Source of the DNA: Notolepis coatsorum
Taxonomy: Eukaryota > Chordata > Actinopteri > Aulopiformes > Paralepididae
Direction: 5' to 3'
Length of the DNA: 64,000 bases
Assembly: GCA_963971535.1 (NCBI GenBank)
Contig: OZ020586.1
Location: 77,962,412-78,026,411 of the forward strand
The notes below the pieces were generated by a model. The model worked only from the letters and a program-made list of their open reading frames with translations. It ran no database searches and was not told the origin of the DNA. The translations under genes were made by a program, and so were the position numbers. This document shows positions 1 through 64,000 of the stretch, one piece after another. Positions within the stretch are counted from its first letter, which is position 1. Each line of letters opens with the position of its first letter.

Positions 1-2455
1 CAAATATCCCTGCCATCAAGGACCAACAGGGGATGATTACCACCGACCCCAAAAAAATCAACGAGACTTTTCGTACGTTTTACTCTAACCTGTACGAGTC
101 AGAAGTGATCTTCGATCATAATAAACTGGAGGAATTCCTTGATCAATGCCGCGCCTCCTACGGCTGTATTATCCTTAGACGCGATGAAAGCCTTTGACAG
201 GTTGGAATGGTCTTATTTATGGGCAGTACTTAGAAGGATGGGGTTAGGTGATGGGTTCATTCATATGATCAAAGTACTATATACAGGTCCATCGGCCATA
301 ATTTTAACAGGTAAACTCTGCTCTCCACTCTTCCCTGTGTCGCGCTCGTCCAGACAGGGTTGTCCTCTTAGTCCCGGACTATTTGCTCTATCCCTTGAAC
401 CTTTAGCACAGTACATGAGACAATCCCAGTCCATAGCACCGATCTCAATTAAGGGCACACAGCATCACATTAGCTTATATGTAGATGATGTAATCTTGTT
501 CATGCAATACCCTACCACTTCCCTACCTCATCTTCTCAAAGTAATAGATGATTTTGGCAATCTATCGGGATTTAAGATAAACTGGCCAAAATCGGCCTTC
601 CTTCCACTCAATGTGACTGCGAAGGCTACCACCCTCCCAGCAAATATACCCATGGTAGAACACTTTAAATGTCTTGGAGTTGAAATATTCCCCACTATAA
701 GCCAAACGGTGAAGTATAATTATTCCGGATTGCGAGACAGAATCACAAATGACTTCGGCAGGTGGTCAAAATAAAAAAAAACTCATTACAGGCCCGAGCG
801 TCAATAGTTAAGATGAATGTTTTGCCCACAATTAACTTCGTCAGCTCGATGTTACTGTTACCCCCCCCCCCCCCCCCCCCTGCTGGTTACTGGCAAAAAC
901 TACACTCCGCTGCATATAAATTTATTTGGAACAACAAACGTCCACGATTAAAAAGATCCACTGCACAGAGAAATAAAACCGATGGGGGTTTAGCCTTTCC
1001 AGACTTCAATTATTACTTTCAAGCGTTCTCTTTGAGACCACTGATCACCTGGTTTGATTCTCAATCAGCGGTATCCTGGAGACCATTAGAGGAGAACATA
1101 GTGGCACCACATAGACTGCAGGATATAGTGTACACCAACTTATCAATTAAGCAATGCAACTTAAGATTTGGCCCTCTTATTACACATGTGATCCGGATAT
1201 GGCGTGAGTCGCGTGACACACAGAAAACGTGTGTACTAACCACCATAAATGGCACAGGCAATCTCCCCTATTTAATAACAATTTAATCCTTATTCAACAA
1301 CAACCTATCAGATACCCTGGTTGGGAAAAGAAAGGCATACACACATTGGGGGATATCTTCGATGACCATGGTCTTTGCAGTTATCGAGATATATTCAACA
1401 AATTTGACCTCACCAGTTCCACTTATCTCTTCTATCTACAAATAAGAGCAGCTTTGAAGGCTCATGGAGTCCCATTAGATGTTCCACTTGAGCACCACAG
1501 ATTTCACAAATTATTTTATGACAAGGAGACGTCGAAAGGCTTCGTCTCTGACTTTTATCGCCACTTACTTACGTCCTCATATAAGGTCCTTCCCCTAGAC
1601 TCGGTTTGGAGGAAGGATATCCCAAACCTGGAAGTAGATTTTGATTGGGATGCAGTCTGGGAAAATGTTCGGCTATCATCACGCAACCCAGATCACCAAC
1701 AGATTAATCTTAACTTTGTTCATAGGACTTACCTGACCCATAGACGATTGCACCTAATGGGTCTCAGACCGGACTCTCGATGCTTCTTGTGTTCAAACGA
1801 TGCTATTGGTACATATATGCATATGTGTTGGGAATGCCCTCCTGTCAAGACTTTCTGGGAAAATGTCACCACTCAATTATCAGAATTTTTGTCTCTGACC
1901 ATACCGACACTTCCTTCTGTATTGTTGTTGAATGATGTTTCTCAGTTATCGTCCTCTGTACATGTAAAGAGACTCATTTTGGCTGGTCTTACGGCTGCCA
2001 AAAAGTTGATAGCGTCACGCTGGATTCAACGGATAAAATGTGCCAGAAGGTATGGGTTCTAACTTCTCACCTATCTTGATGTGATTTATCTAGAGATATC
2101 CACTGCACAAATTTTAGGTGTTAATGAAGCCAGCATAGCAGTCTGGGTAGCTGTGGTGGATAAGATAAAGGAATGCATATAAATTTGGAAATGTTCTGAT
2201 GTTGAATGAAGTAGTGGATGTATAGTCCAAGTGGGGGTCTGAGGGGGGGGGGGGGGGGGGGGCGAGCAAGAGCCATGTATTGTATTTATTATTTTTCTGT
2301 CTTTAATCTACTTTTCATTCTGATTTATTACTGGACTGTCATTATTGTTATTATTATTTCTGTTATTGTCCTGTGATTTATCGTTGATTATTACTGTTAC
2401 TGTATTGTTTTGTCTTTCATGTAAAAAAGGGAAAATAAAAAACATTTGTTCAACA
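1..2455 (+). mobile_element. L1-type LINE, decayed, cut by window start
   Basis: Non-LTR retrotransposon of the fish L1 type. It contains the ORF2 linker, part of the reverse transcriptase, the C-terminal zinc-knuckle region, a 3' UTR (about 2063-2430) with a G-run at 2248-2262, and an A-rich end near 2425-2455. The 5' part lies outside the window. The element is dead: the ORF is split over three frames and an internal piece is missing. A copy of the same LINE class, also 5'-truncated, lies at 29300-30525. Confidence 0.85.
3..2062 (+). pseudogene. L1-type ORF2 (reverse transcriptase) remnant
   Basis: Frame 3 from position 3 reads the linker motif FYSNLYES. It then jumps near 139 straight to RT block SLDAMKAFDRLEW, so roughly 100-150 residues normally lying between them (including the KAPGPDG-type block) are absent. 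The catalytic YVDD box is at 478-489. The frame shifts at an A-run around 762-774, continues through NFVSSM, a C-run coding a stretch of prolines (860-880) and WQKLHSAAYKFIW, and shifts again around 1229-1286. The last frame, to 2062, contains the CFLC...HMCWECP zinc knuckle typical of L1 ORF2 C-termini. At least three frame breaks make it non-functional. Confidence 0.85.
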
Positions 2456-2741
2456 ATATAATAATACTATATAGACCTGTTCGCCGTATACGTCAGACTC
2501 GGTGTGTGCGCATATCACCGGGGCAGGAAGGAACTTAATCCTGGTCAGAACAACGGGGAAGACTACAATATATTTGCATTTGTTAGCCATGCTAGCGATC
2601 TAAACAATCAATCCATGCCAAAGCTAGATATGTAAAAGGTGAAAGACTCACACTCACAGCCATGCTGATTTGGCAAAATTACATCCAGTCGTTTTCTTTG
2701 AAACTACTTTTAGTCAGGGGAGTGTCATGGTTTCTCCATAG
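2456..2741. other. No gene seen
   Basis: No coding or repeat structure recognised here, except a 15-nt motif at 2469-2483 (GACCTGTTCGC core) that recurs inverted at about 3350-3364, outside the SINE; see findings. Confidence 0.4.
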
Positions 2742-2759
2742 AGCCCTGTTGTATTCTTT

Positions 2760-3243
2760 GTTTTTTGATCCACTTATTCTCCCATTTTTCTATTTTTCTC
2801 CCATCCCAATTTCATATCGTCCAATTCAACCTCCCCTGTCTTCGAACGTTGTTTCTTGCCTCCCACAAGCCGGCTGCAATGTGCACTAAGTCATACATAG
2901 CACGAGTCCCCTCCGATACTCGAGGTAACAGCCGTCGCATCTTTTCACCTGCGCGGCTCGATCTTTCAGCGTCTGGGGTCTGGGCTTTGGAGGGGCCCCG
3001 CCCCCGTCGCTTCTTGATTCTACTGCGCAGGCGCACCAACCGACCTGTAGGAGTCGCTGTCCACAACGCCCGATCCCCACCCTTCAGTTTCCCTCCCCGT
3101 AATACGGCCAATGTGTATTACTGTGGACAACCAGCTAAACTGAAAGCAATGTGGAGAGCGAGGCTCGAACAGGAGGCATCCTGTTCGAGCCTAGTCTCCA
3201 GCATTCGTTGCGAGCGCCTTGCCCACTGCGCCACGTAGCCGCC
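2760..3243 (-). mobile_element. tRNA-derived SINE (copy S1) with 18-bp target duplication
   Basis: On the minus strand the element starts with a tRNA-like head (GGCGGCTACGTGGCGCAGTG, A-box-like) and continues into a body shared with four other copies in this window (34639, 36280, 51740, 54414). The 3' tail is A-rich. It is bracketed by an exact 18-bp target site duplication, agccctgttgtattcttt, at 2742-2759 and 3244-3261. Around the B-box the head contains a perfect 14-bp inverted repeat (3161-3174 with 3179-3192). The ORFs crossing it are shadows. Confidence 0.9.
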
Positions 3244-3261
3244 AGCCCTGTTGTATTCTTT

Positions 3262-3976
<715 letters not shown>

Positions 3977-3979
3977 AGA

Positions 3980-5218
3980 TTGAGTTCTATGTGTGGGAAG
4001 GTAAATCATCAGTAATTGTCTGGGGTCAAGTTTCAGTCTTGACCCTGAGGCTGTTTCTCAAATCAATAGAGGATGACCAACACCACCACCACTCAGCAGG
4101 GCCTCTTTCACTGCATTCATTCTCATTCATTCATTCATTAATTAATTCAAGCCATATTTCAACTCGAGAATTCATTGAGAGCAAGCCCTCATTTTCAATG
4201 ACGCTGAGCATAATACATAATAAATACATACAAAAAACAATAGATGTAAAAAATATATATAAAAACGGCCACCACGACCCACCGTGTAGATAGATAGATG
4301 CTACGTAATTTTTAATTTTTTCATGTATACATTTGCGTGTTATACCGTGGTGAATATTGTCTAGTTTCAGAGTGATCCTGGCTAATTCCTGGTAACTGTG
4401 CTATGGAGCGATATGTGAATTTAGCTAAAAGCGTTTGCTACTATTTCCAAATCAAAGGTATATAATAGGTATTATGTTTCATCATGAATGCATGAAAGGG
4501 GGGGGGTAGTTTTTTGATGCTTTGATTGTCAGCAACGGCATATGTTTTGGAGTGTGTTATGATTGTTGCGATCGATGTGAAATCATTGTTGGATCAAAGT
4601 AGGATTGATGTCATATAGTCCTTACCTTTACTAGGAGGTATCCCAAAAAGAATATTCCAATTGTCTGATCGCGATTTCCAATATTGATGTCGATCGGGTC
4701 CCTGACATGAAGTGGCACAAGATATGCCTCAAGTGTGCTGAACGCGTTTCGAAGTGATCGGATGAAGTGATTTACTTGGCTTGATCTAAATTCCCCACCC
4801 GGACTAAATTAGATGTGACACACAGTGTGAAATAAGGTTTCAAAGGGTGGGCGATACTGCCACCTAGCAGGATGCAGCCGGTATTGCACTCTAGGGATCT
4901 CAGAATGATTTCCTATGGTAACACGGAGGTCCCTGAACCTGTAATGAATAAAAAAAAAATGAATAAAAGAAAAAACTGCCAAAACCCGACTATACTCGGG
5001 TATGGTGCTCAAACTCTGGCGAGATAACCCGACTTTACTCGGGTCTGGCGCCCAATGTGTTAAGGCGAAGATGGCTCAACAGGTGTGTGTGTGTGTGTGT
5101 TTTCAATAAAAATATAATCACTCACCCCACCCTACTTCTAGAGGAATGACATCCTTCTCTCTTTCATGGTGGCAAAACAGTCAATCACTCGGTCATAAAA
5201 CACTCTGCAGGCCTTTAG
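3980..5218. other. Gene-free stretch
   Basis: No coding sequence supported. Contains a short CACCAC run (4080-4093), a GATA run (4288-4300), two similar imperfect palindromes reading ACCCGA...TCGGGT (4985-5000 and 5028-5043), and a short (GT)n run near 5083-5100. Confidence 0.4.
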
Positions 5219-5700
5219 TTCATGCAGATGAACAAGCCTTGGGTCACAAAGGACATCAAAGCCATACTGAATGACAATAAGAGGGTGTTCAACGCAGGTA
5301 ATAGAGAGGAGGTGAAAAGAGTTCAGGGGCTGCTGAAAATCAACCTTAGAGAGGCCAAGGATAATTACGAGAGGAAACTGGAGTGCAAACTGGAGCAAAA
5401 TTACATCAAGGCAGTCTGGACTGGCATGCAGACTATAACCAGCCTCAAACCGGTGGGGGGAAGGGGGGTAGATGGAGATGTGGATAGGGCCAATGAGCTA
5501 AACCAGTTTTACAACAGGTTTGGCACAGCGTCCCTAGGTGCTCACGTCCCAGCACGTCCAAGGACTACAGGCCGATGGCTCTAACCTCTCACATTATGAA
5601 GACCATGATCAAACCCCACCTCGATCCACCAGAGCCGACTCTACTTCCCCCCTGAAGATCCTTCAACGTCTGTACAAGGATGTTAACACTTTGGATGCCA
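5219..5700 (+). pseudogene. L2-clade LINE ORF2 fragment (linker and start of RT)
   Basis: The reading frame at 5222-5520 gives the typical L2 linker between endonuclease and reverse transcriptase: KPWVTKDIKA, then a basic helical stretch rich in K/R/E, then LNQFYNRF. Around 5555-5610 the sequence jumps to the ALTSHIMKT motif (next RT block) in another frame, so the intervening block is deleted. Too short and broken to act. It may belong to the same copy as 7318-8062, since that has the C-terminus of the same protein class, but the 1.6 kb between them is unrelated. Confidence 0.75.
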
Positions 5701-6260
5701 CGGACGACATAACACGTGTTATCAGCCCGCCCCCTGAATGCCCAGCACGACAATTATCGTTTTATTTTTTTATTAGCGATCTGAATTCATATTTCATCAA
5801 CCGAGTCTACCGTTGGGAAACCAGCCCCATCAGGAGCTCAGATGTGAAAAAAGCGCCCCCTATCGTCTCCCAGATGGTAATGCACCCTTTTGGAATGGAC
5901 TCAATGAAAATGGATGAGAAAAAAAATATCCGGAATCCACATTTTACTTCTCACGCATGTACCCCGAGCCAATCGGATTCATTGTGGAGCATCAGAACAG
6001 CGTGGAATATGTGTTTACAGTATGTAGCATTGGATCAATAAAAGGATTGATTTTTGGAATGGCGATCAGGAATTGGAATAATCTTTTTGGATACCATCTG
6101 ATCTCAGGTAAAGAATCTATTTTACCAGTCTTAGTGTTATTGTTTGTAAACAACCCCAACAGCACGACACAGACGGGTAGTTCAGAGTTAGACAAAACGA
6201 TGGCCGTATTTATTTCACAAACAGAAATGAGCAACAATCAAGTAAATGCATCCGAGGGGA

Positions 6261-6388
6261 ATCCTTTAGCCGAGTAGGGATCTGCGGCTCTGCAGCTTGA
6301 TAATCCTTTAGCCGAGTAGGGCTCTGCGGCTCTGCAGCTTGATAATCTTTTAGCCGCGTAGGCCTCTGCGGCTCTGCAGCTGGATAAT
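6261..6388. repeat. Three tandem 42-43-bp units
   Basis: Units share the core TTTAGCCGNGTAGG and CTGCGGCTCTGCAGCTTGAT, seen three times with few changes. Confidence 0.85.
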
Positions 6389-6499
6389 AATCCACTCATG
6401 GAGAAAAATAAAACGGAGAATGTCAGTAATAGAAACGTAGAAATCTACGAGGCAGAGTCCAGTAACAAGACAGGGTCTGGTAACAAAACAAAGCGACAA

Positions 6500-6585
6500 T
6501 TCTTCAGTGTTAAGGAACACACAAAAACAGATGAAGGTATTGTCTTCAGTGTTAAGGAAACACACAAAAACAGATGAAGGTATTG
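6500..6585. repeat. Two tandem 43-bp units
   Basis: The unit beginning cttcagtgttaagga and ending gatgaaggtattg is repeated once, differing by a single inserted A. Confidence 0.85.
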
Positions 6586-7317
6586 AGTCCAGGATAAAAC
6601 GAGGATATTAGTTCATCAAAAATAGATATCCAAAACCTCACTAAGGGCAAAGTGTAAATACGAGGCACGGGTCCACGGAGGCAGAGAGAGGAAACAGCAG
6701 CAATTTCCAAGGGCGTACTGGAGAAACACACAAGAGGAACAAGCAGTAGCTGGTGGTGACCAAAACGACCCGACACTGAATGTTCAGCAAACCGTGTATA
6801 AGAGGGCTCCCGTCAAGCTGATTGGAAACTCCTCTCAGGTGCGTGATGGTAATTGGCACCTGGAAGCGCGCAGTACTGGGCCAGCCCTCACACTTAGGAT
6901 AATCAGACCTGTTTTCACGGAGATATAAGCTTTTCCCCTATATGTGATATGGCTGTTTGGCTGTGCGAGCGATCAGGAAATATATCAGATCAGATATCAG
7001 AGCGCCTATATAGCGTGCATACGTACACATATACTATCGATAATCTAGCGTTTATTTGAAAACTATTCATAAATAGGCCAAAAAATTTGAACGTTTTTTG
7101 TCTATTCTAGAATATTCCGTTTATTATGGAATATTTAAATTTTCCTTGAAAACAAGGGCTTTTCAAGATGCTATCAAATGGAAATGAACTGATAAAAAAA
7201 CAATCCGCTTTGACAATGTTGACTGGAAAATTAGTCATTGATAAGCAACGGGCAGATTAGACACATAATTTATAAACATAAATTTAAAACATAGATTAGG
7301 CGATATTAACGCTAACA

Positions 7318-8062
7318 TTGAAGTGGATGATGGGCATTCAAGGGGGTAAAAAGGAAAACACGGCCGGCTCTGAAAGTGTAAGGGTGTTCTACGAGTCTGT
7401 GGTGGCGGGTGCTTTCTTGTATGCAGTGGCCTGCTGGGGCAGCGGACTGAGAGCGGGGGATGCGAACAGGCTGGATAAGCCGGTTAGGAAGGCCAGTAAC
7501 GTGGTGGATGTGGAGCCAGACTCTCTGGTGGTGGTGTCGGAGAGGAGGAGCCTTACTAAGCTCCACGCCATCATGGACAACCCCTCCGACCCACTACACA
7601 CTGGCCGATAGAAGGAGCAGGTTCAGTGTTAGACTCAGACTCCCAAGATGCAACACTGAACGTCACAGGAAGTCCTTCGTACCAACAGCCATCAGACTGT
7701 ACAACGTCTCACTGTACCTCACTGCCTCACTGAGTACAGAGTAAATCCCTGTATATCTTCCTGTACATTGACATATAGGCACGTCTTCCTGGACATTTAC
7801 ATTTTAATTTTACATTTTAATTTTACTGTATATTACTGTATATTGTCGGACTGTATATTTCAGAATTTTAGAATGTATATACATATTTTAGAATGTATAT
7901 CTCTGACCGTGTATTTTAATTGTATTCATATTCTTATTCCTATTCTTATTCTTGACTTTTGTCCAACTAAATGTTCATTGGGAGCGATCTGTGGTGCTGA
8001 ATTTCCCTCAGGATTAATAAAGTACTTCTATTCATTCTATTCTATTCTATTCTATTCTATTC
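7318..8062 (+). pseudogene. L2-clade LINE: ORF2 C-terminus and 3' UTR
   Basis: The frame 7318-7611 reads FYESVVAGAFLYAVACWGSG, the conserved C-terminal motif of L2-like ORF2, followed by ERRSLTKLHAIMDNPSDPLH. After a frame change (about 7600) it continues as RCNTERHRKSFVPTAIRLYN, which normally ends these proteins. The 3' UTR runs to a tail aataaagtacttctattc with (ATTCT)n at 8029-8060, the usual kind of L2 tail. 5'-truncated and frameshifted, hence not functional. Confidence 0.8.
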
Positions 8063-8138
8063 AGAACATGCAGGTGGTCCAGGGGTTGTTTAGGACACCT
8101 GCCTTGTCGAACAGGAGGCATGGCCAGCAAAATAGCTT

Positions 8139-8240
8139 CCCTCATTCCCATGGGGGAATGGTAGTTAACATGTCTCAAAACTTAGGTCAAGCATTTACTG
8201 TGTATAATATACTACTGTACTGGTGGGTTATGATGGTCTG
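8139..8240 (+). repeat. Dispersed repeat next to a TCTG array
   Basis: The segment containing tgggggaatggta and acatgtctcaaaacttaggt has an inverted relative at 31228-31325. Both lie beside a (TCTG/CAGA)n array, which suggests one repeat family that carries or seeds the microsatellite. Confidence 0.7.
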
Positions 8241-8482
<242 letters not shown>

Positions 8483-8555
8483 AATATACACCTTTTCAAA
8501 CTAGACAACATAAAGATTCTAAATGGGTCCTATTCTAATTCTTGTTACAGTGTTT

Positions 8556-8926
8556 TGTGGCAATTCCAGGTGTAGGGGTGGCAGAATAAACAACACACAG
8601 ACAGGTTGCAGTTCCCAAAATCATACTCTTTATTTTCTTAGTCAAATAATAACGGTTTTGCTGTCGGCCGGGCGGCGTCTCCGCTCTGTGGCCTTTTGCC
8701 TTGCGCTGCTACGGGGGACTGAGAGGAGGCTCCTCGGCTCCATTAAGTCCCCCCTCTCCAACAGGCGCACCGCGCCGTGATTCGCTAATCAGGTAATCAC
8801 TCTGATGGGTATTTAGTGACAGGTGCGTCCGGAAGCGGACGCCCAAACATGGGCAGCGCCCAGCCATTGGGTCGCCACATAGCGCCCATCAATCACCAAG
8901 CCCAGGGGTGGCTTGGGGTTGCCACA
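8556..8926 (-). repeat. 3' LTR of the Gmr1-like element
   Basis: 371 bp, TG...CA ends with 8-bp terminal inverted repeats. It matches 13337-13707 throughout by eye. The gag-pol stop codon (8813) lies inside this LTR. Confidence 0.95.
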
Positions 8927-11900
8927 GTACCCCCCCTCCAGCTCCGACCGTCGGGGAAGAGCGTCCGACGCCCAACAGGCATCCTTCCTGGAGAGGGCGT
9001 CTGCGTTGCCATGCGCCACCCCTGACCTGTGAATGACAGAAAAGTTAAATGACTGTAACTCCAGAAACCATCGAGTCACCCTGGCATTGGTCCCCTTTGT
9101 CTTGGCCATCCAGACTAGGGGGGCGTGATCCGTCACCAGCGTGAAACGCCTCCCCAGCAGATAATAGCGGAGCGTCTCCAGTGCCCACTTAATTGCCAGA
9201 CCTTCGCGCTCCACCGCAGAATAGTTGCGCTCGTGTGGCAGCAGCTTCCTGCTCACATATAAAATCGGATGTTCCTCACCCTCCAGTTGCTGGGAGAGGA
9301 CCGCTCCCAGTCCCACCTCCGATGCGTCTGTTTGTACCGTCATCTCCTTGTCGAAGTTCGGGGAGATCAGCACCGGTCCCGAACAGAGGGCAGTCTTGAG
9401 GTCCTCGAACGCCGCCTCCGCCTCCGGTGTCCACTTCACCGTGAACGGCCGCCGCGCCTGGGTCAGATCTGTGAGGGGAGCAGCGCGAGCAGCAAAGTTA
9501 GGGATAAACCTCCTATAATAGCTCGCTAGCCCATTAAATGTCCTGACCTGCTTCTTGGTTAAAGGGCGAGGCCACTCCCTTATTGCATCAATCTTCCTCT
9601 TCTGCGGTTTCACATTGCCCTGGCCTATTGTGAACCCCAGGTACTCTGCCTCTTCTAATCCCAGCCTGCATTTCTTTGGGTTGGCGGTGAGACCCGCCTC
9701 CTGGAGGGCCCCCAACACCGCTCTCACCTTTTGGAGGTGGGTGTCCCAATCTGACAAGTGGATGATAATGTCATCGAGATATGCGGCTGCATACTCCCGA
9801 TGGGGCCGTAGTACTCTGTCCATCAGCCTCTGAAAGGTAGATGGCGCCCCATGCAGGCCAAACGGGAGAACTTTATAATGGAACAGCCCATCTGGGGTGG
9901 AGAAAGCCGTCTTCTCCCTTGAGGCGGGGGCCAGAGGGACTTGCCAATAACCCTTCGTTAGGTCTAGTGTCGTGATAAATCTGGCCAGGCCCAGTCTGTC
10001 AATGAGCTCATCCACTCTAGGCATGGGATAGGCGTCAAACTTTGAAATTTCATTAAGCTTCCTGAAATCATTACAGAACCTGGTTGTTGAGTCGGGTTTT
10101 GGCACTAAAACAATAGGACTGGACCACCCGCTATGAGACTCCTCAATTACTCCCATCTCCAGCATGACCCGCACTTCTCTTCTGACTGCCTCTCTTTTTG
10201 CCTCTGGGATACGATAGGGCTTCAGCTTTACCTTGTCTCCCGGGCTGGTAATGATGTGGTGCTGGGCCAATGTGGTGCGGCCCGGCGTGGCCGAGAACAC
10301 GTCCCGGTTCTGTTGGACCAGCTCCCGAAGCTCCTGCCGTTGGGTCGGGGACAACTGTTCCCCGATGGGAACATCGGCCGCCTCTGCCACCTGCTGCGCA
10401 AAAGGGGGAAGAGGGGGGGGCGAGAGCAACACATCCCGGGCATGCCATTTCTTCAACAGGTTAACATGGTATAACTGTCGATGCTTCCTACGGTCGGGCT
10501 GGTGGACCTTGTAGTTGACGGGACCCACTTTCTCGATTATGTCGTAGGGTCCCTGCCATTTGGCTAGGAATTTGCACTCTGCTGTCGGTACCAGTACTAG
10601 GACTCGGTCCCCCACATTAAACTCCCGTGGCTGTGCGCCCCGGTCATAAATGCGCTTCTGTGCGTCTTGGGCCTGTTGCATGTGTTCTCTCACCACTGGC
10701 CAGAGCGCCTTCATCCTGTCTCTCATTACCTGCACATGCTCTATGAGAGACCGGTGGGGCGACGGCTGTTCCTCCCAAATCTCCTTTGCGATGTCCAGGA
10801 GACCCCGCGGCTTGCGGGCGTAGAGCAGCTCAAATGGCGAGAAGCCAGTGGAGGCCTGTGGGACCTCACGCACAGCGAACATCAGAAAGGGCAACAACTG
10901 ATCCCAATTCTTCCCATCCTTCTCCATCACCTTCCTTAGCATGCTTTTCAGGGTCTTGTTAAAGCGCTCGCACAGTCCATCCGTCTGTGGATGGTATATG
11001 GAGGTTCGTAGCTGTTCCACTTTCATTAGTTTGCACATTTCTTTCATGACCCGTGACATAAAGCACGAGCCCTGATCCGTGAGAATAGAGTCGGCAATTC
11101 CCACCCGACTAAACAAATGAAAGAGCTCCCGTGCCACAATTTTGGCCGTCACCGTGCGTAACGGGATGGCTTCGGGGTAACGGGTAGCATAATCTATGAT
11201 TACCAGTATATACTGGTGGCCTCGGGACGATTTAACTAGAGGGCCCACTACGTCGAGGGCAATTCTTGAGAATGGGGTCTCAATGATGGGCAGCGGGATC
11301 AGAGGACTTTTATATTGTACCTTTGGGGCTGCGCGTTGACACTCTGGGCAGCTCCGGCAATAGTCCTCTACCGCTCTCTTCATGCCCGGCCAATGGAAAC
11401 GCGCCCTTATGCGCTCCATGGTTTTGTCCACGCCCAGGTGCGCTCCGAGGATATGTGAATGCGCCAGCTGGAGTACAGTGGGAATAAAGAACTTCGGTAC
11501 CAGCAATAGATCCCTAACCTCATCATTCTTTTTTACAACTTGGTACAGCAATTGTCTTTTTATTGCAAAGTGAGGATATGGCAGGTTACTCACCCCCTCC
11601 ACGGGATTTCCATCTATGGTCTTGATATTCGCCCGGGCCTGCGTTAGGTTTGGGTCTTCCAGCTGGGCCGTTCCGAACTGACCCGCCAGGTCCCTCCCCA
11701 CCTCGTCCGCCTGGGGGAACTCCGCAAAGGGGTCCTCGTCACTGTTATCCGTCTCGGGGCCCGCTTGGGGCGCTGGCGCGTCGTCACCCACACCTGATGC
11801 CGTCTCTGTCTCACTTGCCGGTATATCCAGGGGTTCCGGCGCGTCGTCACCTACATCTGAGGCCGTCTCAGTCTCACTCCCCGTTACGTTCAGAGCACAC

Positions 11901-13198
11901 ACCTTCGGCTGACGTAACCCTTTCTTCTTCCTCGGTTTACCCGTAGAGGGTGGGGTGCGCGGGGAGATGACGGCTGAGCACAGCTGGCGATACAGGGGGC
12001 AGTCTCGACCAATCAGCAGCGCTACCGGCAGGTTAGGTATGACGCCGGCTGTCATCGAGCAGACCCCCTTGGTGGTTGTCAGGGTGATCGGCGCTGTAGG
12101 ATACAACTTTGTGTCCCCGTGCACACAGGACACTGACACTTGCGGAGCCTCTGCGTCGCAGTGTGCCAAATGGGGCTGAACCAGCGTTATGGCACTACCC
12201 GAGTCCAGGAGCGCTACGGCATCTTTGTCGTTGACGCGCACGGGTAAAAGTGTCGCCGATGTTTCCTTATGGGCCCAACAGGCTGCGCCATAGTTGCACG
12301 TCTTTCCGCGGGGGTCTGAAGCTGCCGCCGATGGCATGGACACATCCCGGCCTGGGCAGTTCCACGAGAGATGCCCGGGCTCGCCGCAGTCGTAGCAGCG
12401 TCTTTGGTCCTGGTCGAACAGCGGTCTTCTTCGGGGTAGTTCGGGCTCACCTGCGTTCCCTACCCGGCCCCTTGGGCTGGGCTCGTCGGGACCCCTCCTT
12501 GTTCTCGGCCGCTCTGGCTTTTCCCCTCGCCCCCCTTTGAGTAACTCCCGCGTTACCTGGTGGGCCTCCACAATATTTACCAGCTGCTCCACGGAGCGGG
12601 GGTCCGCTTGACTCGCCTGCTTCTTCGAGTCATAGGGGAGGGCTCTGACAAAGCGGTCCATAACAATCCGTTCCAAAACCGTGGGCCCTCCGGGGTCAGT
12701 CATTAGCCAGGCTCGGCTTGTGCGGACCAGGTCGTGCATCTGGGAGCGCGGGGAGGCCTGTGCGTCATACACCCAGTCATGGAACCGCTGCACGCGGGAC
12801 TGCAGACTATGGCCGTACCGGGACAGAATTTCCTGCTTTAGCCGAGTGTAGTTCCCGGCTTGCTCCGGTGGCAGGTCCTGGTAGGCCTTTTGTGCATTAC
12901 CCGACAGGAAGGGGGCCAGCAGTCCCCCCCAGTCGTCTTCGGGCCAGCCCTCCCGGCCGGCGGTGCGCTCAAACGCCAGGAGATAGGCTTCTATATCCTC
13001 CTGCTCCGTCAGCTTGGGGATGAAGCGCCCGGGGTTAGGCCGCGTCCCGGCGGCCCCTTCCTCCTGCCGGTGAGCGGCCATCCGCTGGAGCTCCGCGTGG
13101 ATCATCCCCGTCTGTTTCCTCTGTTCGTGCAGGGCCTCTTCGTGCCGGGTCTGTTGTTCCATGCTCGCCTGTACAAGCTGCTGCACCAGCGCGTCCAT
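8813..13198 (-). CDS. Gag-pol polyprotein, integrase-first (Gmr1-like)
   Basis: A single 1461-residue frame starting at the ATG at 13198. Order: coiled gag region (1-250), CCHC zinc knuckle CYDCGEPGHLSWNC (about 267-280), aspartic protease LLDSGSA (about 330), integrase zinc finger HSHILGAHLG...CPEC (about 580-620), integrase core with D of ALDVVGP (about 649), D of ILTDQGS (about 704) and E of GLCERFNKTL (about 743), then RT with YLDDIIIH (about 1141), and RNase H with VQTDASEVGLG (about 1290) and LVTDHAPL. All catalytic positions are present and no stop or frameshift was seen. Gag and pol are fused in one frame, so no frameshift signal is needed. The last 38 or so codons lie in the 3' LTR. 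Confidence 0.93.
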   Translation of the reverse strand: MDALVQQLVQASMEQQTRHEEALHEQRKQTGMIHAELQRMAAHRQEEGAAGTRPNPGRFIPKLTEQEDIEAYLLAFERTAGREGWPEDDWGGLLAPFLSGNAQKAYQDLPPEQAGNYTRLKQEILSRYGHSLQSRVQRFHDWVYDAQASPRSQMHDLVRTSRAWLMTDPGGPTVLERIVMDRFVRALPYDSKKQASQADPRSVEQLVNIVEAHQVTRELLKGGRGEKPERPRTRRGPDEPSPRGRVGNAGEPELPRRRPLFDQDQRRCYDCGEPGHLSWNCPGRDVSMPSAAASDPRGKTCNYGAACWAHKETSATLLPVRVNDKDAVALLDSGSAITLVQPHLAHCDAEAPQVSVSCVHGDTKLYPTAPITLTTTKGVCSMTAGVIPNLPVALLIGRDCPLYRQLCSAVISPRTPPSTGKPRKKKGLRQPKVCALNVTGSETETASDVGDDAPEPLDIPASETETASGVGDDAPAPQAGPETDNSDEDPFAEFPQADEVGRDLAGQFGTAQLEDPNLTQARANIKTIDGNPVEGVSNLPYPHFAIKRQLLYQVVKKNDEVRDLLLVPKFFIPTVLQLAHSHILGAHLGVDKTMERIRARFHWPGMKRAVEDYCRSCPECQRAAPKVQYKSPLIPLPIIETPFSRIALDVVGPLVKSSRGHQYILVIIDYATRYPEAIPLRTVTAKIVARELFHLFSRVGIADSILTDQGSCFMSRVMKEMCKLMKVEQLRTSIYHPQTDGLCERFNKTLKSMLRKVMEKDGKNWDQLLPFLMFAVREVPQASTGFSPFELLYARKPRGLLDIAKEIWEEQPSPHRSLIEHVQVMRDRMKALWPVVREHMQQAQDAQKRIYDRGAQPREFNVGDRVLVLVPTAECKFLAKWQGPYDIIEKVGPVNYKVHQPDRRKHRQLYHVNLLKKWHARDVLLSPPPLPPFAQQVAEAADVPIGEQLSPTQRQELRELVQQNRDVFSATPGRTTLAQHHIITSPGDKVKLKPYRIPEAKREAVRREVRVMLEMGVIEESHSGWSSPIVLVPKPDSTTRFCNDFRKLNEISKFDAYPMPRVDELIDRLGLARFITTLDLTKGYWQVPLAPASREKTAFSTPDGLFHYKVLPFGLHGAPSTFQRLMDRVLRPHREYAAAYLDDIIIHLSDWDTHLQKVRAVLGALQEAGLTANPKKCRLGLEEAEYLGFTIGQGNVKPQKRKIDAIREWPRPLTKKQVRTFNGLASYYRRFIPNFAARAAPLTDLTQARRPFTVKWTPEAEAAFEDLKTALCSGPVLISPNFDKEMTVQTDASEVGLGAVLSQQLEGEEHPILYVSRKLLPHERNYSAVEREGLAIKWALETLRYYLLGRRFTLVTDHAPLVWMAKTKGTNARVTRWFLELQSFNFSVIHRSGVAHGNADALSRKDACWASDALPRRSELEGGYCGNPKPPLGLVIDGRYVATQWLGAAHVWASASGRTCH

Positions 13199-13336
13199 GC
13201 TTTTTCCGTTATTAAATTTATATATATATATATATATATTTTTTTTTTTATTTCTTTTATTCTATTCTGATAAAGTCTATTGTTGTTTATTCTGCACCCC
13301 TGATTGCCAGTAGACTATGCCCGCATTCTCCACCAC

Positions 13337-13707
13337 TGTGGCAATTCCAGGTGTAGGGGTGGCAGAATAAACAACACACAGACAGGTTGCAGTTCCCAAA
13401 ATCATACTCTTTATTTTCTTAGTCAAATAATAACGGTTTTGCTGTCGGCCGGGCGGCGTCTCCGCTCTGTGGCCTTTTGCCTTGCGCTGCTACGGGGGAC
13501 TGAGAGGAGGCTCCTCGGCTCCATTAAGTCCCCCCTCTCCAACAGGCGCACCGCGCCGTGATTCGCTAATCAGGTAATCACTCTGATGGGTATTTAGTGA
13601 CAGGTGCGTCCGGAAGCGGACGCCCAAACATGGGCAGCGCCCAGCCATTGGGTCGCCACATAGCGCCCATCAATCACCAAGCCCAGGGGTGGCTTGGGGT
13701 TGCCACA
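13337..13707 (-). repeat. 5' LTR of the Gmr1-like element
   Basis: 371 bp. Transcription would start here and run leftward. The expected primer-binding site just inside (complement of about 13318-13336, TGGTGGAGAATGCGGG) was not matched to a specific tRNA. Between it and gag is a (TA)n and T-rich stretch at 13216-13260. Confidence 0.95.
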
Positions 13708-13711
13708 GTTT

Positions 13712-14918
<1,207 letters not shown>

Positions 14919-15039
14919 CTGATGTGTATCTATCTACTAATCATCTGAACACTCCATCTGGACTCAGAGGAAACATATTATGGTCCCTCTTCACATGTCT
15001 GTCCTTCCATGCATGAGCACCATATGTAGGACAGATGAC

Positions 15040-16336
15040 AGATTACAAAGGCACCTCCCTCAAACTGAACAGTGACATCTCCCTGGCAAACCTCTCACTA
15101 CCTTCAATGCGAGGTTTGAGGCTGTGAATAACAGCACCAGCCTACAAACCACTGCAATGGAGGGGGGGGGGGGGGGGGCACTGCTGATGGAGACTCAGTG
15201 TTCAGGATAACAGAACATGAGGTGAGGAGGACCTTTAAGAAAGTCCAGGAAGGCAGCAGGACCGGACGGTATCCCCGGCCGCGTCCTAAAAGTCTGTGCC
15301 GACCAACTGGCCCCGGTATTCACTGACATAAACCTGTTCTTAGAACAGTCATCCCCACCTTTCTGAAGAAGTCCACCATTATCCCTGTACCCAAAAAATC
15401 CAAGGCTGCTTGCCTCAACGACTACCGCCCTGTAACTCTAACCTCCATAGCCATGAAGTGCTTTGAGAAGCTAGTGAAGGGCTACATCTGCTCCTCCCTC
15501 CCCATCAACCTGGACCCCCTGCAATTTGCATATCGCCCCAACAGGTCCACGGAGGACGCCATAGCCCATGTGCTGCACACAGCAGCATCACACCTGGACA
15601 AGAGGCAGGGGAACTATGTGAGAATGCTATTCATCGACTACAGCTCAGCATTCAATACCATAGTCCCCTCCAAACTCATAGCCAAGCTCAGGGACCTGGG
15701 CTTGAACTATGACCTCTGCCAGTGGGTCTTGGACTTCCTGACGGGCAGACCCCAGGTGGTGAGAGCAGGCAACTGCACCTCCTCATCCATCACTATCAAC
15801 ATAGGGGCCCCCCAGGGCTGTGTCCTGAGTCCCCTCCTCTAGTGTACACGCATGACTGTGTGGCACAGCGGAACAACAACACAATCATCAAATTTGCTGA
15901 CGACACAGTAGTGGTGGGCCTGATCTCTGCAAACGACGAGAGGGCCTACCTGGAAGAGGTCAAGGTCCTGGCGGGATGGTGTCAAGAGAACAGCCTCTCC
16001 CTGAACGTCAGCAAAACAAAGGAGATGATTGTGGACTTTATGAGGTCGGGGGTTAGGGACTACAGCCCCCTCAGCATCGACGGGGCACCGGTTGAGAGAG
16101 TGAACAGTTTTAAGTACCTCGGAGTCCACATATCCGAGGACTTGACATGGACCACACACATTGACAGTGTTATCAAGAAGGCACGACAACGCCTCTACTT
16201 CCTTAGGCGCTTAAGGAAGTTCAACGTGAGTCAGAAGATCCTCAAGAACTTCTACTCATGCACAATAGAGAGCATCCTGACTGGCAATATCACCTCCTGG
16301 TTTGGGAATAGCACTGCACAAGACCGCAGCAGACGA
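15040..16336 (+). pseudogene. L2/CR1-group LINE, RT part of ORF2, frameshifted
   Basis: Reads, over several frames, the standard RT blocks: AAGPDGIPGR (about 15255), [17 protein letters not shown] (about 15390), [47 protein letters not shown] (to 15841), then after a frame break KFADDTVVVGLI (catalytic ADD, about 15885), LSLNVSKTKEMIVDF, FKYLGVHI and FYSCTIESILTGNITSWFGN. A G-run at 15163-15178 interrupts the linker. The sequence stops abruptly at 16336, where another LINE begins in opposite orientation. Missing N-terminal endonuclease and two or more frameshifts: a dead, truncated copy. Confidence 0.85.
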
Positions 16337-19300
16337 CAGAGTTTGATTGATTGAATTGATTGAAAACTTTATTAACAGATTGCAGAATGGGTACAATACA
16401 GTACAGCTCAATACACACAATTGTTAAGGGGATGCAGACCAGAGAAAGACTTTCGTCTTGTTTACATCAGGGTCCCCCATTTTCAATTCATCAGGACATA
16501 TATGACATACATGACATACAGATAGTCAGTACTGCTACATCTATACATTTATGACATACCAGATTTGCAAATACAGTACTGTTTGTGATACAGAAGGAGT
16601 CAAGAAAAGGGAGTATATACATTTGACGTAGAAACTGTACATTGGAGGAGGTTGGGTGGGGGGGGGTTGGGTACATTGGGATATTGACAACCATACTGGG
16701 TAATTTACATTGGAGGTGGTTGGGGGGGGGGGAGACACACTGTATAAACAAGCAAAACTGTACATTGAGGGGGGGGGGGGGGGAGGAGACACTGTACAAA
16801 TAAACAAAATTGTACATTGGACTATTGACAAAACCATACTAGGTAAATGACTGTACATTGGAGGGGGTTGGGTTAGGATATTTACAGGGGCCAGTTTTGA
16901 ATTGCAGTCTCCCGTAGGTGTCCCTTGAGAGAGGTTTTGAAAGTGGGTAGTGATCCACATTCCTTTACAGCTTTGGGTAGGGCGTTCCACATTGATGTGG
17001 CATAATTGCGAAACGTGTTTAGTCCCTTATTTGAGCCGAATCTGGGTTTAACATGATTTGTGGAGCTCCCTCTGGTGTTGTGATCGTGGTATTCACTGAC
17101 CTTTGGGAAGAATTTTGACATGTACATGGGTACCTTGGTCGTGTAGTGTATCTTGTAGACCAGGCCCATTGCAAGTTGCTGTACTCTGTCGTCTACTCTA
17201 AGCCATCCTAGGTTGTCAAAGTGGGCAGGGGTGAGGTGGGTTCTAGGAGTAAGGTCAAGCAGTAGTCTGACCAGTTTGTTTTGAGATGTTTGTAATTTTG
17301 TTTTTAGCGCCTTTGAGGTGCTTTGGTACCATGAGGTGCAAGCATAGTCGTAGTACCCCTGAATGAGTGCTCCTGCCAGAGTCTTCAGGGTATTCTTGTT
17401 TACCAGAGAGGAGATCCGGTACAAGAATCGAGTTCGTTGGTTGACTTTTTTTTATTACATTGGATGCCATTTTGTCACAGGAGAGATTAGCCTCTAGGAT
17501 GGAACCCAGGTAGGTAATTTCATCTTTCCTTGTGACAATATTGTCACCCACTGTAACTGAGAAGCCGTCGGTCTTGCTGAGTTTGTTATTTGAACCGAAG
17601 AGAATGGACTCTGTTTTGCCCATGTGTAATGATAGTTTGTTATCAGCGAGCCATATGCAGATTCTGCCTAGTTCCGAGCTGAGGGTTTTTTCAACCTGTA
17701 ACTTGTTCTTGTCAGAGACCAGCAGGGCTGAGTCGTCCGCAAACAGGAACAAGTTGCAGTCACAAGCTGACGACATGTCATTTGCATAAATTAGGAACAG
17801 TAGCGGTCCTAGTATGCTTCCTTGTGGAACACCACAGCTCACTGTGAGGGGGGGGGATAGGGTACCGTTTACCTCCACCATCTGTTCCCTCCCCTCAAGG
17901 AAGGATTGCATCCAGCTCACTGATAGACTATCAAAACCAATTGCTTTTAGCTTGTCAATCAGAATGGAGTGATTGACCGTGTCAAAGGCCTTTTGTAGGT
18001 CCAGCATGACTATGCCGCAGTATTTGCCTGCGTCCACCTCTTGTTTGATGTGGTCATTCAAATAGAGAAGGCATGTGTCAGTGGAGTGGGATGTTCTGAA
18101 GCCAGATTGGAATTCATAGATTCGATTTTTTTCCGCTAGGTACTTTTCGACCTGTTCATAGACTATTTTTTCCATGACTTTCGAGATGGAGGTGAGAATA
18201 GAAACAGGGCGGTAGTTGCCTGGGTCTAATTTGCTGCCCTTTTTGTGCAGAGGGGTCACCCTCGCAATTTTGAAGTCCTTGGGGACGTGTCCCTGTTTTA
18301 TGGAGAGGTTTATTATGTGTGTGATGATTGGGGTGATGGCGGCTGCTGAGTCTCTGAGGAATTTGGAGGGGATGTTGTCATGGCCAGTGGCCTTGTTAGG
18401 TTGGAGGGCGCTCAGTTTATTGAGTACCTCATCTGTTGTTACCATTTCCAGCTTGAAGTGGTCCTTGCGGACCCCTAGGTTTTTGTAGTAAGCTACTATG
18501 TGTTCTACCCCATAACGCCCTGAGTGGGAGGGTAGTTTGTTTACCAGTGTTGTGGCTATGTTTGTGAAGAAAATGTTTAAGTAGTTGGCTACATCCAGCT
18601 TGTCTGTGATGAGCGTGTTGTCCGTTTTTATGTTTATGTTTGAGAATCTGGTTTTGAGTTTTTTACTGCATCCTAGTTGATTATTGAGTAATTTCCAAAG
18701 TTCACGTGGTTTGTTTTTGTTTTCCTCAGTTTTGTCATTGATGAAATTCTTTTTTGCAGTTTTGATCATGGAGTTTACGTCGTTTCTTAGTCTGTTTCTT
18801 TCTAGTTTGAGTTCAGTCACGTGGGCTTGGAGTTCACTGCTCGTGCTTTTAGTAAGCTTTGACTGACTTTTACGAAACTCAGAGCATTTTTTGTCTCTGG
18901 TTTTCATAGCGGCCAGTATTTCGGAGTGCATCCACGGCTCAGCGCGATTTTTTACCCTGGTGGTTCTTAGGGGGGCCATGTCGTTTAGTATTGTTGAGAA
19001 TTTGGTTTTGAAGCCAAGCCATGTTTCTTCAACCAGTGTACCATTGAGTTCATCTGACCAGTCCAGACTCTCCAGTTCAAGGTTGAAGGCCTCGTTAGAG
19101 TAGGTTTTGAGGTCTCTAGATGTGACTGTTTTGTGGCAGCCAGCCTTTTGTTTTCGTTTTTTGCGGGTACAGAATATCATATAATGATCACTTAACCCGC
19201 ATGCTATAACCCCTTTATTGGAGATCTTGGACTTGTCGGAGGTCAGAATGAGGTCAATGGTAGTCTGAGTTGATTCACATACACGTGTGGGTTGGGTGAT

Positions 19301-19990
19301 TAGCTGGCTGAGGCCGTGCAGATCACAAAACCTACTGAATGACTTGAAGACGGGTGCATCTTTTCGTTGCATATCCGTGTTCCAGTCTCCAATAAGAATT
19401 TTGTCTACATCCTCAACTCCAGCTAAACACCCATCCAGTGTATCATAAAAGCCACTATGATCTGGCGGCCTGTAGATTGAGCCAACCAGTAGGGATTTCG
19501 CCCTTTCGAATAGGATTTCCACCCATACAGTTTCAATTGATTTATGATTCAGGTCATTTCTGTTGATGAATTTGGTGTCTTTGTGTATGTACATACAGAC
19601 ACCACCTCCATGTTTGTTCCTATCATTCCTGATTATTGAGTAGTTCTCAATCTCTATCTCTGGATCTTTTACAGAATCGTCAAGCTTAGTTTCTGAGAAG
19701 CACAGTATGTTTGCCTTACCATTTATGAATAATTGTTTGATTTCATCCAATTTGTTTTTTAAGCTGTTAATGTTAATGTGGAAAATGTTCAGTCCATTGG
19801 CGTTGGTTATTTCATTGATGTTGGCAGGTTCGAAGTATTGTTCGTTTGTGATCTGTTCCTCTGAGTGGGGCGGGGGGGCTTTGTTGTTGTGGGTGGGAAG
19901 GGGGGAGGGGGGGGTCGTGTCCCGCGCCGTTCTGGTACAACAAAGGACTGTTAGCTCTGCTGAGAGTGGCCCGTTCAGCCGAACGCACAA
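16337..19990 (-). mobile_element. LINE of the L2/CR1/jockey group, nearly intact
   Basis: Minus-strand non-LTR element. Its 3' end on the plus strand is 16337-16365, made of GATTGATTGAATTGATTG units; the 3' UTR is 16366-16881. It lies directly against the broken L2 copy ending at 16336, suggesting insertion into it. A 5'-truncated copy of its 3' UTR is at 31991-32360. The exact clade was not settled by eye. Confidence 0.85.
16882..19990 (-). pseudogene. LINE ORF2: endonuclease + reverse transcriptase, one frameshift
   Basis: From 19990 the frame reads an apurinic-type endonuclease (NIFHININSLKNK, FSETKLDD, GGGVCMYIH, SIYRPPD, IGDWNTDM, TTIDLILTS, LSDHYMIF), a basic linker, and RT blocks (NKATGHDNIPSKF, LHKKGSKLDPGNYRPVSIL, YEFQSGFRTSHST, LDLQKAFDTVNHSIL, GVPQGSILGPLLFLIY, FLFADDSALLVS, YLGSILEAN). 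At the T-run 17443-17451 (A-run on the coding strand) the frame slips by one. The true C-terminus then continues in the frame 17424-16882 (YRISSLVNKNTLKTLAGALI ... FKTSLKGHLRE). Apart from this single slip it appears open, so it is either a very young copy or a sequencing error in the homopolymer. Confidence 0.85.
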
Positions 19991-20102
19991 TTGGAGGGGG
20001 GCTTCCCACTCTCCAAGGCATTTACAACAAGCAGTGCATGGCAGTGGCGTCGTTAGCCCTGGGCTTCCGGAGCTTTAGCCCCGGATGTTTTTCTCCTAGC
20101 CC

Positions 20103-20342
20103 CGGATCTAAAAAAAAAGATTTTTATTTTTTTGATGGCAGCATCCCCATTGTCTGTGCTGAATGTTTGTTAGTGTTGGTATTTTTCTTTGGTTTTTAGT
20201 ACTTTTAAACATCGATTTTTAGCAAGTAGTAGTTTTCATTTGATCCTATATAATTTTTTCATTCGCCGATTTGTGGACTTTTTTTTTAGTGTCTTGAAAG
20301 GCGCATTATAAATCAAATGCATTATTATTATTATTATTATTA
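20103..20342 (+). mobile_element. LINE/SINE 3' tail with (ATT)n
   Basis: T-rich stretch ending ttgaaaggcgcattataaat followed by ATT repeats (20322-20345), the form of a common fish LINE/SINE 3' end. No coding part is recognised. Confidence 0.45.
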
Positions 20343-20640
20343 TCATCCAGGAGGGAAAAGACACTTTGGATAGTAGGGACTGCATCTCTGCCTGTCCTGG
20401 CCAGGAAACACTTTGCAACTGTGATCTCCTCTGGCAGTAGTTGGATATTGTAATGTGTGGCGAGGGGTTGCAGCAATTCCACTGAGAGAAACTGGTCTGA
20501 GGCTGGATAACATGCCTGTATGCCTCTCATACGTTGTTCTCCAACTCATGAGAACCTGCTCTCAAGCTCTTGCAGCATTCTGTCGAGGACTGGATAGAAC
20601 AGTCTCTGTCTCAGCTGATCTCCATGAGGTCTGAGCTTGT
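20343..20640 (-). pseudogene. hAT-type (ZMYM1-like) transposase fragment
   Basis: The minus-strand frame reads PVLDRMLQELESRFS, then after a stop-like break RMRGIQACYPASDQFLSVELLQPLATHYNI and EEITVAKCFLA. This is the pattern of the region before the dimerisation domain in hAT-derived, ZMYM1-like proteins. Short, with no start or catalytic context; a relic. Confidence 0.55.
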
Positions 20641-20994
20641 GCCACAAGATGACTCAACTATATACTCGTCCATCATTTTCTGCTTCCTCCTTTGGCTGGT
20701 AGTATGTTCCTCAATTTTTTCGATTGCTTAAGCACGATTTTGAAAACAGGGCCCGGTGTTTCAAAACACTACACACAATTAGCACAACCACACACCCAAT
20801 TATCAGAACACCTCAGATACTTTGCTAAATTAAACACAAACTATACACTAATTTATAAAAACTACATTTTGTTACCATATGAAAGTTAATGAAACACACG
20901 TTTCATATGACTTAATTCTGTTTGAACCAGTTACACACTGCTGTGCTTAACCTAAAACACATTTAGCAATTCTACTTCTCAGTGATTAGAGTAC

Positions 20995-21605
20995 TGTAAG
21001 TGAAGTACACAGAGAATGTGCAAATATACAATAAATTCACCAAACACTACACAAGACCAATGCTGTAGACTGATGAAAATATAATTTATTTATCTACATA
21101 TACCCAAATCAATGATGCAGACTGATGAAAAAAAATTCTCTCCATATACCCAAATCAATGATGCAGACTGACAAAAATATAAATTTTCTCTCCATATAAC
21201 CAAATCAGTCAACATTTCAACATGGAGAATCACAACAAAACATGTCCCAGTTTTCATGCTACTACAGTGTGCATAACACAGTAAGCTCAGCAAATATCAG
21301 ACAAACATAAAATACTGTATCCAGTAGGCCTACAGGTTAAAATTACAGTAAAACAAAAACAAAAAAGAAAACATTTAAATAGAGTACAGAAAATACTAGA
21401 CATAATCTCTTTGCCTAGCTGGATCTGGCAAGAGATTATTTTGTTGCGATTCTCCATGTTGACATGTTGACTGATTTGGGTATATGGAGAGAACATTTAT
21501 ATTTTCATCAGTCTGCATCATTGGTTGTCTTGTGTAGTGTTTGGTGAATGTATTGTATATTTTCACGTTCTCTGTGTACAGTACTTCACTCTCCTTCCGT
21601 TTTGG
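20995..21605. mobile_element. Fold-back (long inverted repeat) element
   Basis: The left arm (about 20995-21240) and right arm (about 21420-21605) are reverse complements over most of their length: caccaaacactacacaagac pairs with gtcttgtgtagtgtttggtg, and acatggagaatcacaacaaa with the 21440-21460 segment. The left arm holds roughly 45-bp tandem units with accaatgctgtagactgatg / atcaatgatgcagactga. AC-rich subterminal sequence extends to about 20750 and 21930. No transposase and no certain ends: a non-autonomous DNA element of unknown superfamily. Confidence 0.6.
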
Positions 21606-22027
21606 TTGAAGGCAGGTGAACTCACCTGCTGCATTTTTATAGTGCTTAAACCTGATTGGTGTATCTACAATTAAGCAATGGTGTGTTTGTGCATCTGATT
21701 GCTGTGTTTAACCAATTGGCTCATATGTGTGGTAATTTGACATTCTATGTGTAATGTAATGCAAGTGTGTTTAGTGTTTTGCAAATCACTGTGTGTATTG
21801 TTTTGCAAAAAGTGTGAGGCTGACTTTGTGCTTATAGGGGTGCAAATCTGGGCCTATGTTTTGCTCCTTGAGTGTAAGGTTTTGATAATTGTGTGTAATA
21901 CTTTTGATTTGAGTGTTTATGCAATCGAAGAAAACTGTAAAGACTAGAGATTAACTGTTTATTTCTTTTGTACATAGGCTGTGCATAATGTTTGTTTGTT
22001 GATTTGCTTATGTGTATGATTCTTAAC

Positions 22028-22263
22028 GTTAGGTTATGACTATAACCAAGTTCTGTTAGTTAGGGGCGATGCTTGGCTTCGCCTTCTGCACTATCTCGCG
22101 TACGTGCACGCGTACTGAATAAACCACAAATGTACCTCTAATACCAGTATTAGTCTGACCACACCCCTCATCAGCTTACCTTCATAAGCAGGTGTGTGGT
22201 CACCTGCTCTCCTCCTTCCCAAGCTTTCACCACAAGGTGAGGTCAAGGGCTGCAGCGGCCGTC
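22028..22263 (-). repeat. DIRS inverted terminal repeat (plus-strand left end)
   Basis: Starts GTTAGGTTATGACTATAACC. Inner part 22080-22235 is the inverted counterpart of 26996-27137. The outer 54 bp are complementary to 22264-22317. Confidence 0.85.
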
Positions 22264-22360
22264 CGAAGCCAAGCATCGCCCCTAACTAACAGAACTTGGT
22301 TATAGTCATAACCTAACGTTCTGTATCGTTAGTGGCTTAGCTTGGCTTCGCCTTCTGCAC
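22264..22360 (-). repeat. DIRS internal complementary region
   Basis: 22264-22317 is the reverse complement of 22028-22081 (54 bp) and 22318-22360 of 27137-27179 (43 bp), both without mismatch by eye. In the DIRS model this segment templates joining of the two ends into a circle. Confidence 0.88.
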
Positions 22361-25192
22361 AAGGGAGGCCAAGCGGAGCCACTTGGCTGACAAATACACC
22401 CCGCTGACAGCCCCCCAAAACCATCAGAACAGGGAGGGCCGAGCCCCCCCGACCCCCCCTAATGGAGGGTATCCCCCCTATTAGAGGCTTCACGGGAAGG
22501 CGACGGACCCGACCGTGCGAAGAGCTCTCAAGCAACTTAACGCACAGGGTGAGCAGACCGTGGCTTGACCCCACGACTACACACACGCACAACCCGCATG
22601 CCACCCGGGAACGAACGGAGGAACAACCTCGTTACTGCCCCCAGAATCACGGGGTCAAGGGCAAACCCAACCCCGTGGCAAGGCCGTAGCAGCGGAGCGC
22701 GAAGGAAGACCCAGACCCACCAAAAGGACTGGACCCCCGGAATGGGGGCCCGGAGAAGTCCATGATGCCAGCATCAAGACCCCACCAGGGGGGCACCTAG
22801 TGACCCCGCCCCTCACATCGCCAGCGTATTCGGACAAAGGCCCCTCAGCCGAGCGGGCCCTGTCCCCCTCAACAGCACACCGCCTGGAACACAAGCCCTG
22901 CAACAGGCAGAGAGTTAACCAACGGAACAGGCAGTGCACCGGGGAAGACCAGGCAACAGGCTGTCAACCCAAGCCTGGAACAACTGCGGACGAGGCAGGC
23001 GCCAGAAAGGACAGCCGAAACAGCCGCCCCGGCGGAAGGGGCGTATGCTGGCGTTGTCGCATAACCAAGCTTTCAACAGCACGTCAGGAGCGGGATCCGT
23101 AGACCACACGGCCCCTGACAGCTGCCCACAGAAAAGCCCATACGATCGGCAGACGTCATGAACGTGCAGGGGCACCCTCAACCGGAGAACCGGGAGTTGA
23201 CACTGCAGCAACACACCAGAGAACCAACCACCCAGGCATTACCCCATGCAATGGTTGGTCCCATAACCCCTCAGGAAAACCCCGAAACGCACCGGCGGTA
23301 CCACCGCAGCCCGCGTTCCGGTTCCCAACAGGGCCATCCCGGGCCTACAGGTCAACGGGCATCACCCCGGACCGGGCCCGGCGATACGGGGAGCACAGGA
23401 TCCCAAAGGAGGTTAACCCCACCCAACAGGCTCCTCAGCGCCAAAACGCAAGAGAAGAGCGTAATATGGAAGACCAGCCCCCAGCACCCCGCACTCGGTA
23501 CCAACAAGGGGTCCCATAACGCACAACCCTGTGACACCCGGATCGACCTAGCATTTTTCCCCCTGAAAAAACCCTAAGTCCCTCAGGGTACCAGAACAGC
23601 AGATCTGCATCCCCAGCGGACAACGGGTGCACTGATCTGGACCAGCGCGACCAGAACCAGTCCCGTGCCCTAACCATGCCGACCTGCCAACCCCAGGAGA
23701 AGGGGCAGATATGCGCGTCTGATCCCAACATAAAAAGAAGGCGCCACCCAGACGTGTCGGTATGAACCGCGTCCGGCGGCCCACCCCTAGGGCGTGAGAC
23801 CCTTCCCATATGCCCAGACCCATTCCGTCATCATCCCCTGACATGAACGGGAACCCATCGACAACACACAGGATGTCGGAAGAGGAAAAACCCCCATCCC
23901 AATTGCTCCATAAAAACGCTGTTTCACCAAAGCAAACGAGGCGCGCCAGTCAGCAACGGCCAAAGCACATCCTGAGCCAGCACTATGTGTGCGTTTGGAC
24001 ATACCCACATCAACAATAGGCCGGCTAGACCACCATATTGAATCCCCAAGACGCCCAGGGAAACGACAAGAGGGGCGAGATGCAATCAACTCCATGAATG
24101 AACATTCAACTCTTTATAAAATAAAGAAAAGGCATCACATGTATGACCTAACTGCACAGCTGGGAGTAAAAAACCCTGTGTTTTCACATGATTTTAATCC
24201 AGTCACTCTTCTTAATCAGAGTGTAAGACCAGATTCCCCCAGAAACACCTTCCCACATGAGACCACGGTCAAGAAAAAGATATGTAAACTGTGAGACACG
24301 TGACCAACAGACTCAAGTTTGACACAAAAACGAGCGCAGCAGGTTAAGTCCTGCGCTCTACCCTCGACATCTTTACGACACCAGCTCATGGAAGGCGTCG
24401 CCATAGCAACAACGCTATAACGGGCGGGGAAAACCCACCGGATCCTGTCATAACAGGAGTCGGTAGAATACCCCTCCCCCCCCCCCCCCTCCCCCGCCAA
24501 GCACTGGCTTGGCCCTGACTGGCTCAGCAGGAGGGTCAACAACCTCTAAACCAATCAAGTGGGTAAAGGAGGGGTTTATCCGACACCCCCTCCCGAAAAA
24601 CACACCTTCTATCCCTACACACAGAAAACAACCGTAGCCATTTTGAAAACCTCCGGTAGAACAAAACACATATAGCATAAGCTAATACAATGTTAGCTAC
24701 CCACAAAGTGTAAAAGGGATTACAACAAAAAACACAAGTCGCCTGTGCGTGAATCCCATACCCGCAGCCTAAGCTATAGGAAGACGTTGAACGAGAGTAA
24801 TGGCTAGGCCATGAAAAGTGTGTACGAGCATTACTGCAACTAACAACACAGCGTTGTGAACACATACTTAGTTAAAGCAATGGAATATCACCAGTTCTAA
24901 TTGCATGTGGAGCATCAAGCTAATAGAACCTATTACCGAGTGTAAGTTGCAGACCTTGCTTAAAAACTCGTAACACAACACAACTCATTCCCCCAACGTA
25001 ACAGGGTAGATTCATAAAACACAACCCCACCACATGATTTGTATTGAAGAAACACACAGTTTGTTCGGCCAACCACAGTCCCCCTTATATCAGGGAACTT
25101 TTTTATTAAATAAATAATATGTGATCAAGGCACAAAATCATAGGGGGGCCGGGGAGGGTGTAGAGGAGGGGACACAGAGGGGGAAAAGTCAC
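22361..25192. other. Non-coding interior of the DIRS element
   Basis: The place where reverse transcriptase, RNase H and tyrosine recombinase would be expected. No frame beyond about 140 codons, and no RT or recombinase motif was seen on either strand. 22361-24090 is C- and A-rich on the plus strand and GC-rich. 24100-25100 is AT-richer with a C-run at 24473-24490. An AATAAA lies on the minus strand just beyond gag (about 25100-25112), suggesting that gag has its own transcript end. Confidence 0.5.
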
Positions 25193-26866
25193 TCAACGGC
25201 GCCTGCCACCTCGCGCCGCTCGAGTCTGGCCACCCCGGGGAGCCCCGGAGGGACGGTAGGTTACAGTCTGCTGGACACGACGTTCCCTACCGTCTCCTCC
25301 GGTCTGGGATGGGCCGGCGGTGGCTGAAGCGTCGTTTCGTCTCCTAGCCCTCTTGGCAGGGCCAGCAGCGGCGGCGGGGGCAGTGGTAGCGGCGACGGAG
25401 ACAGCTCGACGTCGCGGAAGCCTTCTGCCCCCACCGGCAAGGACGGGAGGCGGAAAATGGGGTTGGAGGATGGATCTCTCCTCTGCCATCTCTCTGCATG
25501 TTGAGGTCATCAATAGCAGGGCCTTCCCGAACAGGCCAGCGTCGGAGAGGTCGGCCGTCAGAAGAGGGGCTCTCTTCTTCTCTGGTACACGGGCCTGCTC
25601 CAGCCAAAGGTGACGCTGGCCCAGGGTGGCCAGGGCGCGCACTTTACCCATGGCTATGGCTAGCACCTGGGAGAGGTGCAGCACAGCTCCCGCAGCCTGG
25701 GTGATCTGATCGCACCTCACCTCGTTCAGATCCGCGCCGCCCGTCATTATCCCCGATACAAATCTAGCCAGGTGGGCGATGTTAGATGCCGCAGCCAGCG
25801 ACTGTGTACCGGCGATAAATGACTGGTCACCCCAATAAGCCAATCGCCTAGCCGACCTCCCCTGGAGGACCGGCTTGCATAGGGGCTCCCACACCATATC
25901 CGGACAGAGGAGCGCGGCCATCGGATTGTCAAGCCGAGGTACGCCCTCCCCCATACCTTTGACCAACCCCGACACCCGCGTAACTGGTACGTAGGCGGGA
26001 GTCAGTCCCATGATGTTGGAGACCGCCTGGCCCCGACGAACATAGGCCCCCATCGATGGGAAAAATGGGTAGACAACGTCCACCCCTCTCACCGGGGGAC
26101 GCTGCCAGGGATGGCCTATGAGGTCATCAGGGACAGGAGCAGGCAATGGCTGCGGCAGCGGCACACCGTTTGCAGCGGCGGCTACCGCCATGAGCTCGGG
26201 AAACAAGGCCCGCAGTTCCCCCTGCGGACCCTCCTCCACCGACCCCGCATCCCTCGCATACAGCAGGCTGCGACTGGTCAAGGAGCCACAATCCGATGCG
26301 GCTGACAGTAGGGCATCCTGTTGATGAGGCCAAGGTGGTTCCCCGACATCCTCGAACAAGGCGCCCCGTGGAGCCATTTCCCCCCACCCCGGGGTCTCCG
26401 GAGGAGGGATACTCTCCTCCACGGGACCATCATACAAGAACCCGTCCGCCTCCTCCATGAAGTCTTCAGTTTCCATCAGAAATCCAGAGTCGGACGCGGC
26501 CCCGCTGGTCTCCAGCAATTCCCCAAACCCAGGCCGTTCGCGTCTGCACGCCACCATGTGACGACGTGAGCGAGCAGACGCAAAAAGTTTTCGTCGCAAA
26601 TCCCCTGGCTCTAAGACAATCCCCCGTTCATCAACGGGCGATTCCCCAGAAACAGAGGAACCAGAGTCGAGATCAGGCCATCGCCGGAGCGACGGCTCCG
26701 AACCCTCGGCTCGTCGGTGAGGAAAACTATCCACCGGCAGTCTCCCGGGCTGGGTCGGCAACCACGAGAGTGGCAACAGCCCAGCACCGGAACGCACGAC
26801 GGAGGCGGGAATGGAGAATCGGTGGTGAAGAGTAGGTCTAGCGGGTCTACTCTCCGCGGAATACAT
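25193..26866 (-). CDS. Gag-like protein of DIRS element
   Basis: 557 residues from the ATG at 26866. The N-terminal 200 residues are acidic, Pro/Ser/Gly-rich and low in structure. Around residues 360-470 lies a helical region ending with HLWLEQ...KKRAPLL...SDAGLFGKALLLM...REMAEER, a pattern known from DIRS-type ORF1/gag proteins (LWLxL...LLDAP...GLFGxAV). The C-terminal 90 residues are Arg/Gly/Ala-rich and probably bind nucleic acid. No zinc knuckle. The frame is open with GC-rich codons unlike the AT-rich flanks. It lies just inside one terminal repeat, the position of gag in DIRS. Function is inferred from the short motif and the architecture. Confidence 0.72.
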   Translation of the reverse strand: MYSAESRPARPTLHHRFSIPASVVRSGAGLLPLSWLPTQPGRLPVDSFPHRRAEGSEPSLRRWPDLDSGSSVSGESPVDERGIVLEPGDLRRKLFASARSRRHMVACRRERPGFGELLETSGAASDSGFLMETEDFMEEADGFLYDGPVEESIPPPETPGWGEMAPRGALFEDVGEPPWPHQQDALLSAASDCGSLTSRSLLYARDAGSVEEGPQGELRALFPELMAVAAAANGVPLPQPLPAPVPDDLIGHPWQRPPVRGVDVVYPFFPSMGAYVRRGQAVSNIMGLTPAYVPVTRVSGLVKGMGEGVPRLDNPMAALLCPDMVWEPLCKPVLQGRSARRLAYWGDQSFIAGTQSLAAASNIAHLARFVSGIMTGGADLNEVRCDQITQAAGAVLHLSQVLAIAMGKVRALATLGQRHLWLEQARVPEKKRAPLLTADLSDAGLFGKALLLMTSTCREMAEERSILQPHFPPPVLAGGGRRLPRRRAVSVAATTAPAAAAGPAKRARRRNDASATAGPSQTGGDGRERRVQQTVTYRPSGAPRGGQTRAARGGRRR

Positions 26867-26984
26867 TATGACCCAAACCTTTTTCTTATATAAACAAGTG
26901 AGAGAAGAAAAAGGTTAGGCACAATGTAAACCTAGTCACAACTCTTTTCAACTTATCAACGACACGTCAAGTGGGGTACTACCG

Positions 26985-27179
26985 AGGCACTTCCTTGTGG
27001 TGAAAGCGAGAAGGAGGAGAGCAGGTGACCACACACCTGCTTATGAAGGTAAGCTGATGAGGGGTGTGGTCAGACTAATACTGGTATTAGAGGTACATTT
27101 GTGGTTTATTCAGTACGCGTGCACGTACGCGAGATAGTGCAGAAGGCGAAGCCAAGCTAAGCCACTAACGATACAGAAC
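26985..27179 (-). repeat. DIRS inverted terminal repeat (plus-strand right end)
   Basis: Ends CACTAACGATACAGAAC. The outer 43 bp are complementary to 22318-22360 and the inner part to 22080-22235. Confidence 0.85.
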
Positions 27180-27221
27180 TGTGTTTTTATTTTGTTATTG
27201 GTGTATATGTGTGTATGTAAT

Positions 27222-27226
27222 GTATG

Positions 27227-27258
<32 letters not shown>

Positions 27259-27376
27259 TGTATGTATGTATGTATGTATGTATGTATGTATGTATGTATG
27301 TATGTATGTATGTATGTATGTATGTATGTATGTATGTATTTATGTATGTATGTATGTATGTATGTATGTATGTATA
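27222..27376. repeat. (TATG)n microsatellite
   Basis: Nearly pure TATG units with one TTTATG variant. CMYV/HTYI frames are artefacts. Confidence 0.97.
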
Positions 27377-27494
27377 TATGTATATTTGTACCCTCATTGG
27401 GGCCTCTTGGACCATATCAATGTTTTATCTGGCTAAATAAAGGTTAAATAAATAAATAAGAAACTGATGCCCCCAATGTTTTCTAACCCTAAAA

Positions 27495-28086
27495 ACGCCC
27501 CTGGTGCATGGGCAAGGCTAAGAGAATAATCAAAGACTCCAGCCACCCAAACAACTGCCTCTTTGAACTGCTGCGGTCAGGCAAGCGATACCGGAGTCTC
27601 ATGGCAAGCACAGAGAGACTCAGAAGGAGCTTCTATCCCCAGGCCACCAGGATGCTTAATGAACAATGATTGCTCAATGAACAATGATTGAACAATGAAC
27701 AATAACAAGCCATCAACACACCCACAGCACACACACACTCACTTTAAATAAACACTGTAGCACCCACTTTACCACACTTTACACTTTTATTGCACATCTC
27801 TTCCTTATTACTTATTGCACCTCGCAACCACAAGGTGGCACCACAAGCTAAGCTATACCTCACCATTTTTGTACCAGATGTACATACTGTATATAGAGGT
27901 ATACTGAACAATTGTTGTTTACACTTGTGTTTACTTGACTTCTTGACTTTCTATGTTTTACTTATTATACTTATTTATACTATCTTATTATTATCTAGCA
28001 CACTCTCAGGAGCGAAACGGAAAGAAACATTTCATGCAAAGTATTCTGTATTTCTGTATGACAAATAATAAAGAAACTTGAAACTT
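27495..28086 (+). pseudogene. L2-group LINE: ORF2 C-terminus and 3' UTR
   Basis: Frame about 27510-27665 reads RIIKDSSHPNNCLFELLRSGKRYRSL then LRRSFYPQATRMLNEQ and a stop, which is the end of L2/CR1-group ORF2 proteins. The 3' UTR contains a cytosine/adenine-rich part and ends taataaagaaacttgaaactt at 28066-28086. Strongly 5'-truncated. Confidence 0.8.
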
Positions 28087-28114
28087 GATATATGGGAATT
28101 GTCCTCCAGTCGAG

Positions 28115-28122
28115 ACATTAGT

Positions 28123-28159
<37 letters not shown>

Positions 28160-28160
28160 G
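28115..28160. repeat. (AAT)n microsatellite
   Basis: About 15 AAT units. Confidence 0.95.
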
Positions 28161-28399
28161 ATTGAATTTGTAATGCACTTTTTGTTCGCTGGGATCCCAA
28201 AGTGCTAAATAGTATATTAGTAGTATATTGGTGGGGCTGGGGCTGTGGTGGTTAGCCCTGGACTCGTACTCCAGCCTCGAGACAAAACGGTAACACTGCA
28301 TCGTCTACTTTGGGATGAAGACATTTTTGGGACATGGAATGTAGGCTATGTGACATTTAACGAGAGCAGTGGTAATGCCTGGCACACACTAGAAGATAT

Positions 28400-28685
28400 T
28401 TCATATGGTTCTTCAAGTTTGCTCGGAACTACAGTATTACCTAACTGCTTTTTCCTTTGATGCTTCCAACACCTGGAATGCCCTCCAACTGATTCTGAAG
28501 CTGATGGTTCTTCCTTCTTTTACTTGTACCTGTCTTAGATTTTTATTGTTTATTCTTATTTGTTATGCCTATATGTATGAATTAGCTAATTTGTGTCTTT
28601 GTTTTGTAAGCTCAACATCACTGTAAATGAGGGTAACCTCTGTGTCTTACAAGTTGAAATAAAGGTTTGAAATGAAATTAAATGA
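28400..28685 (+). mobile_element. Probable LINE 3' end
   Basis: A short frame reads FSFDASNTWNALQLILKL, resembling the W-N-x-L-P motif near LINE ORF2 C-termini. It is followed by AT-rich UTR and an end gttgaaataaaggtttgaaa with GAAATTAAAT units. The family was not identified. Confidence 0.45.
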
Positions 28686-28689
28686 AATC

Positions 28690-29290
28690 CTAACCAGGTT
28701 TTTTGTCTTTCATTCGATAGAGCACATTAGATGATTTTGCCAAAATGGAGCACTATGCGTTAGAAGATTAGACTCAGGTAGAAGATTAGACTCTCTGAAC
28801 CTATGATCTTACCAGCACTCTGGGGCTTGATATTAACAAATGCTGGTAGAAGTAGCAACAGCAGCCTCGAGCCATGTTGAGTCATTCATTCATTCATTCA
28901 TTCATTCATCTCATCACAACCCTGTCACACACACACATACGCACACACGCACACACTGAGTTTGACAGACGGCCCTGGCTGGCGGGTATGAATGACCTCA
29001 TCTTGTCTTCCTCAGAGAATAACAGAGACACACACACACACAGCAGGGAGTGCCAGTGAGGACAAAGGCAACCAGCATGTTTTCCCTCCGGGTCATACCA
29101 TCTGTGAGAGAGAAGGTGTGCGCGTACGTGCCTGCATGTGTGCGTGCATGTGTCAGTGTGTGTGTGTGTGAGTGAGTGATATATGTGAATATATACTGTA
29201 CATTGGCACATTGCCCAATAGAAACATAGTCTGGTGTCATGTGACCACGAGATTCATTCAGTTTATTAGAAGAAAAAAAACTGTTTAACT
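28690..29290. other. Gene-free stretch with simple repeats
   Basis: (ATTC)n at 28882-28912, CA-rich runs at 28925-28960 and 29030-29042, GT-rich run at 29150-29180. No gene seen. Confidence 0.5.
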
Positions 29291-29299
29291 TACCAAAAA

Positions 29300-30525
29300 C
29301 AATTTTTTTCAGATATCTACAGATACGTGATTTTGTTAAGAGCAAATTTGACCAGTTCCCCCATACACCCCCAAAAACTTTGATCGATCGCATCTTGGAG
29401 GTGAAGGTTGTAATCAAAGGCTCAATATCTAAACTATATAACATCATATCCCTATCCCTACCCTCCTCAGTATTGGCTATAAGACAAAACTGGGAGTCCG
29501 ATCTAAATCATCAATTTACAGACAAAGAATGGGAAAACGCTCTTGCCCGAATACACTCTTCTTCAATATGTGCCCGCCATTCACTGATACAGTTCAAGCT
29601 CCTCCACCGTCTATATTGGTCAAAGACTAGACTGGCGAAGATAAATCCTGGCATGGATCCCACATGCGACCGGTGTCACCAAGCCCCTGGCTCACTTATT
29701 CATATGTTTTGGCATTGTCCAGTACTGGCCCCTTTCTGGACTTCCATTTTTAAATCTTATTCAGACATATTTTTTATGAATATTGACCCATGCCCTCTTA
29801 TTGCACTATTTGGCTTGACACCGGAAAACGCTGCAATATCTATTGGGCAATCCAATGCCATGGCCTTTGCCTCACTCATTGCCAGACGCCTCATCCTATT
29901 CAACTGGAAGGCAGCCACTCCCCCTTCACACTTACACTGGATGAGGGATGTCATGTCTCTTATACATATAGAGAAAATCAGATTTACTACACAAGGCCAC
30001 ACGGATATCTTCCACAAAACATGGCAGCCCTTCCTATCCCATTTCAAATCCCACATGACTCCATCCAAACTTGGGACCCCATGACCCCCCTCCTCCCCCT
30101 ATCTATCTTCATGACACTGCTAGCCCACGCATGGCTGGGGAGATGGCATTGTGGTGGTCTGCTAAGGGTGTTAAATTTACTTTCCATTTTATTTGTTTTA
30201 CCTTTCTGGAAATTACGCTACTAAAATGGAGAGTATCACTTATATTATATATTATATATTATTATTACGGTATATATATATAAAAAAAAAATCTTTTCTC
30301 TTTGTTTTATTTTAATTTTACTTCATTTTTCTTTTGCGTAGCTTTGTCTGCCACATCTGTACTTTTGTTTAATTATTTAAATGTTTTTTCATGTATGTTT
30401 GTCGTCGCCCTCACTGGGTGGGATGGGTGGGATTAGGGGATAGGAATGGGGAAGGAAATGGAAGTTGTATAATTTTGATAACTGAAATGTATAAATATGT
30501 ACTAATTCTTCCAATAAAAAAAAGA
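29300..30525 (+). mobile_element. L1-type LINE, 5'-truncated
   Basis: Holds only the ORF2 C-terminal part and 3' UTR, ending ttccaataaaaaaaagataa near 30525. Same class as the element at 1-2455 but clearly diverged. Confidence 0.8.
29311..30084 (+). pseudogene. L1-type ORF2 C-terminal fragment
   Basis: Reads FRYLQIRDFVKSKFDQFP, then from 29380 an open 234-codon frame with CARHSLIQFKLLHRLYWSK, the zinc knuckle CDRCHQAPGSLIHMFWHCP and SLIARRLILFNWKAATPP, ending at 30084. This is the tail of an L1 ORF2; no RT domain remains. Confidence 0.8.
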
Positions 30526-30544
30526 TAATATAAATCTATTAGAA

Positions 30545-31085
30545 ACATTTACATTTACATTTACATTTACAGAAACGGCTGTAGAGGAGGAGGATTGACC
30601 AAGCTGTCAATCACACCATGTATTCACATCCAGTTTCAATCAAATTCACAGTTTCTTATTTCCCCCCATTCCATATACCTCACACATCTTGGAAAACAGT
30701 GCTTTGAAAACGGTGCTGGGAACTTGATTTACACTTCCTGCAAACATTCCTAAATAGAATTCCTGCAGCAGTCCCCGACGATGTTCCACAATCAACCATC
30801 TCTGCTCAAAGATGAAGTAAACGACTACTTATACTCATATTATTTCCCCTTAACACGTTAAATAGATAATATTCTATATTCTCTCTATCTTTTTTAGTCC
30901 ATTTTGGAAATACAAACTACTACAACTAAACTCATTCGTTGAACAACTGGGCGTCTGTGCAGCCACGTTCTTTTACTATCTCCATGGAAACGACGATGAA
31001 CGCAGTGGTTTCATTACGCAGAAAAGATAGGCAGTTTACTTTTCTGATAACTAAAGTTACATATAATCGCTGCATTTTCTTTCAA
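30545..31085. other. No gene seen
   Basis: Begins with four TTTACA units (30547-30570); the rest is AT-rich sequence without recognisable features. Confidence 0.4.
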
Positions 31086-31089
31086 ACTA

Positions 31090-31245
31090 ATTTGGTCGCG
31101 GAGGTCAGTAAATTCAGCGGCCTACGCGCCAACATCTCCCTGCTTACCAGTGTCGCTGCTCTCTCCCTCATGACCGGTGGTGAGTGAACAGACCAGAGAA
31201 ATGTATGCAGTGTGGATATCACAAAGAACAAGATAACCCACCAGT
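31090..31245 (+). pseudogene. hAT C-terminal fragment (weak)
   Basis: A frame reads LLTSVAALSLMTGGE then, past a stop, TDQRNVCSVD. This parallels [22 protein letters not shown] in the hAT remnant at 50418-50985, so it is probably a decayed relative of the same transposase. Confidence 0.4.
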
Positions 31246-31325
31246 ACAGTAGTGTATCATAGACACTAAATGATTGACCTAAGTTTTGAGACATGTTAAG
31301 TACCATTCCCCCATGAAGGGCATTC
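31228..31325 (-). repeat. Dispersed repeat, inverted relative of 8139-8240
   Basis: The reverse complement matches the 8139-8240 segment including acatgtctcaaaacttaggt. A (GACA)n array follows at 31379. Confidence 0.7.
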
Positions 31326-31376
31326 ATTGACACGAATACACTTAGAGAGAGAGAGGAAGGAAGAGAGATAGGAGAG

Positions 31377-31533
<157 letters not shown>

Positions 31534-31855
31534 TAGAGACATCGAGACAGATGAGAGAGAGAGAAAGAAAGAGAGAGAGAGAGACTGTCAAAGATACTAA
31601 GCAGAGACTAGTCTCACCAGGTCCAGGCTCAGTGACCACAGTCTAGCCATTGAGAAAGGCAGACATATAAAAACATGGTTATCAAGAGACCAAGCAGCAT
31701 GTGGTCACTGTACGACAGGTGAGGTGGAGAACAAGTAGTAGAGGAGGAACAAAGCCAAGTCCTCCTTTTATTTATTATTATGAATGTATTTATTTTTGTT
31801 TTATAAAAAAAATAGAGCACCTTTGAATTTGAGAGAAAAGAGAGAGACAGAGAAA

Positions 31856-31892
31856 GACAGACAGACAGACAGACAGACACACACACATGCAC

Positions 31893-31989
<97 letters not shown>

Positions 31990-31990
31990 G
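31856..31990. repeat. (ACAG)n array
   Basis: ACAG units with one CACACATGCACA interruption near 31880. Confidence 0.97.
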
Positions 31991-32360
31991 ACAATGAATG
32001 AATGAAAACTTTATTTAACAGATTGCAGAATGGGTACGGCTCAATAAACACAATTGTTAAGGGGATGCAGACCAGAGAAAGACGTTTTTCTTGTTTACAT
32101 CAGGGTCCCCCATTTTCAATTCATAGTGACATTTATGACATACACAACATACATGACATCATGACATTTATGACATAGGGACATACATGACATACAGGTA
32201 TAGTACTGTTACATTTGTGACATATACGATATGCAAATATATCCTAACAGAAAATATATACATATGATGGGGAGGAGACTGTACATTAGGAGGGGGTGGG
32301 TGGGTGGGAGAAAATATATACATACAGTGGGGAGGAGACTGTCTATTAGGAGGGGGTGGG
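31991..32360 (-). mobile_element. 5'-truncated LINE 3' UTR, relative of 16337-16870
   Basis: aaaactttatttaacagatt, then caattgttaaggggatgcag and agggtcccccattttcaatt match the 3' UTR of the LINE at 16337-19990 in the same order, with many ACATGACAT units. Only the UTR remains. It is sandwiched between two ACAG arrays. Two near-identical G-rich pieces (32268-32310 and 32330-32362) are a local duplication. Confidence 0.85.
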
Positions 32361-32372
32361 GGGGATAGACAA

Positions 32373-32503
<131 letters not shown>

Positions 32504-32571
32504 CAGACAAAGAAAGAAGAGAGAGGCAGTGGTTTTAGAGAGACAAAAGAGAGGGAGTTGGTAAGAGAGGC

Positions 32572-32727
<156 letters not shown>

Positions 32728-33021
32728 TACGGATAGACAGAGATGGATTGAGGGAGGGAGAGAGAGAGAGATCTATGTTATTGATTTCAGGCTTTGGACT
32801 TGGTTGCCCCAGGGATGATTCCTGAGTCAAACATGGTGTTTTTCTCATTGTGAAAAACCTGTCTGGTTGCAGGCTCGGGGGGTCCCTCGCTGGGTGGTCC
32901 CTTGCCTCCTAACCGGGACACAATAGAGCACATTTATCCAGATTCAACCGCTGATATAAACATCCTGATTGATCTTCAACGTGGGGCAGTCAACACGCTT
33001 TAGATCCCTGCAGTTAGAATG

Positions 33022-33790
33022 GACAATCTGGGGGGGTCCAGTGGCTCAGGAGGTAGAGCGGTCATCTGGTAGTCGGAAGGTTCCCGGTTCGATTCCCACT
33101 CCTCCTGCGCAGCGTGTCGAAGGGAACGGCTCCCGCCTACCTCCGGTCAATGGTCTCTAACTACACACCCTCAAGACCCCTCCACTCTACATCCTCTGGC
33201 CGCCTCAGACCCACTCCTCACCGAGCTCCCGAAGGACCATCAAAGAGAAGCCGCCTATTGTCTGTCCTCGCTCCACAAAGGTGGAACGAGCTTCCAAGTT
33301 CCCACCACAGTTAGGACAGCCGAAATCCGACCAATCTTTCGCCGTCGAGTAAAAACACACCTTTTCAATCAATATCTGAAATAAAAAAATTAAAAAATTA
33401 AAAGCACTTCTTACTGTCTTATACTATCATGCACTCTTCCTACTATACTAATATGTCTTTACTACTATGCATTCAACACTGCAACACTCAAGTTTCAGCA
33501 CTGTTTGATGATCATTGTTACTCAGCTGTAAGAGTTGTACCCTTCCTGCTGACTTATCGTACAGAACTTGTAAGTCGCTTTGGATAAAAGCGTCAGCTAA
33601 ATGACTAAATGTAAATGTATCCTTGAGCAAGACACTTAACCCCTAAATGATCCTGATGAGCAGGATGGCACCTTGCATGGTTGCCTCTGTGTGTGAATGT
33701 GTGAGTGAATGCATGAATGTGAGGAACAAAATTGTAAAGCGCTTTGGATAGAATCGCTATATGAATACACCATTTACATTTATTTACATA
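33022..33790 (+). mobile_element. tRNA-derived SINE split by a LINE insertion
   Basis: Head at 33022-33105 with A-box-like TGGCTCAGGAGG and B-box GGTTCGATTCC, then gcagcgtgtcgaag. The expected continuation tccttgagcaagacacttaa appears only at 33620, and the SINE ends at about 33790 with a tail agcgctttggatagaatcgc carrying the GGATA hairpin loop. The piece between is a foreign LINE end. Not a functional tRNA gene: no intact acceptor pairing, and it continues into the SINE body. Confidence 0.75.
33121..33619 (+). mobile_element. 5'-truncated LINE 3' end inside the SINE
   Basis: The first 200 bases read HSTSSGRLRPTPHRAPEGP and RLLSVLAPQRWNELPSS, the C-terminal end of a LINE ORF2. The 3' UTR follows, ending gtcgctttggataaaagcgt plus AAATG units. 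The CGCTTT-GGATA-AAAGCG hairpin resembles the UnaL2-type 3' recognition signal. A related 3' UTR is at 54120-54310. Confidence 0.7.
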
Positions 33791-33799
33791 AAAGAGACA

Positions 33800-34280
33800 C
33801 CTGGGAGGGGTTCTCTGTTCACGTGAATCCATTGATTGTATTGATTGTAGATTATAGTAACTAATTTCTAAGAAAAAAAACAGCCCTTCCTCTCGACTTC
33901 TCGCGTGGGCACGAATGTGCTGCATGATGGACAGAAGTGTAATTTAGTGGAATGAAAATGAAATGTAGGTATTTTTTTTATTTTTGTATTGATGCACCTC
34001 CAGGCTTCCCATCCTCTGTACCCCCTTGGTTTCCCCCCACTCTATCCCTTCCTGTCTACTCTCTCTCGCTCTCCTCTAAATCACAGGCATAGGGTTCAGG
34101 TGTGTGGAAGCCAGAGGAGCAGCTGATCGACATCTGCCTGATGAGTGCTGCATCTATTTAGACCTGGCTCGGATGTCATTATGCTGCCAGTCTAACCCTG
34201 TCTTGTCCTCCTTGCCCACAGTCCTCTACCTGGCTCCTCTCCCTGTCCTCGTGTCCTGCTAATGCTATGCTAATGCTATG
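33800..34280. other. No gene seen
   Basis: CT-rich stretch around 34000-34260, then two copies of TAATGCTATGC just before the LTR element. No coding evidence. Confidence 0.4.
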
Positions 34281-34284
34281 CTAG

Positions 34285-34490
34285 TGTAACGGATATGTGC
34301 CGCGATAGTGTGACTACGGCACATAGAAGTAAAACTCACTCCCCAGAGGCATCCAAACTGAGCGCTTAGAAGGGAATTCCTTTCTTGGCGCAGCGGTTTG
34401 CAATGCTGGCCCCGGTGCGGACGCCCGGGGTTCGACTCCCACTCAAGGCATGGTCGAAGTAGTGGCAGGTTCAGCGTTGAACCGGCTACA
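34285..34490 (+). repeat. TRIM 5' LTR with pol III-like boxes
   Basis: 206 bp. Internally TGGCGCAGCGG (34386-34396) fits a tRNA A-box and GGTTCGACTCC (34429-34439) a B-box, 33 bp apart as in tRNA genes. In LTR2 the B-box has one change (GGTTTGACTCC, 35113-35123). Confidence 0.87.
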
Positions 34491-34491
34491 G

Positions 34492-34507
34492 TGGTGCCGT
34501 GACCCGG
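34492..34507 (+). promoter_or_regulatory. Primer-binding site, tRNA-His type
   Basis: TGGTGCCGTGACCCGG, one base after LTR1. The complement of the 3' end of eukaryotic tRNA-His is TGGTGCCGTGACTCGG, giving one mismatch. This supports reverse transcription primed as in LTR elements rather than a SINE. Confidence 0.8.
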
Positions 34508-34638
34508 ATGCCTTGGGTGGTGTGAGTTTAGGGGGGGTGAATGTAACGGATATGTGCCGCGATAGTGTGACTACGGCACATAGAAGTAAAACTCACTCCC
34601 CAGAGGCATCCAAACTGAGCGCTTAGAAGGGAATTCCT

Positions 34639-35051
34639 CCGGGGTTGTCAACAGCTTGGCTGGCCGTTCACACTAATACAATTGGCTGTATTAGAGGGTG
34701 GGAGAAGCTGGCGGGGTGGGTCCGGGTCATTGTAAACAGCGACTCCTACAGTTCGGTCGGGGCGCCTGCTAAGCGCGGATAGGACCTGAGTGGGATAGTG
34801 TGATCCTTCCACACACTACGCCCACTCAGGGAGGATCCGCGCTGCCAGGTGAAAAGAAGCGGTTGATTGGCTGGACGTGTGTCGGAGGAAGCACGTGATA
34901 GCCTCCACTCTCCCAGATGATCTGACTGTGGGGGGTAAGTGCGCAGCGACCAGGAAGGGGACTGGGAATTGGCATACGACTAAACATTGGGATGGGAGAA
35001 AATCGGAGGAAAATGGAGGGGGGAAAAGATCAATAAAAAAAAAATAAAAAA
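34639..35051 (+). mobile_element. SINE (copy S4), 5'-truncated, inside the TRIM 3' LTR
   Basis: Starts ccggggttgtcaacagcttg and matches the body and tail of the full SINE at 51740-52224. The tail runs agatcaataaaaaaaaaata. Exact 14-bp duplication agaagggaattcct on both sides (34625-34638, 35052-35065). The tRNA-like head is missing. The LTR sequence resumes directly after the duplication. Confidence 0.93.
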
Positions 35052-35184
35052 AGAAGGGAATTCCTTTCTTGGCGCAGCGGTTTGCGATGCTGGCCCCGGT
35101 GCAGACGCCCAGGGTTTGACTCCCACTCAAGGCATGGTCGAAGTAGTGGCACTGGCAGGTTCAGCGTTGAACCGGCTACACTAG

Positions 35185-36279
35185 CAAGACAGGCCGGCAC
35201 ACACGCCTGAAACTTTACGATACAACATGCAAGGTTAGATGCTACTTGCTTGTGGGCTTTTATGCATATTTTGCAGGACTGTTAAGGGGTTAAGCCAGTG
35301 ATCTACAAGGTGCTTTTTTCTTGAAAGGTGCTTTATTTCATTTCATTTCATTTGTTTGTTTGTGTGTTTTAATTATTACCTTTACCTCTGTGATGTATGT
35401 ATCATCTGTCTCTTTTCTACTTTATTTTATTAAATTATTTTTGTTTAGTTACCCCCTCACCAGGCTGTCATTGTTGTTCTTAATTGACCTGCCTGATTAA
35501 ATAAAGGTTACATTAAAAAAATTATAATAAATAAAGGTTAATTTATTACTGGATAACACTGGTTTGAAAAACCTACAAACCAGAGCAACAAAAAATCGAT
35601 TAAGTCATAGAGAGAATCGTTCTATCATCGCTTCGCGATCAGACTTTGTGGACTCATGGAATGATGTTTGAACTTTTAAACTCAAAAGAAATTATCAATA
35701 GATTATTTCAAACGGCTGGTATATGAATCATGTAGCGGTGTTGTGTAGAGCGGTCGTTCCAGTATATGTGTTCCCCTGAGGACCGCAGCCTTTCTCCAGA
35801 ACAAAGGAATCTTATAGTGTTCTATTGTTTGTTCCAGTGAGCACCACAATGGAAACACGCCTGCGGACCTTTCTGTGTCATCCTTCATGTTTTTAGAGTT
35901 GTTTGTGTCTGTGTTTTTAAAAAGAAGCTAAACAACATTAAATTAAATTATACTAAAATAAATTTGAGAAGAAGCTCAAAAGTCTGGGAAAAGGCAAGGG
36001 GAGCTTCTTTGCATGTGAAATGAGGACAGAAAATACGAAGCATCTGTTATGATGTTGTTCTCACACAAATATAAGATAAGATTAGATTAGACCCAGATGT
36101 ATTGTTGTATTACGGTTTCATCTCCACAGCAGTGGCGAATCCTCCTGGAAGCCAAGGGAAGCCAGGCTTCCCCATTATTAAAATATGAATTAATATGAAA
36201 TATGAAAAAATATATATAAAAAAATTATAATAATAATTTTTTTGTATATATAGTTTACAATAATAATATAAAAAAAATC
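35185..36279. other. Gene-free stretch
   Basis: (TTTCA)n at 35336-35352, a possible LINE tail gattaaataaaggttacatt near 35495-35515, AT-rich simple sequence up to 36279. No coding sequence recognised. Confidence 0.4.
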
Positions 36280-36578
36280 GGGCGGCTAGGTGGCGCAGTG
36301 GGCAAGGTGCTCGCCACCAATGCAGGAGACGCTGGGTTCGAGCCCAGCTCTCTGCGTTGCTACCAGCTTGGCTGGTCGTTCATACTATTGGCAGTATTAG
36401 GGGGTGGGAAGCTGGTGGGTGGGGATCGGACGTTGTGGACGACTCCTACAGGTTGGTTGGTGCGCCTGCGCAGTAGAATCAGGAAGCGACGAGGGCGGCA
36501 GGGGAGGGTAGAATTGGACAATACAAAATTGGGGAAGGGAGAAAAATTGAAAAATGGGGAGAAAAAGTAGATACAAAA
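36280..36578 (+). mobile_element. tRNA-derived SINE (copy S2)
   Basis: Head GGCGGCTAGGTGGCGCAGTG with B-box GGTTCGAGCCC, body accagcttggctggtcgttc, tail aaattggggaagggagaaaa. Same family and head type as S1 and S5. AT-rich near-duplicated flanks (ataaaaaaaatc / aataaaaaatc). Shorter than S3 through loss of part of the body. Confidence 0.88.
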
Positions 36579-37943
<1,365 letters not shown>

Positions 37944-38149
37944 CACAGGAAAAACTGGGGAGTCATTTTCCCAGAGTAATTATTACGGAGTTATTATTTT
38001 CCTCTCAAGTAGTCATATTTACTCCATTTGGGGCATAATCATTGCCTGTGGCCAATAGAGTGAGAGTAAAGTTCCAGAAGAGTTTCTATTGGAGTAATAC
38101 AGCATTGGTCACGCCTACTATCCATATAATTCCCAAAGGTGCCGACGCC

Positions 38150-38242
38150 ATCTTTCTCTCTCGCCAAGTCCTCGCTTCAAGCTCAGGTGCAGCAAGAGCG
38201 CAATACAGCGATATTTTCCTTCTCTTGGATGCCAAATACAAG
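38150..38242 (+). other. Probable non-coding first exon of the SAMD3-like gene
   Basis: Ends at a strong donor, ATACAAG|GTAAGA, at 38242/38243. The next matching acceptor is at 39585. The exon start is not defined. No in-frame start is required, because the next exon begins with ATG. Confidence 0.4.
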
Positions 38243-38305
38243 GTAAGATTATTATTATTATTTGTTAATTTATTAAACAGCAATGTGTGTAACTAATTTG
38301 CAACA

Positions 38306-39192
38306 TTACAGCTAAGCCACAGAGCCATCTATCACGATGTTCGCATGTTAGCTGCTATACGTTTGCACGCACGCTATTAAATAAACGTTTTACAGTTGTA
38401 TGGACAAGTATTCAATTATCAACAGTATTGCTATCAGGGACAGTGCACATTAATCAACATGTCGGTTTTCATGTAAAATGTATATGAGCTAGTGTATAGC
38501 CAGAAGCTAATTTCCACCTGTATAGGCCTGAGACCATACCTGTAGACCATGCCTGTAGGCTGTTGTTAAAAGTAGTGATATAACTATATCCATACAAAAA
38601 CTGACTTATTAAGAACATACAAGACAAGTAGACATAGTACAGGAGATGGAACAATTATATGTTACATGTTGGCGGTTTTTGCTGAAACGGTGGCAGAGAC
38701 AACGTGTGTTTTACTCTAAATAGAGTCACCGTACATTACAGCTAAGCCACAGAGCCATCTATCACGATGTTAGCATGTTAGCTGCTAGCACGCACGCTAT
38801 TAAATAAACGTTTTACAGTTTTATGGACAATAACTTAAGAACAGGTACGTCGGTGCAACACGAGTATTCAATTATCAACAGTATTGCTATCAGGGACAGT
38901 GCACATTAATCAACATGTCGGTTTTCATGTAAAATGTATATGAGCTAGTGTTAGCCAGAAGCTAATTTTCACCTGCATGCGGCTATACCTGTATAGGCCT
39001 GAGACCATACCTGTAGACCATGCCTGTAGGCTGTTGTTAAAAGTAGTGATATAACTATATCCATACAAAAACTGACGTATTAAGAACATACAAGACAAGT
39101 AGACATAGTACAGGAGATGGAACAATTATATGTTACATGTTGGCGGATTTTGCTGAAGAGACAACGTGTGTTTTACTCTAAATAGAGTCACG
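38306..39192. repeat. About 430-bp tandem duplication in intron 1
   Basis: Copy 1 38306-38735 and copy 2 38736-39192 both start ttacagctaagccacagagc and end near ctctaaatagagtcac. Copy 2 has a roughly 28-bp insertion near 38832-38860. Otherwise they are nearly the same. Confidence 0.93.
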
Positions 39193-39369
39193 TAAATTTG
39201 CCGCAATGTGCTGTAGGTTGACTGTTTTACTAGTGGTAAATGGACATAACAAGTTAATTTGACGCACTGTTCGGTTCAACAAGTGTTTATTTGAACCATT
39301 GTACTGGGTTGACTAATTTGTGTGTTCTGCCTCCATGTATAATATAATGGAAACTTGTGGAACTATCCT

Positions 39370-39480
39370 CACAGTAAATTTCACAGAGTAAATTTTACTC
39401 AAACTGAGTCAATTTGAGCCCAAGACGTGAGTAAAGTTTTACTCAGTTTGAGTAAAATGTACTCAGCGAAATTTACTGTA
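39370..39480. mobile_element. MITE with ends like the surrounding transposon
   Basis: 111 bp with inverted ends CACAGTAAATTTC / GAAATTTACTGTA. The internal arms TTTTACTCAAACTGAGT and ACTCAGTTTGAGTAAAA resemble the last 60 bp of the large element (complement of 50358-50417). Confidence 0.65.
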
Positions 39481-39585
39481 TGGTGCTTTTGTAATATTTT
39501 CTAATTGTAACACTCCTCATAATGCATGAGTTGTTGTGCCCTATATGTATCATCTTAGTAACTGTTATTATTTATTTGCCATCAG

Positions 39586-42500
39586 ATGCAGGCTGTACGT
39601 GTTAAACACGTTGACCGGCAGAAATTCATCTGTTTTGAGGGCCAATTGACCTTCACAACTTTTTTGGAGTGTGGTGAGTGAAACATTTTGCACAGCGTGC
39701 CGTTGGTTCTCAAAATGGCGTCCGCCTTGATAGTTAGGAACCAAATGGACCCTTATTGGTCTGTAACTCTGACTGTGTACAAATGGACCCCAACGTCCAT
39801 TGTACACCGTCAAGAGTTAAATTAACATTGATTTTACAATATAAATTGGGGTCCCAAAGATACAAATGCCATTAAATGGGTGCCCTTGGAATTAAAATGG
39901 TTGAGAATCACTGCTAGAGCCGTACAAATATTGTCTTATGGGGGTCCATGGCACATCTTTTCAAATGGGGGGTCTGTGGGCTAATTGTCAATTTGGGGGG
40001 TCCTTGACATGAAATGTTTGAGAACCACTGCCCTATGCAACAACATACTGGGTATCAGTTTAGGCTTTCCCTGCATGTTAATTTAAGCTGTAGGCCTACA
40101 GTACAAAGCACAATCCATTTTATTTAGGATAGAGTGAACCAATCAATGTCTTACACCCCTTCCTGACAGGCAGTGACGCGAGCGAGCGTGATTGCGAAAA
40201 TGATTAAAATGTATTCGTTTCAATCAGACTATCCTGACCTGCCGCGAGCGACAGCAAACTGAGCGGCGATGTCGTTCCCCCCTCAAATATTCGCTCGCTG
40301 TGTCTCTAGTTGAGCGATTACGCGGCCGAGTCACGCCCCTAAACACTTTTTATTGGTCAAGAATCGCAGGCTGCTTTGCCCCTGTGTGCTTCCAGGTAAC
40401 ACACACACAGACACACCCGGACACGCGCCGCCTCATATCAGGACAGTGTCGCGCACGATTTCGTCTCCAGTTCGCACGCTCGCTGCCTGTCAGGAACCGG
40501 TGTTAAGTATGTCAATTAAGGCTGTCAATCTTCCTCATATGATCACATTTTCAGTGGCTATTTTAATATCCCATTTTATGACATTTTAATTAATACAAAT
40601 TAAATAAATTGCACAACAGATTTATCAATAAGCTTGTGCAATCTTGTTTTGTCTATAGTTGCCAAGAAATTTGAAATTCCTAGTACCTTGGACTTAAAGG
40701 TCTATGATGACTCAAACACTGAAGTCGACGACGAGGCGTTTCAATTTCTTCTAAAAAAACCAGACCTGGGTGTGTTGGAGATTTGTTCACCCCAAGACTC
40801 AAATCCTGAAGGTGAGTTGCTAACATGGAGCCTTATAGCCTCATCCATACAGTCCTGGCTGCTTGAAGCCTTTTTACAACATTTCCGGGTTCCCGTTTTT
40901 TTCGCTCTGATTGGCCAGGTTATGTGACATGAGCGGCAATCGTGGGACGGCAAGTTTCTACACTGGTTAAGGGCACTCTTCGAAGTTGGTTAAGGTTAGA
41001 GTTTGTCTTAGAGCATGGCGATAGAACGCCAGGTAGTTTGCAGGCTGTTCGACGCGGAAATGGGCAAACACGCTATTGGGCGCACATGTCACATGACCTG
41101 GCCAATCAGAGCGCCGGAAACGCGGATGCGTTGTAAAAAGGCTACACGTGTCCTGGCTAACCTAAAATGTCACACAGGTACTGTGTATTTTTGTACTTTG
41201 AAATGATCTTTGTATATATGCCCAATGTAACGTGTGGATCCTTCCTAATCTAATGTGGTCTTTTTACATTACACTTGTCACAAACATTCCTATCTAATCA
41301 CACTTATATGTCTACATGATTGTTAGATTCAGTGAGGACCTCTGCAAGCAACTCCAGCAGCCAAAGCTCCGTTCTCAGCTCTGGTGCAGACAATGAGGGG
41401 GAGTCTGATGACACCATCATTTTGCAGTCTAGTCCTGCTCCAAGAAACGGTGCTGACCTGACTCGTATCACTCTGGTAAGCTTTGCATATGACTGTTTGA
41501 AATGGAGATGGTGACTCTGATAAAGGGGTAGCATGGGCATTGGGGATGGCCAAGTACAATTGGGGAGAAAATGGGGGTGGGGGGGGGGTCATGGTTTACA
41601 TTTGTCACCTTAACCCTTTCACTGCCGCACAACAGCAGGTTAACCCTTTCACTGCCGCACTACAGAAGGTTAACCCTTTCACTGCCGCACTACAGAAGGT
41701 TAACCCTTTACTATCACATACTGTACCACATACTGTATACCACATACTGGTACTAGTGTGGCAGTGAAAGGGTTAAATATACTTGGCCACCAAATGACTG
41801 TCTATCCATGTGTGTCCTCCCCCCCCCCCCCTTTTTACTCCCGCTTAGATGACTGAAAAGATTCTGAGGGACACAGCTGGAGGAGAGAGGATCATTGCCG
41901 ATTATGCTCGGACGAAAACCCTAACGGATACCAGAAGACGCGACATGGTGAAGATATTGGTTGCGCACATGGCAAAAGAGCATGGGTAATTATGTTATCT
42001 AAACATTACGCACCCAATACACATTTTTGGTTTTTACTAAGATCCTCCTTTTTGCAGAATTGGTAAATGATAAATGGTTATCCAAAGCGCTTTACATAGA
42101 TTGTGCAGAAGGCATTGGCACAGCAATACTTTTGTTTGGATCTCATACTTGTGTATGTGTGCACTGTAGGACGAGTCCTTCAAGGCGTGTTAAAGAAGAC
42201 TACGCAAAGGGCATCACTGCCTTATTCCCATACCTGGCCGATCCCCAGGGCAATTTGGGATATGTAAGTACATCAGGGAAAAGTGCAGAGAGACATTTCA
42301 TCGGCGACTCAGTGCATGTGTGTTCCTGTGGGTCGCCCATCTTGCGTGTGTGTTAAAACTGCATGACAAATAAAGACTTCTAGTCTAACAATTATTATGT
42401 TTATAGGTCATTCTTGTTATATAATTTCTAGGGATGTTCGATATTGGCTTTTTTTTACCGATATCCGATATACCGATATTGTCCAACTCTTTAATTTCCA

Positions 42501-45500
42501 ATACCGATATCAACCGATACCGATATATGCAGGGTTTCTCCCCCCCCCCCCCCCCCAAAAGGAATAATTTCAGGTAATTAACATTAGGCTACATATCTCT
42601 TGTCGTGGAATTAACACAACATTATGCATAACATTATCCAATCACATGCATGGTACATAAAACACCAACCCCATTACTCCTCACTTCTCTGGAATTGCTT
42701 AAAAGGGCTGTGCGGAGTACGATTTCAACTAAATATTTGTTAACATTTCTGTATGCTGACCATTTCTCCTAACCTCAACAATTTAAGAACCACAGATGTC
42801 CTACCTGTTGACCTTGATTTTAGCAATTCTTCAGAGAAGGGCATGTGTTAAGTTTTAAGGAGAGAAATAAACACATTTACACATGCCCATTTAAACCAAA
42901 TAACTTTTTTTTTTCCTCTTTACTTCTTGTGTTTTAGGAGCAGTATTACAATCCAGTAGATGGGAGTGGGTTTCTGGCATGGAGGGTGAAATCACTTCAA
43001 AAGATAGCATCAGAGGGACAAAAGAAGAGCCGTAATGTTCAGCCACTGATCGGTATGTAATTTTGATTGTCCCAGTCCACTGTTTATCTAGCAACTGTGA
43101 AGATGGATCATTATAGTAAATGCATATCACTGGAAAGTATTGCAGCAGTATGTGTGGTTTCTACACTGTTACAGGTGGTCCAAGTTCTGGCGACAGAGCC
43201 CCCTTCTCTGAGGAAAACCAGCTAACCACAGACACCCAGTTTCGTGAGGCCAGTGCACTGATGAAGCATACAACTGATGAAGCAATCATCAAGGAGAAGA
43301 TGAAACAGACCTTCACCCATCGCCAAGAAATGATGCACGACCCAATCAAGTCCTCTGAAATATTCACCACCTTTCCAAGATTCCTAGACATCACAGGAAT
43401 GGTATGTGGCTTGCATTAAAGTCTAACTGAAATAAAAAATGACCTTTTTAAACAATTTAGATCACATCCCTGGTCATAGGGTGAACCTATTTAATAGGGC
43501 TGTCCCTGACTAAGGATTTGGATGGTTGACTAGGATTGTTAAAAAAAAAAAAAAAAAAAAAATTTATCATTCCATTTGGGCTGTGGGGGGTGCTTAATGT
43601 CTGAAGGAGTCAACTGAAGGCTTCTTGTCCTCTGCAAAAGCATACAATTGGTCCACTGATGAAATCCTCTTTCAGTGCCTCTGTGCCTGTTTTCGTAGGC
43701 AGTTAGCCTCTGGTATGCCTGCCATTAGCGTTAGCCACGCTTCTATGCCTCTTTTCTTTTGAAAAAAATTATAATATATATATATATATTTTTATTTATT
43801 TTTTTATAATATTATATTCGACTAAGAGGTTGGCCAGTCGACTACGGCCCCTTTCGACCGATTAGTCGACTAATCGATTAATAGGGGTCAGCCCTACTAT
43901 TTAACAATGTATGACAAAAAAATTTCAACCATGTTTTATTCCATCTTGTCTGCAGATTGAGCAGGATTTCAGTCTGATGTTTGGTGATGACATCTCTGCA
44001 AAGTTCCTGGAGAAGTGGCCTACTTTCTGCAGGCAGAAAGTCCTTGAACAAAGCCGTGGCCTCACCCAGACCGGCGACCTTCAAGACCTGCTTCAGAATG
44101 CTGAATCCACAACAGACACAATAGAACTGAACAATGGTATGCTTGAATTAAAGGAATATAATAATGGAAGGGTGAATTGTTTTTTAAACAAATGGAAACA
44201 CAGCTTTTAGTCAAATGTATTTCTGATTTTTTTTATTTAATTTTTTGTATTTTTAGCATGGGACAGTGAAATGTCCTCCCTCTTGCTTCTTGTCCACCTC
44301 CTGCCACCATCACCTCAGGGACGCAACAAGAGACCGGGAAAGCTCTCAGCCAGAGAAGCCATTGACTCCCTTGTGAAGTTCATAAAGGTAAGGTTACAGT
44401 TGCCTATATTATCGGCCGATATTGGCATTCAAATGTGATATAGGAAAATATCGGTAAAAAAAAAATTAATTATTCTTTTTACATTTCTATAACCAACTTT
44501 TATTTACCCAGGCAAGTAAGAACAAATTCTGATTTTATTTATTGTCAAAAGTATGCATAATGTTATGTTAATTCCACAACAAGACATATGTAATGTTAAT
44601 TACCTGAAATTATTCAGTTTTTTGGGGGGGAAACCCTGCATATATCGGTATCGGTTGATATTGGTATTGGAAATTAAGAGTTGGACAATATCGGTATATC
44701 GGTAAAAAAGCCAATATCGAGCATCCCTAGTTACAGTTGAATTAAAGTATAAGAAGGATCACTGTTCTGTCTAGGGGTGCACGATATTGATTTGTTGACC
44801 CCGATATCGATACCAATAACTTTCTGCTCCTCAAGGTCGATACCGATAACCGATATATATATTTATTGTACTATAATTATAAATTTTTTTATGTATATTC
44901 CTGTAGTTTTGACCTAACCAGATTTATCATGACATGAGCGTTACTATATGAACAAAACAAAGCCAAGAGAACAGTTTTGACTCTTCAAATAAAGTGACTA
45001 TTTATTTTTCCAAATAAATATAATTTGAGTCGATCACAAAATTCACAATCCGTCAATGTCATTAACAATGTGTTTCCCTGAACAACTAAAAACCAACAGG
45101 TATTGTGCTTTGTCAGTAGGGATGCTGTTCACATTTGAACCGATACGGTACCGGTACCTGTGAATCGATACCGGTACCCAACGGTACCTTTTTCGGTACT
45201 TTAGTCTCTAAAAATGTAATCTACCTACCTCAGTTGTGAGAAGAAAAAAATCCAAACTTCAAATAACCACATTTTCGACCGTTTTTGGCTTGCCTTTGCC
45301 CCGACTGCTTTGTTGTTGAATCAAGTCAAATCCTAAATAAGCATATATAGTGCGTGTGAATGTTGACATGAAAAGAAAAAAGTAAAAAAAATATATATAT
45401 TTTTTTTATTATCAGAGCTGTCAATACTTTTATCGGGATGACGTCATAATTGCTGATATCGGCCTGATAATTATCGTGCATCCCTGATATTGACCTGCAT

Positions 45501-45898
45501 GATTGAAATCATGCAAAGACCACGGTTTGCAAACCGTGACTAATTTTAATAGCAAGACTAATGAAGTTCTCTTGTCACAGACTGGGACCAGTATCCAGGG
45601 GCATTTGGACAGCATCACGGAGAGCCTTCAACCCTATCTGCTTGCTGTGGGGACCCAGAGGAGTGTGATTCACAAGTACTTCATTGTGATTGACAAACAT
45701 GCAATCCCTTGTAAGTCACCAGACTCTCTTGCCTCTTTTGATGAGCTTTTCAAAGCTCATTTTGTCTTTGGTACCTCATACAACCGGGATCTGGCCAATA
45801 TGTACAACTTCTTGCAAACCGCCATTTACAAGATCGATGCTGCTACAACTAATGTCAACCCCAGGGTTAAAGAGATGAGGGCTCGGATGCTGCACTGA
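39586..45898 (+). CDS. SAMD3-like protein, ten coding exons
   Basis: Exons: 39586-39673, 40659-40811, 41327-41475, 41849-41985, 42170-42263, 42938-43052, 43175-43401, 43956-44136, 44257-44387, 45581-45898 (stop TGA). All nine introns are GT-AG and the phases join in frame, giving 530 residues. Residues 1-75 form a small PB1/ubiquitin-like domain (QKFICFEGQLTFTTFLECV, KKPDLGVLEI), followed by a Ser-rich linker. Then comes the conserved body of fish SAMD3-like proteins: GGERIIADYARTKTLTD, RRDMVKILVAHMAKEHG, EDYAKGITALFPYL, QDFSLMFGDDISAKFLEKWP, SLLLLVHLLPPSPQGR, GHLDSITESLQPYLLAVG, FIVIDKHAIPC and ELFKAHFVFGTSYNRDLANM. No SAM domain is seen. The function of this family is not established. Here it lies upstream of a transposase in the same orientation, so it may be the element's accessory protein. 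Confidence 0.83.
40847..41163. mobile_element. MITE in intron between coding exons 2 and 3
   Basis: Inverted arms: agcctttttacaac and cgctctgattggccaggtta (40876-40930) pair with ggccaatcagagcg and gttgtaaaaaggct (41100-41145). The inverted copy of this region at 48970-49400 lacks exactly this segment (cctcatcc joined to aaaatgtcac), which defines the insertion. Confidence 0.8.
41614..41772. mobile_element. piggyBac-like MITE with triplicated left end
   Basis: Left end CCCTTTCACTGCCGCAC, right end its complement (GTGTGGCAGTGAAAGGG), flanked by TTAA (41610-41613, 41773-41776), the piggyBac target. The 30-bp left end is repeated three times plus a partial fourth, each preceded by TTAA. Confidence 0.75.
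42058..42105 (-). mobile_element. SINE/LINE tail fragment
   Basis: On the minus strand GTAAAGCGCTTTGGATAACC, the GGATA-hairpin tail seen at 33740 and 33590, then AAATGAT-like units. Only the tail is recognisable. Confidence 0.5.
42429..42650. mobile_element. hAT-type MITE, partial
   Basis: Starts TAGGGATGTTCGATATTGGC. The same sequence, reversed, makes up 44540-44729. A C-run (42541-42556) interrupts it and its other end is missing. Confidence 0.55.
43495..43896. mobile_element. hAT-type MITE with 8-bp duplication
   Basis: TAGGGCTGTCCCTGACTAAG at the left; the right end closes with GGTCAGCCCTA. Exact 8-bp duplication CTATTTAA on both sides (43487-43494, 43897-43904), the hAT signature. Confidence 0.88.
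44401..44729. mobile_element. hAT-type MITE
   Basis: Ends ATCGAGCATCCCTA on the right, inverted relative of 42429-42650. Flanked by GTTACAGT at 44393-44400 and 44730-44737. Confidence 0.7.
44772..45486. mobile_element. hAT-type non-autonomous element, with nested repeat
   Basis: Left TAGGGGTGCACGATATTG, right ATTATCGTGCATCCCTGA. AT-rich interior. A nested piece at 45118-45210 carries repeated GGTACC/CGATAC motifs. No transposase. Confidence 0.65.
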
Positions 45899-45908
45899 TT
45901 TCTTTTTT

Positions 45909-46050
45909 ATACTGAGAGGATATTTTATCTCGGGCCTCTGATGCTGCACAGACTTTTGATACTGAGAAGATATTTTATCTTGAGGCCTCTGATGCTGCAC
46001 AGACTTTTGATACTGAGAAGATATTTTATCTTGAGGCCTCTGATGCTCCA
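45909..46050. repeat. Three tandem 50-51-bp units between the two genes
   Basis: The unit tactgagaagatattttatc...ctctgatgctgcacagactt occurs three times between the SAMD3-like stop and the transposase start. No AATAAA is present in this gap. Confidence 0.9.
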
Positions 46051-46065
46051 GTGTTTTTTGATAAG

Positions 46066-48498
46066 ATGTTGTGTTTCATTTGCAAAAACTCTCAGGCAAA
46101 TGCCAATTCACTGATGAGGCACTTAAGGATGATCCACGGACTTTGTTCAGGAAGGACACTTCGTCTTAAATGTGGTCAGCCTGGTTGTTTACATGTCTTT
46201 TGCACTTTTTCTGGGTTTCGAAAGCATCTTAAAGCACGTCATCAACCATGTGATGATCCTGGTGAAGGCCGCTCTACAGCTGAACATTTAGCTGAAAGTT
46301 ATGTTGATGACTTTCCATCAGGCAGTGCCCCTTCTGACCCAGTCCTTCCAGTCCTTCTTAATAATAGTCTTGTAGACAGCTGTGCTGCAACAGTAGCTGA
46401 ACTTAAAGTGGCAGGTGTAGGTGAAACAATAATCAACTCTTTGGTAACTTCAATGGAAGTGATTGTTGATGATATCCATAATCAAGCAAAACAATATGTG
46501 AAGCAGTGTCTATCTTTACAGGAACCTATCAAAAGTGAGGTTGAGTGTAAAATTGATCAGTGTTATGAAGAAATTGAAAATCCCTTTTGTATCTTAAATT
46601 CTGAAACTAAGAGAAGGCAATATTTTACAGAGAAGTGGGGAAGGGTAGACCCAGTTGAATATGTCCTTGGTACAAGATTTGATACCCTGCGCAATCGGAC
46701 TACTGGAACTTATGATCAGGCTGTTGTTACTGATAAATGTGTTTATATCCCAATTTTGAAAACATTAGACTTTATTTACAAACACCCTAATATAAAAGAG
46801 ATGATGCAGAGTGATTCCAGTTTAAGAGAAGATCTTCTTAATGACTTGTGTGATGGAGAGTATTTCAAGAGTCATCCTCTATTTTCAAAACAGAAGCATG
46901 CAATTCAGGTGCAGCTTTTCTATGATGATTTTGAATGCGCGAATCCGTTGGGGAGTAAAAAGGGAATACATAAATTAGGAGCAATCTATTTCACCTTGCG
47001 TAATTTTTCTCCAAAGTACAACTCAATTCTGCTTAATATTCATTTGGTCGCTTTATTCCATGCCCAAGACATTAAAACACATGGCTTTTCTAAAATACTT
47101 GCTCCACTTGTGGAAGATATTAAAATACTGGAGAAGGATGGAATTAAGGTCCCATTGTATGATCAGCCAGTGTATGGAACTATTGTCCAAGTTACAGGTG
47201 ACAACCTTGGTATTCACGGTTTGTTTGGTTTCGTAGAATCATTCAGTGCCAGATATTGTTGCCGCTTTTGTCTTGCTGAGAAAGAGGACTTTCAGACGGA
47301 ATTCAAAGAAGATTCACCCAAGATAGTTATGCGAACTCGAGCACTTCATGCAGAACACTGCCACACAATGGAGACTACTATTGGTCTTCCCTATGTGATG
47401 GGAGTTAAACGTTCTTGCATTCTAAATTCCTTGCAGTACTTCAATACATGTGACAATTTCTCTGTCGATATTATGCATGATATCTTGGAGGGCGTGGCAC
47501 AATATGAAATGAAACTGCTAATACTACACTTGATTAAAAACTACACAACATCAAAGGAAATAGACTTGAGAATTAAGAGCTTTAACTATGGTTACCTGGA
47601 ACAAAACAACAAGCCACCTGCATTGAAGTTAGTAGAGACCTCAAATGACTTGGGGTTAAATGCAATCCAATCTTGGTGTTTACTTCGCAATCTACCACTT
47701 ATCTTTGGAGACTTGGTTTGTCCAAATGATCAACACTGGTATTTGCTTCTGCTGTTGCTTCAAATAGCAGATATTGTATTTTCTCCCAGGTTATCAACTG
47801 GCATTACTATTTATTTAAAACACTTGATTGCAGAGCACCACGGGTTATTCAAGCATTTGTTTCCCAACAGGAGGCTACTACCAAAGCATCATTTTATGGT
47901 GCACTATCCTACATGTATTCGTAAAATTGGACCACTTTTGCATGTCTGGTGCATGCGCTATGAAGCGAAGCATAATTTCTTTAAAAAACAACTAAAAAGC
48001 TTCAAAAATATAACTAAAACGTTGGCAAAGAAACACCAAAGTCAAGTAGCATACAATTGGCAGACATTTGATCCCAACAGACTGGTGCTTGGTCCAAGTA
48101 AAATGGTAGCATTAAATGTGATGGACAGAGGCTGTGAGATAGCGGAGACTCTTCAGGTACCAAGTGACACCAAGGTGTTAAATGTTAGATGGGCCAAACA
48201 CCATGGAAATATGTATCGTCCAGGTTTAGTTGTTTGCCTTAAAGTTCTTAGTGAGGTTCCAGTTTTTCACAAAATCCACCGTGTTGTTCTTAAAGATGAG
48301 AGGTTACTGTTGTTTACATTTGCACTACAAACCGTGTCTCTGGATGACCATTTTTATGCATTTAAAGTTGTGTGTACTACAGATGGACCTCATGTAGTTG
48401 ATGTCAAAGAGCTTTTGTTTTACAAAGCATTCGATATACAGATGTCATACAGTGATGACGATTCAAGCTCATTTATTGTTCCATACTGTTTCCTGTGA
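46066..48498 (+). CDS. tnp2-like (CACTA/EnSpm) transposase with two C2H2 fingers
   Basis: 810 residues, intronless, from the ATG at 46066 (an earlier GTG in frame at 46051 is not needed). Two C2H2 zinc fingers lie at the N-terminus: CFICKN...HLRMIH (about 3-23) and CGQPGCLHVF...HLKARH (about 37-60). The core has YDDFECANPLGSKKG (about 285), TGDNLGIHGLFGF (about 376), RYCCRFCLAEKED (about 395), the DIMHDILEGV motif (about 468) and HVWCMRYEAKHNFFKK (about 630), the arrangement of tnp2-type transposases of the CMC superfamily. The proposed acidic catalytic residues are present but were not aligned. The frame is fully open. It lies 167 nt downstream of, and co-oriented with, the SAMD3-like gene; the two may share a transcript, as TNPA and TNPD do in maize. 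Confidence 0.8.
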   Translation: MLCFICKNSQANANSLMRHLRMIHGLCSGRTLRLKCGQPGCLHVFCTFSGFRKHLKARHQPCDDPGEGRSTAEHLAESYVDDFPSGSAPSDPVLPVLLNNSLVDSCAATVAELKVAGVGETIINSLVTSMEVIVDDIHNQAKQYVKQCLSLQEPIKSEVECKIDQCYEEIENPFCILNSETKRRQYFTEKWGRVDPVEYVLGTRFDTLRNRTTGTYDQAVVTDKCVYIPILKTLDFIYKHPNIKEMMQSDSSLREDLLNDLCDGEYFKSHPLFSKQKHAIQVQLFYDDFECANPLGSKKGIHKLGAIYFTLRNFSPKYNSILLNIHLVALFHAQDIKTHGFSKILAPLVEDIKILEKDGIKVPLYDQPVYGTIVQVTGDNLGIHGLFGFVESFSARYCCRFCLAEKEDFQTEFKEDSPKIVMRTRALHAEHCHTMETTIGLPYVMGVKRSCILNSLQYFNTCDNFSVDIMHDILEGVAQYEMKLLILHLIKNYTTSKEIDLRIKSFNYGYLEQNNKPPALKLVETSNDLGLNAIQSWCLLRNLPLIFGDLVCPNDQHWYLLLLLLQIADIVFSPRLSTGITIYLKHLIAEHHGLFKHLFPNRRLLPKHHFMVHYPTCIRKIGPLLHVWCMRYEAKHNFFKKQLKSFKNITKTLAKKHQSQVAYNWQTFDPNRLVLGPSKMVALNVMDRGCEIAETLQVPSDTKVLNVRWAKHHGNMYRPGLVVCLKVLSEVPVFHKIHRVVLKDERLLLFTFALQTVSLDDHFYAFKVVCTTDGPHVVDVKELLFYKAFDIQMSYSDDDSSSFIVPYCFL

Positions 48499-48587
48499 TT
48501 TAAAAAAGGAAAAGAGAAAATCACTAAGCTCTTGAACTATTGCACTGGGGATGAACACTATTAGTTTTCTTTTATTTCTTTGGGGTG

Positions 48588-48945
48588 AACAGATGCTGCT
48601 GTCACTTTATATAGAGGCCAAAATGTAATTGATCGATTACTCTCCCCATGAAGCCTTAATTGAAGTCATGGTGATTTCTTTTTGTTGCATTCCTGAGCCA
48701 ATAATTTGATGACTGGCTTGAATTATTGGCTCAGGAATGCGACAAACAAACAAATCTCCATGAATTCAAGGATTCATGGGGTGTGTAATTGGTAGATTTC
48801 TTTTTTTGGGTGAGCTATCCCTTTTTAAAAGGGTGCAGATGCTGCTGTCACTTTACAGAGGCCAAAATGTAATTGTCTTTTATTTATGACCTTTTTTCTA
48901 TCGATTACTCTCCCCATGAAGCCTTGAAGTCATGGTGATTTTTGT
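48588..48945. repeat. Duplicated 3' flanking segment with a hairpin
   Basis: gatgctgctgtcacttta ... ccccatgaagcc ... gtcatggtgatt occurs at 48591-48676 and 48838-48943. Between them, 48685-48744 is an inverted repeat of about 23 bp (cattcctgagccaataatt / aattattggctcaggaatg). Confidence 0.85.
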
Positions 48946-48969
48946 ATATAATGGAGTTGTTTGCAGAGG

Positions 48970-49400
48970 GGCTCACTGAATCTAACAATCACGTAGACAT
49001 ATACCAAGTGTGATTAGCAAGAGAGGAATGTTTGACAAGTGTAATGTAAAAAGATTAGGAAGGATCCACACCAAGCAAGTTCTTCCTCAGACGTGTTTTT
49101 TTTTTTTTTTTACTATGTTACATTACATTGGGCGTATAGAAACAAAGATCATTTCAAAGTACAAACATATACAGTACCTGTGTGACATTTTGGATGAGGC
49201 TAGGCTCCATGTTAATAAGCAACTTGGGGTGAACAAATCTCCAACACACCCATGTCTGGTTTCTTTAACTGAAACGCCTCCTTGTCGACTTCAGTGTTTT
49301 AAGTCATCATAGACCTTTAAGTCCAAGGTACTAGGAATTTCAAATTTCTTGGCAACTGAAAACAAAGATTGCACAAGCTTATTGATGAATCTTATTTTAT
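48970..49400 (-). pseudogene. Inverted copy of exon 2 to start of exon 3 of the SAMD3-like gene
   Basis: The reverse complement reads, in order, the exon 2 acceptor, most of exon 2 (KKFEIPSTLDLKVYDD recognisable), shortened intron, and the exon 3 acceptor with its first ten bases. Roughly 90 percent similar by eye to 40625-41337, lacking the 317-bp MITE and with small deletions plus a T-run at 49098-49111. Confidence 0.9.
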
Positions 49401-49687
49401 TAATGACCTTTTTTTCTTTCTATCGATCGCCCCTTGAAGTCATGATTCTCACATGCTGTTGTAAAACTGTTTGCATCCCAACTGAAACGCCTCCTTGTCG
49501 ACTTCAGTGTTTTAAGTCATCATAGACCTTTAAGTCCAAGGTACTAGGAATTTCAAATTTCTTGGCAACTGAAAACAAAGATTGCACAAGCTTATTGATG
49601 AATCTTATTTTATTAATTTTTTTTTCTATCGATTGCCCCTTGAAGTCATGATTCTCACACGCTGTTGTAAAACTGTTTGCATCCCAA
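49267..49687. repeat. Tandem duplication holding antisense exon 2 twice
   Basis: Unit 1 49267-49479 and unit 2 49480-49687 both start aactgaaacgcctccttgtc and end near tgtttgcatccca. Each carries about 95-125 bp antisense to exon 2. Confidence 0.93.
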
Positions 49688-49708
49688 AGGATATGCCTGC
49701 ATGTTGCA

Positions 49709-49714
49709 AATAAA
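49709..49714 (+). promoter_or_regulatory. First AATAAA downstream of the transposase gene
   Basis: In a base-by-base reading of 48499-49708 no earlier AATAAA was found on the plus strand. This is therefore the likeliest poly(A) signal of the transposase, and perhaps also of the SAMD3-like transcript. Confidence 0.5.
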
Positions 49715-49793
49715 AGTGCATTGTTAAATACTGATTTCTGCTTTGCCCCCGTTTATTTTAAATGTATTATTCCAGAGTAAATTATTATTTAAT

Positions 49794-50200
49794 TCTATAT
49801 TGAGTGAAATATGATATTCTATATCGAGTGAAATCTATTCTATATTGAGTGAACTACAACTCCATATTGAGGGAATTACAACTCTATATTGATTAAAATA
49901 CCACTCTATATTGAGTGAAATATGATATTCTATATCGAGTGAAATCTATTCTATATTGAGTGAACTACAACTCCATATTGAGGGAATTACAACTCTATAT
50001 TGATTAAAATACCACTCTATATTGAGTGAAATATAACTTTAAGTATCTCTATATTGAGTGAAATATAACTTAAAATATCTCTATATTGAGTGAAATATAA
50101 CTCTATTGAGTGAAAATATAACTCTATATTGATTAAAATACCACTCTATATTGAGTGAAATATAACTTAAAATATCTCTATATTGAGTGAAAAATAACTC
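49794..50200. repeat. Subterminal array: 17 copies of a TCTATATTGAGTGAA-like motif
   Basis: Units of about 19-30 bp; variants TCTATATCGAGTGAA, TCCATATTGAGGGAA and TCTATATTGATTAAA. Units 1-5 are duplicated as units 6-10 (111-bp period). Position and repetition recall the TNPA-binding sites near CACTA ends. Confidence 0.9.
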
Positions 50201-50419
50201 TATAGATGTTAGAGTTGTTTTTACTTTATGCTAAATGGAGTAAGTTGGTATTTTGTAGAGTTAAATGTTAACACTAAATGGAGTAGAAATAACTCTGAAG
50301 ATTTAACTCTGTGACAAGAGTCATTTTCACTCTATCTGGAGTCGGAGCCAATACTGTCTTTTTGGGAGTAAAATTTTACTCAATTTGAGTAAATTTGACT
50401 CTGCGAATTTTCCTGTGTA

Positions 50420-50985
50420 CCCTGCGTGGGAAACTCCAGCAAAGGCTCACGGATTCCTTCTTTGGAACAGAGGCCAGTGTCCTTCTCCGCCACTTCCCAG
50501 ATGCGAGAGCGACAAAGACAAGAGCAGACTTCACATCGTTCTACAGGTCTGCCATCGTCTACCTCGAGAAGAGGTTCGATTTCTCCAATGAGAATTATCT
50601 GAAGGCTCTTTCTGTCATGTCTCTAAAGAGAAACGTCAGCTTCACTGACCTGTGCGCTACAGCTGAAGCCCTTAAGATCAACGGCATGTTAGACATGGAT
50701 GCGCTCTATGAGGAGTTTTGTTTAATCGTTCCACGTCAGAAGGAAGTGGTGGAGATGGAGGCGACTGTTGGAGTGAAGTGGGGGCTGCTGTTGAAGGACA
50801 TCCAGACCCCCAACCTGACCCATGCTAGCTTCATTCTTCCTGAGCATCCCGGTCACAAATGCGTTCGTAGAGAGGTTGTTCTCCCTCATGACCGGTGCAT
50901 GGACGGACCAGAGAAATAGTCTAGATGCAGTGTGGAGCTTGTGAAGAGCGAAATAAAGTCAAAACTAATTTCTCTCTCACATGTG
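50420..50985 (+). pseudogene. hAT transposase (ZBED-like) C-terminal remnant
   Basis: Reads GKLQQRLTDSFFGTEASVLL, YRSAIVYLEKRFDFSNENYL, FTDLCATAEALKINGMLDMD and DALYEEFCLI. After a frame slip near 50845-50860 it continues [20 protein letters not shown], the hATC dimerisation motif of hAT/ZBED-type proteins. The N-terminal zinc finger and catalytic part are missing; the frame begins directly at the right edge of the large transposon. Confidence 0.8.
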
Positions 50986-51723
50986 CAGCTTTTTATAAAT
51001 ATGCTCTTGGTCAGAAGGCTCTACTGGAAGGGGGGTGCGGGGCGGCAAGTTGATGGTGATCGTTGAGCAGCCTGACAGGTCATCTGTGGCACTTCCGTGA
51101 CCGTGGAGAGCGAAGGTCAGTTTCTCAATAGATTTGTCATCTAGGAGGGTTAATAAACAAATTTTGCCGGGGTGTATTTATAAAAATAAAAGGCGTGGAC
51201 ATTTTGTGAAAGACCAAAATCCGAAATTAACCTTTTAATGGTTTGACCTACAATGATGCATAATACATGGTTTCAGAGCTTATTTTGGTCAATGAATACA
51301 TATTTGGTGTTTATATAATGACATGACCTATTTTTGACCTTCAAATGCAAGATGGCTGCCAATTTTGAGCTTCAAAATCGTCACAGAGCCTTCATATTAG
51401 TTGAGTTATGGACACAGGGGATAGGTGGGTATCTTCCACCATACCCCATCCATCTGTGAAAGTAAGAGACATGATCATCCCTGTTTGCTTCAGCAGGGTG
51501 GGTTATTGGCCCCAGGTGCTGTTTCCACAAAGTTATCTGACTGTGCTTTGTCTGACCCTAGACCTGTCTGGTTTGGTCAAACCTGCTAGGAGTTTCCTCC
51601 TACTGGCAGAGCTCTCAGGGTTCACTGAGGTACTCAAGCTCCCTTACCACGACAAGGTGAACAGTCAAAAGGGAGTTGTTTTCATTTTTTATATTTTTAT
51701 TTTTCTCAGAAATACTAAAAGAT
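50986..51723. other. Gene-free stretch
   Basis: No recognisable features. A 105-codon frame at 51408-51725 has no known motif and is not called. Confidence 0.4.
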
Positions 51724-51739
51724 AATAAATGTTTCAAAT

Positions 51740-52224
51740 ATGCGGTTAGGTGGCCGAGCGGAGATTGCGTTCGTCACCAACCCCGGAGCTGTGAGCTGGA
51801 TTCGCCTGTTCGAATCCAGCTCACAGCTCCGGGGTTGTCACCAGCTTGGCTGGCCGTTCACACTAATACAATTGGCTGTATTAGAGGGTGGGAGAAGCTG
51901 GCGGGGTGGGTCCGGGTCGTTGTAAACAGCGACTCCTACAGTTCGGTCGGGGCGCCTGCTAAGCGCGGATAGGACCTGAGGGGGATAGTGTGATCCTCCC
52001 ACACGCTACGCCCTCTCAATGAGAATCCGCGCTGCCAGGTGAAAAGAAGCAGTGATTGGCTGGACGTGTGTCGGAGGAAGCACGCGTCGTGGTAGCCTCC
52101 ACTCTCCCAGATGATCTGACTGTGGGGGGTAAGTGCGCAGCGACCAGGAAGGGATTGGGAATTGGCATACGACTAACATTGGGATGGGAGAAAATCGGAG
52201 GAAAAATGGAGGGGGAAAAAGATC
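51740..52224 (+). mobile_element. tRNA-derived SINE (copy S3), full length, with long hairpin
   Basis: Head TGCGGTTAGGTGGCCGAGCG (tRNA-Leu/Ser-like A-box), then a perfect 24-bp inverted repeat around the B-box (51781-51804 and 51811-51834). The body caccagcttggctggccgtt is shared with S4, and the tail is rich in A and G. A 16-bp duplication, AATAAATGTKTCAAAT, with one mismatch lies at 51724-51739 and 52225-52240. Confidence 0.92.
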
Positions 52225-52358
52225 AATAAATGTGTCAAATAAAAATAAAGGGAAGGTGGAAATAAAAAACATGACTGGTACATACATAAGCATAACTATG
52301 GTGCTTCAACAAATGGCACTCCAAAATAATTGATCCACTAGTAGCCTAATGGCCTTAA

Positions 52359-52501
52359 CTCATTCAGCGCCAGTCATGATGATAGTCGGGTTAATTTAAG
52401 ATATATTTCTTAAGGACTCGCAAATCTCACAGTCCCCCCATTGACTTAGAGCGGTGGCGCACTAGCGTCATCTCATGGATTAAGCGGTGGCGCTGAATGA
52501 G
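52359..52501. mobile_element. piggyBac-like MITE, 143 bp
   Basis: Ends CTCATTCAGCGCCA and TGGCGCTGAATGAG, exact 14-bp inverted repeats flanked by TTAA (52355-52358, 52502-52505). Confidence 0.85.
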
Positions 52502-52505
52502 TTAA

Positions 52506-53020
52506 GGGCAGATTTGGAGGCAACAGCATCTCCCTCTGGCTGACACAGCAACTGAACCATGTAATGTCAAACTGAAAATAGAATTGTTAGAATAAAACAC
52601 ACTAATGTTCACATCACAATATTATAAAAATAAAGGAAATACGGGTGGAGAGAAAGGGGTGGTAGAAAACACAAAATACAGAGTAGGGATGGATATAAAG
52701 TAGACAATATAACATACTAACAACTCCCCTCCCCCCTCCCTCCCCCATCTCTCTGAGTGCCTGTCTCCTAGTGCTGACTAAGGTGATGGATGCCTCGGGG
52801 TCTTGGCCAAGATTGCAGTGACTGCTCTACATACACCACCGAGGCCATGGATCAGCTACTTACCGTCGTCTGTCCATGGTCTGGTCAACGCGGTTTCATT
52901 GCTGGGTTAAGTACTTCTATTCTATTCACATAATATGCTTACTTCATATATCTACTCTATTCACATATATGCTTACCACTTGTATCTATTGCTATGTCCG
53001 CCCACTACAATGACGTGAGC
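52506..53020. other. No gene seen
   Basis: AT-rich sequence, a CT-rich run at 52727-52750 and two related lines around 52910-52990 (attcacatatatgcttac). Probably LINE UTR leading into 53021-53818, not proven. Confidence 0.35.
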
Positions 53021-53310
53021 TGTCTAACGCCTGTCCCGTCTCCCTGTGAGTTGCTGTCCTGGAGTGCTGACCGGAGTGTCGGACGTCCCGTGATGAAGGC
53101 TGGGAGGATGCGAACCTCTCTGCGTGCCCTCCTGTCTCCCTGTCTCCGGCGGCCTCGTAGTGGTGACCGGAGTGCTGGACGTCCCGCAATGATGTCGGGG
53201 AGGTTGCAACCCTCTCTGCGCCGCCCCCTATCTCCCTGTCTCCGGCTGTCTCGGAGCAATGACCGGAGTGTTGAATGTCCCGTGATTAAGACGGGGAGGA
53301 CGTGACCCTC
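53021..53310. repeat. 96-bp minisatellite, about three units
   Basis: GACCGGAGTG recurs at 53069, 53165 and 53261, with gacgtcccg and ctctctgcg at constant distances. Confidence 0.92.
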
Positions 53311-53338
53311 TTTGCGCCGCCCCTGTGCCTCAAATAGA

Positions 53339-53419
53339 TTTGCTATCAGCTCTATCTTTAATCTTTCAAAATGTTCAGTTGCTATCAGCTCTATCTTTAA
53401 TCTTTCAAAATGTTCAGTT
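53339..53419. repeat. Two tandem 40-bp units
   Basis: tgctatcagctctatcttta ... caaaatgttcag twice. Confidence 0.95.
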
Positions 53420-53818
53420 GCTATTGCATGCACTCATCTGTGTTTCACTACACACTTGAGTGCATGCTTACCAACTGTTAGTCTGCAACACTACTAGACA
53501 TCTAAGAAGGGAGATCCCCCCTTGAATGGCCCTTCTAAGGTTTCTCTCCTCCACACTGCCTGTGGAGCATTTTTTCCCTATTGTTAGGTTTTAGTGAGTT
53601 TTTCCTTACCTTCGCGTGGGGTATGTCTGGGAGTGCTTGCATTCTTTCATTTATTTGCATTTATTTTAAATTTGTTGGACCTTATGGTGTTCTTGTTCTG
53701 TTCTTGACTTATTGTTATGTTTCTTCTTGACTTGTTTAAAGAAGACATGTACGGCCCATGGGGACATTAACGTGTGTTGTCAGGCCTTACAAATAAATTT
53801 GATTTGATTTGATTTGAT
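53420..53818 (+). mobile_element. LINE 3' UTR and tail
   Basis: Contains gaagggagatccccccttga, ttttttccctattgttaggt and tgagtttttccttacc, a combination common in 3' UTRs of fish LINEs. Ends aaataaatttgatttgattt with TTTGA units at 53790-53818. No coding part. Confidence 0.6.
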
Positions 53819-54119
53819 GAGAACCGGAGACAGAATCACTATTCTTCACCTGAATCTGTTGACTCCACACTGACTCCATTCATCATCACTGCTACTCTCA
53901 TCTGAGCAGTCATGAGATGTGAGCTGCCATAGGGAAAGGGGGGAAGGGTATGACGCACTGGCCAGCACTTCCCATTCACTAGTTCCCAGCCGTGACCAAT
54001 GTTGGGAAGGATGTTCTTGACGGTTGTAATGGAGCTGGCAATATGTAATGTAGTTTGTCCTGTCCACATGAAGATCCAATGAGTCCTCATCAGGTGGGAG
54101 TAAAAAGAAAAAGAAGAAT

Positions 54120-54312
54120 AATCTAACCCTAACTAACCTTACTGTCATGCACTTGTCCTAATATACTAACCTACACTGTAGCACTCAACACTTTGATGAA
54201 CATTGTTACTCAGCTGATAGAGTTGTGCCCTTCCTGATGACTTGTTGTACAAAATGTGTAAGTCGCTTTGTATAAAAGCGTCTGCTAAATGACAATATAA
54301 AATGTAATGTAA
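54120..54312 (+). mobile_element. LINE 3' tail, relative of 33420-33619
   Basis: Matches the 33420-33619 UTR in order (tcatgcact, gttactcagctga, gttgtgcccttcctg, gtaagtcgcttt). The hairpin loop is GTATA instead of GGATA. Ends with AATGTA units. Confidence 0.7.
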
Positions 54313-54413
54313 ATGAGACTAATCGTACACTTCTTCTTCAATTTGTGCCACTTGGAAGCTCTGGAAGCTTCATCCAACACGCTCAACAAGTTGTTCAGAA
54401 ATATTGCTCTTTA

Positions 54414-54760
54414 GGCGGCTAGGTGGTGCAGTGGGCAAGGCGCTCACCACCAATGCAGGAGACGCTGGGTTCGAGCCCAGCTCTCCGCATTGCTATCAGC
54501 TTGGCTGGTCGTTCATACTAATACAATTGGCAGTATTAGGGGGTGGGAAGCTGATGGGTGGGGATCGGACGTTGTGGACAGCGACTCCTACAGGTCGGTT
54601 GGTGCGCCTGCGCAGCAGAATCAGGAAGCAACGGGGGCAGTGTGAGCCTCCCACGCGTTACTCCTCGCCGCTGAGAGATCGCGCTGTACAGGTGAAAAGA
54701 TGCGACAGCTGCCTCCTCATGTACCGGAGGGGACACGTGATGCAAGGCTTGGTCGCAGGG
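54414..54760 (+). mobile_element. tRNA-derived SINE (copy S5), 3'-shortened
   Basis: Head GGCGGCTAGGTGGTGCAGTG, B-box GGTTCGAGCCC, body identical in layout to S1. After gacacgtgatgcaaggctt the match to the family ends and no A-rich tail follows. Confidence 0.85.
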
Positions 54761-55640
54761 CCGCCTGGGAGAAATGCGAGGCCCTATGCGAGATTTAAAC
54801 GCGAGGCCCTAAACAGAGTACACAGTGGCAGAATACCTGAGCACTGTGACTGAAGGTCCTTGACTAGGTACAGACTCAGCGAGCACAGCCTAGCCATCGA
54901 GAAAGGCCGCCATAGGCAGACTGTGTGTGTTAGAAAGAGAGAGAGAGAGAGAGCATGTGTGTTTGTGTGTTAGAGAGAGAGAGCATGTCTGTGTGTCGTG
55001 TGTGTGTGTGTTAGAGAGAGAGCATGTATGAGAGAGATAAGCAAAGATGAGCCCCTAAAGGATATTCAACTTTTAATGGAAGAACAAAACAGAAGGAAAA
55101 GATAACTTCACAAAGGCAACATGAATATACATAGATCCAAAAGGACAAAGATCAACACTTAAATCCAAAGAGAAGAGGGTCTATACCTGAGAAAACAAAG
55201 TAGCAAGGAGCCAATGGCCGACATCAGCTAAATAGGCTAACTGCAAATAGAGTAGCCAGGTACTGACACCAGGCCACACACAGCTTTGGCCAACGCTACC
55301 CAAGCTACACAAACGACCAAGACAATTCACACACAGCACATGTCGTATCTCCAAATGTTGTGAAGTAACATATGTTTTGCCTGGAAAAAAACATCGTTAT
55401 TAACAAAACATTCAGGAGGGGAAGGAAGGAAGAGTGGGGTAATGTCCAATTCACATCTTACCTGCACCAAGGAACGCAGGGCGAAAGGCCGCAACACAGG
55501 TCTCCACGTTGACGAAAGGCCTCTCGCTGGCGGGACAAAAAGAAGCTATGGCCGGAGCCATGTCATGGTGCAGGCCCGACTACATCTTCTGTCAAAGATG
55601 ATGTCATAGTCAGAGTGCCAGGGCCTGCTATTCTCACGGC
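54761..55640. other. Gene-free stretch
   Basis: GA/GT-rich runs at 54930-55030; the rest shows no recognisable feature. Possibly 5' UTR of the LINE that follows, at least from about 55440. Confidence 0.35.
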
Positions 55641-55701
55641 TAATGTCAATGGTCGTAGCACAAGCTAACAGCTAACTCTAGGCTGATAGCATCAAGCTAA
55701 C

Positions 55702-56616
55702 GTGGGGCCAGGCTCACCCACTCCTACGGCTAGGAGCTGTCTGGGCCCCCCACCACAGGAGCGGGAGGAGGATCTGCCAGCTACTCCTAGCATTTCTAGG
55801 CGCCCTGGTTTCCCGGTCTTCACCCCCAGACCGAAACCGACCTCCTCTCCCGGGGCGTGGGAGCAGGTGTTGCAGCAGACTGGTCATGCAGGAATATCCT
55901 TCACTGCTGCTCCTGGTACCACGTCTGTAGCCGACACGCAGGAGGCGTGGATGGGTCCCCTGCCTCACTCTCTGAAGGATCCCCCTCGCCAGCCGCGCCC
56001 CCCTCCCACTCGGAATGGTAAACCTCTACAGAGACCCACAAGGCATGGTGAGCCCTGCACCGCTCCCCCCCCCCCCCCTCCATCTGTGCTTGTCATTGGG
56101 ACTTCAATGGTGCGTCATGTGGCTGTCCCGAGGGCCAGAACCTACTGCCTCCCAGGAGCCAGGGTCTCGGACATCAAGGCAGCACTCCCTTCACTCATTA
56201 AGGACCATCCTCAGGCATCATCCATCATCATCCACTCCGGGTCTAATGACATTAGGTATCAACAGTCTGAGTTATTGAGGGAGGACTTTAGGGCCCTGAT
56301 CTCCACAGTCCAGTCATCTAATAAATCCTGCATCATCTCTGGTCCCTTTCCCTCCCCTAGGTATGGGGATGGCAAGTACAGCAGGATCCGTGAACTTCAT
56401 ATCTGGCTGAAGGGTTACTGTTGCCTAATGATGATTCCCTATATAGATAATTTCTATGTTTTCTGGAGACGTCCGGAGCTCTTTGCTAGGGATGGCCTTC
56501 ATCCCAACCGGAATGGAGCCCGGCTGCTCTCCATGGGTATGGACATGGCTCTGAGATCCGCAGTGAGTGGGAGTAGGGAACTGGTCCGAAAACATAGAAC
56601 AGTGGATGTGGCCTGA
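55702..56616 (+). CDS. LINE ORF1 with SGNH-type esterase domain
   Basis: 304 residues, starting at or near 55702. The first 125 residues are Pro-rich and disordered, with a run of prolines from a C-run at 56066-56079. The rest is an SGNH hydrolase/esterase domain with VLVIGTSMVRHV (nucleophile Ser, about 131-140), IIIHSGSNDIRY (block III Asn, about 177) and RDGLHPNRNGARLL (Asp/His pair, about 274). CR1- and L2-group LINEs are known to carry such an esterase in ORF1. The frame is open, but the element as a whole is truncated. The true start could be upstream in another frame. Confidence 0.78.
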   Translation: MGPGSPTPTARSCLGPPPQEREEDLPATPSISRRPGFPVFTPRPKPTSSPGAWEQVLQQTGHAGISFTAAPGTTSVADTQEAWMGPLPHSLKDPPRQPRPPPTRNGKPLQRPTRHGEPCTAPPPPPPSVLVIGTSMVRHVAVPRARTYCLPGARVSDIKAALPSLIKDHPQASSIIIHSGSNDIRYQQSELLREDFRALISTVQSSNKSCIISGPFPSPRYGDGKYSRIRELHIWLKGYCCLMMIPYIDNFYVFWRRPELFARDGLHPNRNGARLLSMGMDMALRSAVSGSRELVRKHRTVDVA

Positions 56617-56934
56617 AATGGGGTGAGTCCGATCCATCTCATAGTTCCTTGTGTCCATGTTTTTAAAGCCACTCCCAGGGATCAGGCGGATCAAAGCCCT
56701 ATTGATGGACCTACTCCTAAAAATATCTCTGTTGTATGTGATGGTTTGTCGCGTGGTAGGCGCAGTTATGTAGAAGAGAGGGGTGTGGTCAGGAGTAACC
56801 TGGTGGATCTTAAAAATGAGAGATATGTACACCCCTTGTCTTAGGTTTCTGTTCCCATAACCTCTGTACCTAATGATACAGTCTCTGCCACAGTTAGTCT
56901 GAACAGCCCATCTGCCTTCAAGGATAGGAAAGGG

Positions 56935-57885
56935 CTTGGCCTAATCCATTTAAACATACGAAGCCTCCTTCAACAACATAAGTTAGACCATCTGAACATT
57001 TTAGTATCTCAGGCTGATCCTGATGTTCTGGTTTTATCGGAAACCTGGTTAAAAAAATCTGACAATGACTCATCTGCAGCTTTACAGCACTATCATTTAT
57101 ATAGAAGCGACAGAGCTGGCAGAGGGGGTGGTGTTGCAATGTATGTAAAATCCTGTTTGTCTGTTTCAGTATTGAATACCATCACAGTTCCAAAGTGTTT
57201 CGAATTACTTGTGCTGAAGGTTGATTTGGGGCCTTGTAACTCTTTAGTTTTGATTGGTGTCTATAGGCCTCCCAAAGCTGAGGCTAGTGCTACTGATAAA
57301 ATTATGGATATACTGTCATTATATTCTAATTCAGAGATGCTAGTGCTGGGTGATTTTAACTTGGACTGGCGAAATGCTGCTTCTAGTTACCTGAAGGAGG
57401 TGAGTGGTAACCTCTGCCTTACTCAGTTGATTACTGAGAGCACTAGACCAAACCCTAAAGATCATGCTAAATCCACTCTCATTGACTTGATATTTTCTAA
57501 CAGATGTGACAGGATCTCTGCTAGTGGTGTTTTTGATTGAGGCATTAGTGATCATTGTCCTACGGTCTGTGTTAGATCCACAAAGCTGCTGAAATCAAGA
57601 CTGCGTATTGTTCAAAGAAGAAATCTTAAAATCTTTAACCCCCAAACCTTTTTGGAGGACATTGCTACTAATAATAGTCTATGTTTAGCAGGGTCTGATA
57701 ATGTGCAAACTGCACTGGATTCTTTTATAAAGACATTTAATTGCTTTGTAGATAAACATGCTCCTTATAAAAGGACTAGGATTAAGGATAGGGTGGCACC
57801 GTGGTTCTCAAGTGAGCTGTCAGCATTATTTTCTGAGCGGAACTCTGCGTGGTCACGTGCTAGATGCACTGGGTGTAACTGAGGG
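56935..57885 (+). pseudogene. LINE ORF2 endonuclease domain, broken
   Basis: Reads GLIHLNIRSLLQQHKLDHLN, VLVLSETWLKKSDND, GGGVAMYVKSCLSV, LIGVYRPPKAE, LGDFNLDWRN and STLIDLIFSNR, then a single TGA (57538-57540) within VFD*GISDHCP. The frame continues to KDRVAPWFSSELSALFSERN. These are the blocks of an apurinic-type endonuclease. One nonsense codon, then loss of everything beyond 57885. Confidence 0.85.
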
Positions 57886-57990
57886 GTACAATTCCCTGAC
57901 TGTATTACTAGATATGATACTTACTACCACTACCTTTGTACTTAATATTCGGCCACCCAGTACACGGCATAAATATATTATGATGAACAC

Positions 57991-59304
57991 TGTCACGTAG
58001 ATGAAACGGATCCAACACAAATGTACGAATTAGAAATAGGTCTTTATTTCTACACAGCGATGGTGTGTAGAGCAAGCACTTAATCAAATCAATCACATTT
58101 ATGAATGGAATTAGTATGCACTTTTATGGCAAGAGTATTCGTCGGTATATCAATAGAGAATGTCCAATCTCTGAAGGCGCAGGTGGTACATATACGACCT
58201 GGAATAGTTTAAGGAATAACAGCAATGATACTTTAATGATTATATACTGGATACACTAGAGGGGGTTAATCCGGTCGCTTGTAAGCCGACAGGAGTAGGA
58301 AGGGGGGGGGGGTAGAATCCGACTGCCTCATCCGGCCAAGGGTATCCCAGGTGAACCCACTGTAGTGCCGTTCAATGCGCCGGCGATCCTTGGACCACAG
58401 ATGAAAGCAGGTGGACTCTTTGTGGGCCGGCGTCATCCGGTCCACGGAGGAGAGACGTGAAGCGACCTCGTCTTGCAGAGCGTCTCCTCACCTTGCGTCC
58501 TCTCCAGGGGGGGGGGGTTCCAACACACGGCAGTGTCGGGGGTCTTTATCCATGGAATAATCAATGTATACAAAGCATAATCCGTGCCTGGGAAGGCGGG
58601 CTGTCGTCGGTAGAATAATCCGGTATACAGGTCCACTCGCTCGTCGGCTCTGGGGCTCCTCGGGTGCAGCTTCACGTGGGGTCAACCACCCTGGGTAAGC
58701 AGCCAGTTCTCTGCCCGAAACGATGGGGTACTGACTACGGTAGTATTCTCACCGCACGAAGCACTATATATTAACAGACTATTATTAGCTTAATAGACTA
58801 CGTCCAACTCGACGATATAGTGCCAAATATGACTATTCAAATATTAATATACACGATGTCTCAATACCGATGGTAGGCGAACTTGGCCTTACTCCCACAC
58901 GTGGCGTCGCGGGGAGGCTTTACGTCTGTGACTCTATTGGAGGGTAAGAAACTGGACTGAAAAGGAAGTCCTACTTTAGTAGCGCAGTATATATACGCAC
59001 TATGAACAAATAGTCCCATTAGTGGTGCGGTAGTCAGATTCCTACGCGGAACTAGGACTTGTTCGTACATGTGGAGCGGTACGTTTGAACTGGGTCTGAG
59101 GGGTATGGCAGCCTGGCACCAAGGTCTCGACCAATAGTAGAATGGAGACTATTATGGGATGTTCAGTAGGCTAGAATGGATATTCAATGCATATTGTACA
59201 AGGAATATACAAGGGATATCAGGGAATATTAGAGAATATACAAATACAATTAAATATATATATATAAATAAATATATATATTCGGTTTAATCTGGCCCTT
59301 CACA
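57991..59304 (-). repeat. 3' LTR of the BEL/Pao element, about 1.3 kb
   Basis: On the minus strand it begins TGTGAAGGGCCAGATTAAAC and ends CTACGTGACA. Directly before it is a purine-rich tract (complement of 59305-59325, ...CAGGGGGTGGCTGT). The left limit is inferred from the TG/CA rule and the end of LINE sequence. A G-run at 58303-58312 and another at 58508-58516 lie inside. Confidence 0.65.
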
Positions 59305-59415
59305 ACAGCCACCCCCTGATTGGTCCCAGACCTAATCAGTTAAACAGAGACAGATTAATCGCGTTGTCTATTTACACATAAGGGTTTGCTGTAGGGGTCA
59401 GTCAACTTCACAAAG

Positions 59416-62400
59416 TCATAGGGTTGTAGGGTCATGGTCATCATCGATTGTGTCTGGGAGTCGAGGCAGTTCTATGAGCCTCGCCACGGGACGGGTGTAA
59501 GTGCGACCCTGGACGAGCACTTCAGCTGCTCGGACCTTGCCGTCGGCACCGGTGATCACTTTGCTTACGCGGCCGGCCGGCCACATAGCTCTGGGCAGTG
59601 ATTGATCAATAATCATGACGACTGTTCCTTCTGTCAAATTGTCTCTCTCCTTTACCCACTTCTGGCGGGTCTGTAGAGACGGTAGGTAGTGCAGTAGGAA
59701 ACTGTTCCAAAACTTGTCGGCTAATACTTGGCTGTACCTCCACATTCGTCGGCCGTTCGCTTCTTCAGGCCGGTACATTGTCTGGGGTAATGCAGGATCT
59801 AGCCGCCCCATCAGGAGTGTGTTGGGGGTAACTGGGTCGATATCCGCCACATCACTGGAGACATATCCGAGGGGCTTCGAGTTAAGTACTCCCTCAATCT
59901 CCGTGAGGACTGTCATTAGGACTTCTTCCGCCACAGTCTGGGCCCCAAGTACTGCGTACAGGGCTGTCTTTATGGAGCGCACTTCTCGTTCCCAAGTGCC
60001 ACCGAAGTGGGGTGCGTTTGGGGGGTTGAATTGGAAATCAACCTGTGCTGGAGCGAGGTGGGTCTTAAGTTCTGGGCCCATAGCTTGGAAGCTCTCTCTC
60101 AGCTCTCTTTCGCCGCCTTTGAAGTTTGTCCCATGATCGGACAATAGGGTAGACGGTCTTCCTTTCCGTGATGTGAATCTACGGAAGGCCATAAGGAATG
60201 AGTCTGCGCTCATGGTCGGGAGAAGCTCGATGTGTATCGCTCTGGTGGTCATGCATTTGAATACAATACCCCACCGCTTCTCGGTTCCTCTTCCTTTCTT
60301 TATGTGCAGCGGGCCAAAGCAGTCCATACCCGTTGAGTGGAATGGCTTGTCACCGATTCGGAGGCGACATGGAGGAAGGTCAGCCATCCTTGGTATGCTG
60401 GGCTGCGCGCGCCACTTGCGGCAGTCTAGACATGTTCGCTGGAAGCGTCGTACCGCCTCTCTTCCTTGTAGGATCCAGTAACGACGTCTGATTTCCGCGA
60501 AGACTCTTTCTGCTCCTGCGTGATGTACATCCTCATCGTATTTCTTTATAATCAGCTCTGTGACCTTGTGTCGGCTGTTCAATACGATCGGGTATTTAAT
60601 GTCATCCGGTAGATTGGGGGCTCTGCGTAGGCGACCACCCACTCTGATGAGGGTATGAGCGTCGCTCTCGGGGGCCAGATGAATTAATCTGCTGTCGGAT
60701 GGGACGGGCTTTCCTCCCTGTAGACAGGCCAATTCATCGGGGAACGAGTCTCTCTGGGCTCGCTGCAGTAGAAGCAATTCTGCTTCCTCGTAGTTAGCTG
60801 CTGACATATCAGCGGGGGACTTGCACTCCGGGTGGTACCGCAGGAATGTTCTTTGTTGTGCACTCTCTATGGACGTGCAATCGTCTATGTTAGGGTCGGT
60901 GGAGGCTACGGTGCTCAATCCACAGAACACAGACTTCTTATTTTCCACCTCCTCTGGACTTGCTTCCCTCGGGATAGGCATGGGCCACTGTCCTTCCGGG
61001 AGTCTTAGGAATGCGGGGCCGTCACTGTAGACATTGCGACGGGTGAGGTCATCCAGGGGCATCCCCCGGGTGATGACGTCAGCTGGGTTCTGTTTTGTAT
61101 CAACGTAGCGCCACTCTGTTTCTCCGGTTAACTCTTCGGTTAAGTCTTGAATCTCGGTGACTCTGACTCCCACGAAGACTTTGTACTTGCATGAGTCCGA
61201 TTTGATCCAGGCGAGTACCGTCGTGGAATCTGACCACAGGATTGTTCTAGACACCGGTATGGTGAGCTCACGTTGGATGAGCGTGGCTAGGTGCGCTCCG
61301 GCTAGGGCTGCGCAGAGCTCTAGACGTGGGATAGATTGTTGCTTGCGTGGGGCTATTCTCGAGCGGGCGAGGACAAATGCTGTGTAGATCTCTCCCCCCC
61401 TTTCTTGGGCCCGCAAGTAGGCTACTGATCCGTATGCGACCTCTGAGGCGTCACTGAAGACGTGTAAGTCCATTTTACATGTCCCTGGCCTCACCGTGGG
61501 TGGGAAGTAGCTTCGGCGCATATTAACGCCTGGGAGTGAGTGGAGCTCCATCTCCCACTCTCTCCAGGTGGATGCAAGGTGTGCGGGAATGGGGTCGTCC
61601 CAGCCCTGGTCCTTGTCCCACAATGCTCGTACAATCATTTTTGCCCTGGTGGTGTACGGTAGAATACATCCTAGCGGGTCATATTGTCGGGCGAGTGTTG
61701 TGTACACACTCCGTCTGGTGGTCGGCGCCGCCGCCGGCCTTCCCTGCTCCGTAGTCAGGGGCTTGTGTCTGTAGTGAAGCGAATCTGTTTTGAATCGCCA
61801 CACCAATCCCAGGGTCATCTCCTGGGCTTCTCCCGGGATTGTAGCCATCCAGGTCTCGCTGCTGGCTGCCTTGTCCTCGGAGGAGAGGCTGCGCAGTACT
61901 TGCGGATCGCTGCTGGCCCACTGCCTGAGATCAAAGCCGCCTTTGATCAATGAGGCGCAGAGTTTAATCAGGAGAGCCTCGGCTTCTTCCTGGGTTGAAA
62001 GGCTTTGTAGACAGTTGTCTACGTAGAAGCTGTTCTTTACGCTGTGTCGGACCTCTTCGTCCGCTGCTGGGTCCTCTGCTACATGTTTCTGTAGTGCAAA
62101 TGTAGCACAGCAGGGGCTGCACGTCGTTCCGAAGGGGAGGACTTCCCATTGGTAGATGGCTGGGTGCTCATCTCCTGGCTTCTCTCTCCATAGGAACCGT
62201 AACAGGGGCTTGTCCGCCTCTACTAATCTCACCTGCAGGAACATTCCTTTAATGTCCCCGCTGATGGCCACCTTTTCCTGGCGGAAGCGGAGTAGAACGC
62301 CGAGTAGGGAGGGGCCGAGTGTGGGACCGGGCAGTAACTCTTTATTCAGATTTTGGGATCCGATCTGGTAGCTGCAGTTAAATACTATGCGGTCTTTACC

Positions 62401-64000
62401 GTTGTGATGGACCTTGTGGTGAGGCACGTACCACGATTCAGTGGTCTGGTCAGCCTCTTTAATGTCCATCTTTGTGACGTGTCCCGCTGTGATGAGCTTC
62501 TCAATCTCAGCGCGGTATACACTCTCTTGGGCGGGGTTCTTGGCTAAGCGCCGCTCCGTGTTCAGCAGGTACCGTTCTGTGGCGTCTGTCTTGGCGTGGA
62601 AAGTAGGCATTCCTTCTCGCCGCAGGAGTGGCGTGGCGTATCTCAACACGCCGTTGACCGGGACTCTCTTGGTCCCTGTCTCGAGGAGGTGAATGGCGTA
62701 AATGTCATCTTTAGAGCGAATGTCTTTCTTTCCGTTCTTAAAGGGCATTTGTTCCAAGGTCCATAGCCGCTCTACGTGTTGCAGGAGTGCGGTTTCTCCC
62801 TCTGTGACTCGGGAGTGGAGACATCTAGTGGCTGTACTTCGGTTGAGAGATTTGGCGAGCGGGCCTTGGAGAGTCCATCCCAAACGGGTCTCGACTGCTG
62901 CAGGACAGCCTCGGGGTCCGGTATGAACCCGGTCTATCGGGACAATGAGGTCTGCATGGTCGGAGCCTATCAACAGGGTCGGCATAGCATTGTCTATGAG
63001 CGGGATCGGTAACTTGCGCAGATGTGCATATTTCTCCATCAGCTTGGCGACGGGGTATGTGTACCGCGACAGTCCTATTTCTTGGCTGGTGAAAGCGTCT
63101 GCAATCTGGTACCGTCGCTCAGGCTGGCCGCTTGCTGCGATAGAGAATGAGATATTCTCGCCCTTTATCGTCTTCAAATCTCGTCTTATTGTCCGAATTG
63201 TCATTTGGGTTTCGCTTCCCCGCAGCCCTAGCTGGGCCGCAGCGGAGGCGAGCAGTAGGGTCTTCTCTGACCCGTCATCGAGGACGGCGTAAGTGTCCAG
63301 GACTTTATTCTGGTAGCTTAGTGTCACACGCACTACTTTTAGGAGTACTCGGGCTCCACTGCTGCTGGCGGGATCGATGTACATGACGCTCGCTTTGCGG
63401 CTGGATGGTGCGGGTGAAGGGCGCCGTCTGTTACTGTCGTGAAGTATGTCCAGATGGGCTCCATCGCACTTGGTGCACCTTTTCTTTAAGCGGCATTCGG
63501 CTGCCATGTGTGAGCGCGCACAGCGAAAGCAGCGCTTGTTGGACTTTATCCATTGACTTGCTTCCTCCGCGTTCAGCTTGGGGAAGGAGTCACATTGCGC
63601 TAGCCAGTGTTCTTTCTCACAGTAGGGGCACACTATCTTCCACTTCTCCGTTCTGGAGGGGGTACTGTGGCTCCTGCTGCTCGGTACTGACTCCGATTGG
63701 TGCATCACAGTCACCGATCTTCTTCCATCATTTAGTCGTCTGGTTCCTTCTCTGGAGCCAGGGGTGCTCCGTCCGAATGTATCTAGCCGTAGGCTGCTGA
63801 CTTCTCTCGCCAGGAAGTCTGCTAGATCGAGGAGGTTCGGTTCGGGGCCATTCGGGTCTCGGTGGTCCCTCTGTCGCCTAAAACGCTCCTGACGAGCGGG
63901 CGGCAGCTTCTCCAGAATCCTTTCCACATTTGAGTTGGCGTAAAGTTCATGCCTCCCCTTCTCTCTTTGCGCTCCCAACATCCCTACCAGGGACTGCACT
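59416..64000 (-). CDS. BEL/Pao gag-pol polyprotein (C-terminal 1527 residues)
   Basis: Open to the window edge. In order (numbering from the edge): zinc knuckles CPYCEKEHWLAQC and CFRCARSHMAAEC (about 124-175), protease-like TYAVLDDGSEKTLL (about 235), RT with ISGDIKGMFLQV (about 590) and FYVDNCLQSL (about 660), RNase H with VFSDASEVAYGS, RLELCAALAGA and WSDSTTVLAWI (about 850-930), integrase zinc part ending CLDCRKW (about 1190), integrase core GMDCFGPL, LLSDHGTNFKG and WEREVRSIK (about 1220-1340), and a C-terminal basic domain. This PR-RT-RH-IN order with YVDN at the RT centre fits fish BEL elements. No internal stop was seen, so the copy may be intact. Confidence 0.9.
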   Translation of the reverse strand, partial: VQSLVGMLGAQREKGRHELYANSNVERILEKLPPARQERFRRQRDHRDPNGPEPNLLDLADFLAREVSSLRLDTFGRSTPGSREGTRRLNDGRRSVTVMHQSESVPSSRSHSTPSRTEKWKIVCPYCEKEHWLAQCDSFPKLNAEEASQWIKSNKRCFRCARSHMAAECRLKKRCTKCDGAHLDILHDSNRRRPSPAPSSRKASVMYIDPASSSGARVLLKVVRVTLSYQNKVLDTYAVLDDGSEKTLLLASAAAQLGLRGSETQMTIRTIRRDLKTIKGENISFSIAASGQPERRYQIADAFTSQEIGLSRYTYPVAKLMEKYAHLRKLPIPLIDNAMPTLLIGSDHADLIVPIDRVHTGPRGCPAAVETRLGWTLQGPLAKSLNRSTATRCLHSRVTEGETALLQHVERLWTLEQMPFKNGKKDIRSKDDIYAIHLLETGTKRVPVNGVLRYATPLLRREGMPTFHAKTDATERYLLNTERRLAKNPAQESVYRAEIEKLITAGHVTKMDIKEADQTTESWYVPHHKVHHNGKDRIVFNCSYQIGSQNLNKELLPGPTLGPSLLGVLLRFRQEKVAISGDIKGMFLQVRLVEADKPLLRFLWREKPGDEHPAIYQWEVLPFGTTCSPCCATFALQKHVAEDPAADEEVRHSVKNSFYVDNCLQSLSTQEEAEALLIKLCASLIKGGFDLRQWASSDPQVLRSLSSEDKAASSETWMATIPGEAQEMTLGLVWRFKTDSLHYRHKPLTTEQGRPAAAPTTRRSVYTTLARQYDPLGCILPYTTRAKMIVRALWDKDQGWDDPIPAHLASTWREWEMELHSLPGVNMRRSYFPPTVRPGTCKMDLHVFSDASEVAYGSVAYLRAQERGGEIYTAFVLARSRIAPRKQQSIPRLELCAALAGAHLATLIQRELTIPVSRTILWSDSTTVLAWIKSDSCKYKVFVGVRVTEIQDLTEELTGETEWRYVDTKQNPADVITRGMPLDDLTRRNVYSDGPAFLRLPEGQWPMPIPREASPEEVENKKSVFCGLSTVASTDPNIDDCTSIESAQQRTFLRYHPECKSPADMSAANYEEAELLLLQRAQRDSFPDELACLQGGKPVPSDSRLIHLAPESDAHTLIRVGGRLRRAPNLPDDIKYPIVLNSRHKVTELIIKKYDEDVHHAGAERVFAEIRRRYWILQGREAVRRFQRTCLDCRKWRAQPSIPRMADLPPCRLRIGDKPFHSTGMDCFGPLHIKKGRGTEKRWGIVFKCMTTRAIHIELLPTMSADSFLMAFRRFTSRKGRPSTLLSDHGTNFKGGERELRESFQAMGPELKTHLAPAQVDFQFNPPNAPHFGGTWEREVRSIKTALYAVLGAQTVAEEVLMTVLTEIEGVLNSKPLGYVSSDVADIDPVTPNTLLMGRLDPALPQTMYRPEEANGRRMWRYSQVLADKFWNSFLLHYLPSLQTRQKWVKERDNLTEGTVVMIIDQSLPRAMWPAGRVSKVITGADGKVRAAEVLVQGRTYTRPVARLIELPRLPDTIDDDHDPTTL

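Follow-up and report, generated by a model that had tools for sequence, protein, structure and literature searches.

We propose that a 12,474-bp stretch of the 64-kb window analyzed here (the whole stretch of DNA that was presented) is a two-protein transposon of fish. The stretch, at positions 37944–50417 (+), is a complete DNA transposon that carries both a ten-exon gene, hereafter the first gene, and a transposase gene, and it is delimited by its ends, by copies that share them and by empty paralogous sites. We put the probability at roughly 0.7 that it is a fish EnSpm/CMCT element in which the product of the first gene, a protein with a predicted PB1 domain, is a TNPA-like partner organizing the ends for a RAG1-like transposase, a reading that includes putative DNA binding by the partner and presumed mobility of the element.

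The ends of the element are formed by a 10-bp terminal inverted repeat, CACAGGAAAA, which an exact match scan placed at 37944–37953 (+) and 50408–50417 (−) and, in a search of the whole window, nowhere else. Sequence reading locates a TA directly outside each end (37942–37943 and 50418–50419), and the junctions read ...TCTCTA/CACAGGAAAA...TTTTCCTGTG/TACCCTG..., so that the matching ends with TA on both sides named in the preliminary description are present. The exact inverted match is limited to these 10 bp, beyond which the ends have only GAGT/ACTC-rich stretches in common, and the termini, CACAGG...CCTGTG, are of the 5'-CA..TG-3' type.

The right flank of the element is part of another dispersed repeat. 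From 50418 onwards this repeat gave 40 scored matches, the best of 174 candidates, with 96–100% identity. We aligned 11 paralogues of the flanking repeat, besides the window, on both strands. In four of them (L064, L066, L072, and L074) the window's left flank continues through the insertion point, where the element is missing and one TA marks the junction; in five (L065, L067, L070, L071, and L073) the bases of the insertion site are uninterrupted but the left variant is different, and in L068 and L069 the alignment at the site is not decisive. The uninterrupted paralogous sites with a single TA therefore identify 37944–50417 as an insertion with a 2-bp duplication. Empty sites lacking this stretch, which the preliminary description had suggested seeking, are thus found in paralogous flanking repeats, 4 of the 11 with the window's own left flank.

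The two genes are also paired elsewhere in the host genome (reported size 3.42 Gb), which is taken to be that of a fish on the evidence of the protein relatives. The best 40 of 529 candidates for the transposase gene were all full length with 100% identity after rounding, and the best 40 of 266 candidates for the last exon of the first gene were all 100% identical. The merged lists comprise 57 distinct places, window included, a best-scoring rather than a random sample that favors intact copies over decayed, deleted or single-gene ones, and both genes occur at 57/57 of them with nearly equal spacing. In the 23 pairs present in both lists the spacing was 501 nt in 22 and 552 nt in one, and at the other 34 places the partner gene was recovered every time (34/34, 98.5–100% identity) in 260 bases fetched at the expected position. 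The claim that the two genes lie within one transposon is borne out by this pairing, by the common ends and duplications, and by the empty sites; copies with a first gene but no transposase, or with other end points, named beforehand as evidence against it, were absent among those seen, a set of best-scoring copies of which 31 were sampled at their ends and 17 could be read at both.

Ten further copies, chosen by transposase identity and fetched in two pieces each, all contain first-gene exons 2–10 and the transposase frame. Exon 1 is not wholly inside the fetched piece in C24c and C6, which have an extra insertion of ~2.5 kb, or in C4, which has a run of N. The first-gene frame is open in all seven copies with all exons, and C44 lacks the exon-8 splice acceptor; that the ten copies show no codon changes in the transposase reflects how they were chosen, not selection. 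Among seven full copies (six plus the window), pairwise differences amount to 7–21 of 11,570 gap-masked columns (0.06–0.18%), with 43 variable columns, and we therefore conclude that the family moved recently. Full-copy lengths range from 12,275 to 13,163 bp, much of the difference falling in repeated stretches. C24c and C6 (L021, L025) represent a second subfamily: their extra 2.5 kb lies inside the first gene, close to position 41753 of the window, and the 246-bp 3' units are more numerous in them.

Six of these copies (the window, C45, C44, C43, C24a, and C21) have equal 2-bp flanks, four of them TA and two TG. C32 was left out of the count (its right end enters a (TG)n array and its last hexamer has a changed base), as were C24b, C4, C24c, and C6, in which both ends are not visible. 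Twenty more copies, inspected through fixed end windows, displayed both ends in 11 cases, one end in five and neither in four; 10 of the 11 have equal TA flanks and one is unequal (L075/L076: TG and TA). In total, equal 2-bp flanks border 16 of the 17 copies with both ends seen (14 TA, 2 TG; binomial P about 1e-18 given window dinucleotide frequencies), and no 3-bp flank match was present in 11 pairs checked. No two of the 13 left flanks visible in the second copy set agree, and the copies therefore represent separate insertions.

The transposase gene (46066–48498, +; 810 aa), recognized by its open frame and protein relatives, is coded in one open frame whose ATG at 46066 lies 167 nt past the first-gene stop ending at 45898, on the same strand, which agrees with the spacing and co-orientation reported earlier. 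The protein has two N-terminal C2H2-like zinc fingers (residues 3–59; 46072–46242, +), seen in family and profile matches, a RAG1/Transib-like catalytic core (residues 97–674; 46354–48087, +), based on a structure model and alignment, and a predicted BAH-like domain (residues 671–805; 48076–48480, +), which according to the structure model is probably a BAH domain at the C-terminus. The motif residues of the core are D287, D379, C399xxC402, H608x4H613, and E633, where the D and E counted as catalytic were assigned by motif order; D379, C399xxC402, H608x4H613, and E633 are kept in 41/41 relatives. The model matches the RAG1 core at a sequence identity of 10–14% in the best rows. Searched against the PDB, the single sequence found no relatives and the profile only zinc-finger and other weak matches (E 0.012 or worse). 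Pfam family PF02992 (Transposase_21, tnp2) was matched by 19 of the 41 relatives at E ≤ 0.1 (best 7.9e-06) and is present in the precomputed domain annotation of one relative, P0088, but the window transposase itself gave no match to PF02992; the name ‘tnp2-like’ used in the preliminary description is apt at the level of the family.

The first gene consists, as earlier described, of ten spliced coding exons between 39586 and 45898 (+) with AG/GT borders and an open frame of 530 aa. Exon 1 (39586–39673) contains the ATG and the start of the PB1/CIDE-N domain and exon 2 (40659–40811) the remainder of that domain, both placed by frame and model; exons 3 (41327–41475), 4 (41849–41985), 5 (42170–42263), 6 (42938–43052), 7 (43175–43401), 8 (43956–44136), and 9 (44257–44387) follow from frame and splice borders, and exon 10 (45581–45898), with a conserved C-terminal alpha/beta region and the stop codon, from frame and conservation. 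The end of a possible 5' non-coding exon with the donor AAG/GTAAGAT was noticed by eye at 38190–38242 (+; left border arbitrary).

In the predicted structure, the N-terminus of the first protein models as a PB1/CIDE-N domain, a ubiquitin-like fold with basic and acidic faces, and this head is followed by a helical body and the conserved alpha/beta C-terminus. The body yielded no recognized fold and no convincing PDB structure match in lists that were filled by the PB1 domain, and its absence from lists so dominated is no evidence for a new fold. No DNA-binding fold was recognized in the structure model, no Pfam family matched the protein at E ≤ 1, and sequence and profile searches of the PDB returned nothing convincing. 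The preliminary description had called this gene SAMD3-like, a label for which we find no support: none of 44 relatives matches any SAM family at E ≤ 0.1, the N-terminus is modeled as PB1/CIDE-N, and SAMD3 does not occur in any name displayed for the 120 listed matches, some of them unnamed. SAMD3, sterile alpha motif, and transposable element do co-occur in a paper on sex markers. A viral source of the genes was rejected, as viral contigs scanned with both protein alignments contained no relatives and the first-protein model had no match in a viral fold library at E ≤ 0.001, the best rows being mostly ubiquitin-like.

Both ends of the element are rich in short repeats. GAGT/ACTC motifs number 8 in the first 400 bp (left subterminal region, 37944–38343, +) and 36 in the last 874 bp, compared with 2.07 per 400 bp between, and tandem-repeat detection found an array with a unit of about TCTATATTGAGTGAAATACAAC at 49794–50199 (+). 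These tandem repeats, with the motif enrichment near both ends, substantiate the subterminal repeat array noted previously. A third GAGT/ACTC peak, of 11 motifs, coincides with a nested MITE-like insertion in the interior of the element. Inverted-repeat pairs revealed a nested palindromic MITE-like insertion at 39370–39480 that resembles the element's right end and may be a short relative of the transposon family. Another MITE-like inverted-repeat insertion occupies 40864–41146, in the intron after first-gene coding exon 2. In the 3' region, repeat comparison detected an inverted copy of the first-gene exon 2–3 region, partly in tandem units (48952–49605, −), whose source is about 40618–41356, intron pieces included (pieces at 87–91% and one exact 20-base piece), and whose tandem-unit number varies among copies of the element; the insertion at 40864–41146 of the sense copy has no match in it. 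The rest of the window is transposon-rich as well, with long frames on the minus strand at 8813–13198, 17255–19990, 25193–26866, and 59416–63999 whose translations, judged by eye, resemble Gypsy, LINE, DIRS-like, and BEL/Pao retroelements.

The two genes may be expressed together. The 167-nt spacer between them (45899–46065, +) is mostly a 51-bp tandem repeat (45904–46047) and contains neither AATAAA nor ATTAAA; ATTAAA is present inside the transposase frame, and the first AATAAA past the first-gene stop codon, found by motif scan, is at 49709–49714 (+), behind the transposase. Because the spacer is free of both motifs and the first AATAAA comes only at 49709, a shared transcription unit is possible, and a single transcript for both genes is plausible from sequence. 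A transcript extending to 49709 could form a long hairpin between the inverted 3' copy and the first gene.

We interpret the element as a complete and, in all likelihood, very recently mobile cut-and-paste transposon that would belong to the EnSpm side of the CACTA/EnSpm-Mirage-Chapaev-Transib (CMCT) clade and would rely on two proteins of its own, presumably needing both. The transposase, with its zinc fingers, RAG1-like DDE core, and BAH-like tail, would cut and join at the CACAGG ends as the putative catalyst, and integration would be into TA and less often TG. The first protein would be an accessory that most likely self-assembles via its PB1 domain, may bind the GAGT/ACTC subterminal repeats (a site guessed from motif enrichment), and would present both ends to the transposase, which is the job of TNPA in maize En/Spm, kinship to TNPA not being implied. 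We favor a two-protein transposon because the pairing holds in every examined copy, because the two genes have a shared history in other fish, as described below, and because subterminal repeats are present at both ends. Less likely, yet worth weighing, is a reading in which the first gene is integral to the element but encodes a protein that overcomes silencing by the host or regulates the promoter, as TNPA also does in maize, instead of building the transposition complex. TNPA restores the activity of a methylated promoter and represses one that is unmethylated, according to PMC1636069, the PB1/CIDE-N fold serves generally in interactions, and zinc fingers in the transposase itself could in principle bind the ends; however, the pairing in all examined copies and the dense subterminal motifs at both ends suit end-binding at least equally well.

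The preliminary description had called for a test of whether the two genes are repeatedly adjacent in related fish. Two pairs are neighbors by locus tag: in Synaphobranchus kaupii the tags SKAU_G00134240 (first gene) and SKAU_G00134250 (transposase, partial) are consecutive, on an equal-sized contig, and in Coilia grayii ACEWY4_006697 (transposase) adjoins ACEWY4_006698 (first gene), a second Coilia first-gene protein, ACEWY4_006170, having no such partner among the matches listed. Transposase pieces of 104, 41, and 34 residues (80–83%) are moreover contained in 3 of 120 first-gene proteins, those of Polypterus senegalus (P0228), Mugilogobius chulae (P0233), and Onychostoma macrolepis (P0218), as would arise if a gene predictor merged adjacent genes or through alternative splicing, although the transposase piece in such mixed models could also stem from some other fragment close by. 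Adjacency is thus supported by locus tags or gene models in five genera, but not in Metynnis hypsauchen, which has no neighboring tags and is the exception among the three species for which both lists give locus tags (neighbors in 2/3). First-gene identity to the window protein in the five genera is 44–72%. The identities of both genes correlate (r 0.89) over five pairs, namely those of the window, Synaphobranchus, Coilia, Corythoichthys, and Sarotherodon, the last two linked only by equal-sized contigs, and 1 of 120 permutations reaches this value, the true order itself. Because the two genes are neighbors in other fish too, the first gene has probably belonged to the transposon for a long time, rather than being a chance neighbor or a recent capture, and the ‘uncharacterized’ fish gene family of which it is a member probably supplies machinery of the transposon itself.

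Capture of the first gene from the host, an alternative raised in the preliminary description, would make it a passenger of a transposon in need of its transposase only, and now seems very improbable. The gene's ten coding exons, set against the single open frame of the transposase, would fit such an origin, as would the listing of first-gene relatives, which span ray-finned fish, as separate uncharacterized genes in several fishes; against it stand the neighboring tags or mixed models in five other fish genera, Polypterus included, at those first-gene identities, and the presence of both genes at every one of the 57 places. Chance proximity of two genes between coincidental ends, conceivable from a 10-bp inverted repeat that by itself is short, is ruled out by the recurrence of these ends and duplications in independent insertions, by the 57/57 pairing, and by the empty sites.

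In salmonids, pike, and Dallia (P0209, P0221, P0224, and similar), relatives of the first protein are proteins of ~850–900 aa with C2H2 zinc fingers, and the three inspected more closely have two repeats of its helical block. They have the look of a single conserved gene, perhaps a domesticated relative. A broader proposal, which we advance tentatively and as somewhat doubtful in its entirety, is that of a still-jumping vertebrate CACTA-type transposon with a RAG1-like transposase bearing a chromatin-reading BAH tail and an obligate PB1 partner that polymerizes on the subterminal repeats, the PB1 ‘uncharacterized’ fish genes being mostly transposon machinery and some of them domesticated (e.g., the zinc-finger fusions of salmonids, pike, and Dallia). 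If the two-protein reading is true, it would assign a function to a widespread fish gene family now annotated as uncharacterized, and such genes may require masking as transposon genes in fish annotation. A near-identical multi-copy vertebrate element would make the two-protein CACTA logic and the link between CACTA and RAG1 transposases directly testable, and the element may come to serve as a candidate active vertebrate DNA transposon, with use as a genetic tool.

Plant-type CACTA elements (En/Spm, Tam1, and CAC1) have the terminal pentamer CACTA and a 3-bp target duplication, whereas the fish element ends in CACAG, with no 3-bp match in 11 pairs and one TA at the empty sites. It resembles maize En/Spm in its two element proteins, subterminal repeats, CA...TG ends, and possible single transcription unit, and differs from it in having CACAGG rather than CACTA ends and a 2-bp rather than a 3-bp duplication. 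TNPA binds subterminal repeats and is required for transposition; subterminal repeats are present in the fish element as well. Maize TNPA and TNPD are described as both essential and made from one unit in PMC1636069.

Members of the CMCT clade, as outlined in PMC12730594, have C(2)C and H(3-4)H motifs lying between the second D and the last E, 5'-CA..TG-3' termini in most cases, and target duplications of 2–5 bp. The fish element has D379, C399xxC402, H608x4H613, and E633 in 41/41 relatives, the termini CACAGG...CCTGTG, and duplications of 2 bp in 16/17 copies and by comparison with empty sites. The fungal EnSpm-like element of the same source shares EnSpm-like character and TA duplications with it but carries a TET/JBP dioxygenase, and the fish element also uses TG.

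In SmTRC1 of Schistosoma mansoni, an animal CACTA element, a 2-bp duplication is reported for 7/14 copies; its transposase has a relative in Danio rerio, and its authors proposed a TNPA-like role for a second product, for which they reported no similarity to other animal or fungal element sequences (PMC1636069). The fish element is like this TRC type in its transposase, of Transposase_21 type by part of its relatives, and in its 2-bp duplication, Danio rerio relatives, and second product with a proposed TNPA role; what sets it apart from SmTRC1 is a separate second gene of ten exons, whose product has a predicted PB1 domain and whose relatives extend across the ray-finned fish. Zebrafish EnSpm families are known and some are expressed, as indicated in PMC9341512 and PMC3485254, and in titles and the beginnings of abstracts we found no link of SAMD3-like or PB1 proteins to CACTA elements. 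Finally, the fish transposase differs from RAG1, ProtoRAG (BbRAGL), and Transib in its low sequence identity (10–14% in the best rows), BAH-like tail, and zinc-finger head, and the partner encoded beside it is a PB1 protein rather than RAG2.
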